Shown here in pieces: positions 1 through 64,000 of a DNA stretch of 64,000 nucleotides. The stretch comes from Mesorhizobium sp. 1M-11 (lineage in GTDB: Bacteria; Pseudomonadota; Alphaproteobacteria; Rhizobiales; Rhizobiaceae): the NCBI RefSeq assembly GCF_001303895.1, contig NZ_LJSD01000001.1:1-64000 (forward strand), given 5' to 3'. The first letter of the stretch is position 1; each line of letters starts with the position of its first letter. The translations under genes and the position numbers were made by a program. A model generated the notes under the pieces. It worked only from the letters and a program-made list of their open reading frames with translations, did not search any database and had not been told where the DNA came from.

Positions 1-84
1 GCCCACCGTGTCGCCTCCACCGTCGTGCAGGTGCGAGGCGCGCTCGCTCCGTTCGAAATGCTGCGGAAAGCGTTCGGCGAATAA
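1..84 (+). CDS. C-terminal end of an unidentified protein (partial, 5' truncated)
   Basis: An open frame enters from the left edge in frame 1 and ends at a TAA after 27 codons. The last residues read FEMLRKAFGE, and codon choice (GC-rich third positions) matches the neighbouring real genes. It stops 22 bp before the convergently oriented mutarotase gene, a normal spacing for two convergent genes. Too little is visible to name a family, so no function is claimed. Confidence 0.4.
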   Translation, partial: AHRVASTVVQVRGALAPFEMLRKAFGE

Positions 85-106
85 GCCCCGGGGCCAGAAA
101 GAACTT

Positions 107-1120
107 CTAGCCCAACCGGAACCGGTATTCCGTCACATGATGATAGGTTTCGCCCGGCAACAGGGTCGCAGACGGAAAATAGGAACGGTTGGGAGCATCG
201 GGCCAGACTTGTGTTTCAAGGCATAGGCCCGAAAAGCGCCGGTAGTCCAACCCGCCAAGGCCCGCTGTCGATGGCGCGATATAACCACCGCCGTAGAGCT
301 GGACGCCTGGTTCCGATGTCCACACCTCCATCTCGACACCGGAGGTAGCACCCTGCACCCAGGCTGCCTGCCGCATGGGTCCACGTACCGAAGCCAGACA
401 GAAATTGTGGTCGTAGACGAACTGCTCGCCCTCGCTGCGCAGTTCACGCGCCTGACGGAAATCGAGCGGCGTACCGTCAACCGGCTGCACGACGCCGGTC
501 GGGATCATTTCGGCATCGACCGGCAGATAAGCGCCTGCCGGGATCATCACGCGGTGATCCAGCACATCACCAGCGCCGCCATCGTCGAGGTTGAAATAGG
601 AATGCTGGGTGATATTGCACACGGTGGCCTCATCAGCCGTGGCTGTGAACTCCACGCTGAGCGTGCCAGGAATTTTCAGCCGGTAGGTGCAGGTCACGTC
701 GAGCGCGCCGGGAAAGCCCATCGATCCGCCGGGATCGTGCAGGCTGAGCGTCACGAAATCGCGCCCATGCAGGGAAACCTCCCAGGCACGACCAGCATAG
801 CCGCCTGTGCCGCCATGCAACGCATGCTTGCCCAGGAAATTGCGATCGATCTGGTGGCGCTGGCCAGCCAGTGTGAATCGGCCGTCACGGATGCGGTTGG
901 CGAAACGCCCCACGACCGCGCCGAAATAGAGGCTGTCGTTTTCATAGGCTTCGAACCGGTCGAAACCCAGCACCAGCGGCGCATCATGGCCAATGAGGCG
1001 CAAGTCCTGGATGACCCCGCCCCAATTGAGGATGTTGGCCGAGAGCCCGCCGCCACGAATTGTGAAGCGGCGGATCGCCTCGCCCGCTTGCGTCGTCCCG
1101 AAGAGTTCGCCGTCTTTCAT
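107..1120 (-). CDS. galM: Aldose 1-epimerase (mutarotase)
   Basis: This 337-residue protein has the normal length of the GalM family, which interconverts the alpha and beta anomers of aldohexoses in the cytoplasm before phosphorylation. Visible family signatures are FANRIRDGRF near residue 75, the KHALHGG segment near 100, the catalytic-histidine motif THSYFNL near 170, and a C-terminal LCLETQVWPDAPN stretch holding the general-base glutamate. The ATG has no obvious Shine-Dalgarno. The next gene upstream on the same strand (succinate-semialdehyde dehydrogenase) ends only 45 bp away, so the two may be cotranscribed. The exact sugar cannot be read from sequence. The family call is secure. Confidence 0.9.
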   Translation of the reverse strand: MKDGELFGTTQAGEAIRRFTIRGGGLSANILNWGGVIQDLRLIGHDAPLVLGFDRFEAYENDSLYFGAVVGRFANRIRDGRFTLAGQRHQIDRNFLGKHALHGGTGGYAGRAWEVSLHGRDFVTLSLHDPGGSMGFPGALDVTCTYRLKIPGTLSVEFTATADEATVCNITQHSYFNLDDGGAGDVLDHRVMIPAGAYLPVDAEMIPTGVVQPVDGTPLDFRQARELRSEGEQFVYDHNFCLASVRGPMRQAAWVQGATSGVEMEVWTSEPGVQLYGGGYIAPSTAGLGGLDYRRFSGLCLETQVWPDAPNRSYFPSATLLPGETYHHVTEYRFRLG

Positions 1121-1165
1121 GCAGCTAGCGCGGGTCGGCTTGTCACCAAGCGACCCGCATACCGA

Positions 1166-2623
1166 TCAGAGGCCGAGACCGCCGATGCAGACATATTTGG
1201 TATCGAGATAGTCCTCGATGCCCTGATGCCCGCCTTCCTTGCCGAGGCCGGATTCCTTGACGCCACCGAACGGTGCTTCCGGCGTCGTGATCAGGCCTTC
1301 GTTCACGCCGACCATGCCGTATTTCAGCCCTTCCATGACGCGGAAGGCACGACCGAGATCACCCGTATAGAAGTAGCAGGCCAGACCGAACTCGGTGTCA
1401 TTGGCCAGCGCAACCGCCTCTTCTTCGGTCTTGAACTTGAAGACCGGCGCGACAGGCCCGAAAATCTCTTCCTTCATGAACATCATGTCGGGAGTAGCAC
1501 CGCTGATCACAGTCGGCTCGAAGAACGAGCCGCCGAGCGCATGAGGCTTGCCGCCGGTTTCGACCTTGCCGCCCTTGGCCTTGGCATCAGCCACGAATTC
1601 CGCAGTCTTCAACGCTGCCTTTTCATCGATCAGCGGTCCCTGCTGCACGCCCTCCTCGAGGCCTGAACCAACCTTCAGCTTGGCAGTCGCCGCGGTGAGC
1701 CTTTCGACGAACTTGTCGTAGATGCCTGCCTGGACGAAGAAGCGGTTGGTGCAGACGCAGGTCTGACCGGAATTACGGAACTTCGCGGTGATCGCGCCTT
1801 CGACCGCACGGTCGAGATCGGCGTCGTCGAAGACGATGAACGGCGCATTGCCGCCGAGTTCCATCGAGACCTTCTTGACCGTCTTGGCCGACTTCTCGAT
1901 CAGCATCTTGCCGACCGGGGTCGAGCCGGTGAAGGTGATCTTCTTGACCAGCGGGTTGAAGCAGAGCTCGTCGCCGATCTCGCCCGCGGCACCGGTTACG
2001 ATATTGACCACGCCCTTCGGGAAGCCGACTTCCTCTGCCAGCGCGCCCCAGGCCAGCGCCGAGTAAGGTGTCTGCGTGGCAGGCTTGACGACGGCCGTGC
2101 AGCCGGCGGCCAGTGCCGGGCCGAGCTTGCGAGCCAGCATGGAAGACGGGAAGTTCCAGGGCGTGATGGCTGCGACAACGCCGACCGCCTCCTTGGTCAC
2201 CATGATGCGGCGGTCGGCCCAGGGCGACGGCACGACATCGCCGTAGGTACGGCGGCCTTCCTCGGCGAACCACAGCACATAGGCGGCCGAAGAACCGACC
2301 TCACCGCGCGCCTCGAACAGCGATTTGCCCTGCTCGGTGGTCAGCAGCTCGGCCAGTGCATCCTGATTATCCATGATGGCATCATGCAGCTTGCGCAGAA
2401 GCTTCGAGCGCTCGAGCGCCGAGGTCTTGCGCCAAGTGAGGAAAGCGGCATGCGCGGCCTCGATAGCACGGCGGGTCTCGGCGGCACCTGCCTTCGGCAC
2501 CGTGCCGATCTTCAGGCCATTGGCCGGATTGGTGACGTCGATGGTTTGACCGGAATCGGCCTGCACCCATTCGCCATTGATGAGATTGGCCTGCCGCATG
2601 AAATGGCTGGTTTTCTGAAGCAT
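1166..2623 (-). CDS. gabD: NAD(P)-dependent succinate-semialdehyde dehydrogenase
   Basis: This is a 485-residue aldehyde dehydrogenase, the usual length for GabD, which oxidises succinate semialdehyde to succinate as the last step of the GABA shunt. The nucleotide-binding segment [13 protein letters not shown] is near residue 155. The general base is E255 in MELGGNAP and the nucleophile C289 in SGQTCVC; the second cysteine two residues on is typical of the SSADH group. A strong GGGAGG site precedes the ATG. The 2624-2783 gap to the next gene carries no recognisable feature. Closely related glutarate- or other semialdehyde dehydrogenases cannot be excluded, and no GABA transaminase is adjacent to fix the substrate. 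Confidence 0.88.
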
Positions 2624-2783
2624 GATCTAGCCTCCCTTCGGCCGCTTGTGGACCGGTGATGAACAGGTCGATGGGTGTTTTCGGCGCCGCCGACGCAACT
2701 GGACCACCGCTCTTACTCCAGGGCCGGCCCAACGATCAATCGCCATAGCTGAAACTAAGCACTGGGCCAGCGTAAATCCAGCC

Positions 2784-3734
2784 CTAACCAAATACTTGAG
2801 CGGTGACCGCCAACCAGAACGAGGTGGTGACGACTGCGCTGGCGGTGGCGAGCGTCATCTGGTTGGAAGCGAGCCCCTGCCCCGTGTCGAACTGCACCGC
2901 GATCAAATAGGAATTGATACCGGAGGGAAGCGCCGCCACCAGCACGGCAACTTGAGCGGTCAATGGTGGCAGACCGGCGAGCCACACCAAGACAAGCGTG
3001 ATCGCCGGCATCACGAACAGCTTTAGCATCGAAAGAGCGACCGCTGGGCCGATATGGCCGGTAATGCCGAAACGATTGAGCCCGAGCCCCATGGCAAACA
3101 GGGCCACAGGGGCCGCGGTTCCGCCCAGCGCCTCGGCCAGCCGCGACACCAGTCCGGGCAGCGGAACGCCGGTCAGTCGCCAGGCAAGGCCAGCAAGGAT
3201 GCCGACGATGAGCGGATTGATTAGCAGCTTCTGCAAGAAACGGCGCAGCATACGCAAAGGATGCACGCCCTTGCCACCGCTTTGGCCGAACAGCTCAAAA
3301 AGCACGATCGAGGCCATCATCATGATGGGAAGGTGCACCGACACCAGCAGCGACAGCACCTCGAACCCTCGCTGGCCATAGATGCCGAGGATGAACGGCA
3401 CGCCGAGCAGCACGACATTCGAATAGGCTGCGGAGATACCGCCAACGATGCCTGTGCGGCTATCGCGGCCGAACAGGCGCGTCGTGACCAGATGGCCGGC
3501 TACCCAGGTCAGCGCCACGGCACAAAAGTAGGTCGCCCACAAAAGCCAGGGCGCGGAACCGTGGAAATCGGATTTTACCATGGTCTGAAAGAGCAGAAGC
3601 GGCATGGCGATACCGATGGCGAATTCAGCCACACCTTCCGCACTTTGCGCCTTGAGATAGCCGGAGAGCCCAGCCAGATAGCCCAGCGCCACAAGGCCGA
3701 AGACGAACAGAACAGTTTCGGTAAGCGGCGACAT
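2784..3734 (-). CDS. AEC-family auxin-efflux-carrier-like permease
   Basis: About ten hydrophobic segments in 316 residues and the opening TETVLFVFGLVALGYLAGLSGYL identify an AEC (auxin efflux carrier / malonate transporter) protein of the inner membrane, two five-helix halves with a short charged centre around residues 155-175. The frame is open upstream to 3869, but that extension is arginine-rich and lacks codon bias, so I start at the ATG before SPLTET. Bacterial members export or import small carboxylates and amino acids; the substrate here is unknown. It is on the same strand as gabD, 160 bp upstream, so cotranscription is possible but unproven. Confidence 0.8.
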   Translation of the reverse strand: MSPLTETVLFVFGLVALGYLAGLSGYLKAQSAEGVAEFAIGIAMPLLLFQTMVKSDFHGSAPWLLWATYFCAVALTWVAGHLVTTRLFGRDSRTGIVGGISAAYSNVVLLGVPFILGIYGQRGFEVLSLLVSVHLPIMMMASIVLFELFGQSGGKGVHPLRMLRRFLQKLLINPLIVGILAGLAWRLTGVPLPGLVSRLAEALGGTAAPVALFAMGLGLNRFGITGHIGPAVALSMLKLFVMPAITLVLVWLAGLPPLTAQVAVLVAALPSGINSYLIAVQFDTGQGLASNQMTLATASAVVTTSFWLAVTAQVFG

Positions 3735-3902
3735 TGGATTCCTCGATGGCCGACTGATAGGAGAGCCGCGCCGGCCGCGCAACCGCAAGATCCTCGCCTT
3801 CGATGCTGGCAGCCAGCAAACCATGCCGGCTTGCCTTCCTGAAAACTTTGCGGTCCCTATATGACCCATACCGGCGTCGATGGGACGACGGAAAGGTCCG
3901 TC

Positions 3903-4454
3903 ATGCTTCGCGTCGCCCTTGTCCTTTTGCTGTGCTTGTCGCCGGTCTCAGCCTACGCGACCGACGCCGGCTGGGCGCTGCTCAGGGCCGGTGGTCATGT
4001 CGTCCTGCTGCGTCACGCTATGGTGACCGGCAATGGCGACCCGGCAGGTTTCGACGTCGGCAAATGCGCGACACAACAGAAGCTGTCGGATCGCGGCAAG
4101 CAGCAGGCGCGCAAGATCGGCGCGCTGTTCGCTGCGCGCGCCGCCCCTATCGACCGGGTGCTGTCCAGCCGCTATTGCCGCGCGCTCGACACCGCCGGCA
4201 TCGCCTTCGAGGACAACAAGGCCGAGCAATTCGAGCCGCTCGATCTTTTGTCGAAGGATCCGGCGGCGGCTGCGGTGCAGAACGCCGCTGTGATCAAGGA
4301 AGTGGAGAGCTTCACCGGCGACGGAAACCTCGTCCTGGTCACCCATCTTGAAAACATCCAGGCGCTGACCGGCGCCGGTGCCCGCGAGGGGGAGGCGGTG
4401 ATCGTTGGCCTCGACAACGAGAAGCTGCGCGTGCTCGGCCGCATCATCTTTTGA
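3903..4454 (+). CDS. Exported histidine phosphatase family protein
   Basis: This 183-residue protein starts with a hydrophobic signal peptide (residues 1 to about 20, cleavage near SAYA) and then has the histidine phosphatase fold. The phosphate-accepting RH pair is R37-H38 in VVLLRHAM, the second arginine is in SSRYCRALDTA, and the second catalytic histidine is in VTHLENIQALTG. The protein is therefore likely a periplasmic phosphomonoesterase of the small RHG type, distinct from cytoplasmic SixA. The start at 3903 puts the signal peptide at the N terminus; an in-frame ATG at 3861 would add 14 uncharacteristic residues. It stands alone, divergent from the AEC permease, and its substrate is unknown. 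Confidence 0.82.
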   Translation: MLRVALVLLLCLSPVSAYATDAGWALLRAGGHVVLLRHAMVTGNGDPAGFDVGKCATQQKLSDRGKQQARKIGALFAARAAPIDRVLSSRYCRALDTAGIAFEDNKAEQFEPLDLLSKDPAAAAVQNAAVIKEVESFTGDGNLVLVTHLENIQALTGAGAREGEAVIVGLDNEKLRVLGRIIF

Positions 4455-4538
4455 TGATCGCCAAATCCTGAACCTCTGCCACCACCACGGCAAGAAGCAC
4501 GATTTAGCTACCGCCCCCTTCGCCCGGGAGAAAGACTA

Positions 4539-4563
4539 CCGAAGTACTCCGGCGGCCTTTTAT
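4539..4563 (+). terminator. Possible weak terminator downstream of the phosphatase gene
   Basis: A short dyad (CCGAAGTACTCCGG, 4539-4552) is followed by GC-rich sequence and CCTTTTATT. The stem is short and the T tract poor. The rest of the 278 bp gap (4455-4732) holds a TTGACA hexamer at 4630-4635 that may belong to the acpXL promoter, without a convincing -10 box. Confidence 0.25.
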
Positions 4564-4732
4564 TAGCCTGGAACCTGCTTGCCTTCCCTTACGACACTCG
4601 TCGCCGATATACTTGTGCAAATGCGTTTCTTGACATCTGCGTGGCACATTCGCCCTTTTCCTGCCATGCAAAACGGATTAGAGAGCGCGACAACCTCCAA
4701 TACTGAATCCGCTTCGCTCGAAGGAATTGCCC

Positions 4733-5017
4733 GTGTCCACGACATTTGAAAAAGTTGCCAAAATCATTGCCGACACGAGCGAAATCGACATCGACACCAT
4801 TACGCCTGAGAGCCACACGATCGACGATCTCGGCATCGACAGCCTCGACTTTCTCGATATCGTGTTCGCCATCGACAAGGAATTCGGCATCAAGGTTCCG
4901 CTTGAGAAGTGGACCCAGGAAGTCAATGACGGCAAGGCTTCGACCGACGAATATTTCGTCATGAAGAACCTTTGCGCGAAGATCGACGCGCTGGTCGCCG
5001 CCAAGAGCGCAGCCTGA
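4733..5017 (+). CDS. acpXL: Very-long-chain acyl carrier protein AcpXL
   Basis: This specialised acyl carrier protein carries the growing 27-hydroxyoctacosanoyl (C28) chain that is attached to rhizobial lipid A. The 94 residues contain the phosphopantetheine site S37 in [20 protein letters not shown] and the acidic helices characteristic of AcpXL; from memory they closely track Rhizobium AcpXL. I chose the GTG at 4733 because AAGGA at 4721-4725 then sits about eight bases away and the product begins STTFEKVAK as in family members; the TTG at 4727 is too close to that site. The five downstream genes on the same strand form the rest of the lipid A secondary acylation operon. Confidence 0.93.
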
Positions 5018-5081
5018 TAATCGGCAGGCCGGCGCACCGGCTGCCCTTGACGGGCGACGCGCGCTGACCCACAAACCGCCC

Positions 5082-6269
5082 ATGACATCCCACGACGTCG
5101 TCATCACCGGCATCGGCCTCGTCTCCTCCCTGGGAGAAGGCCCTGACGCACACTGGCAGAAATTGACGGCCACGGGCACCAAGCCCGTGCTCGATGCAGA
5201 GCGCTTCGCTCCATACACCGTCCATCCCTTGCCCGAGATCGACTGGAACCTGCAGATCGCCAAGCGTGGCGATCAGCGCCAGATGGAAACATGGCAGCGG
5301 CTCGGGACCTATACGGCTGGCCTTGCTCTGGATGACGCCGGGATCAAAACCGATGAGGCTTTGTGCTCCACCATGGACATGGTGGTGGCCGCCGGCGGCG
5401 GCGAGCGCGATGTGGCGGTGGACAACACGATCCTCGCCGCATCTGAAAGCCGACCGGACTTCGACGTCCTGCTCAACGAGAAGCTGACCACCGAACTCAG
5501 GCCAACGCTGTTTCTGGCGCAGCTTTCCAATCTGCTCGCCGGCAACATCTCGATCGTGCACAAGGTCACCGGTTCCTCGCGTACCTTTATGGGCGAGGAA
5601 GGCGCAGGTGTCGCCGCCGTCGAGACGGCCGCCGCCCGCGTCCGCTCCGGCCAGTCGACGCACATGCTGGTGGGCGGTGCCTTCCAGACTGAACATCCCG
5701 ACATGCTGCTCGGTTATGAACTTGGCGCCTATCTGCACAGGGGAGCCTGGAAGCCGGTCTGGCAACGTGCCGGTTCGGAAGGTGGCGGCGTCGTTTCCGG
5801 CTCCGGCGGCGCGTTCCTAGTTCTGGAAAGCCGCGAGCACGCCGAAAAGCGCAACGCCCGCGTCTATGCTGAGCTCGGTCCGGTCCGCTCCGGACGCGCG
5901 CGGCGCAAGCGCGGCGAATTGGGCTCGACCATCGAAACATTGCTCAAGGCGGCGAACCTGCCGCAAAGCCAAGTCCTCGCGCTTTCGGGCGCTTCCGGTG
6001 GCCATGCCGCCACGTCGGCCGAGAAGGCGGCGATCGATGCGCATGCCGGCCTGACCGCGCGCGGCTTCGGTACGCTGACCGGCCATATGAAGGAAGCGCA
6101 GTTCCCCTTCGCGGTGGCGCTCGCCGCACTGGCCGTCCACAACAAGGCGCCCTATCCCGTATTCGATGCGGCATCGGAGCGCAATTTCGACGGAATTCCT
6201 GAACAGGTACTGGCAACGGCGGTCGGCTATCACCAATTCGAGGGCCTGGCGCTGGTCAGCGCCGCTTGA
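5082..6269 (+). CDS. fabF2XL: Catalytically degenerate beta-ketoacyl-ACP synthase homologue (FabF2XL type)
   Basis: The fold is that of a thiolase-like ketosynthase (395 residues; VVITGIGLVSSLGEG at the N terminus, VSGSGGAFLVLES near residue 240), but the catalytic triad is largely missing. The only cysteine in the whole protein is C95, far from the nucleophile elbow; aligning the helix with its downstream paralogue puts E173 where C173 should be. The HGTSTP motif is replaced by LSGASGGHAATSAEK, and only the second histidine (H335 in LTGHMKEAQ) remains. It lies between acpXL and the intact ketosynthase, so by analogy with type II polyketide chain-length factors it may be a non-catalytic partner that shapes the C28 product. 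The partner role is inference. Confidence 0.85.
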   Translation: MTSHDVVITGIGLVSSLGEGPDAHWQKLTATGTKPVLDAERFAPYTVHPLPEIDWNLQIAKRGDQRQMETWQRLGTYTAGLALDDAGIKTDEALCSTMDMVVAAGGGERDVAVDNTILAASESRPDFDVLLNEKLTTELRPTLFLAQLSNLLAGNISIVHKVTGSSRTFMGEEGAGVAAVETAAARVRSGQSTHMLVGGAFQTEHPDMLLGYELGAYLHRGAWKPVWQRAGSEGGGVVSGSGGAFLVLESREHAEKRNARVYAELGPVRSGRARRKRGELGSTIETLLKAANLPQSQVLALSGASGGHAATSAEKAAIDAHAGLTARGFGTLTGHMKEAQFPFAVALAALAVHNKAPYPVFDAASERNFDGIPEQVLATAVGYHQFEGLALVSAA

Positions 6270-6321
6270 GCGGAGCCCACCGGTCGCACGACCAGGTGGA
6301 TCGCGCCGCCGCGAGGCAACT

Positions 6322-6423
6322 AGGGCGTTTCCGTTCTTAACGGAAACGCGGAAACGCTCTATCTTTTTGTTTTACGCAATCCCGGACGCAAAATCGCAAC
6401 GCACTTTTGCTGGATTGCTCTAG
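6322..6423 (+). repeat. Dispersed ~100 bp palindromic repeat, copy A
   Basis: This unit starts GGGCGTTTCCG, has a hairpin (CGGAAACGCGGAAACGCTCT), a T-rich centre and ends GGATTGCTCT. Near-identical units occur at 28277-28378 and, inverted, at 29237-29337, with a truncated one at 29921-29970. This copy lies between fabF2XL and fabF1XL and ends 16 bp before the fabF1XL start codon, so it is within the operon transcript and may affect translation or mRNA stability. It resembles the rhizobial intergenic mosaic element class; I do not assign a family name. Confidence 0.8.
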
Positions 6424-6439
6424 GGTCAAGGATTGACGC

Positions 6440-7711
6440 ATGGCAAAGCTGAAGGATCATCTGGGCAGGCCAGTGGTTGCAGTGACCGGTATCGGCGTTG
6501 TCACATCGCTGGGCGTCGGCAAGGCTGACAACTGGGCGGCACTGACAGCCGGCAAGTCGGGCATTCATCCGATCACCCGCTTCCCCATCGACCAGTTGAA
6601 CACCCGCATCTCCGGCATGGTCGATTTCCTGCCGTCAAGCAGCAAGGGCGCCAGTGCCCTCACCTATGAACTGGCCGAGACTGCCGCACGCGAAGCTGTC
6701 ACGGAGGCCGGAATTGACCTCGATGATTTTGGCGGTCCGCTCTTCCTCGCCTCGCCGCCCGTCGAGCTCGACTGGCATGATCGGCTGGCTCTCTATAAGG
6801 GCGGCGACCAGCCAGACGCCTCCGAACGCATTCTGGACGTAGCCCGCGGACTGAATTCATCGGAGATGTTTGATTCCGCGCAATTCGGCACTATTGCGGA
6901 CCGCCTTTCCGACGCTTTCGGCACCACCGGCCTGCCGATCACGCTCTCCACCGCCTGCGCATCGGGCGCCACCGCCATCCAGCTTGGCGTCGAAGCGATC
7001 CGTCGTGGCGAATGCGAACGTGCGCTGTCGGTCGGCGCTGATGGTTCGGCCACGGCCGAGGCGCTGATCCGCTTCTCGTTGCTTTCGGCGCTGTCCACGT
7101 CCAACGACCCGCCGGAAAAGGCCTCGAAGCCTTTCTCCAAGGACCGCGACGGCTTCGTCCTGGCCGAAGGTTCGGCCGCCCTTGTGCTGGAATCGCTGGA
7201 AAGTGCGCTGGCGCGCGGTGCCACCGTGCTCGGCATCCTGCGCGGCTGCGGCGAAAAGGCCGACGATTTCCACCGCACCCGGTCCAAGCCGGACGGTTCG
7301 CCGGCGATCGCTGCGGTCAAGGCAGCCCTTGCCGATGCCGGTCTTTCCGAAGACGAGATCGACTACATCAATGCGCATGGCACCTCGACGCCGGAAAACG
7401 ACAAGATGGAGCACCTGTCGCTCTCGACGGTCTTCGGTGAACGCATCAGCCAGATCCCGATTTCGTCCAACAAGTCGATGATCGGCCACACCCTGTCTGC
7501 CGCTGGTGCAATCGAGGCCGCCTTCTCGCTGATGACCATGCGCGAAGGCGTCATCCCGCCGACCATCAACTACGACAATCCCGATCCGGCGATCGCGCTG
7601 GATGTCGTGCCGAACAAGAAGCGCGAGGCCAAGGTCGGCACGGTTCTGTCCAATTCCTTCGGCTTCGGCGGCCAGAACACCTGCCTTGTCATGGCACGGG
7701 AACCCGTTTAA
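6440..7711 (+). CDS. fabF1XL: Beta-ketoacyl-ACP synthase II, very-long-chain specific (FabF1XL type)
   Basis: This 423-residue ketosynthase performs the Claisen condensations that lengthen acyl-AcpXL with malonyl units in the cytoplasm. All catalytic residues are present: nucleophile C173 in LSTACASGATA, H313 in NAHGTSTPEND, K345 and H350 in SSNKSMIGHTLSAAG, and the C-terminal NSFGFGGQN loop. The start has GGGTCAAGG 8-16 bases upstream, immediately after repeat copy A. It is the only catalytically complete condensing enzyme in the cluster and sits directly after the degenerate paralogue, which suggests the two form a heterodimer. An 84 bp gap separates it from the dehydrogenase gene. Confidence 0.92.
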   Translation: MAKLKDHLGRPVVAVTGIGVVTSLGVGKADNWAALTAGKSGIHPITRFPIDQLNTRISGMVDFLPSSSKGASALTYELAETAAREAVTEAGIDLDDFGGPLFLASPPVELDWHDRLALYKGGDQPDASERILDVARGLNSSEMFDSAQFGTIADRLSDAFGTTGLPITLSTACASGATAIQLGVEAIRRGECERALSVGADGSATAEALIRFSLLSALSTSNDPPEKASKPFSKDRDGFVLAEGSAALVLESLESALARGATVLGILRGCGEKADDFHRTRSKPDGSPAIAAVKAALADAGLSEDEIDYINAHGTSTPENDKMEHLSLSTVFGERISQIPISSNKSMIGHTLSAAGAIEAAFSLMTMREGVIPPTINYDNPDPAIALDVVPNKKREAKVGTVLSNSFGFGGQNTCLVMAREPV

Positions 7712-7795
7712 GGCGCAGCCTGCGCAATTAATTGCACAAAACGGGTCCAGGTTACCCTCCTGGCGTGTGAATTCTGCTGAAGGGAGCGCTGCCTG

Positions 7796-8824
7796 ATGCG
7801 CGCACTGCAACTTATTGAGGACCGTCGGCTCGAAATCGTCGACATCGCCCCTCCTCCGCCACCTGCTGTCGGCGAGGTGACCTTGCGCATCAAGGCTGTG
7901 GCGTTGAACCACATCGATGTCTGGGGCTGGCGCGGCATGGCCTTCGCCAAGCGCAAGCTGCCACTCACCGTCGGCGCGGAAGCCTCGGGCGAGGTCGAGG
8001 CCATTGGTCCCGGCGTGTCCAATCTGGTTCCTGGCCAGCTCGTCTCGATCTACGGCGCCCGCACCTGCGGACTGTGCCGCGCCTGCCGCGAGAAGCGCGA
8101 CAATCTCTGCGAACATGTCGGTGGCGTGCACGGCTTCCACCTCGACGGCTTCGCGCAGGAGAAAATCAACCTGCCTGCCCGCCTGCTGGTTCCAGCTCCT
8201 CCCGGCGTTGATGCCATTGGCGCGGCTGTCGCACCGGTCACTTTCGGCACGGTCGAGCACATGTTGTTCGACAACGCCAGGCTCGAGCCCGGCGAAACGA
8301 TCCTGATCCATGCCGGTGGCTCCGGCATCGGCTCGGCAGCGATCCAGCTTGCCAAGAAGATCGGCTGCACCGTCATCACCACCGTCGGCTCCAACGACAA
8401 GATCGAGAAGGCCAAGGCGCTCGGCGCCGATCATGTCATCAACTACCGCGAAGACCGCTTCGAGGGCGTGGTTCGCAAGATCACCAGGAAAAAGGGCGTT
8501 GACGTCGTCTTCGAACATGTCGGCAAGGACACCTGGGCCGGCTCGATGTTTTCCCTGAAGCGTGGTGGCCGCCTCGTCACCTGCGGTTCGACTTCCGGCG
8601 TCACGACCGAGGTGAATCTGATGATGCTGTTCCAGCAGCAGCTGAAGCTGCTGGGTTCGTTCGGCTGCCGCATGGAAAACATGGCGGATGCCATGCAGAA
8701 GATGGCAGCCGGCCTCGTCGCACCTGTCATCGATACTAAGGTCGATTTCAACGGCATCGATGCAGCGCTGAAGCGTATGGAAGGCCGCGACGTCTTCGGC
8801 AAGATCATCCTGCGCGTGGGCTGA
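7796..8824 (+). CDS. adh2XL: Medium-chain zinc-type dehydrogenase of the VLCFA lipid A operon (Adh2XL type)
   Basis: This 342-residue MDR-superfamily protein probably supplies a reductive step, or removes a double bond, in C28 fatty acid synthesis; its substrate is not established by sequence. The Rossmann motif is HAGGSGIGSAAIQLAKK near residue 175. The structural zinc lobe is intact (C91, C94, C97, C105), but the catalytic zinc ligands are not: the usual cysteine is N38 in VALNHIDVW, and the usual GHE reads GAE at 60-62. That pattern resembles quinone- or enoyl-reductase members rather than alcohol dehydrogenases. The stop codon overlaps the lpxXL start by one base. Confidence 0.85.
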   Translation: MRALQLIEDRRLEIVDIAPPPPPAVGEVTLRIKAVALNHIDVWGWRGMAFAKRKLPLTVGAEASGEVEAIGPGVSNLVPGQLVSIYGARTCGLCRACREKRDNLCEHVGGVHGFHLDGFAQEKINLPARLLVPAPPGVDAIGAAVAPVTFGTVEHMLFDNARLEPGETILIHAGGSGIGSAAIQLAKKIGCTVITTVGSNDKIEKAKALGADHVINYREDRFEGVVRKITRKKGVDVVFEHVGKDTWAGSMFSLKRGGRLVTCGSTSGVTTEVNLMMLFQQQLKLLGSFGCRMENMADAMQKMAAGLVAPVIDTKVDFNGIDAALKRMEGRDVFGKIILRVG

Positions 8825-9780
8825 TGTCTGCGAACCGCGAACCAATGCTGCGCCCCCTCGTTTACAAGGCGTTGCGCGGCCTGAAGGTTGCGGAATACTG
8901 GCTCACCGCGCGTGTGGCGATGACGATACTAGCCGTCCTGCGGATATTGCCGCCGGATCGCGCCCTCAACTTCATCGACCGTGCCACTCGCAGGATCGGC
9001 CCGATGGTCGGACGCCATCGCGTCGCCATTGCCAATCTCAAGCAGGCCTATCCCGACAAGAGTGACGCCGAGATCGAAAAGATCGCGTCCGACATGTGGG
9101 GGAATATGGGGCGGTTGGCAGGCGAGTACGTCTTCCTCGATCGGCTTTTCGACTACGATCCTGATGCCGAGACACCCGGTCGCGTCGAGGTGATCGGCAA
9201 GGAACTCTTCCTGAAAATCCGAGATGAGAAGAAGCCGCACATCTTCTTCACCGCCCATATGGGCAATTTCGAGCTGCTGCCGGTGGCGGCTGCCACCTTT
9301 GACCTGTCGGTATCAGCGCTTTTCCGTGCTCCGAACAACCCCTATCTGGCCGAATACATCTTCAGGACGCGCGCAGCGACGATGGGGGAACTGCTCGCCT
9401 CCAAGAACGGCGTCTCCTTCGCCATGGCGCAGGTGCTGGAACGCGGCGGCAATGTCGGCGCTCTCGTCGACCAGAAATTCACCAATGGCGTGCTGTCCAC
9501 CTTCTTCGGCCAACAATGCCAGACCAGTCCCCTGGTGCCGAAACTGGCACGCCAGTTCGACTGCGACGTCTATCCTGTCTTTTCCGTGCGCCTGCCGGGC
9601 AACCGCTTTCGGCTGACGCTGTGCGACAAGCTTGAGCTGCCGCGCAACGCTGCCGGCCAGTTGGATGTGGCCGCGATGGTGCAACTGATGAACGACACCG
9701 TCGAAGGCTGGGTTCGGCAGGATCCTGGTCAGTGGATGTGGTTCCATAAGCGCTGGCAGATCCGGGGCCGTACTCGGTAG
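8824..9780 (+). CDS. lpxXL: Lipid A very-long-chain acyltransferase LpxXL
   Basis: This belongs to the LpxL/HtrB lysophospholipid acyltransferase family and is the last gene of the acpXL operon, so it most likely moves the 27-hydroxyoctacosanoyl chain from AcpXL to the primary acyl chain of the lipid A precursor at the inner membrane. The 318 residues begin with a hydrophobic anchor region (about residues 22-45). The HX4E catalytic dyad is H145 and E150 in FTAHMGNFELLP. The C-terminal DPGQWMWFHKRW segment is the family signature. The start overlaps the preceding stop in ATGTCTG..TGATG fashion, indicating translational coupling. Confidence 0.93.
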   Translation: MSANREPMLRPLVYKALRGLKVAEYWLTARVAMTILAVLRILPPDRALNFIDRATRRIGPMVGRHRVAIANLKQAYPDKSDAEIEKIASDMWGNMGRLAGEYVFLDRLFDYDPDAETPGRVEVIGKELFLKIRDEKKPHIFFTAHMGNFELLPVAAATFDLSVSALFRAPNNPYLAEYIFRTRAATMGELLASKNGVSFAMAQVLERGGNVGALVDQKFTNGVLSTFFGQQCQTSPLVPKLARQFDCDVYPVFSVRLPGNRFRLTLCDKLELPRNAAGQLDVAAMVQLMNDTVEGWVRQDPGQWMWFHKRWQIRGRTR

Positions 9781-9914
9781 AACGCCGCGCATGCGATTTC
9801 TCGCGCGAATGTGACCCATGTCGCGGACGTGAATCGCTTAAACTCGCAACTTCTGTCACACTCGATCGTTAACTTTTTTAATCGACAGTGCGGTCATAGC
9901 AGGGCGGCAGGGCG

Positions 9915-10082
9915 ATGACGGACGAACAGACAAGGAAGAAGGACACGGCGCTGTGGACGCCCTGGGGCAGCCAGCAACCGGCAAAGCCAGGCGAGAAATT
10001 CGCAGCTTTGCGACGACTGGCGAAGCGACTGCGCAGTGTCCGAAAGAAAAAGATGGCAAAACCTGCCGTCGCCGGCAACTAG
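9915..10082 (+). CDS. Small basic hypothetical protein
   Basis: This 55-codon frame starts MTDEQTRKKD and ends in a lysine- and arginine-rich stretch with two amphipathic runs (LRRLAKRLRSVRKKK). A GGCAGGGCG run lies just upstream of the ATG, and the codon choice is plausible. It has no signal peptide, no cysteine and no membrane segment. It follows lpxXL by 134 bp on the same strand and precedes the convergent anchor-subunit gene by 55 bp. I do not recognise a family. The strongly basic tail would allow nucleic acid or membrane-surface binding, but that is only a possibility. Confidence 0.4.
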   Translation: MTDEQTRKKDTALWTPWGSQQPAKPGEKFAALRRLAKRLRSVRKKKMAKPAVAGN

Positions 10083-10137
10083 GCCTGCCAAGGGCCACCG
10101 CAATCAACCGCTACTGCATGGTGAATGCGCGCCCGGC

Positions 10138-11073
10138 CTAGCCGCCGTAATAATTCATCACGGCGTGACGCGCTTCCGCGAAAAACAGCCAACGCTCAGT
10201 CAACATCCCAACGACGTGGCTGAGCACTGCAGCCACCAGGGCCAGGATCGCCACGGCTCCAGTTTCGGCTCCCGCCAGCAACGCGGCCATCACCAGGAAA
10301 ACCAATGCTCCCGGCAGCAATCCGCCCAATAGCAGTGCGAGCTTGCGTAACTTGGCGGCATGTTTGCGCGCGACACGGAAGCCCATCTCATTGGTCAGGT
10401 AGTTCTCGGTGACATGCGGCCGCTCGAACAACCGAACACGGCCGATGGTGCCAAGGCCGGTTGCGCTTTCCGGTGTCGACAATGGCTGAAGGCTGTCGAG
10501 ATTGCGCAACCAGGTGATCTTCACTGCCCAGGCTGCGATCAACAGAACCAGCACGAAGAACAACAACAGACTCGCGGATCCGCCACCTGCAACACCAAAG
10601 GCACTGCCCAGCAATGCCCCTCCAGCCAGTGCGAACAACAAATAGCAGAATGTCGTCAGTCGCGAGTGCCAGGCCTGCACTGACTTCAGCGAAGCGTAGA
10701 TCATCGAGGTGCAGAAGACCGTCGCAAGCGACAGCACGGACCCGACAAGGCCAATCGGCGCCCAGTAGCGTCCTTCGATGACGCAGAGCCACGCCGACAC
10801 GGTCAGCGGCACAAAAGCCAGAACCGACAGCACGCCCTCGCGCGACAGCCAGCTCGAGCGCCATTGCGAGAATGCGCGCCAAGCGCGCTGCGGATTGCCG
10901 AGATGCAGCGTCGACGACAGCAGCCCGCCGGCGATCAAGCCCAATGCTGCAATGTGAGCAACCTTGGTGGCAACTGCTGCCGGGTCGAGCAGTCCGAGTC
11001 CCAGAATCGCAGCCAGACCGTAGCCGAGGCCTGACAGCACGGTGAAGGCGATGATGGAGGCAGCCGGATGCAT
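10138..11073 (-). CDS. soeC: DmsC-type membrane anchor subunit of a molybdoenzyme (SoeC-like)
   Basis: This 311-residue protein has about eight hydrophobic helices and matches the DmsC family of quinone-reactive anchor subunits. It begins MHPAASIIAFTVLSGLGYGLA, a typical DmsC opening, and has no heme-ligand motif that I can assign. It would hold the two cytoplasmic subunits at the inner membrane and pass electrons between their iron-sulfur chain and the quinone pool. It is the last gene of a three-gene unit, three bases after the iron-sulfur subunit. The alternative is a DMSO-reductase-like enzyme with reverse electron flow; the subunit set does not separate these. Confidence 0.82.
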   Translation of the reverse strand: MHPAASIIAFTVLSGLGYGLAAILGLGLLDPAAVATKVAHIAALGLIAGGLLSSTLHLGNPQRAWRAFSQWRSSWLSREGVLSVLAFVPLTVSAWLCVIEGRYWAPIGLVGSVLSLATVFCTSMIYASLKSVQAWHSRLTTFCYLLFALAGGALLGSAFGVAGGGSASLLLFFVLVLLIAAWAVKITWLRNLDSLQPLSTPESATGLGTIGRVRLFERPHVTENYLTNEMGFRVARKHAAKLRKLALLLGGLLPGALVFLVMAALLAGAETGAVAILALVAAVLSHVVGMLTERWLFFAEARHAVMNYYGG

Positions 11074-11076
11074 GGA

Positions 11077-11844
11077 TCAAATTCGGTCCAACATGCCGTC
11101 GAGCCAGGCAAAGAAGCCGGTGGCGCCGCTCGTGTCCTCGCCCTTTGCCATCTGGCTGGCGCATGCCGCCAGCGACGTCCTTGGCCGGGGTGGCAGATAT
11201 TTGTTCACCGGGCGCGTTCCCTGCTCCGGCATCAGGTCGATGCCGCCACGCTCGGCAACCATGACGGAGACGACCGACGACGGGTCGCCCAGGTCCCCGA
11301 AGTGGCGGGCATTGGCCGGGCAGGTACGCACGCAGGCCGGCTGCCGGTCCACCTCCTCGATGGTCTCGTTGTAGATGCGGTCGATGCAGAGCGTGCACTT
11401 CTTCATCACGCCGGCAGCCAGATCCATCTCGCGCGCGCCATAGGGACACGACCAGGCGCAAAGACCGCAGCCGATGCATTTCTCCTCGTCGACCAGCACG
11501 ATACCGTCCTCGGCGCGCTTGTAGGAAGCGCCGGTCGGACACACGGTCACGCAAGGCGCGTCTTCGCAATGCAGGCAGGATTTCGGAAAGTGGACGATAC
11601 GTGCCTCGCCCGCCTCACCGACCACCTCACCGCCTTCCGGCACCACCTCGAAGGAATGCACGCGGTTGAGCCACGCGCCCGAAACATCGGCCCCATAGGG
11701 CTTCTGGTCCGACAAAGCCGCGCCATAACCGCCGGTGTTCCATTCCTTGCAGTTCACCACACAGGCATGACAGCCGACACAGACGTCGAGGTCGATGACG
11801 AGGCCGAGTTTCTTCGCTGTGGGCAATGCTGGGAGCGAGGTCAT
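11077..11844 (-). CDS. soeB: Four-cluster ferredoxin subunit of a molybdoenzyme (SoeB-like)
   Basis: The protein (255 residues) has four cysteine groups for [4Fe-4S] clusters: CVGCHACVVNC at about 20, CLHCEDAPCVTVCP at about 93, CIGCGLCAWSCP at about 125 and CTLCIDRIYN with PACVRTCP between 148 and 180. This is the DmsB/SoeB arrangement for relaying electrons between a molybdopterin subunit and a membrane anchor. I start at 11844 because this ATG overlaps the stop of the catalytic gene as ATGA, a translational-coupling signature; an ATG nine bases further upstream is possible. No signal peptide is visible, so it works on the cytoplasmic face. Confidence 0.9.
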   Translation of the reverse strand: MTSLPALPTAKKLGLVIDLDVCVGCHACVVNCKEWNTGGYGAALSDQKPYGADVSGAWLNRVHSFEVVPEGGEVVGEAGEARIVHFPKSCLHCEDAPCVTVCPTGASYKRAEDGIVLVDEEKCIGCGLCAWSCPYGAREMDLAAGVMKKCTLCIDRIYNETIEEVDRQPACVRTCPANARHFGDLGDPSSVVSVMVAERGGIDLMPEQGTRPVNKYLPPRPRTSLAACASQMAKGEDTSGATGFFAWLDGMLDRI

Positions 11845-14690
11845 TGCGCCCACTCCTGCCCATAGCGCAGTTCCGTTGGGCTCGGCTGCTCACCGTCCGG
11901 CTCGGCGATGCCCGGGAAATGCGGTTCACTCACCGCGCCCTTGTCGGCTTTCTCGATGCGAACCCTGAGATCATACCAGGCGGCCTGGCCGGTGATCGGA
12001 TCGGAATTCGACCAACGAAACCCGCCCTCCTTTGCCGGTAGAAGTTCGTGGATCAAATGATTCATCAGGAAGGATTTTTGCGCTTCCGGAACGTTGCGGT
12101 CCAAGCCCCACGCCCCTTCCCGCTTGCCGATTGCGTTCCAGGTCCACACGGTCGAGGAGTTCACGGCCTCCATCCGCGCCACCGGCACCTTGATGCGGCT
12201 GTGATGCGAGATCAGCCACACCCAGTCGCCATCGACAAGGTTCAGCTCGTCACAGACCGAGCCCGGCACATAAAGCGCGTTGGACGTATGGATCTGTCTC
12301 AACCACGCGTTCATCGAGCCCCAGGAATGGTACATCGCCGCCGGACGCTGGGTGATGGCGTGATAAGGAAACTCCTGACCGTCGACCATCGCCTCGCCGA
12401 ATGGCCGGTACCAGTCAGGCAGCGGATCGAAAGCATGAAGGATGCGTTGCCGGTGGGTTTCCGGTGCTAAGGGCTCCCGCACGCCTTCTGCAGACAGCCG
12501 GAATTTCTGCAGCGATTCCTGGTAGAGCTGGAACGTCACCGGTTGAGGCGTATCGAAGAAGCCCATGCGCACGGCGAAATCCTGATAGGCTTGGTTGGCG
12601 TGCTTGAAGAACTGCGCTTCCAGCGGGACATGCGCCGAGAAGAACGAGCCGTTTTCGATATAGCGTTGTAATTGCTCGGGATTGGTCGCACCGCGCCCGG
12701 CACGGTCGCCCTTCAGGCCCCGGAAACCCGCCAGAGGACCAATACCCGGCCGGCGTTCATGACGCACGATGTAATCGGCATAGTCCTTGTAAAGCGCTTT
12801 GCCGTGATTGTCGGCAAAGCCCGGTAATCGCAACCGCGCGCCGAGGTCGATCAGCACGCTCTGGAAACCGCGCACGTCGCGATCCGGCTCGATCACTGGC
12901 CAGCGGATGGCGTCCTGTACAGCGTCCGGTTCCGAAATCGGCCGGTCGAGCAGAGAGATGCAGTCGTGGCGCTCGAGATAGGTCGTGTCGGGCAGGACGA
13001 CATCGGCATAGGCGACCATCTCCGAAGCGTAGGCGTCGGAATAGATGATTTTGGGGATTTTGTACTCGCCGGTCGTCTCGTCCTTGTCCTCGAGCATGCG
13101 GATGACGCCCGCCGTATTCATCGAGGAATTCCAGGCCATGTTGGCCATGTAGAGGAACAGCACATCGACGGGGTACGGATCGCCCGCGTGGGCGTTGGCG
13201 ATCACCATGTGCATCAGCCCGTGCACGGATAACGGCGCATCCCAAGAGAACGCCTTGTCGATGCGGGTCGGCCGGCCTTGTGGATCGACCAGCAGGTCTT
13301 CCGGTCCGCGCGGGAAGCCGAGATGTGGCCCCGACAGCGGCTTGTTCGAACCGAAATGCTCGGCCCTGCCATGCGGTGTCGGATGCGCGGATACAGGCTT
13401 GGGATAAGGCGGCTCGAAACGAAAGCCGCCAGGACAGTCGACGGCGCCGATCAGCACCTGCAGCATGTGCAGCGCCCGCGCCGTCTGGAAGCCGTTGGAA
13501 TGGGCAGACAGCCCGCGCATGGCATGGAAAGACACCGGCCGTCCGACAAAGCTCTGGTGGCGTTGCCCGTGTACGTCAGTCCACGGCTGTTCGATGGTTA
13601 TCGCCTCATCGAAGGCTACCCGCGCGATTTCCGCTGCAAGCCCGCGGATCGTATCCGCTGCAACGCCCGTCTCTGCGGATACGGCTTCCGGCGCGTATTT
13701 CGGGTCGAGGTATTTTTCCACCAACAATTGAAAGGATGGCACCGCGAAACGACCGTCCGCGAGTTGTACGCGCCCGGAGAGTGCGGGCCTCGCTCCTTTG
13801 CTGCCAGCCGCGACAACCTGCTCCGTCACAGTCTCGAAGACAAGCGGCCTGCCCTCCCCGTCGCGCGCGAACAAGCCGTGCTCAGCCGTGCCGGCAGCAT
13901 CGATGACCAGCCATGTGGCATTGGAGTAGCGCACCAGATAGTCGACATCGACGCGACGTGCTTTGAGCAGTTCGTGAACGATGGCGAGGATCAGCAGCCC
14001 GTCCGTGCCCGGCCGAATGCCGATCCAGTTGTCGGCAACCGCTGAATAGCCGGTGCGCACCGGATTGACTGAAACGAAGCGGGCGCCGTTCTGCTTCAGC
14101 TTCGCGATGCCCATCTTGATCGGATTGGAATCGTGATCCTCGGCCACGCCGAACAGCACGAACAGCTTGGTGCGGTCCCAGTCTGGCGCACCGAACTCCC
14201 AGAAGGCGCCGCCGATCGTCATGATGCCCGCGGCCGCCATGTTGACCGAGCAGAAGCCGCCATGCGCGGCGTAATTCGGTGTGCCGAACTGCTGGGCCCA
14301 GAAACCGGTCAGGGATTGCGACTGGTCCCGTCCGGTGAAGAAGGCAAGCTTCTTCGGATCGTCCTGGCGCACGTCGTCCAGCCAGCCGGTTGCGATCTCC
14401 AGCGCCTCATCCCAGCTGATCTCCTGGAACTTGCCCGAGCCGCGCGGCCCTACCCGCTTCAATGGCGCACGCAGCCTGGCCGGCGCGTAGTGCTGCATGA
14501 TGCCGGCGGACCCCTTGGCGCAAAGCACACCCTTATTGACCGGATGGTCGCGGTTGCCTTCGATGTAACGGACCTTGCCGTCCTTGATGTGCACGTTGAT
14601 GCCGCAACGGCAGGCGCACATGTAGCAGGTCGTCTTGCGAACCTCGTCGGCCACGGGTTCGGACAGTGCCACCCTCTCGGTGCGATTCAT
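11841..14690 (-). CDS. soeA: Molybdopterin oxidoreductase catalytic subunit, SoeA-like (probable cytoplasmic sulfite dehydrogenase)
   Basis: This 949-residue member of the DMSO reductase superfamily binds bis-MGD and one [4Fe-4S] cluster ligated by C22, C25, C29 and C57 (CYMCACRC, GVLCAKG). A cysteine in HGGFCSVNMAAAG (C147) is the likely molybdenum ligand. The C-terminal molydopterin-binding domain is intact (SCVDELNLVDGD-like region near 850). There is no twin-arginine leader, so it stays in the cytoplasm. Gene order A-B-C with a DmsC anchor and this length match SoeABC sulfite dehydrogenases, which feed sulfite electrons to quinone, for example during sulfonate or sulfonium breakdown. A polysulfide or other substrate remains possible. 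GGAGGA precedes the ATG chosen. Confidence 0.75.
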   Translation of the reverse strand: MNRTERVALSEPVADEVRKTTCYMCACRCGINVHIKDGKVRYIEGNRDHPVNKGVLCAKGSAGIMQHYAPARLRAPLKRVGPRGSGKFQEISWDEALEIATGWLDDVRQDDPKKLAFFTGRDQSQSLTGFWAQQFGTPNYAAHGGFCSVNMAAAGIMTIGGAFWEFGAPDWDRTKLFVLFGVAEDHDSNPIKMGIAKLKQNGARFVSVNPVRTGYSAVADNWIGIRPGTDGLLILAIVHELLKARRVDVDYLVRYSNATWLVIDAAGTAEHGLFARDGEGRPLVFETVTEQVVAAGSKGARPALSGRVQLADGRFAVPSFQLLVEKYLDPKYAPEAVSAETGVAADTIRGLAAEIARVAFDEAITIEQPWTDVHGQRHQSFVGRPVSFHAMRGLSAHSNGFQTARALHMLQVLIGAVDCPGGFRFEPPYPKPVSAHPTPHGRAEHFGSNKPLSGPHLGFPRGPEDLLVDPQGRPTRIDKAFSWDAPLSVHGLMHMVIANAHAGDPYPVDVLFLYMANMAWNSSMNTAGVIRMLEDKDETTGEYKIPKIIYSDAYASEMVAYADVVLPDTTYLERHDCISLLDRPISEPDAVQDAIRWPVIEPDRDVRGFQSVLIDLGARLRLPGFADNHGKALYKDYADYIVRHERRPGIGPLAGFRGLKGDRAGRGATNPEQLQRYIENGSFFSAHVPLEAQFFKHANQAYQDFAVRMGFFDTPQPVTFQLYQESLQKFRLSAEGVREPLAPETHRQRILHAFDPLPDWYRPFGEAMVDGQEFPYHAITQRPAAMYHSWGSMNAWLRQIHTSNALYVPGSVCDELNLVDGDWVWLISHHSRIKVPVARMEAVNSSTVWTWNAIGKREGAWGLDRNVPEAQKSFLMNHLIHELLPAKEGGFRWSNSDPITGQAAWYDLRVRIEKADKGAVSEPHFPGIAEPDGEQPSPTELRYGQEWAQ

Positions 14691-14910
14691 CAATCGAGTT
14701 CCTCCGCTCCGGAACGTACCGGGCCAAAACCGGAAAGGAAATGCGCGAACGAGGTTCCCGACAGCAATTTCGTTCCAACATGGATCACGCCGGAGCATGA
14801 TCTCCCATCAACTTGATAAATTGCGAAAACACGCGACGGCACGCTGAACCGATCATATGGCCGTTTGCGCCAGCTCTCTTGCATTCATTGAACCATCCCT
14901 CTTGGCCGCG

Positions 14911-14938
14911 TTGACTTGCCGCAACATCGTCCTAGCTT
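14911..14938 (+). promoter_or_regulatory. Candidate sigma-70 promoter for the amine oxidase operon
   Basis: TTGACT (14911-14916) and TAGCTT (14933-14938) are separated by 16 bases, about 78 bp before the GTG start. They lie in the 325 bp divergent region 14691-15015 between the SoeA-like gene and the amine oxidase, in which I see no other gene or long dyad. Confidence 0.3.
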
Positions 14939-15015
14939 CGATCGCGCAGCTGGATGGAACGGGGGTGCTTCCGGCTGGGGCGGACGCCGCTAATGGCGGC
15001 CAGAAAGGAATAAAA

Positions 15016-16617
15016 GTGCAACAGAATCACTCAATTAACGGATTGAGCCGGCGCAAGCTGCTGACGCTCATTGGCATGACAGCGGGGTCCGCTGCCATGT
15101 ACCAGGCAATGACCACGATGGGCCTTGCGGCCGAGTCCGGCTACAAAGGGCGTATCAAGCTGGAAGGCGATCCGAAAGGCGCCACCGTGCTGATCCTCGG
15201 GGCTGGTCTCGCCGGCATGACGGCCGCGCTGGAACTGCGCCAGGCCGGCTACAAGGTGAAGATTCTGGAGTACAACAACCGTGCCGGCGGCCGTAATTGG
15301 ACTGTGCGCGGCGGCGACACGTTCAGCGAGCTCGGCGGCGGCAAGCAGACCTGCGAATTCGAAGAAGGTCTCTACGTCAATCTCGGCCCGTGGCGCATCC
15401 CGTACCACCACAACGGCCTGCTCGATTATTGCAAGCGTCTGGGTGTTCAGCTGGAGCCGTTCCAGCAGATCAACCACAATGCTTTCCTGCATTCCTCGAC
15501 CGCCTTCGGTGGCAAGCCACAGCGCGTTCGTGACATCAAGACCGACTTCCAGGGTCATACCTCCGAGCTGCTGGCCAAGGTCGCCCAGAAGGGCAAACTC
15601 GAAGGCGACGTCACCAAGGAAGACCAGGAGATGTTGCTGGAGGCGCTCAAATCCTGGGGCGCGCTCGACAAGGACTATGCCTATGCCAAGGGCCTGACGT
15701 CTGCCGAATATCGCGGTTACGAGAAGGACCCCGGTGGCGGCCTGGGGGCCGCACCCGTTCCCGGCGATCCGATCGGACTTTCCGACATCCTGAAGTCCAA
15801 GCTCTGGGGCGGCCTAGCCAACTTCGCGCTTTATGAATTCCAGACGACGATGTTCCAGCCTGTCGGCGGCATGGGCAAGGTCGGCGAGGCCTTCGCCAAG
15901 GAGGTCGGCGACCTGATCACCTTCAATGCAAAGGTGACCAAGATCGACCAGAACGAGAAAGGTGTCACCGTCACCTATGAGGACACGACCAAGCCTGGCG
16001 CTACACAGGAAGCCAGCGCCGACTGGTGCATCTGTACCATCCCGCTGACGATCCTGAGCCAGATCGACGTCAAGGTCAGCGGCGCCATGCAGGCGGCGAT
16101 CGCGGCTGTGCCCTATGCCTCTTCCGTCAAGGTCGGTTTGCAGTTCAAGCGGCGTTTCTGGGAAGAGGACGACCTGATTTTCGGCGGCGTCTCCTACACC
16201 GATCTGCCGATCACGCAGATCTCCTATCCCAGCACCGGTTTCAACACGACCGGTAAGGGCGTGCTGCTCGGCTGCTATACCTGGAACGGTCCGAATTCCT
16301 ACGAGTTCACGGCGCTGTCGCCGCAGGACCGGGTCAAGCGCGCGGTTGAATATGGCAGCCAGATCCATCCGCAATACAAGGATGAGTTCGAAAACGGCGT
16401 CTCCTGGGCCTGGCACCGCTCGCCCTATACGCTGGGCTGCGCCGGTGACTGGACCGAGGAAGCCCGCAAGGAGCACTACGACAACCTCTGCCAGCTCGAC
16501 GGACGCATCATGCTGGCAGGCGAACATGCCTCCTATATTCCTGCCTGGCAGGAAGGAGCGATCCTGTCGGCCCTCAATGCGATCGAGCGCCTGCATAAAC
16601 GCGTTCTGCAGGGGTGA
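15016..16617 (+). CDS. Tat-exported flavin amine oxidase
   Basis: The product (533 residues) has a twin-arginine leader (SRRKLL at residues 11-16, then a hydrophobic stretch to about residue 38) followed by a monoamine-oxidase fold. The FAD dinucleotide motif is ILGAGLAGMTAALELRQAG at 60-78, with RAGGRNWTVRGG just after; the C-terminal flavin-contact segment reads MLAGEHASYIPAWQEGAILSALNAIERL. It would oxidise a primary or secondary amine to an imine in the periplasm. The GTG start has AAAGGA seven bases upstream and places the Tat motif correctly; the frame is open 159 bp further but without a leader. The cytochrome c and RidA genes that follow suggest cytochrome c as electron acceptor. Confidence 0.85.
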   Translation: MQQNHSINGLSRRKLLTLIGMTAGSAAMYQAMTTMGLAAESGYKGRIKLEGDPKGATVLILGAGLAGMTAALELRQAGYKVKILEYNNRAGGRNWTVRGGDTFSELGGGKQTCEFEEGLYVNLGPWRIPYHHNGLLDYCKRLGVQLEPFQQINHNAFLHSSTAFGGKPQRVRDIKTDFQGHTSELLAKVAQKGKLEGDVTKEDQEMLLEALKSWGALDKDYAYAKGLTSAEYRGYEKDPGGGLGAAPVPGDPIGLSDILKSKLWGGLANFALYEFQTTMFQPVGGMGKVGEAFAKEVGDLITFNAKVTKIDQNEKGVTVTYEDTTKPGATQEASADWCICTIPLTILSQIDVKVSGAMQAAIAAVPYASSVKVGLQFKRRFWEEDDLIFGGVSYTDLPITQISYPSTGFNTTGKGVLLGCYTWNGPNSYEFTALSPQDRVKRAVEYGSQIHPQYKDEFENGVSWAWHRSPYTLGCAGDWTEEARKEHYDNLCQLDGRIMLAGEHASYIPAWQEGAILSALNAIERLHKRVLQG

Positions 16618-16667
16618 CGGCCGCACGGCCCATCCCTCTTTCCCCCAATTTTGCAAGGCACGTCATC

Positions 16668-17081
16668 ATGACTACCAAGACAAACAGGTCACTCGGCCTC
16701 GTCGCAGCAGCGGCAATCCTTACTGCCCTCTCCACCCCTGCCGCCTTCGCCGACTCGGCTGGCGCCACCTTCTCGACCGGCGACAAGTTTTCGCAGAAAA
16801 CGGGAGACGCGCTCTACGCCAACCTCTGCCAGGCCTGCCACATGGAAAAAGGTGAAGGCGCAGTCGGCGCCGGCAAATATCCAGCGCTCGCCAAGAATGC
16901 CAATCTGGAATCGGCTGGCTATCCGATCTATGTCATCCTGCACGGTCAAAAGGGCATGCCGCCCGTCGGCCAGATGCTCGACGACGAACAGGTCGCTGCT
17001 GTCGTCAACTACGTCCGCACGCATTTCGGCAACGACTACAAGGATGCCGCAACCGCGCAGGACGTAAAGGACGCCCGCTAA
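16668..17081 (+). CDS. Periplasmic mono-heme cytochrome c
   Basis: This 137-residue class I cytochrome has a Sec signal peptide (cleavage near AFA-DS, residue 28), one heme attachment motif C54-Q-A-C57-H58 and a likely distal ligand M97 in QKGMPPVGQML. It begins 50 bp after the amine oxidase stop, and the products would share the periplasm, so it is the natural candidate to take electrons from the reduced flavin and pass them to the respiratory chain. Nicotine oxidoreductase of Pseudomonas putida, also a Tat-exported flavin amine oxidase, is known to use such a cytochrome. The pairing here is inferred from position. Confidence 0.9.
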   Translation: MTTKTNRSLGLVAAAAILTALSTPAAFADSAGATFSTGDKFSQKTGDALYANLCQACHMEKGEGAVGAGKYPALAKNANLESAGYPIYVILHGQKGMPPVGQMLDDEQVAAVVNYVRTHFGNDYKDAATAQDVKDAR

Positions 17082-17150
17082 CCAACGACAGGGGGCGGGC
17101 CTCAGGGCCCGCTTCGTCCGACATTTTCAGCAAGAAGGAGAACACCGGCT

Positions 17151-17648
17151 ATGAAAGCACGGACCGGCGCCGCTTTGGTCGCGGCATTGATGACCATGAC
17201 CGGCAGCGCAATGGCGCAAGACGTCGTGCGCCACAAGATCCCGAATTCGGACTTCCCGATCTCCCAGGCGGTCGAAGTTCCAGCGGGCAAGACCACCGTC
17301 TATGTCAGTGGCGCGGTACCTACCGTCGCGGACGAAAAGGCCGAAAAAGGCTCGCTCGCGGCTTATGGCGACACCAAGACTCAGACCGAATCGGTACTGA
17401 AGTCGATCGAGAAAACGCTTGCCGGCCTCGACCTCAAGATGGGCGATGTCGTCAAGATGCAGGTCTTCCTGGTCGGCGATCCGGCCAAGGGTGGCAAAAT
17501 GGACTTCGGCGGCTTCATGGAGGGTTACACGCAGTTCTTCGGTACCAAGGAACAGCCGAACCTGCCGACACGCTCGGTCTTCCAGGTCGCCGGTCTCGCG
17601 GCGCCCGGCTTCCTCGTCGAGATCGAGGTCACCGCGGTCAGGCCGTAA
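17151..17648 (+). CDS. Exported RidA/YjgF/UK114-family protein
   Basis: The N terminus (MKARTGAALVAALMTMTGSAMA) is a signal peptide with cleavage after residue 22, followed by a RidA domain. Cytoplasmic RidA hydrolyses reactive enamines and imines to ketone plus ammonia, using an arginine that salt-bridges the substrate carboxylate; the equivalent is R141 in LPTRSVFQVAGL. Total length is 165 residues, longer than RidA by the leader and a loop near 60-75. It follows the cytochrome gene by 69 bp. In the periplasm, next to an imine-producing amine oxidase, it would be placed to hydrolyse the primary product. This role is inference; the domain call is firm. Confidence 0.87.
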   Translation: MKARTGAALVAALMTMTGSAMAQDVVRHKIPNSDFPISQAVEVPAGKTTVYVSGAVPTVADEKAEKGSLAAYGDTKTQTESVLKSIEKTLAGLDLKMGDVVKMQVFLVGDPAKGGKMDFGGFMEGYTQFFGTKEQPNLPTRSVFQVAGLAAPGFLVEIEVTAVRP

Positions 17649-17673
17649 GTTTTGTTTCGATCGGATTTCATGG

Positions 17674-17700
17674 ATGGGCTGCCTCATGGCAGCCCATTTT
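17674..17700 (+). terminator. Rho-independent terminator after the RidA gene
   Basis: A perfect 10 bp stem, ATGGGCTGCC (17674-17683) with GGCAGCCCAT (17688-17697), encloses the loop TCAT and runs into TTTTC. It lies 25 bp after the RidA stop, closing the amine oxidase operon before the convergent coq7 gene. Confidence 0.85.
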
Positions 17701-17802
17701 CATCGACTTTGAGGCTGGTGAAACACCGGGAAAAAGAGCGTGGACGCCTTCGCCTAGTCACTCTCTTTGGCCCTAGCCATCTCCACGCGCATCCAGGTTG
17801 AA

Positions 17803-18357
17803 TCACCCCACGTCGAAAGCCAGATCATGAGGGTCGGTAAGGCCGCCTATGACGGGCAGCAGCACCGCGTGGCTCGGCCCCTGTCTTTTCTGGTTGTGCT
17901 CTGCCTCTCGCAGGTGCGCCAATTCCTGTTCCTGTATCGAAGCAATAAGGGCATGAAGGTCTGGATCGCGTGAGGCAAGAAAGGTCAGTTGATCTTCCAG
18001 ATGTCGATGAACCGTACGTTCCACAGCTTCGGTGCAAATCCAGACCATGTTGCGACCGCCAAGCGCAGTCAGAAAGCCGAGTACGCAACCGCCGAAGCTC
18101 CAAAGCGACATGACGCGGCAGGGTTTGGCGTATCTTGGAGGCATCGCCTCGCGAAACAGGCGGCAATGATCGATTTCGTCGTCGCGCATTTCTTTAAGCG
18201 ACGGCACGATATCAGCGAACAGCCGCTGAGCCACCGCAATCTGAGCGCCATAAATCCGAATTGCGCCAAACTCACCTGCGTGATTGACCTTGAGTATGCG
18301 ACGGATGGTGATCGCCGGATCACGGTTGCCGGACTTGCGCGACGGGTTGAGCATCAT
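17803..18357 (-). CDS. coq7: Demethoxyubiquinone hydroxylase, Coq7 family
   Basis: This di-iron membrane-associated protein hydroxylates 5-demethoxyubiquinol, the penultimate step of ubiquinone synthesis. The 184 residues show the ferritin-like pattern: VNHAGEFGAIRIY with the first glutamate, EMRDDEIDHCRLF with the ExxH pair, a central hydrophobic helix (SLWSFGGCVLGFLTALGG), then a second glutamate in TEAVERTVHRHLEDQL and the closing ExxH in QEQELAHLREAEH. Three in-frame starts lie within nine bases (TTG 18360, ATG 18357, ATG 18354); I use the first ATG. It has about half the size of UbiF, the unrelated flavin enzyme for the same step. It appears monocistronic. Confidence 0.88.
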   Translation of the reverse strand: MMLNPSRKSGNRDPAITIRRILKVNHAGEFGAIRIYGAQIAVAQRLFADIVPSLKEMRDDEIDHCRLFREAMPPRYAKPCRVMSLWSFGGCVLGFLTALGGRNMVWICTEAVERTVHRHLEDQLTFLASRDPDLHALIASIQEQELAHLREAEHNQKRQGPSHAVLLPVIGGLTDPHDLAFDVG

Positions 18358-18474
18358 CAATGCTACTCACGGTTCGTCTTCTGCAAACACTGCCGCCGCG
18401 AGCGTGACTCCATCGAGCGTTTTTTTCAAACTCAAGGACTTCCGCCGCGTCGCAATCCGACATGATAGGCTTGC

Positions 18475-18502
18475 CATAGCGCGGCTTTGACGCCGCGCTA
18501 TG
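18475..18502 (-). terminator. Hairpin after the L,D-transpeptidase gene
   Basis: CATAGCGCGGC (18475-18485) pairs perfectly over 11 bp with GCCGCGCTATG (18492-18502) around a 6-base loop, starting 11 bp past the end of the transpeptidase gene. There is no T tract on the minus strand, so termination may be weak or the hairpin may protect the 3' end. Confidence 0.55.
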
Positions 18503-18512
18503 GGGCTACAGC

Positions 18513-18944
18513 CTAATATGTGACGACGATGCGTGTGTCCTTCATGCCGACTTCCCGGACCAGCGAATAGAAGGTCGCAGCATTGGCGGTGGCAAGGCGC
18601 ACGCAACCATGAGAGGCCGGGCGCCCAAGTTGCCGCACGGCATTGGTGCCATGGACAGCATAGCCGCCATGGTAAAAGACGGACCAGGGCATCGGCGAAT
18701 TGTCGTATTTCTTGGAATACCACATCTTGTGCAGACGCTTTGGCTTCCAGCTCCCGCTCGGGGTCACGTAACCCTTTCGGGCCGTTGACACATTCCAGCG
18801 ATACAGCACTTCGCCGTAGCGGCTGACTGTCATCGTCTGCGTCGAAATGTTGACCCTCGCGATCAGGCCGTCGGCGCGGCTCTCCGCAACGTTCGTTAAC
18901 AACAACGCCCCCAGAATCCCTCCCATGAAAACAGACTTCTTCAT
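18513..18944 (-). CDS. L,D-transpeptidase, YkuD family
   Basis: This short secreted enzyme (143 residues) has a signal peptide ending near residue 24 (ESRADG) and a YkuD catalytic domain with H98 in AVHGTNAVRQLG and the nucleophile C114 in RPASHGCVRLATANA. Such enzymes make 3-3 crosslinks in peptidoglycan or attach outer membrane proteins to it in the periplasm. Only the catalytic domain is present; there is no LysM or peptidoglycan-binding domain. It is transcribed away from the M20 peptidase with a 216 bp divergent region (18945-19160) in which I see no convincing operator. Confidence 0.88.
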   Translation of the reverse strand: MKKSVFMGGILGALLLTNVAESRADGLIARVNISTQTMTVSRYGEVLYRWNVSTARKGYVTPSGSWKPKRLHKMWYSKKYDNSPMPWSVFYHGGYAVHGTNAVRQLGRPASHGCVRLATANAATFYSLVREVGMKDTRIVVTY

Positions 18945-19160
18945 GAGACCAGTCCCTCTCCTTGTATTGCTTCCCCAGAATTTCGATCGCTCACACTATC
19001 TTTCAAAGGTTAAAAGAACAGTGATCAGCTTTACACAAAAGACCTTGTGACAAGCCTGTTGACGCAGATTTGAACGGACTGCCGACGCAACTGGCGCCTG
19101 GCGGCTGGATCAACGCGCAGGCTCTTGCAAGGCATGGCCGTTCCCTGCTCAACTTCGCGT

Positions 19161-20438
19161 ATGACCGACCGACTCCTGCAAGGCATCGAGGCCCGCACCG
19201 ACGAGCTTGTCGCGCTGACCGCCGACCTGATCCGCTTTCCGACCGTGAACCCGCCCGGCGAGGCGTATCGCCCTTGTGCGGAATTCATCGCCGAACGTCT
19301 GAAGAAGCGCGGCTTCGGCGTTGAACTGATCCGCGGCGAAGGCACGCCGGGCGACAACGACCGCTATCCGCGTATCAATGTGGTCGCGCGTTTCGACGGT
19401 CGTTCGCCCGGCCCCACCGTGCATTTCAACTCGCATATCGATGTGGTCGAAGCCGGCGAAGGCTGGACGGTCGACCCCTTTGCCGGTGTGGTGAAGGATG
19501 GCCGTGTCTACGGCCGTGGCGCCTGTGACATGAAAGGTGGGCTTGCCGCCTCCATCATCGCAGTCGAAGCCTTCATGGATGCCTATCCCGATTTTCCCGG
19601 CGCCATCGAGATATCGGGCACGGTGGACGAGGAATCCGGCGGGTTCGGTGGTGTCGCCTACCTGGCTGGCAAAGGCTACTTCTCGAAACCCAAGGTCGAC
19701 CACGTCATCATCCCTGAACCCCTCAACAAGGACCGCATCTGCCTTGGCCATCGCGGTGTCTGGTGGGCCGAGATCGAGACGTTGGGCGAGATCGCACATG
19801 GCTCGATGCCCTTCCTCGGCGACAATGCCGTGCGCCATATGGGCGCCGTGCTGGCGGCGTTCGAGGCAGACCTCTTCCCGGCGCTCGACAGAAAACAGAC
19901 CTCGATGCCGGTGGTGCCGGAAGGAGCGCGACGCTCGACCATGAACATCAATTCGATCCATGGCGGCCAGACTGAGGACTTCAAGCCGGGCCTGCCCTCG
20001 CCCAACGTGCCGGACTCATGCCGGCTCACCATCGATCGCCGCTTCCTGCTCGAAGAAAAGCTGGACGATGTGAAGCGCGAGGTGATCGACATACTCGATC
20101 GGTTGAAGTGTGAGCGGATGAAATTCGACTACCGCATCCGCGATGTCATGGAAGTGCAACCGACGATGACCGAGCGCGACGCGCCAGTAGTCAAGGCGGT
20201 GGCCGAAGGCATCATGCAGGTGTTCGAGCGCGAACCGGACTATGTGATTTCACCTGGCACCTACGACCAGAAACACGTTGCCCGTATCGGCCATATCTTC
20301 GATTGCATCGCCTATGGCCCAGGCATACTCGACCTTGCCCACCGACCGGACGAATGGGTCGGCATTGAGGACATGGTGCAGTCGGCCAAGGTGATGGCGA
20401 TCGGGCTGAACGTGCTGTTGCGGGGTGGACGAAACTAG
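19161..20438 (+). CDS. M20-family metallopeptidase (ArgE/DapE type deacylase)
   Basis: The 425-residue product has the two-zinc M20 architecture: metal ligands in VHFNSHIDVV (HxD), the bridging aspartate in GRGACDMKGG, the general base in GTVDEESGGFGG, and a late histidine in GTYDQKHVARIG; a lid dimerisation domain occupies about residues 200-320. It hydrolyses an N-acyl or peptide amide bond in the cytoplasm, as in acetylornithine deacetylase, succinyl-diaminopimelate desuccinylase or carboxypeptidases; which one cannot be told from sequence. The in-frame ATG at 19125 gives 12 extra atypical residues, so 19161 (MTDRLLQG) is preferred. A family-5 ABC importer follows nearby, which fits a peptide-like substrate. 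Confidence 0.85.
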   Translation: MTDRLLQGIEARTDELVALTADLIRFPTVNPPGEAYRPCAEFIAERLKKRGFGVELIRGEGTPGDNDRYPRINVVARFDGRSPGPTVHFNSHIDVVEAGEGWTVDPFAGVVKDGRVYGRGACDMKGGLAASIIAVEAFMDAYPDFPGAIEISGTVDEESGGFGGVAYLAGKGYFSKPKVDHVIIPEPLNKDRICLGHRGVWWAEIETLGEIAHGSMPFLGDNAVRHMGAVLAAFEADLFPALDRKQTSMPVVPEGARRSTMNINSIHGGQTEDFKPGLPSPNVPDSCRLTIDRRFLLEEKLDDVKREVIDILDRLKCERMKFDYRIRDVMEVQPTMTERDAPVVKAVAEGIMQVFEREPDYVISPGTYDQKHVARIGHIFDCIAYGPGILDLAHRPDEWVGIEDMVQSAKVMAIGLNVLLRGGRN

Positions 20439-20944
20439 AGCCGCTGTGCCGTCACAGATAGCTCCGGCCGCTGATTGATCGTCTGGAACACCACGCAATA
20501 ACGTTCGGTGAGTTTCACAAGCGAATCAATTCGTTCCTGCGGTTCGTCCGTCTGAAGCTGGATACCCAGCCTTATTGCCCTGAACCCGACCGGCGTATCC
20601 TTGGCGACGCCCAGCGTGCCGCGAAAATCGAGATCTCCCTCGGCGGTTACCGTGGCGCCGTCCAGCTGGAATTCGAGCGCAGTTGCGACGGCCTTGAGCG
20701 TTACCCCGGCGCAGGCAACCAGCGCCTCGAGCAGCATGTCGCCGGAGCACAATTCCAACCCGCTGCCGCCGGTTGCCGGGTGAAGGCCCGCCGTTGCCAA
20801 GGCGCGGCCGGTTTCCACCTTGCAAGCGATCGACTGATCATCGATCGAGCCTTTGGCGCGCAAGGTGACGAGTGCTTTTTCAGGTGTCTCGCGATAGGTT
20901 CCCTTGAGAGGAGCCTGCAGCGTCTTGAGTGTTGCGGCATCCAT
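20435..20944 (-). CDS. OsmC-family peroxide-responsive protein
   Basis: The protein is 169 residues long and carries OsmC/YhfA-type features, with redox-type cysteines in LELCSGDMLLEALVACAGVTLKAVA (about 85-105) and ERYCVVFQTI near 148. OsmC proteins reduce organic hydroperoxides with their paired cysteines; the YhfA branch is less defined. GGGAGGATG sits just before the ATG at 20944, and longer upstream starts lack this. It converges on the M20 gene with a four-base overlap of the 3' ends, and lies divergent from the ABC importer, with the 180 bp 20945-21124 gap between them. Confidence 0.82.
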   Translation of the reverse strand: MDAATLKTLQAPLKGTYRETPEKALVTLRAKGSIDDQSIACKVETGRALATAGLHPATGGSGLELCSGDMLLEALVACAGVTLKAVATALEFQLDGATVTAEGDLDFRGTLGVAKDTPVGFRAIRLGIQLQTDEPQERIDSLVKLTERYCVVFQTINQRPELSVTAQRL

Positions 20945-21124
20945 CGTCACATCCTCCCGCCCGTTGCGCGTCACCACTGCCGTGGCGCACCAGATATCGC
21001 CGATATATTGGCACAAGATTTCCCCATCGACATCATCGAGGAAAACAAACGTGATTTACTCCGTTGGAATTTCACGCTTCTATCCCGCCCGAGCTAAACA
21101 AGCGGAATAACGAGGGGAATTGCG

Positions 21125-22606
21125 ATGAGGCTCTGGAAGACGGTTTTGGCTGCTACCGCCGTGGCACTTGGCTCCAGCACGGCAGCGTTCGCCGCGCGCA
21201 CCGATCTGGTGCTCGGCATGGTGCTGGAGCCGCCGCATCTCGACCCGACAGCCGGTGCAGCCGCCGCCATCCGCGAGGTCACCTATGCCAACATCTTCGA
21301 AGGCCTCACCCGTATCGGCCCCAACGGCGAAGTACTGCCGGATCTCGCCGAAAGCTGGACGATTTCCGAGGACGGCAAAGTCTATACGTTCAAGCTGCAC
21401 ACCGGCGTGAAGTTCCATGACGGCAGCGATTTCGACGCGTCTGACGTCAAGTTCTCGCTCGATCGTGCCCGTGCTGAAAACTCCCAGAACGCCCAGAAAC
21501 AGCTCTTCGCGGCCATCGACACCGTCGACGTCGTCGATCCGACGACCGTGAAGGTCACTTTGAAGCAACCGCAAGGCTCTTTCCTTTACAATATGGGCTG
21601 GGGCGACGCGGTGATCGTGGCGCCTGAAAGCGCTGAAACCAACAAGGAAAAACCGATCGGCACTGGTCCCTTCAAGTTCCAGAACTGGGCGAAGGGCTCT
21701 TCCGTAACGCTTGTGAAGTCTGACAATTATTGGGGCGACCCGGTCTATCTCGACAAGGCCGAATTCCGATTCATTCCCGATGCCTCTGCCGCTGTTCCGG
21801 CCATGCTGTCCGGCGACGTGCAGGCCTTCCCCAACATGCCGACAAGCGACAGCCTCTCCCAGTTCCAGTCGGATCCGCGCTTCAAGGTCGTGGTCGGCTC
21901 GACCGAAGGCGAGACCATCCTTGCCATGAACAACGGCAAACCGCCATTCGACCAGCTCAAGGTCCGCCAGGCGGTCTCCTATGCGCTCGACCGCAAGGCA
22001 ATCATCGATGGCGCTTCGGAGGGCCTCGGCCAGCCGATCGGGTCGCACATGTCCCCGTCCAGCAAGGACTACATCGACCTGACCGGCACCTATCCCCACG
22101 ATCCCGCCAAGGCGAAGGAGCTTCTCAAGGAAGCCGGCCTGGAGGGCGGAACCAAGGTAACGCTGAAGCTGCCGCCGCCACCTTATGCCCGCCTCGGCGG
22201 CGAGATCATCGCCTCGCAACTGCGCGACGTCGGCATCGAGGCCGAGATCGTCCCGGTGGAATGGGCACAGTGGCTGGATCAGGTCTTCACCAAGAAGGAC
22301 TACGACCTCACCATCGTCTCCCATGTCGAGCCCAACGATATCGGCATCTATGCGCGCAAGGACTACTACTTCAATTATCAGAACCCGGAGTTCAACGAGG
22401 TCATCCAGGAGCTTGATGTCACCGCCGACGAAGGCAAGCGCAAGGAGCTGCTCGGCAAGGCGCAGAAGATCCTCGCAGACGATGCCGTGGTGGGTTTCCT
22501 GTTCGAACTGCCGAAGGTCGGCGTCTGGGACGCCAAGATCGAAGGCCTGTGGCAGAACCAGCCGGTGCCGGCCAATGACCTCACCAAGGTTAAGTGGAAC
22601 GATTGA
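21125..22606 (+). CDS. ABC importer periplasmic binding protein, family 5 (peptide/nickel/opine type)
   Basis: This 493-residue protein has a signal peptide (residues 1-23, ending AAFA) and a family-5 solute-binding fold. Signatures include the FEGLTRIGPNGEVLPDLAESW region near 60 and the VRQAVSYALDRKAIIDGA segment near 285. AGGGGAATTGCG precedes the ATG. It is the first gene of a tight four-gene importer unit. Family members bind di- and oligopeptides, opines, glutathione or nickel complexes; no lipobox is present, and the ligand is unknown. The adjacent M20 deacylase suggests an acylated or peptide-like ligand. Confidence 0.88.
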   Translation: MRLWKTVLAATAVALGSSTAAFAARTDLVLGMVLEPPHLDPTAGAAAAIREVTYANIFEGLTRIGPNGEVLPDLAESWTISEDGKVYTFKLHTGVKFHDGSDFDASDVKFSLDRARAENSQNAQKQLFAAIDTVDVVDPTTVKVTLKQPQGSFLYNMGWGDAVIVAPESAETNKEKPIGTGPFKFQNWAKGSSVTLVKSDNYWGDPVYLDKAEFRFIPDASAAVPAMLSGDVQAFPNMPTSDSLSQFQSDPRFKVVVGSTEGETILAMNNGKPPFDQLKVRQAVSYALDRKAIIDGASEGLGQPIGSHMSPSSKDYIDLTGTYPHDPAKAKELLKEAGLEGGTKVTLKLPPPPYARLGGEIIASQLRDVGIEAEIVPVEWAQWLDQVFTKKDYDLTIVSHVEPNDIGIYARKDYYFNYQNPEFNEVIQELDVTADEGKRKELLGKAQKILADDAVVGFLFELPKVGVWDAKIEGLWQNQPVPANDLTKVKWND

Positions 22607-22632
22607 CCAGGGTGGCGTGACGACGTCATCCG

Positions 22633-23580
22633 ATGACCGCCTATCTCCTCAAGCGCGTCGCCATCGCCTTCGCCACTCTGGTGCTGGCTTCGGTCGTCGT
22701 GTTTGCCGTGCTGGAGATCCTGCCCGGCGATCCGGCACGCCTGATGCTCGGCATGAATGCCAGTGCCGAGCAGGTCGAGCAGGTACGCACGCAGATGGGG
22801 CTGAATGACCCGCTGCTGCTGCGCTACTTTCACTGGATCGGCAACCTCGCCGTGCTCGATTTCGGCCGCTCCTATACCTATTCGGTACCGGTGATCGACC
22901 TGGTCCGCGAGCGTGTCGCCGTCTCGCTGCCGCTGGCGCTGATTGCGCTCGCTTTGTCGACCATGATTGCCATTCCCGTTGGCCTTTATGCGGCCTCGCG
23001 CCAGGGGCGCCTCGGCGACACCGTCTCGATGGGCGCTTCGCAGGTCGGCGTTGCAGTGCCCAATTTCTGGTTCGCGCTGCTTCTGATCTATCTCTTCGCG
23101 GTATGGCTGAAGTGGGTGCCGGCTGGCGGCTTTCCCGGCTGGAGCGCGGGCATCTGGCCAGCGCTGAAAGCACTGATCTTGCCCGCTATTGCCCTGGCGC
23201 TTCCGCAGGCGGCGATCCTCGCCCGCGTCACCCGCCAGGCCCTGATCGAAGTGCTGTCGGAAGACTATATCCGCACCGCCCGCGCCAAGGGCATGCCTTA
23301 TCGTACCGTGCTTTGGCGACATGCGTTGCGCAACGCCATGATCCCGGTGCTGACGATTCTCGGCCTGCAATTCGCTTTCCTGCTTGCCGGCACCATCATC
23401 ATCGAAAACGTCTTTTACCTGCCGGGCCTCGGCCGGCTGATCTTTCAGGCCATCACCCAACGCGACCTGATCGTGGTGGAAAGCGTCGTCATGCTGCTGG
23501 TCGCAACCGTGATCCTCGTCAATCTCCTGGTTGACTTCTCCTACGCCGTGGTCGACCCGCGCCTGCGGGGGCGCTCGTGA
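22633..23580 (+). CDS. ABC importer permease, DppB-like
   Basis: This 315-residue inner membrane permease has six predicted helices, with the N-terminal MTAYLLKRVAIAFATLVLASVVVFAVLEILPGDP pattern of DppB/OppB proteins and the cytoplasmic EAA loop in SEDYIRTARAKGMPYRTVLWRHALRNAMIP, which docks on the ATPase. It starts 27 bp after the binding protein and its stop overlaps the next permease start by four bases (GTGA), so translation is coupled. Confidence 0.9.
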   Translation: MTAYLLKRVAIAFATLVLASVVVFAVLEILPGDPARLMLGMNASAEQVEQVRTQMGLNDPLLLRYFHWIGNLAVLDFGRSYTYSVPVIDLVRERVAVSLPLALIALALSTMIAIPVGLYAASRQGRLGDTVSMGASQVGVAVPNFWFALLLIYLFAVWLKWVPAGGFPGWSAGIWPALKALILPAIALALPQAAILARVTRQALIEVLSEDYIRTARAKGMPYRTVLWRHALRNAMIPVLTILGLQFAFLLAGTIIIENVFYLPGLGRLIFQAITQRDLIVVESVVMLLVATVILVNLLVDFSYAVVDPRLRGRS

Positions 23581-24446
23581 CACTGCAGACTGAAATCCCG
23601 CGTGAGAAGCTGGCTTCGCTGGCCACCAGGGCCTTGCATCACAAATCCTTCATCGCTGGCTTCCTCGTCGCCATGCTGGTTGCGGGAATGGCCGCCCTCT
23701 CCTTTCTGTGGACGCCTTATGATGTCACCAGACTGGTGATCTCCGACAAATTACTTGCCCCATCTGCCGCGCACTGGTTCGGCACCGATCATTTCGGCAG
23801 AGACGTGCTGTCGATGATCATGGTCGGCGCGCGCAATTCCATTGCCGTTGCCCTGGTCGCCGTCGGCATCGGCATGGGCATCGGCGTGCCGCTGGGCTGC
23901 TGGGCAGCAGCGCGTGGCGGTCTTGTCGATGAAGTGCTGATGCGACTGAACGACCTCGTCTTCGCCTTTCCGGCACTGTTGTCGGCCATCATGATCACCG
24001 CGATCTTCGGCCCTGGCGCCATCAACGCCATCATCGCAATCGGCATTTTCAACATTCCGGTCTTTGCCCGCGTCGCCCGCGCCGGCGCACTTGCCATCTG
24101 GCCGCGCGAATACATTCTTGCCGCCCGCGCCGCCGGCAAGGGCAAAGCTCTGATCACGCTGGAGCATGTCCTGCCCAATATCGCGACCTTGCTTCTGGTG
24201 CAGGGCACCATCCAGTTCGCGCTGGGCATCCTGGCCGAAGCCAGCCTGTCCTATGTCGGCCTGGGCGCCCAGCCGCCAATGCCGAGCTGGGGTCGCATGC
24301 TGTTCGAGGCGCAGACGCGCATGGCACAAGCGCCCTGGATGGCGGTCTTCCCAGGCATGGCCATCGTCATCACGGTCCTGGCGCTCAACCTGCTGGGTGA
24401 CGGCGTCGCCGATATCCTCGATCCCAAATCACGGCGGCGGCGATGA
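23577..24446 (+). CDS. ABC importer permease, DppC-like
   Basis: The second permease (289 residues) shows the DppC pattern: one N-terminal helix (SFIAGFLVAMLVAGMAALSF), the GTDHFGRDVLSMIMVGAR motif near residue 65, an EAA loop in WPREYILAARAAGKGKALITLEHVLPN, and AEASLSYVGLGAQPPMPSWGRML towards the C terminus, a family hallmark. It initiates with GTG overlapping the previous stop, and overlaps the ATPase start by four bases (ATGA). Confidence 0.9.
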   Translation: MTLQTEIPREKLASLATRALHHKSFIAGFLVAMLVAGMAALSFLWTPYDVTRLVISDKLLAPSAAHWFGTDHFGRDVLSMIMVGARNSIAVALVAVGIGMGIGVPLGCWAAARGGLVDEVLMRLNDLVFAFPALLSAIMITAIFGPGAINAIIAIGIFNIPVFARVARAGALAIWPREYILAARAAGKGKALITLEHVLPNIATLLLVQGTIQFALGILAEASLSYVGLGAQPPMPSWGRMLFEAQTRMAQAPWMAVFPGMAIVITVLALNLLGDGVADILDPKSRRRR

Positions 24447-26125
24447 GTCTGCTCGAGATCGAAAACCTGTCGCTCACCATCGGCAACCGGTCGATCCTGA
24501 AGGATGTGGATCTTTCAGTCGCCCCCGGCGAGGTCGTAGGCCTTGTCGGTGAATCCGGCTCCGGCAAATCGATGACGGCGATGACGGTGATGCAGCTCCT
24601 GCCCTTCACCGCCGAGGCGGCCGGCAGCGTGCGCTTCGACGGCATCGATATCCTTGCCGCCACCGAAGATCAGATGTGCGCTCTGCGCGGCGATGACATC
24701 GGCATGGTGTTCCAGGAACCGATGACCGCACTCAACCCGGTCAAGACCATCGGCGAGCAGGTCGCCGAAGGCATTCGCTGGCATACCAGGGCCGGCCGTG
24801 CCGAGGCGGAAGAGCGCGCCCGGAAAATCCTCGACCGGGTCGGGCTGCCGGAAGCCAAATTCCCGCTGACGCGCTACCCGCATGAACTCTCCGGCGGCCA
24901 GCGCCAGCGCGTCGTCATCGCGATCGCCTGCGCGCTGAAACCGAAGCTGCTCATCGCGGATGAGCCGACCACAGCGCTCGACGTCGTGCTGCAGGCGCAG
25001 ATCCTCGACCTGCTGCGCGATCTCGTACACGAGAACAATATGGGCCTGCTGCTCATTTCGCACGACCTTGCCGTCGTCACCGAAATGTCGGACCGCATCA
25101 CCATCATGCGCCATGGCGAGGTGATGGAAGCCGGCGAGACCGCACAAACCCTGTCCGGACAGGTACATCCCTACACCCGGCAATTGGCCCTGGCCTCGAT
25201 GCACGTGCCGAAACGCCGGCCATTCTCCCCCCTTGCGGGGGAGATGTCGTCGAACGCGACAGAGGGGGTTGCCTCAGAAAGGAACGTCGACACACCAAAT
25301 AAAACACCCCTCGTTTCGGTCGAAAATGTCTCGCGCCTTTATCCGGGCCGCCGCACCTCCTTCTTCGGTCGGGGCACTCCCATCCATGCCGTCGATGATG
25401 TTTCGCTTGATATAGCGCCCGCTCAATCGGTCGCGCTGGTCGGCCGCTCGGGCTGTGGGAAATCCACGCTGGCGCGCATGATCCTGGCGCTCGACAAGCC
25501 GAGCGCCGGCGCAATCCGTTTCCGCGGTGAGACGATCTCACATCGCGACGAAGCGGAGTTGAAACCGGCCCGGCGCAACATGCAGGTGGTGTTCCAGGAC
25601 CCTTACGGCTCCTTCGATCCACGCCAGAAGGTGGAGAAGCTTGTCGCCGAGCCCCTGCATCTGCTGGAAAAAAAGCCAACGCCGGCCGAACGCCGTGAAA
25701 TGGCGGCACACGCATTGCACGAAGTCGGGCTCGGCTCCGCGGATCTCGACAAATATCCGCACGAATTCTCAGGTGGCCAGCGGCAGCGCCTGTCGATTGC
25801 CCGCGCCATCATCACGCGACCGAGGTTGATCGTCGCCGACGAACCGGTTTCCGCCCTCGATGTCTCGATCCGTGCCCAGATCCTCGACCTCTTCGCCGAC
25901 CTGAACGCCCGGCTGGGCGTTGCCTATCTCTTCATCACGCACGACCTTACCGTCGCTCGCGCGATCACCGACGAGGTGCTGGTCATGCATGAGGGGCGCA
26001 TCGTCGAGCGCGGCGCGACAAAGGAAATTCTCGACCGTCCGCAATCGGAAGCCGCGAAGGCACTCGTTGCAGCTGCCCCGGACCTCCATCGCGCACTCGC
26101 AAGGAAAATGCAGGAGCAGGGATAA
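24443..26125 (+). CDS. Fused two-domain ABC importer ATPase (DppD-DppF type)
   Basis: Both ATPases of a peptide-type importer are fused in one 560-residue chain. Domain 1 (about 1-250) has Walker A GESGSGKS at 36-43, signature LSGGQRQRV and Walker B LLIADEPTTALD; domain 2 (about 290-550) has Walker A GRSGCGKS, signature FSGGQRQRLSIARAI and LIVADEPVSALD. Each is followed by the oligopeptide/dipeptide C-terminal extension (HPYTRQLA after domain 1). The linker at about residues 260-278 is encoded by an inserted palindromic repeat and reads SPLAGEMSSNATEGVAS. The repeat keeps the frame open. It is the last gene of the operon. Confidence 0.92.
   Translation: MSLLEIENLSLTIGNRSILKDVDLSVAPGEVVGLVGESGSGKSMTAMTVMQLLPFTAEAAGSVRFDGIDILAATEDQMCALRGDDIGMVFQEPMTALNPVKTIGEQVAEGIRWHTRAGRAEAEERARKILDRVGLPEAKFPLTRYPHELSGGQRQRVVIAIACALKPKLLIADEPTTALDVVLQAQILDLLRDLVHENNMGLLLISHDLAVVTEMSDRITIMRHGEVMEAGETAQTLSGQVHPYTRQLALASMHVPKRRPFSPLAGEMSSNATEGVASERNVDTPNKTPLVSVENVSRLYPGRRTSFFGRGTPIHAVDDVSLDIAPAQSVALVGRSGCGKSTLARMILALDKPSAGAIRFRGETISHRDEAELKPARRNMQVVFQDPYGSFDPRQKVEKLVAEPLHLLEKKPTPAERREMAAHALHEVGLGSADLDKYPHEFSGGQRQRLSIARAIITRPRLIVADEPVSALDVSIRAQILDLFADLNARLGVAYLFITHDLTVARAITDEVLVMHEGRIVERGATKEILDRPQSEAAKALVAAAPDLHRALARKMQEQG
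25221..25275 (+). repeat. Palindromic repeat inserted in frame in the ABC ATPase linker
   Basis: TCTCCCCC and GGGGGAGA arms form one hairpin (about 25224-25244), followed by a GTCG...CGAC stem and a distal AGAGGGGG that can pair with the first arm. This is the layout of the C-run/G-run palindromes scattered in rhizobial genomes. Its sequence is unlike the flanking domain codons, and it lies exactly between the two ATPase domains. Confidence 0.7.
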
Positions 26126-26150
26126 GCGGCCCGCGTCAGCAGGCCACGGC

Positions 26151-26636
26151 CTAAATCATCTGGAATTCGCCGGTCTTCCTGAACCGGACATAGGCCTCGA
26201 TGCTGCGCGCCATGTTGGGCAGCATATCGGGCAACGCATCGGGAGCGAACCATCCAACGGCGCTGCTTTCATCATCCGTGACAGCGGCTTCGCCCGTGAA
26301 TGAACGCGTATAGAAAATCAGCGCGAAGAACTGGGTCCGGTCGCCATTTGGAAACTCAAAGGTTTCGTAGCGAGGATCGCTGCCGTAGGCGAAAGGTTTG
26401 ACATTGCTGACGACCAGCCCCGTCTCCTCGGCAACCTCCCGGATGATGATCGTTTCGATGTTCTCGCCTTCCTCGGCGCTGCCGCCCGGCAAGCCCCACA
26501 TATTGAAGTCTGTCCGCTTGTGCAGAAGGATACAGCCGTCCTCGCGCTCGACGACGATACGTGCGCCGGGCACCAGTATGAGGCGGTTTCCGACCAATTG
26601 CCTCAGCCGCCCCAGATAGCTGTCAGCGAAGCTCAA
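26151..26636 (-). CDS. NUDIX hydrolase
   Basis: This 161-residue cytoplasmic hydrolase contains a complete Nudix box: LPGGSAEEGENIETIIIREVAEETGLVV, with the GX5EX7REUXEEXGU spacing and the Mg-binding glutamates of REVAEE. Members cleave nucleoside diphosphates linked to another moiety; the substrate is not predictable. The start is a TTG with GAGGGCGG about nine bases upstream; no ATG is available before the conserved fold. It is next to the TerB gene on the same strand (34 bp), possibly cotranscribed. Confidence 0.85.
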   Translation of the reverse strand: MSFADSYLGRLRQLVGNRLILVPGARIVVEREDGCILLHKRTDFNMWGLPGGSAEEGENIETIIIREVAEETGLVVSNVKPFAYGSDPRYETFEFPNGDRTQFFALIFYTRSFTGEAAVTDDESSAVGWFAPDALPDMLPNMARSIEAYVRFRKTGEFQMI

Positions 26637-26670
26637 ATCACCGCCCTCTATTGGCCGATCACAGCATCAG

Positions 26671-27096
26671 CTAAGGCTTCACCACGTCCACAGGGCTGAT
26701 GCCGAGCAGTTCGAGCGTGCGGCGTAAAAGCTTCACCTCATTCTCGGCAAGATGGCGGTCGGCCTTGGCGATCTCGGCCATGTGCTGCGCCAGCAATCGT
26801 TTCCGCTCCGTGTCGAGATCACGGAACATAGCCACGGCCTGCGAGCCGTTGGTCTCGTAGCCGTATTCGTTGAGATATTCGATCACCGCATCGATGCTGT
26901 CTTCCGGGATACCGAAAGAGCCGGAACAGATGCGTCGGAATGCCTCCATCTCGCTTTCCGAAACCGAGCCGTCGGCGAGGATCATGCGAAACAGCATCAG
27001 GAGCTCGGCCGACAGGACCGGGTCATCCGCGACCTTGCGCACGCCGGGATCACCTTCGAAGATTGAACGAATCTTGTCCAGCAGCACAATCGCCAT
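26671..27096 (-). CDS. TerB-family protein
   Basis: The 141 residues form an all-helical TerB-like domain, with the paired acidic helices AMFRMILADGSVSESEMEAFRRIC near residue 35 and AEIAKADRHLAENEVKLLRRTLELLGI at the C terminus, a pattern of metal-binding EF-like repeats. TerB was named for tellurite resistance clusters, but no other ter gene is present here, so tellurite resistance should not be inferred. A GGGAGG site precedes the ATG. It is divergent from the TauE/SafE gene (113 bp). Confidence 0.8.
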   Translation of the reverse strand: MAIVLLDKIRSIFEGDPGVRKVADDPVLSAELLMLFRMILADGSVSESEMEAFRRICSGSFGIPEDSIDAVIEYLNEYGYETNGSQAVAMFRDLDTERKRLLAQHMAEIAKADRHLAENEVKLLRRTLELLGISPVDVVKP

Positions 27097-27209
27097 CGCG
27101 TCCTCCCGAATCGATGTTCATTCGTAGCGTGGTTTGGCCCTTGCGCAAACGTGCCTGCTGTGATCGAACGCCGCTGTCCCTCCAATTGTTCCCCGGCGCC
27201 TTCCGCCCG

Positions 27210-27995
27210 ATGATCGACCTCACCGTTCAAACCATCGCCATGCTCGGCCTTGCCGCTTTCGTGGCCGGCATCATCGATTCCATCGCCGGCGGTGGTGGGC
27301 TGATCACCATCCCGGCATTGCTTCTGGCCGGGTTCTCGCCGATCGAGGCGCTCGGCACCAATAAATTGCAGGGGCTGTTCGGCTCGGGATCGGCGACACT
27401 CGCCTACGCCGCCAAGGGCCAGGTCGACCCGCTTAAGCAATGGCCTTCGGCCCTGATGTCACTGGCAGGCAGTGTGCTCGGCGCGCTCGCCGCAACGATC
27501 GTTCCGGGCGACATACTGCGCGCCGCATTGCCTCTCATCCTGATCGCCATAGCGCTTTATTTCGCGCTGAAGCCCAACATGAACGACGTCGACCGTACCG
27601 AGCGGCTATCGCCATTCCTGCTCGGCTTCACTGTTATCCCGGCCATCGGCTTCTACGACGGGCTGTTCGGCCCAGGCGCCGGCTCTTTCTTCATGCTGGC
27701 CTTCGTTGCGCTCGCCGGCTACGGCGTGCTCAAAGCCACCGCCCACACCAAGTTGCTCAATTTCGCCTCCAACATCGGTGCCTTCGCGGTTTTCGCCATG
27801 GTTGGTGTGATCGCCTGGAAGGTCGGCATCGTCATGGGCATAGCGCAGTTCCTGGGAGCCAGGCTCGGAGCGAGCCTTGCCGTTCGCGTCGGCTCGAAGC
27901 TGATCAAGCCACTGCTGGTGCTGACCTGTGTCGCGCTTGCCGCCAAGCTTCTGGTCGACCCAAGCAACCCCCTGCGCGTCCTGATTGGGGTCTAG
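27210..27995 (+). CDS. TauE/SafE-family sulfite/anion exporter-like permease
   Basis: This inner membrane protein (261 residues, about eight helices) begins LAAFVAGIIDSIAGGGGLITIPALLLAGFSP, the N-terminal TauE/SafE signature, and repeats a related motif near residue 150 (GFYDGLFGPGAGSFFMLAF). Members export sulfite, sulfoacetate or other organosulfur anions. The window also holds a SoeABC-like enzyme, but 12 kb away. The frame stays open 270 bp upstream through the TerB promoter side, but the family start is the ATG at 27210. Confidence 0.85.
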   Translation: MIDLTVQTIAMLGLAAFVAGIIDSIAGGGGLITIPALLLAGFSPIEALGTNKLQGLFGSGSATLAYAAKGQVDPLKQWPSALMSLAGSVLGALAATIVPGDILRAALPLILIAIALYFALKPNMNDVDRTERLSPFLLGFTVIPAIGFYDGLFGPGAGSFFMLAFVALAGYGVLKATAHTKLLNFASNIGAFAVFAMVGVIAWKVGIVMGIAQFLGARLGASLAVRVGSKLIKPLLVLTCVALAAKLLVDPSNPLRVLIGV

Positions 27996-28047
27996 TCCGA
28001 CAACTGGTAGGATTGCTGTGCACGAATCATGTGGAGAGGGTCCAAAC

Positions 28048-28218
28048 ATGAATCTCAGCGCACCTACCCAAATCGTCTTCATCATCACGGTCGTCATTGC
28101 CGTCATCGCTCTGCTGATGGGGCTTGGCGTGTTCAGCCTCGGCGCGATCTCGGCCTTCTGGGTCATGACGCTCGCCTACGTCATCCTTGCGGTCGCCTGC
28201 CTGTTGCGCGGCGCCTGA
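28048..28218 (+). CDS. Small two-helix membrane protein
   Basis: A 56-residue product with two hydrophobic segments (about 8-29 and 33-53) joined by a short turn, and a GGAGAGGG site 7-14 bases before the ATG. The rhizobial codon use and the clear ribosome site support a real gene. It follows the TauE/SafE permease by 52 bp on the same strand and may be cotranscribed. I do not recognise a named family; it is an inner membrane protein of unknown function. Confidence 0.6.
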   Translation: MNLSAPTQIVFIITVVIAVIALLMGLGVFSLGAISAFWVMTLAYVILAVACLLRGA

Positions 28219-28276
28219 CGGGAACGATAGGGCGATCCTTTCGGCTTCGGCGGGCAACCGCTATGCTTCAGCCATT

Positions 28277-28378
28277 AGAGCGTTTCCGTTTTCACGGAAA
28301 CGCGGAAACGCTCTAACTCTTTGTTTTTAAGCAATTCCGGGTGGAAAACCGTTATACACTTGTCCTGGAATTGCTCTG
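28277..28378 (+). repeat. Dispersed ~100 bp palindromic repeat, copy B
   Basis: AGAGCGTTTCCG at the left end and GGAATTGCTCT at the right end frame two hairpin modules. It is in the same orientation as copy A and opposite to copy C. It ends directly at the ribosome-binding site of the AraC-type gene, so the regulator's leader is made of repeat sequence. Confidence 0.85.
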
Positions 28379-28388
28379 GGAGATGGCG

Positions 28389-29210
28389 ATGCCCGCCGAA
28401 TACAAGGATAGAGACGAGGAAACCTCGCCGCAGCAGTTTGTCGTGCTGCGCCGGGCTCCGGCGCCGAGGTTGCGGTCTTTCGTCACCGATATTTGTGGCT
28501 ATCGCGAAACGACTGGCGGCCACTACCGCCAGGTCGAATATGCGCCTTTAGCTGTGCCGCTGGTCATCAATTTCGAAGCGCCCTTCGCGATCGCTCTCGG
28601 CCGCGCGCCAAGCAAGGACGACCGCTATCACAGTTTCGCTGCCGGCCTTTATGCCGGACCGGTGCTGATCGATTCCTTCGGCCAATCCTGCTGTCTGCAG
28701 GTGAATTTCACGCTCGCCGGCGCACGGCGCTTCTTCGGCATGTCGCTCAGCGAACTGACCGACCGCATGGTACCGTTGGACGATGTCTTGGGGGCGGGAG
28801 GTCATGCCTTGCGCGAAGTGCTTGGCAACGAACCTGACTGGGACCGTCGCTTCGACACAGTGGAAGCCTTTATCACCCGCAGATTGGCCGCAACGCCTGC
28901 GCAGGGACCGCAGGTCGCCTGGGCAGTGGAGCGGGTGCTGGAAAGCGGCGGCAAGGCCCGCATCGGCACGATAGCCACTGAACTTGCCTGGAGTCGCAAG
29001 CATCTGGTCGAGCGCTTTCGCGACGCCACCGGCATGGCGCCCAAGACGGTGGCGCGCATGGTGCGCTTCAACCGCGCGCTCGCGCTGTCACGCCGCGGCG
29101 ATGACAACTGGGCCGGCATCGCCGCCGACTGCGGCTACGCCGACCAGGCACATCTGGCGCGTGAATTTCGGGACTTTGCTGGCGCCACGCCAAGCACGCT
29201 TTCGGGCTGA
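28389..29210 (+). CDS. AraC-family transcriptional regulator
   Basis: The C-terminal third (about residues 185-273) is a double helix-turn-helix AraC domain: KARIGTIATELAWSRKHLVERFRDATGMAPKTVARMVRFNRAL, then WAGIAADCGYADQAHLAREFRDFAGATPSTL, the canonical second helix pair. The N-terminal domain (about 1-170) resembles the sensor part found in similar alphaproteobacterial regulators, of unknown ligand. I start at the ATG at 28389 because GGGAG at 28378-28382 then has proper spacing; an ATG at 28383 is also possible. The VOC-family gene downstream is a likely target or partner. The gene is flanked by inverted copies of the dispersed repeat. Confidence 0.82.
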   Translation: MPAEYKDRDEETSPQQFVVLRRAPAPRLRSFVTDICGYRETTGGHYRQVEYAPLAVPLVINFEAPFAIALGRAPSKDDRYHSFAAGLYAGPVLIDSFGQSCCLQVNFTLAGARRFFGMSLSELTDRMVPLDDVLGAGGHALREVLGNEPDWDRRFDTVEAFITRRLAATPAQGPQVAWAVERVLESGGKARIGTIATELAWSRKHLVERFRDATGMAPKTVARMVRFNRALALSRRGDDNWAGIAADCGYADQAHLAREFRDFAGATPSTLSG

Positions 29211-29236
29211 GTGGTCACCGTTCGCGCCTGAAGCCT

Positions 29237-29337
29237 AGAGCAATTCCAGGAAAAGTGCGTAGCGGTTTTCCGTCCGGAATTGCGTAAAATAAAGGGTTAG
29301 AGCGTTTCCGCGTTTCCGAGAAAATCGGAAACGCTCT
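29237..29337 (-). repeat. Dispersed ~100 bp palindromic repeat, copy C (inverted)
   Basis: Read on the minus strand, this begins AGAGCGTTTCCG and ends GGAATTGCTCT, matching copy B nearly base for base. With copy B it brackets the AraC-type gene in inverted orientation. Confidence 0.85.
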
Positions 29338-29413
29338 AAGGTAACATTTGTTCAAGACGCTCCTATGGCGTCCTGCCAGGATGGCGCATCGACCAACCTG
29401 ACAGGAGACCACC

Positions 29414-29827
29414 ATGTCCGTCGAACCACCCCGCCTCTACCCCGTCATGCGCTTTCGCGATGCGCCCGCAATGATCGATTGGCTCGACAAGGCCTTCGGT
29501 TTCACCGTGCATGCCAGTTACGGCGAAGGCGACGTCATCCAGCATGCCGAACTCGCCCTAGGTTCAGCCATGATCATGCTTGGCTCCTCGCGCTGCGACC
29601 GCTTCGGCGAAATCGTCGGCGAACCCGGTCCTAACGGGCGTTCCATCTACATTGCGGTCGATGACGCGGACGCGGCTTTCACGCGCGCGCAAGCGGCTGG
29701 TGCCGAAATCCTCGAGGGCCTGACTGACCGAGGCTACGGAAGCCGTGAATTCATCTGCCGCGACCCGGAGGGCAATGTCTGGTCGCTCGGCACCTACTGG
29801 CCGAAAACCGGCGACAAGCCAAACTGA
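29414..29827 (+). CDS. VOC-superfamily (glyoxalase/bleomycin-resistance fold) protein
   Basis: The 137-residue product has a two-repeat VOC fold typical of PhnB/YdcG-like glyoxalase-fold proteins: PVMRFRDAPAMIDWLDKAFGFTVH at the N terminus, AELALGSAMIMLGSS in the middle, and RDPEGNVWSLGTYWP at the C terminus. Metal ligands in this fold would be a histidine near residue 42 (IQHAEL) and a glutamate or histidine later; a complete set is not evident, so catalysis is uncertain. It follows the AraC-type regulator, separated by repeat copy C, and may be controlled by it. Confidence 0.82.
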   Translation: MSVEPPRLYPVMRFRDAPAMIDWLDKAFGFTVHASYGEGDVIQHAELALGSAMIMLGSSRCDRFGEIVGEPGPNGRSIYIAVDDADAAFTRAQAAGAEILEGLTDRGYGSREFICRDPEGNVWSLGTYWPKTGDKPN

Positions 29828-29854
29828 GACACCGGCATCCGTTCCCCGAAAAGG

Positions 29855-29908
29855 GCGTGGCGCGCCCGGATTTCGCGCTGGGCAGCCCCAGCGCGAAATC
29901 CGCCACGC
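29855..29908 (+). terminator. Long hairpin after the VOC gene
   Basis: GGATTTCGCGCTGGG (29868-29882) pairs perfectly with CCCAGCGCGAAATCC (29887-29901) around CAGC, and an outer GCGTGGC/GCCACGC stem extends it after a 6-base bulge. There is no T tract, so it is a terminator or 3'-end stabiliser rather than a textbook intrinsic terminator. Confidence 0.55.
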
Positions 29909-29920
29909 AGTCCCGAAGCT

Positions 29921-29970
29921 AGAGTATTTCCGCTCGGAAACGCTCCAGCACTTTGTTTTTACGCAATTCT
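29921..29970 (+). repeat. Truncated copy D of the dispersed repeat
   Basis: AGAGTATTTCCGCTCGGAAA followed by CTTTGTTTTTACGCAATTC corresponds to the left half of copies A-C with a shortened hairpin. It ends at the cobQ stop codon, overlapping it by two bases. Confidence 0.65.
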
Positions 29971-31438
29971 ACCGCGCCAGAGAAAAAAGCGCGTCGCAGT
30001 CGAGATGCGTCTCCAAAGCTGCCGCGATATCATCCAGCGCGGTCTCGACACTCACCCGGTAATCGATGCCGCCACCAGCGATACCAAGGCTTTCCAGAAA
30101 GCGGGCGCGAAAGGCATCCGCTCCGAACAGTCCATGCAGGTAGGTACCGAACACCTTGCCGTCAGCGGAGAGTGCGCCGTCCGGGACATTGTTGATGATC
30201 GTTGCCGGGCGTCGGCAATCCGGCCCCGTGGTGCGGCCGAGATGGATCTCGTAGCCATCCAGCGGCAGGTCGAACATGGCGGAACGTGCATTGCTGGTGC
30301 GCACGGTCTTTTCGGGTTCCATCACGGTTTCGATATCGAGCAGGCCCAACCCTTCGGTTTCGCGTATACTGCCCTCGATACCTTGAGGGTCGCGCACAAC
30401 GCGCCCCAGCATCTGGAAGCCCCCGCAGATGCCGACGACGTGACCACCACGCCGAACGTGGGCAGCAAGGTCGCGATCCCAACCCTGCTCACGCAGATGC
30501 AGAAGATCACCGATGGTCGACTTCGAACCGGGGATGACGACAAGCCCGGCATCGGCCGGCAACGGCTTTCCGGGTGGCACGAACACCACTTCCACCTGCG
30601 GTTCGGCCTTCAGTGGGTCGAGGTCGTCGAAATTGGCGATGCGTGACAGCATCGGTACGGCAACCTTCAACGCTCGCTTCTCACCCGCTGCCAGTCGTTC
30701 CAGCACCACTGAATCTTCCGACGGCAACCGCGACGCCGCCTTCAGCCAGGGCACCACGCCGAAGCAACGCCAGCCGGTGAAACTTTCGATCGCCTTGATG
30801 CCGTCGTCGAACAGCGTAACGTCACCGCGGAACTTGTTGATGAGGTAACCGGCGATCATGCGCCGGTCTTCCTCCGGCAGGATCAGGTGCGTGCCTGCCA
30901 CCGAGGCGATCACCCCACCGCGATCGATGTCGCCGACCAGTACCACCGGCACGCCGGCGCGCGTGGCAAAGCCCATATTGGCGATGTCGCGAGGCCTCAG
31001 ATTGATTTCCGCAGGCGAACCGGCGCCTTCGACGATGACGAGATCCGCGCCCTCACCCACTTTTCCCCAGGAATCCAGCACCGCCTCCAGCAGTCGGCCC
31101 TTCATGGTCTGGTAATCTCTTGCCCGCGCCTCGCCGAACATCTTGCCCTGCACGATCACCTGCGAGCCGATATCCGTCTGCGGTTTCAGCAGCACAGGGT
31201 TCATGTGCACCGTGGGCGGGACGCCGCAGGCAAGTGCTTGCAACCATTGCCCTCGCCCGATTTCGCCACCCCCGGTTTCACCGGGAATTTCGGCCACGGC
31301 GGCATTGTTCGACATGTTCTGCGGCTTGAAGGGTCTCACCTTCAGCCCGCGCTTACGTGCCGCCCGGCAAAGCCCCGCGACCAGCACCGTCTTGCCGACA
31401 TCCGAGCCCGTGCCCTGGAGCATGACCGCCCGCGCCAT
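29969..31438 (-). CDS. cobQ: Cobyric acid synthase
   Basis: CobQ amidates four side-chain carboxylates of adenosylcobyrinate a,c-diamide using glutamine and ATP during B12 synthesis. The 489 residues fit the family. The N-terminal dethiobiotin-synthetase-like ATPase has GTGSDVGKT near residue 10 and FKPQNMSNNAAV near 38; the C-terminal class I amidotransferase domain has the nucleophile cysteine in GHVVGICGGFQMLG and the histidine in GTYLHGLFG. It begins three bases after the cupin gene, so the two share a transcript. Other cobalamin genes are not in the window. Confidence 0.94.
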   Translation of the reverse strand: MARAVMLQGTGSDVGKTVLVAGLCRAARKRGLKVRPFKPQNMSNNAAVAEIPGETGGGEIGRGQWLQALACGVPPTVHMNPVLLKPQTDIGSQVIVQGKMFGEARARDYQTMKGRLLEAVLDSWGKVGEGADLVIVEGAGSPAEINLRPRDIANMGFATRAGVPVVLVGDIDRGGVIASVAGTHLILPEEDRRMIAGYLINKFRGDVTLFDDGIKAIESFTGWRCFGVVPWLKAASRLPSEDSVVLERLAAGEKRALKVAVPMLSRIANFDDLDPLKAEPQVEVVFVPPGKPLPADAGLVVIPGSKSTIGDLLHLREQGWDRDLAAHVRRGGHVVGICGGFQMLGRVVRDPQGIEGSIRETEGLGLLDIETVMEPEKTVRTSNARSAMFDLPLDGYEIHLGRTTGPDCRRPATIINNVPDGALSADGKVFGTYLHGLFGADAFRARFLESLGIAGGGIDYRVSVETALDDIAAALETHLDCDALFSLAR

Positions 31439-31441
31439 GGT

Positions 31442-32047
31442 TCACGCCTCTCCGCCGGCTAAGGTCGACTTCGCTGCCAGTGGACCGCCGCGCCAGAGAT
31501 AAAGCGCAAGCAGTGGTTCGACGCCGGTCTTCATGGCGTGGTTGACGTTGGAAGGATGATGGATCACCTCACCGGCGCCGCGCACCTGGAAGGCGCCTTC
31601 GCCCTTGCGCCAGCCGGTGCCGTCGGTCAGCGGAATGTAGATCTCCTCAGCCTCATGATGATGATCCGGGTAGACGACCTCCGGGCCCAGGATCAGGAAA
31701 CCGCCGGCCACCTTGTCATTGGCAAAATGGCCACGCGTGCCGAACACTTCCACCCAGCCGTAATTGTCGAGAAAATCGTGACCGAAATCCTTTTCCGTAT
31801 AGGTTTGCCCCCAGCGCAGGACCTCCCGGTTGCCGGCAAGCAAACGAACGAGTGGCTGAGCCGCGGCCGGTGCGATTTCGCGAATACGGTCGAGATGGCG
31901 CATACATGAAATTGCCTTCGGCTCCAGTCGACGGGCGGGCATCCCCCAGTCGATGTCCGCTGCTGCATCGTGCGCCAGGGAAGCTTCCTCGAACCGCAGA
32001 AAGGCATGGAACGCCTCCAGCAGCTCATCAAAATTCGTCGTCACCAC
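31442..32047 (-). CDS. Cupin protein of the DMSP-lyase (DddQ/DddL-like) type
   Basis: The 201-residue protein carries a C-terminal cupin with the metal set H129, H131 and E135 with Y137 in YPDHHHEAEEIYIPL, then HHPSNVNHAMKTG with H170. The YPxHxHxAEExY pattern and the WRKG...P..NH second motif match the cupin DMSP-lyase superfamily, whose active members split dimethylsulfoniopropionate into dimethylsulfide and acrylate. Many close relatives act on other substrates, so activity is not proven. The N-terminal helical part (1-95) fits DddQ-like length. The start is GTG (32047 or 32044, with GCGGAG upstream). It lies immediately before cobQ and divergent from the acyl-CoA dehydrogenase gene. Confidence 0.7.
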   Translation of the reverse strand: MVTTNFDELLEAFHAFLRFEEASLAHDAAADIDWGMPARRLEPKAISCMRHLDRIREIAPAAAQPLVRLLAGNREVLRWGQTYTEKDFGHDFLDNYGWVEVFGTRGHFANDKVAGGFLILGPEVVYPDHHHEAEEIYIPLTDGTGWRKGEGAFQVRGAGEVIHHPSNVNHAMKTGVEPLLALYLWRGGPLAAKSTLAGGEA

Positions 32048-32189
32048 ACGCTCCGCTCTCGCATTCCTGCACAGCCGCTTTGCCTCGATCCTTCGCTGGA
32101 TTGATCCCTAAGGTCGGGTTGCGCGGGCGCATCATTGGTCTAGATTGCTGTCCACGCATAGCCAAAAACGACATATTCGGGAGGACGCC

Positions 32190-33368
32190 ATGGATACCGT
32201 CACGACGGCGGCCAGCGGCCAGTTCGAACTCAACGAAGACCAGCGCGCCATCCAGACCATGGCGGAGGCTTTTGCCGACGAGCGGGTCGCGCCGAATGCG
32301 CTCGAATGGGACAGGGCCAAGCATTTCCCAGCCGATGTAATCCGCGAAACCGGGCCGCTCGGACTTGGCGGCATCTATGTACGCGACGATGTCGGCGGCT
32401 CCGCGCTTGGCCGGCTTGACGCGGTGCTGATCTTCGAGGCACTGGCGCGTGCCTGCCCGGCCTTCTCCTCCTTCATTTCGATCCACAACATGGCGGCGTC
32501 CATGATCGATCGCTTCGGCAACGACGAACAGCGCCAGCGCTTTCTGCCGAGGCTGACCTCCATGGAATGGCTGGCCAGCTACTGCCTGACCGAACCGGGC
32601 TCGGGTTCCGACGCAGCCGCGCTGAAGACCAAGGCGACCCGCTCGGGTGGCAATGGTTCCGACTACGTCGTCAACGGCGCCAAGCAATTCATTTCAGGCG
32701 CCGGCGATTCCGACGTCTATGTCGCCATGGTGCGCACCGGCGAGGACGGCCCGAAGGGCATTTCCACTCTGGTGGTGCCCAAGGACGCGCCCGGTCTTTC
32801 CTTCGGCGCCAACGAACACAAGATGGGCTGGCACATGCAGTCCACCCGCACCGTCATTTTCGAAGATTGCAAGGTGCCGGCCGAGAACCTTCTGTCCGAC
32901 GAGGGCATGGGATTCAAGATTGCAATGGCCGGTCTCGACGGCGGACGGCTGAACATCGCTGCCTGTTCGCTCGGCGGCGCACAGTCGGCGCTCGACAAGG
33001 CGCTGGCCTATACCGGCGAACGCAAAGCCTTTGGCTCCACCATCAACCAGTTCCAGGCGTTGCAGTTCAGGCTGGCCGACATGGAGACGGAGTTGCAGGC
33101 CGCACGTATCTTTCTCTATGCGGCGGCTTCGAAACTGGACGCCAAGGCGCACGACGCCTCGAAATGGTCGGCGATGGCCAAGCGTTTCGTCACTGACACC
33201 GGCTTCGAAGTGGCCAACCAGGCGCTGCAACTGTTCGGCGGCTACGGCTATCTTCAGGACTACGGCGTCGAGAAGCTGGTTCGCGACCTGCGGGTCCACC
33301 AGATCCTCGAAGGCACCAATGAGATCATGCGCGTGATCGTGGCACGGCATTTGATTGGTAGGCAGTAG
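32190..33368 (+). CDS. Acyl-CoA dehydrogenase, probably isobutyryl-CoA type
   Basis: This 392-residue flavoenzyme has the normal three-domain fold: helical N terminus, YCLTEPGSGSDAAALKTKA flavin-contact segment near 130, and the C-terminal HQILEGTNEIMRVI with the catalytic glutamate in the short-chain position. The GGAGGACGCC site fits the ATG at 32190. It is followed by a 3-hydroxyisobutyrate dehydrogenase gene, and that pair matches valine catabolism, in which isobutyryl-CoA is oxidised to methacrylyl-CoA. The last codons and the stop lie inside a palindromic repeat arm. Confidence 0.88.
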   Translation: MDTVTTAASGQFELNEDQRAIQTMAEAFADERVAPNALEWDRAKHFPADVIRETGPLGLGGIYVRDDVGGSALGRLDAVLIFEALARACPAFSSFISIHNMAASMIDRFGNDEQRQRFLPRLTSMEWLASYCLTEPGSGSDAAALKTKATRSGGNGSDYVVNGAKQFISGAGDSDVYVAMVRTGEDGPKGISTLVVPKDAPGLSFGANEHKMGWHMQSTRTVIFEDCKVPAENLLSDEGMGFKIAMAGLDGGRLNIAACSLGGAQSALDKALAYTGERKAFGSTINQFQALQFRLADMETELQAARIFLYAAASKLDAKAHDASKWSAMAKRFVTDTGFEVANQALQLFGGYGYLQDYGVEKLVRDLRVHQILEGTNEIMRVIVARHLIGRQ

Positions 33369-33449
33369 GCAATCGGCAGTAGGCAGTCGAAACGGATTGT
33401 CGCCATCCAGCTGACTCTGCCTCTGCTTAATGACTGCCGATTGCCTACT
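33364..33449 (+). repeat. Inverted-repeat element between the acyl-CoA dehydrogenase and mmsB
   Basis: The 17-base arm AGTAGGCAATCGGCAGT (33364-33380) recurs inverted and perfect at 33433-33449, with further AGGCAGT copies on the left. The left arm contains the TAG stop of the upstream gene. It is a likely mobile or slippage-derived palindrome rather than a terminator, as it lies inside the probable operon. Confidence 0.75.
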
Positions 33450-33485
33450 CCCGACTGCCCAATTCCAATTCCGGAGGACCCACCA

Positions 33486-34370
33486 ATGACCACCATCGCC
33501 TTCATCGGCCTCGGCAACATGGGCAACCCCATGGCCGCCAATCTCGTCAAGGCTGGCCACAAGGTCATTGGCGTCGACCTCATCCCGGAAAATCTTGCGC
33601 TGGCCAAGGAACATGGCCTGGCGATCGCCGAGGATGGCCAGAGCGCGGTCAAGGAAGCCGAAATCGTCATCACCATGCTGCCGGCCGGTAAGCATGTGCT
33701 CTCGGTCTACGCCGAAATCGCTCCCTGGGCACCGAAGGGTGCCCTATTCATCGATTCCTCCACCATCGATGTCGAGTCGGCGCGCAAGGCGCATGCGATC
33801 GCTGGCGAAAATGGTCTTCTCTCCATCGATGCGCCTGTTTCCGGAGGCACCGGCGGTGCTGCCGCGGGCACGCTTACCTTCATGGCCGGCGGGTCGAAGG
33901 AGGCTTTCGCCCGCGCAGAGCCGGTGCTGCAGCCGATGGCTGGTCGTATCGTCCATTGTGGCGGAGACGGTGCCGGCCAGGCTGCCAAGATCTGCAACAA
34001 CATGATCCTCGGCATCTCGATGATCGGCGTGGCCGAAGCTTTCGTGCTGGGCGAGAAACTCGGGCTGTCGCATCAGGCGCTGTTCGATGTCGCCTCGACC
34101 TCGTCCGGCCAATGCTGGTCGCTGACGTCCTATTGCCCCGTGCCTGGCCCGGTTCCCGCCTCCCCTGCAAATCGCGACTACAAGCCGGGCTTCGCGGCGG
34201 CGCTGATGCTGAAAGACCTGAAACTCAGCCAGGAAGCCGCCCAGGCTGCCGGTGCCGCCACACCGCTGGGTGCCGAGGCCGCACAGCTCTATGCGCTCTT
34301 CAACGCGCAGGGCGGTGGCGCTGCCGATTTTTCCGGGATCATCAATTTCCTGCGGGGATCGAACGGATAA
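33486..34370 (+). CDS. mmsB: 3-hydroxyisobutyrate dehydrogenase
   Basis: This member of the beta-hydroxyacid dehydrogenase family (294 residues) oxidises 3-hydroxyisobutyrate to methylmalonate semialdehyde with NAD in valine breakdown. The Rossmann motif is FIGLGNMGNPMAANL at the N terminus, the substrate segment is DAPVSGGTGGAAAGTLTFMAGG near 115, and the catalytic lysine is in GAGQAAKICNNMIL near 175. A GGAGGAC site is well placed before the ATG at 33486. A hydratase or hydrolase of the pathway is not in the window. Glyoxylate/succinate-semialdehyde reductases share this family, but the neighbour favours the valine role. Confidence 0.9.
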   Translation: MTTIAFIGLGNMGNPMAANLVKAGHKVIGVDLIPENLALAKEHGLAIAEDGQSAVKEAEIVITMLPAGKHVLSVYAEIAPWAPKGALFIDSSTIDVESARKAHAIAGENGLLSIDAPVSGGTGGAAAGTLTFMAGGSKEAFARAEPVLQPMAGRIVHCGGDGAGQAAKICNNMILGISMIGVAEAFVLGEKLGLSHQALFDVASTSSGQCWSLTSYCPVPGPVPASPANRDYKPGFAAALMLKDLKLSQEAAQAAGAATPLGAEAAQLYALFNAQGGGAADFSGIINFLRGSNG

Positions 34371-34507
34371 GCTGTTCTATCTGTTCAATTTTCCTAAAAT
34401 GCAGTTCAAAAAATCGGCAAATTTAGATTTGCTTAAGGTCTCGCTAACCACGCGGTAACGATGTGCCTGTAGAACGGAACCAAGGCGGACGAAACGCTCT
34501 GCCCCGC

Positions 34508-34617
34508 GCTCCGGATCAGGTCTCGCGTACCGGAGCCGTTAGTTTCGCAGGTTTTCGAGTAGCGAAACGCCATGCGTATCTGGCAAAGCCGCGTTCCCCG
34601 AGAGCGCGGTTTTTGCC
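34508..34617 (+). ncRNA. Three consecutive hairpins ending in an intrinsic terminator (candidate small RNA or 3' structured region)
   Basis: GCTCCGG/CCGGAGC (34508-34514, 34530-34536), GTTTCGC/GCGAAAC (34542-34548, 34562-34568) and GGCAAA-CCGCG paired with CGCGG-TTTTTGCC (34582-34617) follow one another in a 297 bp gap with no gene. The last stem carries a T run and looks like a rho-independent terminator. The distance from the mmsB stop (137 bp) leaves room for an independent transcript. Without expression data this could also be a bidirectional terminator region for mmsB and the gene opposite. Confidence 0.35.
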
Positions 34618-34667
34618 ATTGAACCGCCGCGCTTGCCGAAGTCGAATCTGGGTCGATGTGCCAGGGA

Positions 34668-35027
34668 TCACCCCGCCAACCGCTTGAAATTCGCTTTCAC
34701 ACGCCGGCTCGCCGGCTTGAGCGCAGCGTGCACTGACCGTTCAAGAGCCACACCATTGAGCAACGAGGGTGTTTTCCCCGTCATGATCTCAGGCCAGAAG
34801 CGACTGAACGAATCCACCAGCGAAAGCTGAGCCGCCGCAACCCCTTCGGTCACTGCCGCCACCTTCTCCGAAATCGCCCGCATGCTCTCGCCGCGCCGAG
34901 CGAGCCCGCCGGCTTCCGCTGCCATCACCGGCAGGCGCAGCATCACGACCGCCGGCGCGAGCATCAGATCGGCAACGGCCTTGGCACCCGCCGGCTGGCG
35001 GGATCTCTTTCGAGAACTGCTTTTCAC
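34668..35027 (-). CDS. Hypothetical protein, phasin-like
   Basis: A 119-residue, alanine- and methionine-rich, mostly helical product with a basic N terminus (MKSSSRKRSRQ) and a basic C terminus (RRVKANFKRLAG). The core (AISEKVAAVTEGVAAAQLSLVDSFSRFW) has the amphipathic pattern seen in phasins that coat polyhydroxyalkanoate granules, but no specific motif confirms it. The start is GTG at 35027. No PHA gene is nearby. I do not assign a function. Confidence 0.55.
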   Translation of the reverse strand: MKSSSRKRSRQPAGAKAVADLMLAPAVVMLRLPVMAAEAGGLARRGESMRAISEKVAAVTEGVAAAQLSLVDSFSRFWPEIMTGKTPSLLNGVALERSVHAALKPASRRVKANFKRLAG

Positions 35028-35074
35028 GGGACCATCCAGGTTGAAAGGAATTTGCCTGAAATAACGAATGCGAA

Positions 35075-35098
35075 AGCCGGCGGAACGTTCCGCCGGCT
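35075..35098 (-). terminator. Intrinsic terminator after the aminotransferase gene
   Basis: A perfect palindrome, AGCCGGCGGA-ACGT-TCCGCCGGCT, is followed on the minus strand by TTTCG. It begins 25 bp beyond the aminotransferase stop and separates it from the next minus-strand gene. Confidence 0.7.
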
Positions 35099-35123
35099 CC
35101 CTGTGACAAACTGTCAGCTCTCG

Positions 35124-36503
35124 CTACGCTCGGCGCAGGTCTTCCTTGGCGAGGTCGAGCGCCTTGCCGATGCGCTCGCAACCCATGTCGATCGTGTCGC
35201 GGGTCCAGATCAGCGGCGGCGAAAGGATCATCGTATCACCGGTGGCCCGCAGCATCATACCATTGGCGATGGCGTGATCGCGTACGGTCACGGCAGCGCT
35301 CCCAGCAGGCGAGAAGCGCTCCTTCGTCGCCTTGTCCTTGATGATCTCGATGGCACCCATCAGTCCGATCGAGCGGACTTCGCCGACCAGGTCGTGCCCA
35401 GCAATGCGCTCCTGCAACGCCTTGGCGAAATAAGGCCCGGTCTCATTCTTGACCCGCTCGACCAGCCCTTCCTTGGCGATGATGTCCAGATTGGCGATCG
35501 CCACCGCACAGGCCACCGGATGACCGGAATAGGTGTAGCCGTGGTAGAATTCGCCGCCCTTTTCGACCAGTGTCGTGGCTATACGGTCGCCGACCAGCAG
35601 TGCCGACAGCGGCTGGTAGCCGGAGGTCAGCGCCTTGGCGGTGGTGATGGTGTCCGGCTGGATGCCGTAATAGTCGGCAGCAAACCACTCGCCGGTGCGA
35701 CCATAGCCGGTGATCACCTCATCCAGCATCAGAAGCACATCGTGCTTGCGGCAAATGCGCTGCACTTCCGGCCAGTAGCTGGCGGGCGGGATCTTGACTC
35801 CACCGGCACCCATGATTGGCTCGCCGATGAAGGCGGCCACGTTCTCCGCCCCAGCCTCAATGATCGCATCCTCGACCGCCTTGGCGGCACGCAGGCCGAA
35901 ATCATGGTCGCTCTCGCCGGGCAGCGCCAGCTCGTAGGCGTAAGGCATCATCACATGGACGATATTTGGCACCGGCCCACCGAGCTGGTTGTGCATGCCT
36001 TCCATGCCGCCGAGCGAGGTGCCTGCCACCGTCGAGCCGTGATAAGCGTTCTTGCGCGAGATGATGCGGTTCTTCTCCGGCTTGCCTTCCAGCGTCCAGA
36101 AGTGACGCACCAGCCGAAGCGCGGTGTCGTTGGCTTCCGAGCCTGACGAGCCATAAAAGACCTGGCTCACGCCCTTAGGCGCGATCTCGGCCAGCCGCTT
36201 GGACAACAGCACCGGCGTCGGTGTCGAACACTTGAAGAAGGAGTTGTAATAAGGCAGCTCCTTCATCTGGGCGTAGGCGGCATCGGCCAATTCATCGCGG
36301 CCATAGCCCACATTCACACACCAAAGGCCCGCCATGCCGTCGAGGATCTCCGCGCCTTCGGAATCGTAGATGAACGGTCCCTTGGCGTGGGTGATGATAC
36401 GCGAACCGGCGCCACGCAGTTCCTTGTGATCGGTGAAGGGGTGTAGATGATGCGCGGCATCGATCTGCTGAAGCTGCTTCAGCGAAAAATTCTGATAAGT
36501 CAT
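35124..36503 (-). CDS. Class III PLP aminotransferase (omega-aminotransferase, pyruvate-type)
   Basis: This 459-residue fold-type I enzyme transfers a terminal amino group, probably to pyruvate. The PLP lysine is K290 in TTAKALTSGYQPLSA, the ring-nitrogen aspartate D261 in LMLDEVITGYGRTG, and the phosphate-binding GSSGSEANDTALRL is near 118. The N-terminal HHLHPFTDHKEL and GLWCVNVGYGRDEL are typical of putrescine/beta-alanine/taurine-pyruvate aminotransferases. Sequence does not settle the amine donor. No regulator is adjacent. The divergent-looking 36504-36689 gap upstream holds nothing I recognise. Confidence 0.88.
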   Translation of the reverse strand: MTYQNFSLKQLQQIDAAHHLHPFTDHKELRGAGSRIITHAKGPFIYDSEGAEILDGMAGLWCVNVGYGRDELADAAYAQMKELPYYNSFFKCSTPTPVLLSKRLAEIAPKGVSQVFYGSSGSEANDTALRLVRHFWTLEGKPEKNRIISRKNAYHGSTVAGTSLGGMEGMHNQLGGPVPNIVHVMMPYAYELALPGESDHDFGLRAAKAVEDAIIEAGAENVAAFIGEPIMGAGGVKIPPASYWPEVQRICRKHDVLLMLDEVITGYGRTGEWFAADYYGIQPDTITTAKALTSGYQPLSALLVGDRIATTLVEKGGEFYHGYTYSGHPVACAVAIANLDIIAKEGLVERVKNETGPYFAKALQERIAGHDLVGEVRSIGLMGAIEIIKDKATKERFSPAGSAAVTVRDHAIANGMMLRATGDTMILSPPLIWTRDTIDMGCERIGKALDLAKEDLRRA

Positions 36504-36689
36504 TGGATTAGCCTTTCCTTTTGAATCAATCCGGCAACAGCCGGAGACGGATTCTCAAAGAGCGGAAGGCGGCGAATAACCGATGCGGGCGCACAGCCGC
36601 AAAAGCTCGGTATGGCGCGTACGCAGCGAAGGCGTCACGGCGATATCGAGCCTGCGGGGATGGGCCACTACAGCACGCATGGGCACACT

Positions 36690-37877
36690 CTAGCCGACCC
36701 TGCGACGGCTGTTCAACCCACCGCGCAATGCCATGACGCTGGCAACGACGAGAACAAGGCAGATTGCCCCCAATGTCACGGGCAGCCCGGGCGCGCCGAA
36801 CAAGGTCATGGCGGCGCCGGCAAGCGGCGGCAGGGCGATACCGCCGACGCCCCACATCAGCGAAAAGGCGGCGTTACCGGCGACGAGGGCCTGGCCGGTG
36901 AAACGCTCGCCGAGTTCGATGATGGTCATGGTATAGATGCCATAGGAGACGGCACCCAGCACGAACAGGAACGCCCACACCAGTGGCGTGGTGATCACCA
37001 GCGGCAGCAACGCACAACCGGCGGCCGTGGCGATAACGCAGCCCAGCCGCACAACCTGTGCCGAAAGCCGTTCCGCCAGCAGCCCAAGCGGCACCTGCAT
37101 GGCGATATTGCCGGCGATCATGACGGTCAGCAGTGCTGACATACGTGTCTCGGCAATACCGAAATTTGTGCCGTAGACCGGCAGAAGCGCCAGCACCGCC
37201 TGCTCAAAACCCGCAGCGACCACCACCGCCGTGAGCAGCAGCAAAGCCAACGGCATGAAGCCCAGCACGGAGACGTGATGACCGGTTTGGTCGACTTTCG
37301 GCAGCCTGGGCAATACGACCGCGAGACACGCACCGCAGACGACAAAGGCGACGATGCCAACCAGGAAGGGCGGCCAGCCCTCGGTGCCGACGAAGAGCAG
37401 GCAAAGCGGTCCTGCGGCAAAGCCGGCCGAGATCAGCGTGGAATACACACCCATGATGCGCCCGCGTTTGCCCGGTGGCGCCAGCGCGATCATCCAGACT
37501 TCACTCAGCACATAAAGCGGGTTGGTGACGACGCCGATCATGAAGCGCAGTGGAAACCATGCATAGACATTGTAGGTCAGGCCGACGAGGGCCAGCGTCA
37601 GCGCGGAAAGCGCGGCGCAGGTCAGCGCCGTGCGCCCTGCCCCAAAGCGCCTGGCCAGCGACGGGATCAGCGGCGACGACACGATGAAGCCGATCGGCGT
37701 CATCGCCGCCGAAAGGCCGATCATCGCCGGCGACACGCCTTGCCGCTGCAGGACGAAAGACAAAAGCGGATAGGTCAGACCTTGCGCGATAGCGTAGACC
37801 GAAACGGTCGCGATCACACCTGCGATCGCAGCCCAATTGGTCATCGCTTCGTTCTTGCTGCTCTCTGCGGCGGCCAT
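36690..37877 (-). CDS. MFS transporter
   Basis: About twelve hydrophobic helices in 395 residues, with the MFS loop-2 type motif GAGRTALTCAALS region and APPGKRGRIMGVYSTLISAGFAAGPL, characteristic of the YcaD-like branch of small-molecule MFS proteins. The start at 37877 has GGGAGGAGAC directly upstream; alternatives are 37898 and 37844. The substrate is unknown. It lies 186 bp downstream of the aminotransferase gene's start on the same strand; cotranscription is not evident. Confidence 0.85.
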   Translation of the reverse strand: MAAAESSKNEAMTNWAAIAGVIATVSVYAIAQGLTYPLLSFVLQRQGVSPAMIGLSAAMTPIGFIVSSPLIPSLARRFGAGRTALTCAALSALTLALVGLTYNVYAWFPLRFMIGVVTNPLYVLSEVWMIALAPPGKRGRIMGVYSTLISAGFAAGPLCLLFVGTEGWPPFLVGIVAFVVCGACLAVVLPRLPKVDQTGHHVSVLGFMPLALLLLTAVVVAAGFEQAVLALLPVYGTNFGIAETRMSALLTVMIAGNIAMQVPLGLLAERLSAQVVRLGCVIATAAGCALLPLVITTPLVWAFLFVLGAVSYGIYTMTIIELGERFTGQALVAGNAAFSLMWGVGGIALPPLAGAAMTLFGAPGLPVTLGAICLVLVVASVMALRGGLNSRRRVG

Positions 37878-38016
37878 GTCTCCTCCCACCGCACCCATCT
37901 TCGATGGTCAACGGTTTTCGGGTGCTAGCCGTTCATTGCGATGGACGAAAGAGCTGGATACGCAGGATCGCTTGCTCCACGAGAGCATGATCCCGAACCG
38001 AAGGGCGCGGGCGTGT

Positions 38017-39921
38017 TCAGGGGAAGTACCGCGCCAGCGCTCCCTTCCTGCCCTGCGCATAAGGCTTCAGCCATTTGTCGTCGATCCGCAGACCATCGTC
38101 GGCGGACGGTCCCTTGCCCAAAGTGCGCCGCCAGGCCCGGAATTTGTAGTGATCGAACACGTCAAGGAAATGCACGGCATAGGCGGCGGCGAAAGTCTTG
38201 TCGCCCTCGATGATCACGAGGTTTTCATCGTTCTCGTAGGACGCCTTGTAACCGAGGTTGTGGCTGCCGGTGATCACGGTGGCGTTGTCTTCCATCGGAT
38301 CGATGATGACGATCTTATCGTGCACAATGGCATGGCCGATGGTCAGCACTTCGGCTTGGAAATCCGTCGCGATCGAGGCGCCGGTCAGATTTGCGGCCCG
38401 TACGATCGAAACATTCGGCATCTCCCAGACCTTCTCCGGGAAGACAAAGGGCGCCTTCCCGTCCTTGTTGGACTTGCGCGTGACTGGGTCGCGCGTCGAG
38501 GGCACGTAGTTCGGCATCGCAACCGGATCGCTGATCGCGCCCTGCACGATGAGCCCCCTGTCCGCCCCCGCGGCAGCGACCGCTTCGGCAACGATCGAAT
38601 TGTCGCCACGCCGCGACGGGTTGAACACCAGGAACAGCACGGCCTTCTTGGCAGCCCTGATGCGGGAAAAAACGTCCTCCAGGTCGACCGGCCGCACCGA
38701 AAGCGTCTTCTTGTTACGCTCGGGGTCGTTCGGCGAGAACCACACGGTCATATCATCGAGTGGCGCGCTTTGACCGTTTAGCGGATTGGCAATGTGGTTG
38801 TTCTTGCGAAACGCCACGCCTTGGGTCTGCACGGCATGGCCCGGCGCGTCCTCGCGTTGCGGCGGCGGAAACACATCGCCCTTCATGCGCTCCCAGTAGT
38901 CGTTGAAGATCTTCGCCATTTCGGGATCGTCGCGGATGAAGGCATTGTTGGACTGACCACAGATACCGGTGGTCGTCCAGTTGGTCGACCCGGTCATCAC
39001 CGCCTGCGGCGCGCCGTGTTTGTCGCGATAGACCGCGAACTTGTTATGGCCGATATGGTTGTTGTTGAAGAGCCGATCGGTCACCGTCACCCCGGCATCG
39101 CGCAGCGCCTGGCGGTAAGGAGCGTTGCCGAAATCCCATTTCTTGGTCTGCTCGTCCTTGCCGGAGTTGGAAAGGATCACCTCCACAACACCCTTCGCGG
39201 CGATGATGGCGTCACGCAGCGCGTCATCGCCGAGTTCATAGAGCGCGAGCCGCACCGAACCGCCTTCCGCCTTGGCCCGCGTCAGCAGGCTGATCAGCAC
39301 GTCGGGCACATCGCCATGCAGATAGGCGCGGATCTTGCTGTTACGATCCTGCAGCTCTTCCCGGATCTTGTCGCGCTGGCCGACCTTGATGCCGGCCTCG
39401 GCGAGCGCGCGCGACATCCATTGTGTCGACAGCACGCCGTTGGTGAAGGCCACGCGCGCCTTGCCGAACATCGAACCCAGGAAGATCGTCGGGCTCACGG
39501 CGCCCTGCCCCAGATAGCCGAGCGGTCGTGGCGAGCCAGTATAGGTCCGCTTGCCGTCAATTTCGGGCGGCCGAACCGGAACCGGTTCCAGCCCCGCCTT
39601 CATGGCGCCGACTGGACGCACGCGATAGGCGATCATTTCGCCATCGGGCCGCATGGTCAGGCTGTCGCGGCGGCGGCGCACCGTGAGATCGCGCCAGAAG
39701 GTCTTCTGTACCGGCCACACGCCGGTATCCTGTGGGATCCACTCCTTGTTGCGCTGTCCCTTGAACGGCACCCAGGAAGCCAGGCAACGCTCTTCGCCGG
39801 TATTGGGGTAAAGCCGCACGATCTCGAAACCGAGACAGCCTGGAATCATGCCGTCGACATCCCAGGCAATGAAGGCGACTTCGTTGTTGGTCGCCGCCCG
39901 CACCCTTACCACATCGGCCAT
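38017..39921 (-). CDS. Phospholipase D-like phosphodiesterase
   Basis: The 634-residue protein contains two HKD half-sites: HNKFAVYRD near residue 292, with MTGSTNWTTTG after it, and HDKIVIID near residue 532, followed by VITGSHNLG. Two such motifs in one chain make a complete PLD active site with a phosphohistidine intermediate. The first 150 residues are a separate domain of unknown role. No signal peptide is visible. Substrates of this superfamily include phospholipids and nucleic acids; none is indicated. GAGGGAGGATGTC precedes the ATG at 39921. It is transcribed divergently from mttB (222 bp). Confidence 0.83.
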   Translation of the reverse strand: MADVVRVRAATNNEVAFIAWDVDGMIPGCLGFEIVRLYPNTGEERCLASWVPFKGQRNKEWIPQDTGVWPVQKTFWRDLTVRRRRDSLTMRPDGEMIAYRVRPVGAMKAGLEPVPVRPPEIDGKRTYTGSPRPLGYLGQGAVSPTIFLGSMFGKARVAFTNGVLSTQWMSRALAEAGIKVGQRDKIREELQDRNSKIRAYLHGDVPDVLISLLTRAKAEGGSVRLALYELGDDALRDAIIAAKGVVEVILSNSGKDEQTKKWDFGNAPYRQALRDAGVTVTDRLFNNNHIGHNKFAVYRDKHGAPQAVMTGSTNWTTTGICGQSNNAFIRDDPEMAKIFNDYWERMKGDVFPPPQREDAPGHAVQTQGVAFRKNNHIANPLNGQSAPLDDMTVWFSPNDPERNKKTLSVRPVDLEDVFSRIRAAKKAVLFLVFNPSRRGDNSIVAEAVAAAGADRGLIVQGAISDPVAMPNYVPSTRDPVTRKSNKDGKAPFVFPEKVWEMPNVSIVRAANLTGASIATDFQAEVLTIGHAIVHDKIVIIDPMEDNATVITGSHNLGYKASYENDENLVIIEGDKTFAAAYAVHFLDVFDHYKFRAWRRTLGKGPSADDGLRIDDKWLKPYAQGRKGALARYFP

Positions 39922-40143
39922 GACATCCTCCCTCGAAGCCTCTGGCGCGCGCAATCTACCTTGCTCGCATGGCGCGACTGTAACGGTGTTCACACTAACC
40001 CGCGCGGCTTTCTGCTGGGTTCGCCAATGCTGCCGACACGGCACGCGTCATGTCGCTTTGCTCGCTCTAATGGTCGCCGCCTCCGCAATGGCGGACCGGT
40101 CGGCGGTCCATTATGCGGCGACAAAAATTGCATGAGGATTATC

Positions 40144-41721
40144 ATGACCGCCGCGCTGCAACCCGCCGAACCGGCCCTGGCCACCGATCGCGCCCGTCGC
40201 GGCGGGCGCGCCGGAAAGCGTGCCGTAGGCTCCGTCGCCTTTGACCAGCCGGCCTTCCGACAGCTCAAGATCCCGTTCGCGCCGACCAAACTGCTCTCCG
40301 ATGACGAGCTGGAATCGATCCACTTGGCCTCGCTGCGTGTGCTCAAGGAAATCGGCGTCGACGTACTGCACGACGAAGCCCGCCGCATCATGAAGGCGCA
40401 CGGCGCCGATGTGCGCGAAGGCGAGGTTCGTGTCCGTTTCGACGCAGACATGATCCTCGACCTGATCTCCCATGCGCCCAGCGAATTCACCATTCATGCC
40501 CGCAATCCTGCGCACAATCTGCGCTTCGGCGGCAACAACACGATCTTCGCGCAGATGGCTTCAGCCCCCAATTGCTCCGATATCGATAGCGGCCGCCGGC
40601 CCGGCAACCAGCGCGATTATCGCAATTTCCTCAAGCTCGCGCAGATGCACAACATCCTTCAGATAACGGGGGGCTACCCGGTTGAGCCGATCGACGTCCA
40701 CCCGTCGGTCCGCCATCTCGAATGCATCCGCGACCTCGCCATCCTGACCGACAAGGCCTTCCACGCCTATTCTCTCGGCAAGGAACGCAATCTCGACGGC
40801 ATCGAGATCGCCCGTATCGCGCGCGGCATTTCGCGCGAGCAGATGATGGAGGAGCCGTCGCTCTACACCATCATCAACACCAACTCGCCCTTGAAGCTCG
40901 ATGTCCCGATGATGGAAGGCATCATTCAGATGTCGTCCATGGGCCAGATTGTCTTCGTAACACCCTTCACGCTATCGGGCGCGATGGCACCGGTGACGAT
41001 CGCCGGCGCCCTGGTGCTGCAAAATGCCGAGGCGCTTGCCGGCATTGCCTTTACGCAGATGGTTCGGAAGGGTGCGCCCGTCGGCTATGGCGGTTTCACC
41101 TCCAACGTCGACATGAAGTCCGGCGCACCGGCCTTCGGCACGCCGGAATATATGAAGGCGCAGTTGGTCGGCGGCCAGTTGGCCCGCCGCTACAACCTGC
41201 CCTACCGCACCTCCAACACCTGTGCCGCCAATACGGTGGATGCCCAGGCTGCCTATGAAAGCGTATTTTCGCTGTGGGGCGTCATTCAGGGCGGCGGCAA
41301 CTTCATGATGCATGGCGCCGGCTGGCTGGAAGGCGGCCTGCGCTGCTCCTACGAAAAGATGATCCTCGACATCGATCTTCTGCAGATGGTGGCGGAATTC
41401 CTCACGCCGCTCGACCTCTCGGAGGACGCGCTTGCCGTCGACGCCATCCGCGATGTCGGCCCTGGCGGCCATTTCTTCGGCACGCCGCATACCCAGTCGC
41501 GCTACAAGACCGCCTTCTATGCGCCGATCCTATCCGACTGGCGCAATTTCGAGACCTGGGCCGAAGCAGGCTCGCCGACAGCGATGGAGAAAGCCAACCG
41601 CGTCTGGAAAGAGCGTCTGGCGAGCTACGAAGAGCCCTACATGGACCCCGCCATCCGTGAAGAACTCAATGCCTTCGTCGACCGGCGCATCGCCGAGGGC
41701 GGCGCTCCCACGGATTTTTGA
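40144..41721 (+). CDS. MttB-family corrinoid methyltransferase, non-pyrrolysine (paralogue 1)
   Basis: This 525-residue TIM-barrel protein belongs to the trimethylamine methyltransferase superfamily, which transfers a methyl group from a quaternary or tertiary amine to a corrinoid protein. The frame has no internal amber codon, so like MtgB (glycine betaine methyltransferase) it lacks pyrrolysine. Conserved segments include SIHLASLRVLKEIGVDVLHDEARRI near 60 and TPFTLSGAMAPVTIAGALVLQNAEA near 280. A short Arg/Gly-rich stretch (RARRGGRAGKR) precedes the fold. I start at the ATG at 40144, with GAGGA five bases upstream. It heads a unit with a dimethylglycine dehydrogenase-like gene and a DddP-like gene. 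Confidence 0.85.
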   Translation: MTAALQPAEPALATDRARRGGRAGKRAVGSVAFDQPAFRQLKIPFAPTKLLSDDELESIHLASLRVLKEIGVDVLHDEARRIMKAHGADVREGEVRVRFDADMILDLISHAPSEFTIHARNPAHNLRFGGNNTIFAQMASAPNCSDIDSGRRPGNQRDYRNFLKLAQMHNILQITGGYPVEPIDVHPSVRHLECIRDLAILTDKAFHAYSLGKERNLDGIEIARIARGISREQMMEEPSLYTIINTNSPLKLDVPMMEGIIQMSSMGQIVFVTPFTLSGAMAPVTIAGALVLQNAEALAGIAFTQMVRKGAPVGYGGFTSNVDMKSGAPAFGTPEYMKAQLVGGQLARRYNLPYRTSNTCAANTVDAQAAYESVFSLWGVIQGGGNFMMHGAGWLEGGLRCSYEKMILDIDLLQMVAEFLTPLDLSEDALAVDAIRDVGPGGHFFGTPHTQSRYKTAFYAPILSDWRNFETWAEAGSPTAMEKANRVWKERLASYEEPYMDPAIREELNAFVDRRIAEGGAPTDF

Positions 41722-41802
41722 GCGGCGAGCAGCTGACTCTTAATCAGCGGGTCAGGCTGCCCCACAACCTGAGTCAAACCATCCAAACCGAGAAATAACT
41801 CT

Positions 41803-44388
41803 ATGAAATCCCACGTTAAAGCGGTTGTGATCGGCGGCGGCGTCGTCGGATGTTCGGTCCTCTACCATCTGGCAAAAGCCGGCTGGAGCGATGTCATGCT
41901 GATCGAGCGTTCGGAACTCACCTCCGGCTCGTCCTGGCATGCTGCCGGCGGCTTCCATACGCTGAACGGCGATCCGAATGTCGCCAAGCTGCAGGCCTAC
42001 ACCGTGCAGCTCTACAAGGAACTGGAGGAGCTTTCCGGCCAGTCCTGCTCGCTGCACCTGACCGGCGGCATCATGATGGCCGATACGCCGGAGCGCATGG
42101 ACTTCCTGCGGCTCGCCCACGCCAAGGGTCGCTATCTTGGCATGGACACCGAACTGATCACGCCTTCGGAAGCCAAGGCGATGTTCCCGCTGATGGACGA
42201 GACGAACTTCGTCGGCGCCATGTGGGATCCCGTCGAAGGCCATCTCGATCCGTCCGGCACCACGCATGCCTATGCCAAGGCAGCCAAGAAGCTGGGCGCC
42301 GAAATCGTACTGCGCAACCGCGTCATCGAATTGACCCAAGAGGTCGACGGCACCTGGAACGTTGTCACCGAACAGGGCACGGTCAAGGCCGAGCACGTCG
42401 TTAACTGTGGCGGCCTGTGGGCGCGCGAGGTCGGCCGCATGGTCGGCGTCGAGCTGCCCCTGCTCGCCATGGAGCATATGTATCTGCTCACCGAGCCGAT
42501 GAAGGAGGTCGAGGAATTCAACAAGGCGACCGGCCGCGAAATGGTCGGCGTGCTCGACTTCAAGGGCGAGATCTACACGCGCCAGGAGCGCAACGGCATC
42601 CTGCTCGGCACCTATGAGAAAGCCTGCAAGCCATGGTCGCCGGTGAACACGCCCTGGGATTTCGGCCACGAACTCCTCCAACCCGACCTCGACCGCATCG
42701 CGCCCTCGCTGGAGATCGGATTCAAACATTTCCCGGGCATCGCCAATGCCGGCATCAAGCAGGTCATCAACGGCCCCTTCACCTTTGCGCCCGACGGCAA
42801 CCCGCTGGTCGGTCCGGTACAGGGCCTGACGAATTTCTGGTGCGCCTGCGCTGTCATGGCCGGCTTCAGCCAGGGTGGTGGTGTCGGTCTCGCCCTGTCC
42901 AACTGGATGGTGAATGGCGATCCCGGCTTCGACGTCTGGGGCATGGATGTCGCCCGTTTCGGCGAGTGGGCGAGCCTGCGCTACACCAACGCCAAGGTGC
43001 GCGAAAACTATTCGCGCCGCTTCTCCATCCGCTTCCCGAACGAAGAGTTGCCCGCTGCCCGTCCGGCGCAGACCACGCCGCTCTACGACACGATGGTGGC
43101 CAACAATGCCGTCATGGGCGACAGCTGGGGCCTGGAGACCCCGCTCTGGTTCGCGCCAAAGGGTTCGGAACCGAAGGACGTCGTCTCCTTCCACCGCTCC
43201 AACGACTTCGAACATATCGGCAATGAAGTGCGTGCGGTACGTGAGCGCGTTGGCATCACCGAGATCGCCAATTTCGCGAAATATGAAGTCAGTGGAACGG
43301 GTTCGGAAGATTTCCTGAATCGTTTGATGACCAACCGGATGCCCAAGAAGGGCCGCATCGTGCTGACCCCGATGCTGAACGAATTCGGCAAGCTGATCGG
43401 CGACTTCACCATCGCCAAGACGGGCGACGACAAGTTCATGATCTGGGGCTCATCCGCGGCACAGAAATACCACATGCGCTGGTTCGAGAAGCACCTGCCT
43501 AAGGACGGCTCCGTTCGCATTCACCGCTTCGACCAGACCCTTGTCGGCCTCTCCATTGCCGGGCCGAAGAGCCAGCAACTGCTGCAGAAGCTCACCGACA
43601 TTGACGTTTCGTCCAAAGCTTTCCGCTTTATGGACTTCCGCGAGATGGCCATCGGCGGCGCACCGTGCCTCGTCAACCGCATCACCTATACCGGCGATCT
43701 GGGCTATGAAATCTGGATGCCGCCTGCCTATCAGCGGCTTGTCTATGCCGCCATCAAGGAAGCGGGCGCAGAGTTCGGCATCGTCGATTTCGGCATGCGC
43801 GCGCTGCTTGCCATGCGCCTGGAGAAGAACTTCCCGACATGGTTCCGTGAGCTGAGGCCGATCTACGGCCCGTTCGAGGGTTCGATGGATCGCTTCATCA
43901 AGATGGAGAAGAACGACTTCATCGGCCGTGAAGCAGCCGCAAGCGAACAGGCCGAACTGGCCGACGGCAAGGCCTCGAAACTGCGCCGCGTCTCTTTCGT
44001 GGTGGACGCAGCCGATGCAGATGTGATGGGCGATGAGCCGATCTGGGCCAAGGTTTCGACCGACTACGGAACGGTCGAGAAGCCGCATGGTTACGGTGCA
44101 CCGCGCTTCGACGAGACAGGCAAGGAAGTGCGCGGCTCGGAGGCTGCACAAGGCGCTTCTGGCGTGCGTGGGATCGTCGATGGAGAATGGCGTGTCGTCG
44201 GCTGGATCACGTCGGGTGGTTACGCACACTATGTCCAGAAGTCGATGGCGCAGGGCTACGTACCGGCGGCATTGGCTGAAAATGAAAGCGCCGGCATGTT
44301 CGAGATCGAGATCCTCGGGCACCGCCGCCCTGCCCGCATCAACATTGAACCGCCCTTCGACCCGAGCGGCGAAAAGATGCGGGGTTGA
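41803..44388 (+). CDS. Dimethylglycine/sarcosine dehydrogenase-like flavoprotein with folate domain
   Basis: The 861-residue protein fuses an N-terminal FAD amine oxidase (GGGVVG at 11-16) to a C-terminal aminomethyltransferase (GcvT-like) folate domain from about residue 480. H46 in SSWHAAGG is the position that binds FAD covalently in dimethylglycine and sarcosine dehydrogenases. Such enzymes oxidatively remove an N-methyl group and pass the formaldehyde unit to tetrahydrofolate. It follows mttB by 81 bp and precedes the M24 gene by three bases. Together they suggest stepwise demethylation of a methylated amine. The exact substrate is open. Confidence 0.88.
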   Translation: MKSHVKAVVIGGGVVGCSVLYHLAKAGWSDVMLIERSELTSGSSWHAAGGFHTLNGDPNVAKLQAYTVQLYKELEELSGQSCSLHLTGGIMMADTPERMDFLRLAHAKGRYLGMDTELITPSEAKAMFPLMDETNFVGAMWDPVEGHLDPSGTTHAYAKAAKKLGAEIVLRNRVIELTQEVDGTWNVVTEQGTVKAEHVVNCGGLWAREVGRMVGVELPLLAMEHMYLLTEPMKEVEEFNKATGREMVGVLDFKGEIYTRQERNGILLGTYEKACKPWSPVNTPWDFGHELLQPDLDRIAPSLEIGFKHFPGIANAGIKQVINGPFTFAPDGNPLVGPVQGLTNFWCACAVMAGFSQGGGVGLALSNWMVNGDPGFDVWGMDVARFGEWASLRYTNAKVRENYSRRFSIRFPNEELPAARPAQTTPLYDTMVANNAVMGDSWGLETPLWFAPKGSEPKDVVSFHRSNDFEHIGNEVRAVRERVGITEIANFAKYEVSGTGSEDFLNRLMTNRMPKKGRIVLTPMLNEFGKLIGDFTIAKTGDDKFMIWGSSAAQKYHMRWFEKHLPKDGSVRIHRFDQTLVGLSIAGPKSQQLLQKLTDIDVSSKAFRFMDFREMAIGGAPCLVNRITYTGDLGYEIWMPPAYQRLVYAAIKEAGAEFGIVDFGMRALLAMRLEKNFPTWFRELRPIYGPFEGSMDRFIKMEKNDFIGREAAASEQAELADGKASKLRRVSFVVDAADADVMGDEPIWAKVSTDYGTVEKPHGYGAPRFDETGKEVRGSEAAQGASGVRGIVDGEWRVVGWITSGGYAHYVQKSMAQGYVPAALAENESAGMFEIEILGHRRPARINIEPPFDPSGEKMRG

Positions 44389-44391
44389 ATC

Positions 44392-45771
44392 ATGTCGACG
44401 GCTGGCCGGACTTCAGGGAGTTTCGGCCGCCATCGCAAGATCATGCCTTTCGAGCCGGGCAGTACTTCGCAGCCCGGCTCGACTGAAGAGCTACGCGCCG
44501 CATCGCGTGAAAAGGCAGCTTCGCTCAACCAGCATGTGTTGGGCTACGGCGAGATCGCCGAACGTGAATGGGCAGTAGCCGGCATAGCCGCACCCGATCT
44601 TCGCAAGATGCGCAAGTACCGACTCGAGCGCATTCGCGCCGAAATGAGGCGCCGCGGCTATGCAGGCGCGCTGCTTTATGATCCGGTCAACATCCGCTAC
44701 GCGACCGACAGCACAAACATGCAACTCTGGGTCGCGCACAATCCGACCCGCCACTGTTTCGTGGCGACGGAGGGGCCGGTCGTTCTCTTCGATTATTTCT
44801 CCTGCGAGCACCTGTCCGACCACTCCGGTGTGGTCGACGAGGTGCGACCGGCCGTGTCCTGGATGTATCTCTATGGCGGCGAGATCACGGAAATGAAGGT
44901 TCGCCGTTGGGCAGCCGGGATCGCCGATCTGATGCGCGAACATGGCGGCGGCAACAATCGCATTGCCGTCGATCATCTCGACCACGAAGGGGTCGAAGAG
45001 CTTGCACGCCTCGGCATCACCATAGGCAATGGCGAAGCCGTGATGGAGAATGCTCGCCTCATCAAATCGCCCGATGAAATCCTCGCCATGCGCCGCGCCA
45101 TCGTCGCCTGCGAGGCGGCCATGGGCGAAATGCAGGCAGCCCTGAAGCCAGGCATTTCCGAGAACGAATTGTGGGCGGAACTGCATCGCGGCAACATCGC
45201 GCGCGGCGGCGAGTGGATCGAGACACGACTGCTCTCCTCGGGCCCGCGCACCAATCCCTGGTTCCAGGAATGCTCGTCGCGCATCATCGAGGCCGGGGAT
45301 CTCGTTGCGTTCGACACCGATCTCATCGGCCCCTACGGGTTCTGTGCCGACCTTTCGCGCAGCTGGCTGTGCGGCGACGGTCGTCCCGGCAACGAACAGC
45401 GTGATCTCTATCGCATTGCCGCCGACCAGATCATCTACAACATCGAGTTGATGCGGCCGGGGATCTCGTTCAAAGAACTTGTCGAACGCTCCGCCGTGCC
45501 GCCGCCGGATTGTTTCCCGACCCGCTATGGCGTGCTTTATCACGGCGTCGGCCTTGCCGACGAATACCCAACCCTGCCGCACATCTCCGATTGGACAGAA
45601 GATACGCCAGATGGCCTGATTGAACCCGGCATGGTGCTGTGCGTGGAAAGCTACATCGGCCGTCTGGGTGGGCATGAAGGGGTCAAGCTCGAGGAGCAGA
45701 TTCTGATCACCGAGACAGGTCACCAGAAACTCTCGGCCTATCCTCTCGACGAACGCCTGTTGGCTGAGTGA
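44392..45771 (+). CDS. M24-family protein closely resembling the DMSP lyase DddP
   Basis: The 459-residue protein has the M24 creatinase/prolidase pita-bread fold (N-terminal domain to about 215, catalytic domain 220-459). Its metal ligands are D308, D310, D320, H384, E419 and E434, and D390 sits in HGVGLADEYP. From memory these match Ruegeria DddP D295, D297, D307, H371, E406, E421 and the catalytic D377 at a constant offset of 13. Shared blocks include NIRYATDSTNMQLW and GGEWIETRLLSSGPRTNPWF. DddP cleaves DMSP to dimethylsulfide and acrylate, but the mttB and DMGDH-like partners here point to a methylated-amine context, so DMSP lysis is a hypothesis. Confidence 0.8.
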   Translation: MSTAGRTSGSFGRHRKIMPFEPGSTSQPGSTEELRAASREKAASLNQHVLGYGEIAEREWAVAGIAAPDLRKMRKYRLERIRAEMRRRGYAGALLYDPVNIRYATDSTNMQLWVAHNPTRHCFVATEGPVVLFDYFSCEHLSDHSGVVDEVRPAVSWMYLYGGEITEMKVRRWAAGIADLMREHGGGNNRIAVDHLDHEGVEELARLGITIGNGEAVMENARLIKSPDEILAMRRAIVACEAAMGEMQAALKPGISENELWAELHRGNIARGGEWIETRLLSSGPRTNPWFQECSSRIIEAGDLVAFDTDLIGPYGFCADLSRSWLCGDGRPGNEQRDLYRIAADQIIYNIELMRPGISFKELVERSAVPPPDCFPTRYGVLYHGVGLADEYPTLPHISDWTEDTPDGLIEPGMVLCVESYIGRLGGHEGVKLEEQILITETGHQKLSAYPLDERLLAE

Positions 45772-45873
45772 GCTCTGGCCCTTCATTTTGGTGTGGAAAG
45801 CGCAAATGCCGGCATGGCTGCGGGTCACGCTGGCGGAGATAGTGGCTCGTCCTTCCTAATCTCGGATCAAGCC

Positions 45874-46905
45874 ATGCCAATTTCCTATCGCTTCGGCCTC
45901 GCCAGTGCAGCGCTTGCTGCGGCTCTCGTTACAACCGCAACCATGGCCCAGGCAGAGCAGCCGATCGCGCCGAAAGTCCTCGTCGTCACCATGTTCGGAG
46001 GCGAAGCGAAACCATGGCTGGAAGGGCGAAAGTTCGACACCAAGCTGAAAGTCCCGGGGCTGTCGAAAGAATATCCGGAGGTCGCCTGCGATGCCACCGG
46101 CCTGTGCGTGATGACAACCGCCATGGGCTACGCCAATGCGGCCAGCTCGGTCTCGGCAGTAATCTATAGCGGCCTGTTCGACCTCAGACAAAGCTACATC
46201 CTCATCGCGGGCATCGCCGGCGTGGATCCAAGCGACGGCACGCTTGGTTCGGCGCACTGGGCGCGTTTTGCCGTCGACGCCGGTCTTCGCCACGAGATCG
46301 ATCCGCGCCAGATCCCTGCTGACTGGCCGGACGGCGTCGTGGCACTTGGCGCCCAAAAACCAGGAGAGAAGCCCAAATGGGGTTCGGGAACGGAGGTCTA
46401 CAAGCTGAACGAGAAGCTGGCGGAGAAGGCACTGGCCCTGACCAGCAGCGTCGAGCTTGCAGACAGCGACAAGGCCAAGGCCTACCGGGCGGCATACAAA
46501 TCCTCGCCAGGCAACGCAGCACCCGCTGTCAGCATCTGCGACACGCTCTCGACCGACACCTACTGGCACGGCACCAAAACGGCCGAAAGCATGGGCAAAT
46601 GGGTGTCGCTGCTGACCGATGGTGCCGGCAACTACTGCACCACGCAGATGGAGGACAATGCTTCGCTGACCGCTCTCCAGCGCGGCGCCGATGCAGGCCT
46701 GCTGCAATTCGATCGTATCGCGCTTTTGCGTACCGCTTCGAACTTCGACCGAGAGCCGGACGGCAAGACAGCGATCGAATCGCTCAGCGCCGACTCTGGC
46801 GGGTTCGGACCGGCAACCGCCAATGCCTATCGGGTCGGTTCGAAATTCGCCGATACCGTCATCAACGAATGGGCTGAATGGCAGAAAACCGTGGCCGCGA
46901 AATAG
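45874..46905 (+). CDS. Exported purine nucleoside permease-family (NUP) protein
   Basis: A signal peptide (residues 1-27, ending MAQA) precedes a 343-residue protein of the NUP family, related to nucleoside phosphorylase folds: VLVVTMFGGEAKPWL at the N terminus, MTTAMGYANAASSVSAVIY, and LIAGIAGVDPSDGTLGSAHWARF near 115. Despite the name, bacterial members are soluble and probably bind or process nucleosides in the periplasm. The ATG at 45874 gives the signal peptide. It is 102 bp after the M24 gene; membership of that operon is uncertain. Confidence 0.82.
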   Translation: MPISYRFGLASAALAAALVTTATMAQAEQPIAPKVLVVTMFGGEAKPWLEGRKFDTKLKVPGLSKEYPEVACDATGLCVMTTAMGYANAASSVSAVIYSGLFDLRQSYILIAGIAGVDPSDGTLGSAHWARFAVDAGLRHEIDPRQIPADWPDGVVALGAQKPGEKPKWGSGTEVYKLNEKLAEKALALTSSVELADSDKAKAYRAAYKSSPGNAAPAVSICDTLSTDTYWHGTKTAESMGKWVSLLTDGAGNYCTTQMEDNASLTALQRGADAGLLQFDRIALLRTASNFDREPDGKTAIESLSADSGGFGPATANAYRVGSKFADTVINEWAEWQKTVAAK

Positions 46906-46918
46906 GCGGAAACGCTCT
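46906..46918 (+). repeat. Fragment of the dispersed palindromic repeat
   Basis: GCGGAAACGCTCT directly follows the stop codon of the NUP gene and matches the right side of the left hairpin of copies A and B. No other part of the repeat remains nearby. A remnant is the simplest reading, although chance cannot be excluded for 13 bases. Confidence 0.35.
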
Positions 46919-46956
46919 CAAATACCCGGGGAAGCTGCCGCCGGCTGACGACCAAC

Positions 46957-47769
46957 TCAGCCGGCAATCAGCTCGGCTTCCGCCACAAGAGCTGCGCGCA
47001 ATTTTGCCAGCAGCGCCGGTGGCGTGGTTCGCGCCGTGATGAAAGGCAGTCCCTTGCGCCGCGCTGTCCAGCCAACGACCGCGACATCCTTCGCCCGTGG
47101 TTCGAAACGCTGCGCCAGGGCCCAGCTTTGGCAATCGATCGCTGCCACATCGGCCCGTCCCTCGGCGACCTCCACAACGGAATTGCGGTGGCCGCCGCTT
47201 TCCAGCCGTTCGGCGAAGACATCGAGACTTTCGCCAATCGCCTGGAGGTCACGGGTGATGGCAATGATGCCCGACATGGAATCGAGACTGTTGAAGGCGA
47301 AACGCTTGCCCCTGATCAGGTCGAGCGGAATGAGCGCCTGTCCCTTGTCGGGTGCGGCAACGTCTTTGCCCGGTTTCCGCATCACGATGGCGCTGGAGTA
47401 GAAACCACCCTGCCCGCCTTCGATACCGTCATAGCTCGGCTGGCCGACCACCTGCACATGGTGCTGAAGACCGAGTTCCATCGGCCCCCAGCAGGTCTGC
47501 GCGAACAGCAGCGCCGGATGCAGCCAGATGGCGTGGAAATCAAGTTCGTCCGGCGACAGTCTTGCAGGATCAGATACGACGACCTTGCCTGATGCGTCAC
47601 GGATCCCGCCCGGAACGGCAGGCAGGTCTGCATTGCGCCGCACCAACGCTTCGGGTGCATCGACACCGGCGTACTGCAAGGCATGGCGAATCTTTGCCCA
47701 TTGAGCATCGACCTGCGCGCGGGCTTCCGGCCAGTCATACATAGAAAGGGCGGCGATGAATTTGCTCAT
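46957..47769 (-). CDS. PhnD-like periplasmic-binding-fold protein without signal peptide
   Basis: The 270-residue product resembles phosphonate/phosphite binding proteins of the PhnD family: an N-terminal ALSMYDWPEARAQVDAQWA, a central LPAVPGG and DFHAIWLHPALLFAQTCWG segment, and LIRGKRFAFNSLDSMSGI near 150. There is no signal peptide and no ABC permease or ATPase beside it, so it may be a cytoplasmic orphan that binds a phosphonate-like ligand or a regulator domain. The family match is moderate; the ligand is unknown. The start at 47769 (MSKFIAALS) gives the normal family beginning. Confidence 0.65.
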   Translation of the reverse strand: MSKFIAALSMYDWPEARAQVDAQWAKIRHALQYAGVDAPEALVRRNADLPAVPGGIRDASGKVVVSDPARLSPDELDFHAIWLHPALLFAQTCWGPMELGLQHHVQVVGQPSYDGIEGGQGGFYSSAIVMRKPGKDVAAPDKGQALIPLDLIRGKRFAFNSLDSMSGIIAITRDLQAIGESLDVFAERLESGGHRNSVVEVAEGRADVAAIDCQSWALAQRFEPRAKDVAVVGWTARRKGLPFITARTTPPALLAKLRAALVAEAELIAG

Positions 47770-47832
47770 GCCAGGATATGATCGTCGCAGGGTTGAGGTT
47801 TCAAGATGGCGTAAGAAACGGAGTACCGACAA

Positions 47833-48843
47833 TCACTCCTTCGGGGGTTCGGCAGGAACCGGCGCGGTTCCGAGGCCGCTGACGTTGCGAGCCCGCACGC
47901 GCGGCGCAAACGCCCTGCCCTTTTCCGGCACACGCCGCAGCGCGGGATGCACGACCGGCTCCTTGGCCTTGAAGGCATAGGCTTTCAACAGCGCGAAATA
48001 ATTCGGGTATGTATAGCCGTTGTTGGCCTTCAACCACTTTTCGCGGTCATCCCGGAAGAGCTTCGGCAACTTGTACCAGGCCACCGTCGGCTTGCTGTGG
48101 TGCACGAAATGCAGGTTGTTGTTGAGGAACAGGAAGGACAGCGGCGAGCGTTCCACGATCACGGTTCGGCCCTCGGGACGCTCCGACCACTGGTGTTCGG
48201 CATAGGTGCGGATCGCAATCAGCGACTGGCCGAACCACATCGGGACAAGGATGTAGAGCCACAGCGGCATGCCGAAGCCGAATTGGATCACCAGCAGCAC
48301 TGCGGCAAGTCCGATGGCGTGCAACAGCCAAGCCTGCCGGATCGACTTGTCTCCAGCCAGCATCTGCTTGGCGTCGTCGATGTAAAAGCCGATCATCGAC
48401 ATCCACGGACCGAGGAAAAAGCGGCCGACCATGGTGTTGTTGATCCTGAGCAGGAACTTCATCGCCTCCGGAAGCTCGTCATGGTGCCACAGCGCCTTGT
48501 AGTAGCTCTCCGGATCGTCGAGCGGATCCGTGAGGCGCTCATCGGCGTGGTGGCGCAGATGCAGCGTCTTGAAGCGGCGGAATGGCCAAATAAGCCCGAT
48601 CGGCAGGAAGACGACAGCCTCGTTGACCAGCGCGTTGCGGGTCGGATGGCCATGCAGCACTTCGTGGATCAGCGACGACTGCAACGCGACAGTCAGAGTG
48701 AGCACGACAAGGGCAACTAGCGGATAGGAGGGCCAGATCAACAGGCCGGCGATGAGCCAGGTCCCGTAACAGCCTATGGCGAGAAAAACGGTCGGCCATT
48801 CCACCGCCGGTTTGCTGCTCACCTTCTTGCGCTTGTTTGCCAT
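47833..48843 (-). CDS. Membrane fatty acid desaturase-like protein
   Basis: This integral membrane di-iron enzyme (336 residues) has the three histidine boxes of acyl-lipid desaturases: HEVLHGH at 60-66, HLRHH at 95-99 and HFVHH near 253, in correct topology with four hydrophobic helices. It may desaturate or hydroxylate a lipid or a related substrate. The family includes beta-carotene hydroxylase and alkane hydroxylases. The start is uncertain: GTG at 48855 or ATG at 48843. It is divergent from the XRE regulator gene, with the 230 bp 48844-49073 gap as a shared control region. Confidence 0.82.
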   Translation of the reverse strand: MANKRKKVSSKPAVEWPTVFLAIGCYGTWLIAGLLIWPSYPLVALVVLTLTVALQSSLIHEVLHGHPTRNALVNEAVVFLPIGLIWPFRRFKTLHLRHHADERLTDPLDDPESYYKALWHHDELPEAMKFLLRINNTMVGRFFLGPWMSMIGFYIDDAKQMLAGDKSIRQAWLLHAIGLAAVLLVIQFGFGMPLWLYILVPMWFGQSLIAIRTYAEHQWSERPEGRTVIVERSPLSFLFLNNNLHFVHHSKPTVAWYKLPKLFRDDREKWLKANNGYTYPNYFALLKAYAFKAKEPVVHPALRRVPEKGRAFAPRVRARNVSGLGTAPVPAEPPKE

Positions 48844-48889
48844 GCGATCGACCACTGCCTTTCAGTCGCCGGAACCGGTTTGTGATTCC

Positions 48890-48905
48890 TGACAACATTG
48901 TGTCA
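48890..48905. promoter_or_regulatory. Candidate operator dyad in the desaturase/XRE divergent region
   Basis: TGACAACATTGTGTCA has TGACA and TGTCA arms around a 6-base centre. It lies about 47 bp upstream of the desaturase start and 169 bp from the XRE start. A dyad of this size is what an XRE repressor could bind; binding is not shown. Confidence 0.35.
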
Positions 48906-49073
48906 GCAGTCATACGCTGTCTCAACGCGACAAAGCGCACAAAGTGTTGCGATTGCGCACCTTTGCAAGCATATGATGTGCTTGGTAAACAAATCGGGAG
49001 ATTCATTTACGCCCATTTGCGCGAATGAAGCCTATGTGTAGAACTTTTTGCTAGCTTTTGGAGGAACAACGCA

Positions 49074-49931
49074 ATGGACAAGCGCGACCTCTCCACCGTG
49101 TTCCGAGAGCGACTGAAAATGCTCTTGACACGCTCCGATCTCAACCAGTCGGCCTTCGCGTCCGCCGTCGGCATCGACCGTTCAGCGCTGTCGCAACTGC
49201 TTTCCGGCGCGTCCGTGCGCCTGCCGCGCGCGGAGACGCTTCTCAACATCGCCGCCGAGTTCAAGGTCTCGCTCGACTGGCTGCTTGGCCTCTCGCAGGA
49301 CGAGGGCGTGACCGGCGAAATCCGCGAAAGCCTGGAAATCGAAGAAGCCTCCGGCGGCTTCGAGCGCACGCTGATCGCCAAATGGCATGCCGAAGCGGTC
49401 GGCACCAAGATCCGCTACGTACCGGCGGGCATCCCTGACCTTCTGCGCACAGAGGCGCTGGTCGACTATGAGGCGGGCATTTCCAACAAAAGCCGACAGG
49501 CACAGGCCGGCGAAACGCAGTACCGCATAGACTACAGCAGGCGGCCGGAGACCGACATGGAGGTCTGCATGCCACGCCATACGCTGGAGATCTTCGCGCG
49601 CGGCCTGGGTGTCTGGGATGCCTTTCCGGCCGAAGAGCGCCGCGAGCAACTGATGCATATGGCTGCCCTGCTCGACGACCTCTATCCGACCTTCCGCCTC
49701 TATCTCTATGACGGGCGCATGCGCTATTCGATCCCCTATACGATCTTCGGACCTTATCGCGCCGCGATCTATGTCGGCGACATGTATATCGTGCTCAACG
49801 CCACCCAACCGATCCGTACGCTGACGGGCCATTTCGACAATCTGATCCGCGCGGCCGAGATCAACGCACATGAGGCGGCTGCCTTCGCCCAGCGTCTGGC
49901 CGACCTGCCCCTTGCGGTTTCGCGCCCCTGA
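49074..49931 (+). CDS. XRE-family helix-turn-helix transcriptional regulator
   Basis: The 285-residue protein has a Cro/CI helix-turn-helix at residues 12-75 (LNQSAFASAVGIDRSALSQLLSG, then PRAETLLNIAAEFKVSLDWLLGL), followed by a 200-residue C-terminal domain with no motif I recognise (LYLYDGRMRYSIPYTIFGPYRAAIYVG); it may sense a ligand. GGAGGAACAACGC is an excellent ribosome site before the ATG. It precedes the DUF1989 gene by 38 bp on the same strand and is divergent from the desaturase gene. Target genes are probably both neighbours. Confidence 0.85.
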   Translation: MDKRDLSTVFRERLKMLLTRSDLNQSAFASAVGIDRSALSQLLSGASVRLPRAETLLNIAAEFKVSLDWLLGLSQDEGVTGEIRESLEIEEASGGFERTLIAKWHAEAVGTKIRYVPAGIPDLLRTEALVDYEAGISNKSRQAQAGETQYRIDYSRRPETDMEVCMPRHTLEIFARGLGVWDAFPAEERREQLMHMAALLDDLYPTFRLYLYDGRMRYSIPYTIFGPYRAAIYVGDMYIVLNATQPIRTLTGHFDNLIRAAEINAHEAAAFAQRLADLPLAVSRP

Positions 49932-49969
49932 CGGCACCCTCCCGCAGTCATCAATGCAGGGAGCTATCC

Positions 49970-50566
49970 TTGGATCGCCATATCGTCGTGCCTCCGCAGT
50001 CCGGCCGCGCCTTCCGTATAAAAAAGGGCGAACGCATCCGCATCATCGACCCCAAGGGCCAACAAGTCGCCGATCTGTGGGCTTTCGTGACCGGAGAAAC
50101 GCTGGATTGGCTGAGCACGTCGAACACCCGCGACATCATCGAGCGATTGTTCCCACAGATCGGCGAACATTTTTACGGCACCACAGGTGAGCCGCTGCTG
50201 ACACTGGTGGCGAACGATTCCCCCGGTCCGCACGACATGCTCTTTCCGGCCTGCAACGCGGCGCTATACCGCCGCGCCGGTTTCGACGAGCATCCGAGTT
50301 GCCAGGACAATCTGCATAAGGCACTCGCCGCCGAGGGCATTGCGCTTCCCTTCACGCCGGACCCGGTCGACTTCTTCCAGAACTCGCTGCCGACCGCTGA
50401 CGGAACATTGCTGGTTGACGCCTCCATCAACCCGCCGGGCGGTTCGGTGACGCTGCGAGCCGAACGCGATCTCCTGGTCGTCGTCACAGCCTGTTCGGTC
50501 GATCATCATCCGACCAATGGCGACGTCTGCACCGAAATCGAAGTCGAGCTGACGCCGGCCGCGTAG
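49970..50566 (+). CDS. DUF1989 (urea amidolyase-associated protein family) protein
   Basis: The 198-residue protein has the DUF1989 sequence features: VVPPQSGRAFRIKKGERIRIIDPKGQQVADLWAF at the N terminus, DSPGPHDMLFPACNAALY near 85, and PGGSVTLRAERDLLVVVTACSVDHHPTNG at the C terminus, a cupin-like beta fold. These proteins accompany urea carboxylase genes or occur alone; some act in guanidine-related metabolism. No urea carboxylase is adjacent. The start is TTG with GCAGGGAGC 7-14 bases upstream. It may share a transcript with the XRE gene. Confidence 0.82.
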   Translation: MDRHIVVPPQSGRAFRIKKGERIRIIDPKGQQVADLWAFVTGETLDWLSTSNTRDIIERLFPQIGEHFYGTTGEPLLTLVANDSPGPHDMLFPACNAALYRRAGFDEHPSCQDNLHKALAAEGIALPFTPDPVDFFQNSLPTADGTLLVDASINPPGGSVTLRAERDLLVVVTACSVDHHPTNGDVCTEIEVELTPAA

Positions 50567-50584
50567 TTCGACCCGTGAAACGCA

Positions 50585-50636
50585 TTTTCGTCTTCTGCAA
50601 GAGATCGTGTTTTTTCGTCTTAGGCAGGAGATCGTG
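50585..50636 (+). repeat. Tandem 25-base direct repeat upstream of the methyltransferase gene
   Basis: Two 25-base copies, TTTTCGTCTT..GAGATCGTG at 50585-50609 and again at 50612-50636, differ at three positions. They occupy the 144 bp gap between the DUF1989 stop and the methyltransferase start, upstream of its promoter. They might be tandem regulator sites or a simple duplication. Confidence 0.6.
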
Positions 50637-50649
50637 AAGCGCGCTTCCA

Positions 50650-50678
50650 TTGACTGGACATAAAGACTTCTTTATATC
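50650..50678 (+). promoter_or_regulatory. Promoter with overlapping palindromic operator for the homocysteine methyltransferase gene
   Basis: TTGACT (50650-50655), 17 bases, TATATC (50673-50678) form a good sigma-70 promoter 33 bp before the start codon. A perfect palindrome ATAAAGA-CT-TCTTTAT (50660-50675) covers the spacer and touches the -10 box. This size and placement suit an ArsR-type repressor, such as the SAH-responsive regulators of methionine genes; the regulator is not identified. Confidence 0.6.
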
Positions 50679-50710
50679 CTTATCCAAACTCGAGTTTGAA
50701 AGCCCGCGCC

Positions 50711-51733
50711 ATGACCACCATCAATCCGATCGATGCCCTGATCGCCGAAAAGGGCGTGCTTCTGGCCGATGGCGCCACCGGCACCAATCTGTTCGCAATG
50801 GGCCTGCCGGCTGGCGAAGCGCCGGAAATCCTCAACGAGACCGCGCCCGAGACCATTACCAAGCTGCATCAGGGCTTTGTCGATGCTGGCGCCGACATCA
50901 TCCTGACCAACTCCTTCGGCGGCACCCGTCACCGTCTGAAGCTGCACCATGCGCAGGACCGCGTCTTCGAATTGAACAAGACGGCTGCGGAAATCGCGCG
51001 TTCCGTTGCCGACAAGGCTGGCCGCAAAGTCATCGTCGCCGGCTCCGTCGGCCCAACCGGCGAGCTGCTCATTCCGCTCGGCGCGCTAAGCTACGAGGAT
51101 GCCGTCGAGGCCTTTGCCGAACAGATCGAGGGCTTGAAGGCCGGTGGCGCCGAAGTCGCCTGGATCGAGACCATGTCGGCACCTGACGAGATCCGCGCTG
51201 CCGCCGAGGCTGCAATCCGCGTCGGCCTGCCCTATACCTATACGGGTTCCTTCGACACCGCCGGCCGCACCATGATGGGTCTGCTGCCGAAGGATATCCA
51301 CGCCGTCGCTGATGGCCTGGCCGAAGCCCCGCTCGGCGTCGGCGCCAACTGCGGCGTCGGCGCGTCCGATATCCTGGCTTCCCTGCTCGACATGACCGAG
51401 GCAAAGCCGGAGGCCACTGTCATCGTCAAGGGCAATTGCGGCATCCCGGAATTCCGCGGCTCGGAAATCCATTACTCCGGCACGCCGGAACTGATGTCCG
51501 ACTATGTGCGTCTGGCCGTCGATGCCGGCGCAAAGATCGTTGGTGGCTGCTGTGGCACCTCCTTCGCCCACCTGGCCGCCATGCGCAAGGCGCTGGATGT
51601 GCACAAGAAGGACGTGCGCCCAACGGTTGAAACCATCGTCGAGCGCATCGGGCCGCTGCGCAACAAGGCTGCCAGCGCCAATGCCAATGAGACCGGCGAA
51701 GGTCGTCGCGAGCGTCGCCGCTCGCGCGCCTGA
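50711..51733 (+). CDS. bmt: Zinc-dependent homocysteine S-methyltransferase family protein (betaine-homocysteine methyltransferase-like)
   Basis: This 340-residue TIM barrel binds Zn through C214 in GANCG and C280-C281 in GGCCGTS, the family site that activates homocysteine thiolate. N-terminal GATGTNLFAMGLP and WIETMSAPDE near 150 are also typical. It makes methionine by moving a methyl group from betaine, S-methylmethionine or a corrinoid-linked donor onto homocysteine. Because the window contains corrinoid methyl-transfer genes, it may equally be used as an acceptor enzyme. The ATG at 50711 is preferred over TTG 50696; neither has a strong ribosome site. The C terminus (RRERRRSRA) is very basic. 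Confidence 0.82.
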   Translation: MTTINPIDALIAEKGVLLADGATGTNLFAMGLPAGEAPEILNETAPETITKLHQGFVDAGADIILTNSFGGTRHRLKLHHAQDRVFELNKTAAEIARSVADKAGRKVIVAGSVGPTGELLIPLGALSYEDAVEAFAEQIEGLKAGGAEVAWIETMSAPDEIRAAAEAAIRVGLPYTYTGSFDTAGRTMMGLLPKDIHAVADGLAEAPLGVGANCGVGASDILASLLDMTEAKPEATVIVKGNCGIPEFRGSEIHYSGTPELMSDYVRLAVDAGAKIVGGCCGTSFAHLAAMRKALDVHKKDVRPTVETIVERIGPLRNKAASANANETGEGRRERRRSRA

Positions 51734-51751
51734 TCCGGCGGTACTCTTTTT

Positions 51752-52021
51752 TTAATCGTTGCTGTTGTCGGCGTAGCGAGCCTGCACTGAGCCGAGATCG
51801 GTCGACGGTCCGCCACTGCGCATCAACGCGACCGTTTCCGATGCGCGCGGGTCGCTGAGCTTTTCCAGCGCCGCACGAAAACGCTCATTGGTGAGCGCCG
51901 ACAATGCCGTCTTGCGTGCAGTCTCAACGTCCCGGCTGAGCATTGCCTGTGATGTCCTTGCCGGTTCGGTGACCTGTGTTGCGGTCACCTGAACCGAAGT
52001 CGAAATTCCGTCTATGCGCAC
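51752..52021 (-). CDS. Hypothetical protein of about 89 residues
   Basis: The visible product (GISTSVQVTATQVTEPARTSQAMLSRD then helix-rich ETARKTALSALTNERFRAALEKLSDP) has no known motif, no signal peptide and no cysteine. I start at GTG 52021, with AAGGG eight bases upstream; an ATG at 51943 would give 63 residues, and the frame is open to a TTG at 52108. It converges on the methyltransferase gene with 18 bp between stops. The codon usage supports coding, but the start is open and no function is suggested. Confidence 0.4.
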   Translation of the reverse strand: MRIDGISTSVQVTATQVTEPARTSQAMLSRDVETARKTALSALTNERFRAALEKLSDPRASETVALMRSGGPSTDLGSVQARYADNSND

Positions 52022-52165
52022 GTCCAAACCCTTAAAGAGCGTCCCTCGAAGGTCCTTACGTGACGTTACGTTGCACCGCGGTAGCGAAATTATTCGGCAT
52101 TTTAGCAATCAGAAGAAAAGGCAGCGATCAGGCATCCTCGCGATCGTTCCGAAGCCTTCTGAAAT

Positions 52166-52195
52166 GCCCTCTCTCCGCTGAGACGGAGAGAGGGC
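52166..52195 (-). terminator. Strong hairpin after the vWA gene
   Basis: A perfect 12 bp stem, GCCCTCTCTCCG (52166-52177) with CGGAGAGAGGGC (52184-52195), around a 6-base loop, starts seven bases beyond the vWA stop. It has no T tract on the minus strand. Confidence 0.65.
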
Positions 52196-52201
52196 AGCCT
52201 G

Positions 52202-54259
52202 CTAGTTCATCGCTGCCGCCAGCCGCACCAAAGACAGGAATTCCGCCCGATAACCGAATGGATCGGCGCCGCGCGCGGCGCTGGCGATCTCCTGGATGCG
52301 GTCATAGCCGAATTTGGCGGTCGCATCCTCGTTGCGCAGCTTCTGCCCGAAAGCCGCGACCGCGACCGAGAAGCGCTGGTCGGCGCCGGCAGCATCGAAG
52401 GACGACACTTCGTTGGCACCGGTCACCGGCGTGGTGATCAGCTTGGACGTATCCGCATCCGGCAGTTTGTAGCGGATCTTCACGAACGCAAATTCGTCCG
52501 CATTGGAAACACCGCCATTGCTGGTCGTCGCCTCACCGTAGCGCAGATCGTCGACCTGTTGCGTGCCCCCTTTCGGCGTCAGCTCATAGATCGCCGTCAC
52601 GGAATGGCCCGAACCGATTTCGCCCGCATCCACACGGTCATTGTTGAAGTCTTCTCGATTCAACGCCCGCGTCTCGTAGCCGATCAGCCGGTATTCCGCG
52701 ACCTTGGCGGGATTGAACTCGACCTGGATCTTCACGTCCTTGGCAATCGGGAACAATGTCGAGGAAGCGCCTTCGACCAGCACTTTCTCCGCTTCGGCCA
52801 ATGTGTCGATATAGGCGGCGGTGCCATTGCCGTTCTGGGCAATGGTCTGCATCATCTGGTCGTTGAGATTGCCGCGCCCGAAGCCGAAAACCGAAAGGAA
52901 CACGCCCGTCTCGCGCTGCTTCTCGATCAGTCGCTTGAGATCGTCATCGTCGGTCTGGCCGACGTTGAAATCGCCATCGGTGGCAAGCATCACCCGGTTG
53001 ATGCCACTTTTGACGAAGGATTTCTGCGCCAGCCGGTAGGCCTCGCGGATGCCTGCCTCCCCGGCTGTCGAACCACCCGGCGCAAGGCCATCGATGGCCC
53101 GCAGGATCTTGTCCTTCTCCGACGCTTTGGTCGGCTCCAGCACTGTACCGGCATCGCCCGCATAGGTGACGATAGAGACAGTATCGTCAGCTTTGAGCTT
53201 GTTGATCAGCAGGCGGAAAGCGGATTTCAGCAATGGCAGCTTATCCGGCTCGTCCATCGAGCCGGACACATCGATCAGAAAAACCAGATTGGCCTTTGGC
53301 TGTACCGTGGGCTGCATATCGTAGCCTTTGATGGCGACATGCATGAGCTTGTGTTCGGCATTCCACGGCGCCGGCATGACGCTGACCGTCGTGTTGAATG
53401 GGGTCGCAGCGTCGGTCGGTCCCTTCCAGTCGTAAGGGAAGTAATTGACCATCTCCTCGACGCGGACGGTATCTGCCTGCGGCAAAAGCCCATCCTTCAG
53501 CGAGCGACGAACAAAGGAATAGGACGCGGTATCGACATCGATGGAAAAGGTCGAGACCGGATCTTCTTTTGCCGAGCGGACCGGATTGGTCTTGAAATCC
53601 TGGACGCGGTCGCGGTTTTCCTCGCGCGGCTGCACGGTATCGGCAGGCATCGGCGCCGGCGCGATCGAGGGCTCAGCCATCAATGTTGTACTCGCCGGGC
53701 TGCCCGTCAAGGAATCGGCGGATTCGCTCTCGGCCAAAGGCGCGGCCGATTTCATCTCGGCGCTTTTCATCCGCGCGAACTCTTTGCGCGGAGCAGCCTG
53801 CACGTTGCCGGCAGGCGTGGCAGCCTCGGGTTTCGCGGCAGACGCCACAGGAGCGATCTTTTGCTTGATTTCATCTGTCGAGGGAGCCGCAGCCACTGGT
53901 GGCTGCGTGTCCGGTTTTGCCGACGCCGGCTTGTCCGCAAGCGTCTCGGCGACGCTATCGCTTGCGTCGACCGCTGATCTCTGTTCCTGCATAAGGTGGA
54001 AAGCCGTGTAGCCGGCAATCGGCAGTGCGACGAGACCGGCGATGGCCGGTGTGGCGATGAGCTTCTTCTGCATGATCTCTCTCCAGAGCGTGAGTGCTCG
54101 GGAAGTGAGACGCGGCGTCGCCGCCGTTCCTTGGGGGGCTGCTTCATCTTTTTCATCGAAGGCCGTCATGGCGGCGGCGAGCGCGCGCGCGCGTGCCTCG
54201 GCACCCGGGCCTGGCACTGCCGCATCGCGCAGCTTTTTCAGTTCGTTGTCATCGACCAT
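52202..54259 (-). CDS. Membrane-anchored von Willebrand factor A protein (YfbK-like) with anti-sigma-like N terminus
   Basis: This 685-residue protein has a short cytoplasmic N terminus (NELKKLRDAAVPGPGAEARARAL, about 1-65), one membrane segment (about 68-88), a long low-complexity Ala/Pro/Glu-rich linker (to about 210), and a vWA domain with a metal site DVSGS near residue 330. A YfbK/DUF3520-type C-terminal domain follows. The N-terminal part and the membrane segment, together with its position three bases behind an ECF sigma gene, fit an anti-sigma role. The ATG at 54259 has GGGGAAG nearby. The vWA domain likely binds a protein or polymer in the periplasm; this is inference. Confidence 0.8.
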   Translation of the reverse strand: MVDDNELKKLRDAAVPGPGAEARARALAAAMTAFDEKDEAAPQGTAATPRLTSRALTLWREIMQKKLIATPAIAGLVALPIAGYTAFHLMQEQRSAVDASDSVAETLADKPASAKPDTQPPVAAAPSTDEIKQKIAPVASAAKPEAATPAGNVQAAPRKEFARMKSAEMKSAAPLAESESADSLTGSPASTTLMAEPSIAPAPMPADTVQPREENRDRVQDFKTNPVRSAKEDPVSTFSIDVDTASYSFVRRSLKDGLLPQADTVRVEEMVNYFPYDWKGPTDAATPFNTTVSVMPAPWNAEHKLMHVAIKGYDMQPTVQPKANLVFLIDVSGSMDEPDKLPLLKSAFRLLINKLKADDTVSIVTYAGDAGTVLEPTKASEKDKILRAIDGLAPGGSTAGEAGIREAYRLAQKSFVKSGINRVMLATDGDFNVGQTDDDDLKRLIEKQRETGVFLSVFGFGRGNLNDQMMQTIAQNGNGTAAYIDTLAEAEKVLVEGASSTLFPIAKDVKIQVEFNPAKVAEYRLIGYETRALNREDFNNDRVDAGEIGSGHSVTAIYELTPKGGTQQVDDLRYGEATTSNGGVSNADEFAFVKIRYKLPDADTSKLITTPVTGANEVSSFDAAGADQRFSVAVAAFGQKLRNEDATAKFGYDRIQEIASAARGADPFGYRAEFLSLVRLAAAMN

Positions 54260-54261
54260 GG

Positions 54262-54825
54262 TCAAACTTCCCCGACTGAACGCATCAGAACTTTCAGCCG
54301 TTTCTTCGCTTCATGGATGTGCCACGAAACCGTCGCCTCCGAGATTGCCATCGTTTCGGCCGCAGCCGCGTGATTGAGTCCCTCCCCATAGACCAGCAGA
54401 ACTGCCTCGCGCTGCTTGTCGGGAAGCAGTCGCACCGCCGCCCAGAGCGCATCCACCGGATCATTTTCTTCAGCGGCCCGCGCCTGCCCGACGATCAGTG
54501 TATGGCTACCATACGCCTCCGTCTTTGCACTCTCCCGGGCGCTCTTGCGTGCAAGGTCGCGGGCGGCATTCAAGGTCATGGCATAAAGCCAGCTGGTGAA
54601 GGCACCACCGCCGCGATAATCACGGATCGCCCGGCCGAGCCGTACACACACGTCCTGGGCGACATCCTCGGCATCGGCCTTACGGCCGCACCAGCGATAG
54701 GCGACGCGGTAGACAAAATCGTAGTGACGCCCGACCAGTTGGCCGAACGCGTCCCTATCTCCTTCTCTGGCCCGCCCGATCAACTCGGTGTCGGATGCCT
54801 CGTCGTCCAGCATCATCGCCATCAT
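54262..54825 (-). CDS. ECF-type RNA polymerase sigma factor
   Basis: The 187 residues contain sigma region 2 (about 20-85: YRVAYRWCGRKADAEDVAQDVCVRLGRAI, with the FTSWLYAMTLNAARDLARK segment) and region 4 (about 125-180: LLPDKQREAVLLVYGEGLNHAAAAETMAISEATVSWHIHEAKKRLKVLM). Regions 1.1 and 3 are absent, so it is an ECF factor. Its stop is next to the start of the vWA membrane protein, which suggests that protein is its anti-sigma factor. Which stress signal it answers is unknown. The start is uncertain among several close ATGs. Confidence 0.87.
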   Translation of the reverse strand: MMAMMLDDEASDTELIGRAREGDRDAFGQLVGRHYDFVYRVAYRWCGRKADAEDVAQDVCVRLGRAIRDYRGGGAFTSWLYAMTLNAARDLARKSARESAKTEAYGSHTLIVGQARAAEENDPVDALWAAVRLLPDKQREAVLLVYGEGLNHAAAAETMAISEATVSWHIHEAKKRLKVLMRSVGEV

Positions 54826-54928
54826 TTGCCTGTTGGACGACGCCTATTGGCCAATCCTTGGGCGGATGGGAAGATTTTTCCTCAAAGCAGTTGAAAAGGC
54901 ATCGGGGCTGGCGGACTCGTCGAAGAGA

Positions 54929-55669
54929 TTAGCCCAGGGTTTCGCCAAAGAAGTCTATCAAACGCTTCCAATGGCGTTCGGCGCCGGCAATGTCGAAAAC
55001 GCTGTGATCCGACACGCACCAGCCATGCTGCATGCCGACATAGTTCTCGATGACGTGGTCGACTTCCGCTTCCCGCAATGCCCGCGCCAGCCGGGCGGAC
55101 TGCTCCGGTGGGAAGCTGCCGTCGACGCCGGCCGAGCCGACATAGACGCGCGCCTTGATCTTGGCCGCATTCGAAGTCGGGCTGTCGGGTGCATCCGTTC
55201 CCAGCCGGCCGCCATGGAAGCTCGCGGCGGCCGCGATCTTGTCAGGGTACGCCGCCGCGGCGTTGAGCGCGCGACCGCCACCCATGCAATAGCCGACAAC
55301 GCCGATCGCCCCCCGCACACCTTCTGTCTCGAGTGCCGTAATGAAAGCGCCGCTGTCGCGGGCGGTCATGTCTTGCGTCGTGCCACTGATCAGGGCCGTG
55401 AGCGCCGCCTTGCTCTTTTCCTCGGCAAAGGCGGTCTTGGCGTCGAACGGCCCGTAGGGCGTGTTGCGATAGAACAGATCCGGCACCAGTACCGCGTAGC
55501 CGTGACCGGAGAGCCTGGCTGCCATGTCATAAAGCGCGGGACGTGGTCCAAAGGCATCCATGTATAGGACGACCCCGGCTTTCACCTGTCCGGTGCGGAA
55601 CATGGAAGCCCGCGCCACACCGTCCGGGGTTCTGATCGTGATGTCGCGCTTGCTGGCTGAAGGCACCAT
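54929..55669 (-). CDS. Dienelactone hydrolase-family protein
   Basis: This alpha/beta hydrolase of 246 residues shows C128 in GVVGYCMGGGRALNAA as nucleophile, an aspartate in VGSAGVDGSFPP near 178, and a late histidine in MQHGWCVSDH. Dienelactone hydrolases open lactone rings in aromatic catabolism, but this branch also contains general carboxylic ester hydrolases; no aromatic pathway genes are present. It has no signal peptide. The 54826-54928 gap to the sigma gene contains nothing recognised. The family assignment is firm, the substrate not. Confidence 0.85.
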   Translation of the reverse strand: MVPSASKRDITIRTPDGVARASMFRTGQVKAGVVLYMDAFGPRPALYDMAARLSGHGYAVLVPDLFYRNTPYGPFDAKTAFAEEKSKAALTALISGTTQDMTARDSGAFITALETEGVRGAIGVVGYCMGGGRALNAAAAYPDKIAAAASFHGGRLGTDAPDSPTSNAAKIKARVYVGSAGVDGSFPPEQSARLARALREAEVDHVIENYVGMQHGWCVSDHSVFDIAGAERHWKRLIDFFGETLG

Positions 55670-55737
55670 CCGTCTCCATGTTGGGGGAAATGGGAACGGA
55701 TAGATAGCGCGAGCCTCGCGGCAGGCAAGCCGGGTCG

Positions 55738-57051
55738 TCAGCCGTGCTTTTCGAGACGCACCGTGCGTGCACCGACCAGCTGCGTTCGGCCGGCTCCGAA
55801 CCCCATCACCGCGACCCCGAGACCGAGAGCCGTAAAAAGGATTGCGCAGGCAGCGAAGCTTCCGGTCCAGCCATGGATCAAACCGACCAGCAGCGGGCCG
55901 ATCGCAGCCAGCACATAGCCAACGCCCTGCGCCATGCCGGAAAGATGCGACGCCACATGCGGGTCGGGCGAGCGCAAGACGATCACTGTCATCGCAGCAG
56001 CGATCAAACCACCCTGTCCCAACCCCTGGACGATGGCCAGAGGCAGCGTCATGGAGGTTGGCGCGAACAGCATACCCAGCAGCGCAACGACCGCGACAGC
56101 GACCAGGGCGACATTGACGATGCTCTGATTACGGCAGCGAACCGCGATTGGCGGCACTGCCAGGCAAGCAACGACCTGGGCCATCACGGATACCGAGACG
56201 ATCGCGCCGGCGGCGGTCGCGTCGAAGCCACGCTCGCGCAGGATCGGGGCCAGCCAACCGAAGATGCTGTAGGCCAGTGCCGACTGCAGGCCCATGAACA
56301 GCGTGACCTGCCATGCCAGCGGGTCTCGCCACAGTCCGGTGACACGGAAACCGCTATGGCTTGTCCGGTGGCGGGTGGCGAATGCCTGCGGCGTCCACAG
56401 CAGCAGAACGGCAAAAGCCGGTACCGCCCAGGCGGCGAGTGCGACGGCCCAGGAGCCCGTGATGTAATGTTCGACCGGTAGCGTCAGCCCGGAAGCGGCG
56501 GCCGCTCCCGCGCACAACGCCATCGTATAAAGGCCGGTCATCAGCGCCATGCTGTCGGGAAAGTCGCGCTTGACCAAACCGGGCAACAGCACGTTGCCGA
56601 CCGCGATGGCGGCGCCCGCGATGAAGGTGGCGGCAAACAGGATCGGCACCGATCCAAATCCGCGTAGCGCCGTGCCCAGCGTGACCAGTGCCATGACGCC
56701 AAGCAGCGTGCGCTCGGCGCCGTAGCGCTGCGCCAGCCTGGGCGCAAAGGGCGCAAAGATGCCGAGACACAGCACCGGCAGCGTCGTCAGCAGCGAAGCA
56801 CCGGTGCTGGACAGGCCCGTTGCCTGCATCATCTCCGGCAACAGCACCGAGAGGCTGGAAAATATCGGCCGCAGGTTGAAGGCGATCAGCACGAGGCTGG
56901 CGCCAAGCAGGATGCGTGCGGCCGGGCTTGCAAGCACGGGCGCTTGCGGCGGTGGCAGGCTGTCGGCTTCGGCGTCGATGAGCTGGTCGTCGATAGCGTC
57001 CATGGCCGATTGTCCGGCCTGAGGCCGGTTCTGACGGAAAGTCTGGTTCAT
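55738..57051 (-). CDS. MFS transporter, CynX/NimT type
   Basis: About twelve helices in 437 residues match the CynX/NimT family of MFS proteins: LIAFNLRPIFSSLSVLLPEMMQATGLSSTGASLLTTLPVLCLGIFAPFAP near 55-105 is its N-terminal signature. It has a 40-residue acidic N-terminal extension. Its start overlaps the stop of the GntR gene as ATGA, so the regulator and transporter are a coupled pair. Named members move cyanate or 2-nitroimidazole; the family is broad, and the substrate here is unknown. Confidence 0.87.
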   Translation of the reverse strand: MNQTFRQNRPQAGQSAMDAIDDQLIDAEADSLPPPQAPVLASPAARILLGASLVLIAFNLRPIFSSLSVLLPEMMQATGLSSTGASLLTTLPVLCLGIFAPFAPRLAQRYGAERTLLGVMALVTLGTALRGFGSVPILFAATFIAGAAIAVGNVLLPGLVKRDFPDSMALMTGLYTMALCAGAAAASGLTLPVEHYITGSWAVALAAWAVPAFAVLLLWTPQAFATRHRTSHSGFRVTGLWRDPLAWQVTLFMGLQSALAYSIFGWLAPILRERGFDATAAGAIVSVSVMAQVVACLAVPPIAVRCRNQSIVNVALVAVAVVALLGMLFAPTSMTLPLAIVQGLGQGGLIAAAMTVIVLRSPDPHVASHLSGMAQGVGYVLAAIGPLLVGLIHGWTGSFAACAILFTALGLGVAVMGFGAGRTQLVGARTVRLEKHG

Positions 57052-57725
57052 TGTGCGAGATGCCGGTCGAGTTGCAGGAGAACGGGTGTCATGAAAGCAC
57101 GGACGGCATCACCGGCGCGGTCCGGATCGCCAGAGGCGATGGCCTCGATGATCTGCGCGTGCATCGGAACATCCGGTTCCGGCAGGTCGCCGCCCAGCGT
57201 CGCCTGGATGGTCTCGGCAATCGCCGCGGTGAAGAAGTCGTAGAGCTCCACCATGGCGCGATTGCCCGACATCGCCACGATCGCCTTGTGGAAAGCGAGG
57301 TCGCGGCAGACGAAATTGTGCTGTCCGTCATCGGCGACCGTGCCGCGCTCGGCGAGCAGGCGACTGAGCCTTTCGATGTCCGCCGGTGTGTGTCGAAGCG
57401 CCGCCAGCCGCGCCGCCTCCACATCGAGCGCCGTGCGCGCTTCCCACTGGTCGCGCAGGCAGGCCCGCCTGACCCGCACCAGCGCCGCTGTAGGGTCGAC
57501 AGCCGAGCGTACATAGGTCCCGGACCCCTGGCGTGTCTCGAGCAGGCCTTGCGAAACCAGCGCCCGCACGGCTTCCCGCACTGTGCCGCGGCTGACAAGA
57601 AGCTGGTCGGACAAGGCGGCTTCATTGGGAATGCGGCCGCCGACCAGCCAGCGGCCGCTGAGAATTTCGGTGCGCAGGCTTTCTGTGGCGCTGTCGGTGA
57701 GATTCGTGCGATTGGCTGGTTGCAT
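57048..57725 (-). CDS. GntR-family (FadR/FCD subfamily) transcriptional regulator
   Basis: The N-terminal winged helix-turn-helix (residues 12-78: SLRTEILSGRWLVGGRIPNEAALSDQLLVSRGTVREAVRALVSQGLLETRQGSGTYV) and the C-terminal all-helical FCD ligand domain (about 85-225), with the CRDLAFHKAIVAMSGN metal-binding segment near 142, identify a FadR-like regulator. It precedes the MFS transporter with overlapping codons, so it probably represses this operon until an effector, likely a small carboxylate, is present. A 41 bp palindrome starts four bases upstream of its start codon, the obvious binding site. Confidence 0.88.
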   Translation of the reverse strand: MQPANRTNLTDSATESLRTEILSGRWLVGGRIPNEAALSDQLLVSRGTVREAVRALVSQGLLETRQGSGTYVRSAVDPTAALVRVRRACLRDQWEARTALDVEAARLAALRHTPADIERLSRLLAERGTVADDGQHNFVCRDLAFHKAIVAMSGNRAMVELYDFFTAAIAETIQATLGGDLPEPDVPMHAQIIEAIASGDPDRAGDAVRAFMTPVLLQLDRHLAQ

Positions 57726-57728
57726 CGT

Positions 57729-57769
57729 AACATATTCATCAAGTCATCGGATGACTTGATGAATATGTT
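57729..57769. promoter_or_regulatory. 41 bp near-perfect palindrome, probable operator of the GntR-MFS operon
   Basis: The arms AACATATTCATCAAGTCATC and its reverse complement enclose one central base. The central TCATCGGATGA fits the FadR/FCD operator pattern, and the site lies immediately upstream of the GntR start codon. The length allows binding of one or two dimers, with autoregulation likely. Confidence 0.75.
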
Positions 57770-57872
57770 CATGTGTGTTTGAGGTCAACCACGAGGCAAG
57801 GACGATCCGAACGAAACGATTGGGCCAGACACCTCTGGAGAGTGGCAGCCATTAGGTGCCCGAAGCAAACAG

Positions 57873-58574
57873 CTACAGGCCGGCATAGCTCGCCATGTGA
57901 AAGGCCTGCACGTCGGCGGGATAGCGATAACCCGTCCCATAGGGACAAGCATTACGATCCAGACAACCGCCAGCCCGGCATGGCTCACCATCCGTGCCTC
58001 GGACATGCGCGAGACAAGACTGATAGGCAAAACCGTCGCCAGAATAAGCATCCACCGGACAGGATTTCAGGCAGGGTTTTCCGACACATTGGTCGCAAAG
58101 ATGAATCGGATCGTGAATGTCTGGAATCGGAATCTCGTCGGCAAACAGCAGTGCCCCACGATATGCGTGCCACAAGCCATATTCGGGATGCATAAGGATG
58201 CCGAGCGGTGACGGTTTCAATCCCTCCGCCCGCATCGCCCATTGCTGGAACGGCTGATAAGGTTTGTCGGAGGGATAAACAGTCCACGCGCTGAAATGCG
58301 CCGCGACCATGTCGATCACCTCCCGCGACCATGTGTCGAGCGGGTTTTGAAGATCCCGCGGCTGCTGCTCCCGCCATCCTAGGAAGTACGGCCAGGGTGC
58401 CGCGCCCGCCTGTCCGACCAGAAGAACAGACTTCGCCGGTCTCGCCTCCGAGGGCTCGAGCGCCGCTTCGCCATCCCCGAACACAAAACCGCCGCGCAGG
58501 ATAAGGCCATGCGCGGCGAGTTGGCTCGAAATCTTCTGCAGGCGCGGATCTTTGGCCTGACGATGGTTGCTCAC
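57873..58574 (-). CDS. QueG/reductase-type ferredoxin-like protein
   Basis: The 233-residue protein has two cysteine groups near the C terminus: CDQCVGKPCLKSCPVDA (about 160-175) and, further on, SCLAHVR...CRAGGCLDRNACP, as in epoxyqueuosine reductase-type proteins. GILMHPEYGLWHAYRGALLF near 125 resembles the QueG loop before its clusters. The protein lacks the full-length QueG N-terminal domain (QueG is about 350-380 residues), so tRNA modification is unlikely. Beside MttB and corrinoid genes it may reduce a corrinoid cofactor. The start is GTG. The call is by motif only. Confidence 0.6.
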   Translation of the reverse strand: MSNHRQAKDPRLQKISSQLAAHGLILRGGFVFGDGEAALEPSEARPAKSVLLVGQAGAAPWPYFLGWREQQPRDLQNPLDTWSREVIDMVAAHFSAWTVYPSDKPYQPFQQWAMRAEGLKPSPLGILMHPEYGLWHAYRGALLFADEIPIPDIHDPIHLCDQCVGKPCLKSCPVDAYSGDGFAYQSCLAHVRGTDGEPCRAGGCLDRNACPYGTGYRYPADVQAFHMASYAGL

Positions 58575-58697
58575 GGCGACCCGACCTTCATTGGCGATCG
58601 ACCGACATCACCTTTTGTCCGGGTCGGAAAACGCACTCCGCCAGACTTCCTTGTGAATGATGTTGGCCACTTTAGCCCGGCCTGAATCGGGCTCCTT

Positions 58698-60275
58698 TCA
58701 CGTGAAGGCGTCGGGCATCGACTCCTTCTTCTTGGTGATGAAGGCTTGCAGCGCCTCATCGATGCCCTGGTCGAGATCCGGTGCCTCGTAGCTCTCCAGC
58801 CAGCGCCGGGCCAGCTCGTTGGCGCGCTGCGGTGCCGTCTTCTCACCTTCTGCCAACCACTGCTCATAGGAGTTGTTGTCGGCGATGGCGGAACGGTAGA
58901 AGGCCGTCTGGAAGTTGGCCTGGGTGTGGTCGCAGCCGAGATAGTGGCTGCCCGGGCCAACCTGGCGGATGGCGTCCATCGCCTGGCCGTTCTCCGACAG
59001 ATCGACGCCCTCGGCAAACTTCTGCTGCATGCCGAGCTGGTCGACGTCCATCATGAACTTCTCATAGCAGGAGGCCAGTCCGCCCTCGAGCCAGCCAGCC
59101 GAATGCAACACGAAATTGGTGCCGGCAAGAATGGTCGAATTCAGCGTGTTGGCACTTTCATAGGCTGCCTGCGCGTCCGGGATCTTGGAGGCGCACAGCG
59201 AACCGCCGGTACGGAACGGCAGGCCGAGCCGACGCGCCAGTTGCGCAGCACCGTAGGATACCAGCGACGGCTCCGGTGTGCCGAAGGTCGGCGCACCCGA
59301 CTGCATCGAGATTGACGAAGCGAAGGTGCCGAACAGCACTGGCGCACCGGGCCGGATGAGCTGGGTGAAGGAAGCGCCGGCCAGAACCTCTGCCAGGACC
59401 TGCGTCAGCGTGCCGGCTACCGTCACCGGGCTCATCGCACCGGCTAGGATGAACGGGGTGACGATGCAGGCCTGGTTGTGGCGTGCATAGACCTTCAGTG
59501 CACCCAGCATCGTCTCGTCGAAAACCATTGGCGAGTTGGCGTTGATCAGCGAAGTCAGCACCGTGTTGTTTTCGACAAAGTCGTCGCCGAACACCAGCTT
59601 GGCCATCGCGACGGTGTCTTCCGCGCGTTCCGGCGCCGTGACAGAGCCCATGAACGGCTTATCCGAATATTTGATGTGCGAATAGATCATGTCGAGATGG
59701 CGCTTGTTGACCGGCACATCGACCGGTTCGCACACCGTTCCACCCGAATGGTGGATCGACGGCGCCATATAGGCGAGCTTCACGAAATTGCGGAAATCCT
59801 CGATCGTCGCATAGCGGCGGTTGCCGTCGAGGTCGCGCACGAAGGGCGGTCCGTAGACGGGTGCGAAGACCGTGGCATTGCCGCCGATCTGTACCGAACG
59901 CTCCGAGTTGCGCGCATGCTGGGTATACTGCTTCGGCGCGGTCTTGAGCAGGGAGCGGCAGAGCCCTCGCGGAAAGCGAACGCGCTCGCCCTTCACATCG
60001 GCTCCGGCCTGCTTCCACAATTGAAGCGCTTCGGCATCGTCGCGGAATTCGATCCCGGTCTCTTCGAGAACCGTGTCGGCGTTCTTCTCGATCAGTGCCA
60101 GGCCTTCCTCGTCCAGCACTTCATAGACCTTGATCTGGCGCCGGATATAGGTGAGCTGCTGGCCGGGTCCACCGCCGGTGCGCGCGGCGCGTCTGGCGGC
60201 GGCGCCACCCCGGTCTCCACGCCCTCGCCTGCCGCCCGCCGCCGCTTCGTGATCGACTGCCGCGTTCTCACTCAT
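58698..60275 (-). CDS. MttB-family corrinoid methyltransferase, non-pyrrolysine (paralogue 2)
   Basis: A second 525-residue MttB-superfamily protein, about as long as the paralogue at 40144, has no internal amber codon. The fold begins near residue 40 (LTYIRRQIKVYEVLDEEGL) after a low-complexity Arg/Gly-rich region (GGRRGRGDRGGAAARRAARTGGG). Conserved segments include YMAPSIHHSGGTVCEPVDVPVNKRHLD near 175 and TPFILAGAMSPVTVAGTLTQVLAEV near 285. It is divergent from the corrinoid protein gene with a 259 bp gap, the obvious partner. AAGGAAGAGCG precedes the ATG. The methyl donor is likely a quaternary amine such as glycine betaine, but this is not determined. Confidence 0.83.
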   Translation of the reverse strand: MSENAAVDHEAAAGGRRGRGDRGGAAARRAARTGGGPGQQLTYIRRQIKVYEVLDEEGLALIEKNADTVLEETGIEFRDDAEALQLWKQAGADVKGERVRFPRGLCRSLLKTAPKQYTQHARNSERSVQIGGNATVFAPVYGPPFVRDLDGNRRYATIEDFRNFVKLAYMAPSIHHSGGTVCEPVDVPVNKRHLDMIYSHIKYSDKPFMGSVTAPERAEDTVAMAKLVFGDDFVENNTVLTSLINANSPMVFDETMLGALKVYARHNQACIVTPFILAGAMSPVTVAGTLTQVLAEVLAGASFTQLIRPGAPVLFGTFASSISMQSGAPTFGTPEPSLVSYGAAQLARRLGLPFRTGGSLCASKIPDAQAAYESANTLNSTILAGTNFVLHSAGWLEGGLASCYEKFMMDVDQLGMQQKFAEGVDLSENGQAMDAIRQVGPGSHYLGCDHTQANFQTAFYRSAIADNNSYEQWLAEGEKTAPQRANELARRWLESYEAPDLDQGIDEALQAFITKKKESMPDAFT

Positions 60276-60377
60276 GATCGCTCTTCCTTGAAATCCGTTC
60301 GACCGCCTCACGGCGGCTGCTTCCCCGGATCGTAGTCATGCACCCTATCCGAAACGGCCAGCGAGCGCCAACGCCTG

Positions 60378-60501
60378 TCGCAAAATCGACAAGAAGAACA
60401 ACAGATTCCCGGTCGCTTTCCTTTTGCGGAAAGTCGCAAATCAGCTATGGATGCGCGTCGTCGCACGGTAGGTATTGACGCGACGATTGGTGCCTTGCGA
60501 C
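60378..60501. promoter_or_regulatory. Three GTCGCAA-type sites in the mttB/corrinoid-protein divergent region
   Basis: GTCGCAAA occurs at 60378-60385 and 60433-60440, and the inverted TTGCGAC at 60495-60501, within the 259 bp gap 60276-60534. Spacing is 55 and about 62 bases. They could be binding sites for a shared regulator of both divergent genes. Chance recurrence cannot be excluded. Confidence 0.3.
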
Positions 60502-60534
60502 AAGGTCGCGCGGCCGCAGGGAGATAGATCAAAC

Positions 60535-61233
60535 ATGTCCGACGACGAGATCATCCTTTCCGAACTCTCCGACGAGGAACTCGTGCAGCAGATGCACGAC
60601 GATCTTTATGACGGCCTCAAGGAAGAAATCGAGGAAGGCACGAACATCCTCCTGGAGCGTGGCTGGGCACCTTACACGGTCCTCACCGAGGCGCTGGTCG
60701 AAGGCATGCGCATTGTCGGCGAGGATTTCCGCGACGGCATCCTGTTCGTGCCGGAAGTGCTGCTTTCCGCAAATGCGATGAAGGCAGGCATGTTCATCCT
60801 GCGCCCGCTGCTCGCAGCCACTGGCGCTCCCAAGCAGGGCAAGATGGTGATCGGCACCGTCAAGGGCGACATTCACGACATCGGCAAGAACCTTGTCGGC
60901 ATGATGATGGAAGGCGCGGGCTTCGACGTCATCGACCTCGGCATCAACAACCCGGTCGAGAAATATCTCGACGCGATCGAGCAGCATCAGCCGGACATCA
61001 TCGGCATGTCGGCGCTGCTCACCACCACCATGCCTTACATGAAGGTCGTCATCGACACGATGAAGGAAAAGGGCATTCGCGACGACTATGTCGTTCTGGT
61101 CGGCGGCGCCCCGCTCAATGAGGAATTCGGCAAAGCCGTCGGCGCCGATGCTTATTGCCGCGACGCTGCGGTGGCGGTGGAAACCGCCAAGGACTTCATG
61201 AAACGCAAGCACAACGTGCGCGCTTCAGCCTGA
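60535..61233 (+). CDS. Corrinoid (B12-binding) methyltransferase protein, MtbC/MttC-like
   Basis: This 232-residue protein carries a methylcobamide cofactor between methyltransferases. The N-terminal helical cap spans about 1-95. The C-terminal Rossmann B12-binding domain has the DxHxxG motif D112-I-H114-D-I-G117 in VKGDIHDIGKNLVGMM, the S of MSALLTTTM near 160 and the GG of VLVGGAPLN near 195; H114 is the lower axial ligand. It starts at an ATG with GCAGGGAGATAG upstream and is divergent from the second mttB gene. MttB would load it, and a homocysteine or folate methyltransferase would unload it. Confidence 0.9.
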   Translation: MSDDEIILSELSDEELVQQMHDDLYDGLKEEIEEGTNILLERGWAPYTVLTEALVEGMRIVGEDFRDGILFVPEVLLSANAMKAGMFILRPLLAATGAPKQGKMVIGTVKGDIHDIGKNLVGMMMEGAGFDVIDLGINNPVEKYLDAIEQHQPDIIGMSALLTTTMPYMKVVIDTMKEKGIRDDYVVLVGGAPLNEEFGKAVGADAYCRDAAVAVETAKDFMKRKHNVRASA

Positions 61234-61240
61234 TCGCGAA

Positions 61241-61264
61241 AGGCCGCGTCTTGCGACGCGGCCT
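61241..61264 (+). terminator. Bidirectional-type terminator between the corrinoid protein gene and the entericidin gene
   Basis: AGGCCGCGTC (61241-61250) pairs perfectly with GACGCGGCCT (61255-61264) around TTGC, between two convergent stops (61233 and 61291). A following TTGT is a weak T tract on the plus strand. Confidence 0.7.
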
Positions 61265-61290
61265 TGTCGTAACCAATTGTGGGGAGCTGG

Positions 61291-61428
61291 TCAGTTTTTG
61301 ACCGTGTCCTCGACGGCGCGGGCTGTGCCCTTGACGTCCTTGCCGACGCCACGAACCGTATTGGCACAGCCGGAGAGTACGAGCGCCACGGCAATGACGG
61401 CGAGCGGTGCGATGCGTGACAGTTTCAT
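61291..61428 (-). CDS. Entericidin-like small lipoprotein
   Basis: A 45-residue lipoprotein with a signal segment (MKLSRIAPLAVIAVALV) and lipobox LSGC, cysteine at residue 21, followed by a short amphipathic tail (ANTVRGVGKDVKGTARAVEDTVKN) in the pattern of entericidin A/B proteins. It would be anchored in the outer or inner membrane of the cell envelope. GGGAGAC is nine bases before the ATG. Entericidins are linked to envelope stress in Enterobacteria; no such link is shown here. Confidence 0.75.
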   Translation of the reverse strand: MKLSRIAPLAVIAVALVLSGCANTVRGVGKDVKGTARAVEDTVKN

Positions 61429-61531
61429 GGACGGTGTCTCCCTTATGGCGATGTAACAATCATCAACGCCAAAGAGATAACACAGTTCCAACGTTGTGCA
61501 GAACGCGAATGGCGATGTTGGAGTGATCCGC

Positions 61532-62212
61532 ATGGCAACACAACAGAACCTCGATCCGGCAGCCATCGCCGACGCTGTGGTGATGGTTGATGGGGAGATT
61601 CCCTCGGCCGCTCCGCTCATAGAGCGCGTTCGGGTCATTGCTTGCGGCGCGATCGCGCGTGAGGTGCTGGCGGTCTGCAAAGCCAACCATCTCGACCATG
61701 TCGACCTGATCTGTCTGCCGGCAATCTGGCATGTCTATCCCGACAAGATCGCGCCCGCGATGCGTGAGGCGATCGCCAAGGCACGAACGGAAGGCTACAG
61801 TCGCATCTTCATCGGTTATGCCGAATGCGGCACGCGCGGCGAGCTCGACAAGATCTGCGAGGAAGAGGGCATCGAGCGTATCGGCGGACCACACTGCTAT
61901 GCCTTCTTCAGCGGCAATGAGGCCTTTGCAAAGGTAGCTGAGGACGAATTCACGGCCTTCTACCTGACCGACCTGATCACGCGCCAGTTCGAGGCTTTTG
62001 TCATCGAACCGCTCAAGCTCGACAAACATCCCGAACTCAAGGAAATGGTCTTCGGCAATTACACCAAGATCGTCTATCTGGCGCAGACCGATGACAAGGT
62101 CCTGCAGGAGAAAGCGAAGTGGGCAGCCGACTATCTGGGCCTCGACTATGAATATCGCTTCACCGGCTATGGCGATCTCGCGCCCGCGATCCTTTCGGCG
62201 GCCGAACGCTGA
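61532..62212 (+). CDS. DUF1638 protein of the corrinoid methyltransferase locus
   Basis: The 226-residue product has the DUF1638 features: VIACGAIAREVLAVCKANHLDHVDLICLPAIWHVYPDKIAPAMREAI near 35-80, followed by the GYAECGTRGELDKICEE segment with conserved cysteine, and HCYAFFSGNEAF near 120. From my knowledge of such loci, DUF1638 genes are common neighbours of mttB and corrinoid-protein genes, and the family may bind a corrinoid or metal through these cysteines and histidines, but its role is not known. It begins at the ATG at 61532, divergent from the entericidin gene. Confidence 0.78.
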   Translation: MATQQNLDPAAIADAVVMVDGEIPSAAPLIERVRVIACGAIAREVLAVCKANHLDHVDLICLPAIWHVYPDKIAPAMREAIAKARTEGYSRIFIGYAECGTRGELDKICEEEGIERIGGPHCYAFFSGNEAFAKVAEDEFTAFYLTDLITRQFEAFVIEPLKLDKHPELKEMVFGNYTKIVYLAQTDDKVLQEKAKWAADYLGLDYEYRFTGYGDLAPAILSAAER

Positions 62213-62331
62213 TCATCTGCAGCGTCGCAATCGCTCGCCCGCTCCGTCGATATAGACTCCCCGATAGTTGGACTGGTTTTCCGTCACTCGTGCGAGCTAT
62301 AACGCCGTCGTCGACGCACTGGGGACACGAC

Positions 62332-62907
62332 ATGCATCTGCGCGCCTATGTAATCACCGTTGCCACCCTCCTGTTCGCCGGAAATGCTCTGGCGGACGGC
62401 GTGGTGCAAAAATTGATCACGCCGGCGGACAAGGCGCGGCTGACCAAATATGACGAGACCCGCAAGGCAGCACTTGCCGAAGCCAGGGCCGGTCAACCAC
62501 GCGAGGTAAAAGAACTCGACACGCTGCTCGCCCGCCCCCTGGTCACTTTCTCGGACAAGGATCTCACCGGCAACTGGCAATGCCGCACCATCAAGGCCGG
62601 CGGACTCGGCCCGCTTGTCATCTACGGCTGGTTCAAGTGCCGCGTCACCGACGACGGCTCCGGCTGGGCGCTGGAAAAGACCACCGGCTCCCAGCGCACC
62701 AAGGGTCGTTTCTATGACGACGGCGAGAAGCGCGCGATCTATCTGGGCTCTGGTTTCGTCGCAGGCGAGAAGGCGCAACGCTATGGCACTGGCCCCAAGA
62801 CCGACCAGGTCGGTTATGCCTTCCGCACCGGACCGAACGCCTGGCGTGTCGAATTTCCGGCGCCCTACTATGAATCCAAACTCGACATCATCGAATTCAA
62901 ACGCTGA
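62332..62907 (+). CDS. DUF4893-family exported protein
   Basis: A signal peptide (MHLRAYVITVATLLFAGNALA, cleavage near residue 21) precedes a 170-residue periplasmic domain containing two cysteines (NWQCRTIKAGG and WFKCRVTDDG) that may form a disulfide. The GSGFVAGEKAQRYGTGPKTDQVGYAFRTGPNAWRVEFPAPYYESKLDIIE end is the DUF4893 core. The function is unknown. The gap 62213-62331 contains no gene. It is 119 bp behind the DUF1638 gene and is probably a separate unit. Confidence 0.78.
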   Translation: MHLRAYVITVATLLFAGNALADGVVQKLITPADKARLTKYDETRKAALAEARAGQPREVKELDTLLARPLVTFSDKDLTGNWQCRTIKAGGLGPLVIYGWFKCRVTDDGSGWALEKTTGSQRTKGRFYDDGEKRAIYLGSGFVAGEKAQRYGTGPKTDQVGYAFRTGPNAWRVEFPAPYYESKLDIIEFKR

Positions 62908-63040
62908 TCGATCTTGGTTCTTGAACAACGCTGACATAAAGGATTAACCGGCTCGGCCGAGGGTATTTTGACTGGGGACTGAACTTGCGACCGCTGCAAC
63001 TGCGCACGCGGCCAAGCTCTAAGAGGCTGGACTTCCAAGG

Positions 63041-63820
63041 ATGAACGAGGCTGCAGACACGGCACCCGTCGTCGTCGTCACCGAAGGCGGCGACCATATC
63101 TGGGCGATCGTCAATGCCATTGCCGACCGTTTCACAAACGTCACCGTCATCCTTGAGACGCCTATCTCCAAATGGTCGCTGCTTAAGCGCCGCGCCGTGC
63201 GGCAAGGTTGGGTCTCCGTTTTCGGTCAGATCGGCACCATGCTGCTGGTGCGACTCGGCAAGCGTTTCGGTACTGCGCATGCCGAAGAGATCGCGACCGA
63301 ATACAATCTCAAGACTCAGCCAAAGCCGGGCCAGGACATCGTGCACGTGCCCTCCGCCAACGCGCCGGAGGCGATCAAGGCTATAACCGACATCAAGCCA
63401 GGCGTCGTATTGCTTGCCGGATGCCGTGTGCTGACGAGCGAGACATTGGCTTCCATCCCCTGCCCCGTCATCAACTATCACGCGGGCATCAATCCAAAAT
63501 ACCGCGGCATGAACGGCGCTTACTGGGCGCTGGTGAACAATGACGTCGAGAATTTTGGTACAACCGTTCACCTCGTCGATGCCGGTGTCGACACCGGCGC
63601 AGTGCTGCGCCACACGCGCGGCAAGCCTGGTCGCGGCGATACCATCTCGTCCTATCCACTGCGCCAGGCTGCGATTTCGCGCGACGCCTGCGTCGATGTG
63701 GTCGAGAAGGTTCTGGCCGGCCGCATCGACCCCTTCGATCCCGGCCTGCCCTCTCAAATCTGGTTTCATCCGACGGTCTGGTCCTATGTGTGGACCGGCA
63801 TACGCCGCGGCATCTGGTAG
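63041..63820 (+). CDS. Formyltransferase-fold protein
   Basis: The 259 residues match the N-terminal formyltransferase domain of Fmt and related enzymes: VVVVTEGGDHIWAIVNAIADRF (residues 10-31), VNYHAGINPKYRGMNGAYWALVNNDVENFGTTVHLVDAGVDTGAVL, in which NxHxG-type residues NYH, the PKYRG loop and the aspartate of VDAGVDTG correspond to catalytic positions. The domain transfers formyl groups from 10-formyl-tetrahydrofolate to an amine. No specific substrate (tRNA, UDP-sugar, glycinamide) can be assigned. It begins 133 bp after the DUF4893 gene. Confidence 0.75.
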   Translation: MNEAADTAPVVVVTEGGDHIWAIVNAIADRFTNVTVILETPISKWSLLKRRAVRQGWVSVFGQIGTMLLVRLGKRFGTAHAEEIATEYNLKTQPKPGQDIVHVPSANAPEAIKAITDIKPGVVLLAGCRVLTSETLASIPCPVINYHAGINPKYRGMNGAYWALVNNDVENFGTTVHLVDAGVDTGAVLRHTRGKPGRGDTISSYPLRQAAISRDACVDVVEKVLAGRIDPFDPGLPSQIWFHPTVWSYVWTGIRRGIW

Positions 63821-63873
63821 GCCAGAGGCCTCCTTCCGTTTACGCTGCGGCACGACGGCATTACACTTCACCT

Positions 63874-64000
63874 ATGGCTGAGATCGACCACAGGCAGATC
63901 ATTGCATCCCTCTCGGTCGAGGATCGACGCGATCTGACCGAAAAACAGGACGCGCCCGGTGTGCTGCGGCTCGTGCTCCATGGCGGACTGATCGTGCTGC
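63874..64000 (+). CDS. N-terminal fragment of an unidentified protein, possibly a desaturase-like membrane protein (truncated at window end)
   Basis: The frame starts MAEIDHRQIIASLSVEDRRDLTEKQDAPGVLRLVLHGGLIVLL and is open to the right edge of the window. The pattern of an acidic N terminus followed by a hydrophobic segment beginning LRLVLHGGLIVLL resembles the N termini of fatty acid desaturases, which is only a guess from 42 codons. It follows the formyltransferase-like gene by 53 bp on the same strand, so they may share a transcript. Confidence 0.45.
   Translation, partial: MAEIDHRQIIASLSVEDRRDLTEKQDAPGVLRLVLHGGLIVL

Follow-up and report, generated by a model that had tools for sequence, protein, structure and literature searches.

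In the window analysed here (64,000 nucleotides of Mesorhizobium sp. 1M-11, contig NZ_LJSD01000001.1), a gene for a DddP-family M24 metalloenzyme follows the genes for an MttB-superfamily methyltransferase and a dimethylglycine dehydrogenase (DMGDH)-like demethylase. This clustering is not due to chance; it is real and recurrent. Our best reading, which we put forward tentatively, is that the locus represents a conserved demethylation module for betaines (quaternary ammonium compounds) with an accessory DddP-type lyase. Since the pairing with betaine demethylation genes recurs in many bacteria, the M24 protein probably cleaves a related methylated compound.

The three open reading frames were verified at 40144-45771, all on the plus strand:

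40144..41721, plus strand: MttB-superfamily methyltransferase (non-pyrrolysine), 525 aa; PF06253 at 656 bits, nearest solved structures 4yyc and 2qne/9yce, no internal stop
41803..44388, plus strand: DMGDH-like FAD/folate-binding demethylase, 861 aa; DAO, FAO_M, GCV_T and GCV_T_C domains, best PDB match human DMGDH (5l46, 562 bits)
44392..45771, plus strand: DddP-family M24 metalloenzyme, 459 aa; PF00557 (101.7 bits) and Creatinase_N, with the relatives, ligands and fold of DddP

The DMGDH start follows the MttB stop after 81 bases, and 3 bases separate the DMGDH stop from the M24 start. ORF positions and domain matches thus bear out the three-gene arrangement and the three-base spacing described in the first-pass annotation. 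A mechanical ORF at 38794-41721 is merely an upstream-extended version of the MttB frame. The start codon of the M24 gene is probably located upstream of residue 16, since in 16 aligned orthologs K16 is invariant and I17 nearly so. Scanning for promoters and terminators yielded nothing above the shuffled controls (one promoter-like signal vs. a shuffle mean of 1.6, two terminator-like signals vs. 5.5), and a scan of viral contigs gave no match. In the literature searched, no title or abstract opening describes the combination of MttB, DMGDH and M24 genes.

To describe the conservation of the cluster, we examined the best 80 of at least 550 confirmed M24 genome loci, some of which end at contig ends. 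Among these 80 loci, homologs of both MttB and DMGDH were found within 6.5 kb in 37/37 cases in which the M24 identity was at least 80%, but these close orthologs originate mostly from Mesorhizobium/Aminobacter, which is nearly one genus, and are not independent. Judged by its orthologs, the window's organism is an alphaproteobacterium of the Mesorhizobium/Aminobacter type. For the more distant loci of this best-80 set the corresponding figure was 15 of 43 (1/2 at 70-80% identity, 4/10 at 60-70%, 8/18 at 55-60% and 2/13 below), and MttB, counted irrespective of DMGDH, was present in 37/37, 1/2, 7/10, 9/18 and 3/13 loci of the descending identity bins. Within the same best 80 of at least 550 loci, all three genes are also close to each other in Roseibium/Labrenzia, Ahrensia, Kiloniella, Afifellaceae, Rhodobiaceae and two gammaproteobacterial MAGs. 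The linkage is maintained in different gene orders (MttB-DMGDH-M24, MttB-M24-DMGDH, DMGDH-MttB-M24), and it is also seen in plasmid records. Thus, the clustering noted in the first-pass annotation is conserved across genomes.

When 297 genomes were drawn from across the order, the matches listed included at least seven same-genus genomes with an M24 gene of 86-94% identity, two of these copies having a TGA within the aligned stretch; the non-matching genomes, among those listed, start at the 'same family' level. A P0003-like MttB (at least 60% identity) and the M24 gene occur together in 32 of 297 genomes, MttB only in 24, M24 only in 18 and neither in 223, and these are raw counts uncorrected for kinship and genome size. 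When we mapped the linkage onto the M24 tree, MttB was found within 6.5 kb in at least 32 of 98 members, with a shorter flank in 56 of the 98 fetched stretches. Parsimony required 16 changes, compared with a mean of 27 (minimum 20) in 500 shuffles, and left the root unlinked. These data suggest a recurrent association with repeated gain and loss rather than one ancient operon. Ancestral MttB linkage was dropped as an explanation because the Fitch root is unlinked, the deeper nodes are poorly supported and the outgroup sequences do not form a single clade.

The presence of the M24 gene beside the other two is optional. In one genus, two genomes carry the order MttB-M24-DMGDH, and a third one (98% complete) has the same Opp transporter/MttB/DMGDH/second-MttB neighbourhood without the M24 gene; its best match to the window's M24 protein is only 26% identical. 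Moreover, 13 of 20 MttB loci, which were picked for the lack of a nearby M24 match, have a DMGDH homolog. Since the MttB-DMGDH pair exists without M24 in many genomes, a shared pathway is not required, and the joint action of all three proteins on one compound, which had been considered before, is not borne out.

In other loci of the M24 family the first demethylase differs. On Rhizobium plasmids a Rieske oxygenase and a reductase are followed by a same-family M24 gene, beside a 4-hydroxyproline epimerase and a betaine/proline ABC transporter, and putA is located about 6 kb away. The nearest relatives of this Rieske protein are 4qup and 3vca, which we take to be stachydrine demethylases; it also resembles GbcA, scoring below the GbcA cut-off. 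Caballeronia carries a reductase-M24 pair with a Rieske gene nearby on the opposite strand. Some of the more distant M24 loci have a Stc2-like Rieske oxygenase where others carry MttB, a swap of the first demethylase. In Parasedimentitalea we found the order DMGDH-M24-MttB together with sarcosine oxidase, and in Terrarubrum sarcosine oxidase, DMGDH, bmt, MttB, an enolase-superfamily gene and M24. In one locus RACo, BHMT, M24, a B12 protein, MttB and DMGDH are adjacent, with both strands used, and M24 is thus embedded in the set of B12 methyl-transfer genes.

The MttB protein at 40144 scored 301.5 bits against TIGR02369 (pyrrolysine-type trimethylamine methyltransferase), for which the cut-off is 525. 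With PF06253 and without an in-frame stop it has the features of the non-pyrrolysine MtgB type, for which glycine betaine is a candidate substrate. The DMGDH-like protein carries an FAD domain, a GcvT domain and a WHAAG motif, the His of which is presumably the FAD link. Additional genes of the window are relevant for methyl transfer or accompany the cluster:

49074..49931, plus strand: XRE-type regulator (HTH_3), present in 32/37 close-ortholog loci (best 80 of at least 550)
49970..50566, plus strand: urea-amidolyase-associated protein, presumably of the DUF1989 type, present in part of the genus loci
50696..51733, plus strand: BHMT-type homocysteine methyltransferase, MtgE-like (NF005718 at 559.6 bits, cut-off 338)
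58698..60311, minus strand: second MttB-family protein, grouping with S. meliloti 4yyc
60475..61233, plus strand: corrinoid (B12-binding) protein, MtgC-like (PF02310 and PF02607)
61496..62212, plus strand: DUF1638 protein (PF07796), predicted to function in corrinoid reactivation, a role taken from the available part of PMC12478193

The MtgE role of the BHMT-type protein, the gene of which is present in 32/37 close-ortholog loci (best 80 of at least 550), was assigned from the same part of that paper. There, MtgC and MtgD are both described as indispensable when Ruegeria pomeroyi demethylates glycine betaine, and for S. meliloti a co-location with cobalamin genes is reported (PMC12478193, available part). 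Among the genes identified in our window there is neither an MtgD nor a RACo gene. A cobyric acid synthase gene scoring above its cut-off is located at 29969 of our window. We infer that MttB at 40144 uses the B12 machinery of the window.

Upstream, a 3-hydroxyisobutyrate dehydrogenase (33441) and an acyl-CoA dehydrogenase (32145) may simply belong to ordinary valine-type catabolism. Neighbouring genes for an aminotransferase, an alcohol dehydrogenase and an MFS protein were too variable to be used as evidence. An Opp-type transporter neighbours several MttB/DMGDH/M24 clusters, and Prb of S. meliloti is an Opp-like transporter of proline betaine. However, the nearest plasmid relative of the binding protein lies beside hydantoinase-type genes, which weakens the case that this transporter points to an import of peptides or proline betaine.

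The best solved relatives of the M24 protein are RlDddP and RdDddP (E 1e-112, far beyond chance), with alignment identities of 44% over 408 columns and 42% over 414 columns, respectively. Its residues D308, D310, D320, H384, E419 and E434 correspond to the RlDddP metal ligands D295, D297, D307, H371, E406 and E421, and Y379 and D390 to Y366 and to the base D377. The respective codons are:

45313..45351, plus strand: D308 to D320 (including D310), metal ligands matching RlDddP D295, D297 and D307
45526..45561, plus strand: Y379 to D390 (including the ligand H384), matching RlDddP Y366, H371 and D377
45646..45693, plus strand: E419 to E434, metal ligands matching RlDddP E406 and E421

The numbering offset to RlDddP is 13 in the catalytic domain, and for this domain the constant offset claimed for the ligands and D390 holds true; it does not extend to the N-terminal domain, where the offset is 18. 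Both peptidase histidine positions are replaced, by D390 and F291, and from the alignment we propose that F291 is the likely equivalent of RlDddP F278. According to the available part of PMC5395565, DddP itself swapped two peptidase histidines for Asp and Phe. Classification as a generic Xaa-Pro peptidase was rejected because both catalytic histidines are missing. In the alignment, ordinary M24 proteins of the window's genome have a different residue in place of the base, and the DTD motif is missing from them. The predicted model (pLDDT 84) has the DddP fold including the N-terminal domain (TM 0.87/0.91, rmsd 1.7 Å to 4s01), and among the 50 matches listed the query-normalised TM was 0.57-0.67 for prolidase, creatinase, EutD and aminopeptidase. 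Taken together, sequence, residues and fold place the protein with DddP, as had been suggested, and not with the generic Xaa-Pro peptidases. Clustering with such peptidases, which the first-pass annotation had named as a refuting outcome, was not observed.

For the reactions and substrates of the betaine module we infer the following scheme. MttB would transfer one methyl group of a betaine-type quaternary amine to a shared B12 protein, from which it could be passed on to tetrahydrofolate or homocysteine, and the DMGDH-like enzyme would remove the next methyl group oxidatively onto folate. The M24 enzyme, with two metals and an aspartate base replacing the peptidase histidine, may split a related onium carboxylate, imported via the same uptake systems, at its C-N or C-S bond; it would widen the diet of the module and not catalyse an obligatory step. 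We read the M24 protein as a lyase because of the known chemistry of DddP and the family-wide site, and its assignment to onium compounds is drawn from the neighbours only.

As main rival we consider a feeder hydrolase, which appears rather unlikely to us. Here, the M24 protein would split the C-N bond of a conjugate or an imide-type dipeptide, freeing a betaine or an N-methyl amino acid for demethylation by MttB and the DMGDH-like enzyme. Such a role is in line with the ancestry of the M24 fold, with the Opp/Dpp-type transporters adjoining several MttB-M24-DMGDH clusters and with the optional presence of the M24 gene. However, both peptidase histidines are replaced, and for RlDddP, which has the same site, Val-Pro activity was not measurable (PMC5395565, available part). 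The transporter is not diagnostic, given the hydantoinase-type genes beside the nearest plasmid relative, and it is also present without the M24 gene.

The conserved metal ligands and the aspartate had initially been taken as a sign of DddP function. When we aligned 100 family sequences, including the window's M24 protein and both crystallised DddP references, all six metal ligands were present in 98 of them, the D377 position was Asp in 87, the Y366 position Tyr in 97 and the F278 position Phe in 78, and W277 was invariant. Since they occur family-wide, the metal ligands and D377 are not diagnostic of a DMSP lyase and were rejected as a marker. Against the curated DddP model (NCBIfam NF043017, cut-off 600 bits) the M24 protein reached 473.8 bits; the Oceanisphaera (626.5) and Paracoccus (849.8) proteins passed, and two Rieske-adjacent relatives scored 440.5 and 367.4. 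In the M24 tree, the deeper nodes and root of which are weakly supported and the outgroup of which is not monophyletic, RlDddP and RdDddP fall into an 18-sequence branch (support 1.0). The M24 protein lies outside this branch; a node of 41 sequences (support 0.96) unites the two. Its group is separated from five DddP-branch sequences by 32 columns. At five of the clearest columns (H140, Q336, R378, G408 and S420) the residue of the M24 protein is shared by nearly all of the examined relatives with MttB linkage, Rieske linkage or a D377-to-Gly change, so that DddP looks like a derived branch at those columns; at other columns the groups are mixed. Thus, with a family-wide site, a score below the curated cut-off and a position outside the crystallised-DddP branch, DddP function of the M24 protein is not specifically indicated.

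These data also bear on the alternative of a genuine DMSP lyase, which would form DMS and acrylate from DMSP and be located beside betaine genes by chance; we regard this alternative as unlikely. It is favoured by the 44% identity, the same fold, the complete set of ligands, the equivalents of D377 and Y366, and the His-to-Phe and His-to-Asp changes. On a Pseudomonas plasmid, a two-domain CoA transferase gene, accompanied by BCCT, Fe-ADH and MMSDH genes, lies at a distance of 5 to 10 kb from a family member; we take this arrangement to be dddD-dddTBC. Proven fungal DddP may be just 32% identical to RdDddP, according to the available part of PMC4108388. Nevertheless, the score under the DddP cut-off, the placement outside the RlDddP/RdDddP branch and the residues at the five columns, which are those of the other family groups and differ from DddP, argue against a DMSP lyase.

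It is similarly improbable that the M24 protein belongs to the same linear pathway and acts on what partial demethylation leaves of one betaine, for instance a derivative of proline or hydroxyproline betaine. Stc2-like Rieske, 4-hydroxyproline epimerase and PutA genes as well as enolase-superfamily genes resembling cis-3-hydroxyproline dehydratase are found near some relatives, but PutA, epimerase and enolase-superfamily queries gave no match in the window at 34000-64000, and genomes with MttB and DMGDH and without M24 exist. That the M24 gene is a passenger, functionally unconnected to MttB and DMGDH, is very improbable, since the linkage, although patchy over the whole family (at least 32/98), recurs in many lineages with differing gene orders, and since of the 10 M24 and 7 MttB genes in the window's genome the sole pair within 10 kb is the one at this locus.

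Returning to the betaine module with an accessory lyase, a broader version of this reading, which is rather unlikely, would extend it to the wide M24 family around DddP. Its members might be general onium-carboxylate lyases that partner betaine demethylases (MttB or Rieske), conceivably with beta-alanine betaine or other beta-ammonium acids as substrates, and the DMSP lyase DddP would be a specialised side branch. If true, this would assign a widespread and so far unassigned enzyme family to a functional class and give hints at the origin of DddP. DddP-like genes of soil bacteria and rhizobia should then not be counted as DMSP lyases, despite carrying all recognised active-site residues.

Compared with known systems, the M24 protein shares with DddP (RlDddP 4rzy/4s01, RdDddP 4b28) the fold, the six ligands, the equivalents of Y366 and D377 and the absence of the two peptidase histidines. 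On the other hand, it is 42-44% identical, misses the curated cut-off and lies outside the 18-sequence branch. For 16 members of that branch the neighbourhood was available, and MttB was located within 6.5 kb in none of them (0/16), a Rieske gene in one and an enolase-superfamily gene in two. Stc2 is a stachydrine (proline betaine) demethylase, and in Rhizobium Stc2-type Rieske and reductase genes adjoin same-family M24 genes; in contrast, the window employs MttB plus DMGDH, and Rieske queries found none at 34000-64000. With the MtgBCDE system of Ruegeria pomeroyi (PMC12478193, available part) the window has in common MttB-family proteins, a B12 protein, a BHMT-like MtgE and a DUF1638 protein. 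It differs in that the gene at 40144 encodes a second MttB paralog, the 4yyc-type one being located at 58698, and in its M24 protein, which is not mentioned in the available part of that paper. Finally, the DMGDH-like protein shares the full domain order with dimethylglycine dehydrogenase (5l46, 4p9s; 562 bits), with dimethylglycine as a candidate substrate.

The flanks of the gene cluster that ends with the DddP-family M24 gene (P0001, 44392-45771, plus strand) carry the following genes in the window:

29969-31438, cobyric acid synthase (CobQ), lying roughly 9 kb before the cluster on its upstream side
35124-36503, class III-type aminotransferase
46957-48855, PhnD-like binding protein and fatty-acid-desaturase-family protein

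Among the best 80 of at least 550 confirmed genome loci, 37 carry a close ortholog of P0001 (M24 identity of at least 80%). The PhnD-like binding protein was present at all 37 of these loci and the desaturase-family protein at 32. Roseibium/Labrenzia loci encode homologs of the latter protein with 46-49% identity. Upstream, aminotransferase homologs (79-90% identity) were found in the flank of 7 of the 80 named loci. In some members of the genus, a PMT_2-type gene lies between the DMGDH-like and M24 genes (fetched stretch L074, internal positions 6256-7818).

The window's own genome encodes a second DddP-family protein (C4:48451-49611, corresponding to L109 6437-7804), which shares 43% identity with P0001. 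In the M24 family alignment, this protein is one of nine among 100 sequences in which Gly replaces D377 (RlDddP numbering). Two other family members (L123 6496, L125 6635) read DDDWHTGE at the eight sites made up of the six metal ligands, Y366 and D377, so that in these two proteins ligand E406, Y366 and D377 are all altered.

Another genome carries four DddP-family M24 genes close to an MttB gene (L131 2837-14000), and one enolase-superfamily and one PutA-like gene are also nearby. On a plasmid of Pseudomonas sp. MPC6 (L150/L272), an M24 family gene has Rieske, BADH-like and BCCT genes as neighbors. At a distance of 5 to 10 kb from this M24 gene is a set encoding a CoA transferase with two domains, a BCCT, an Fe-ADH and an MMSDH, which we take to be dddD-dddTBC.
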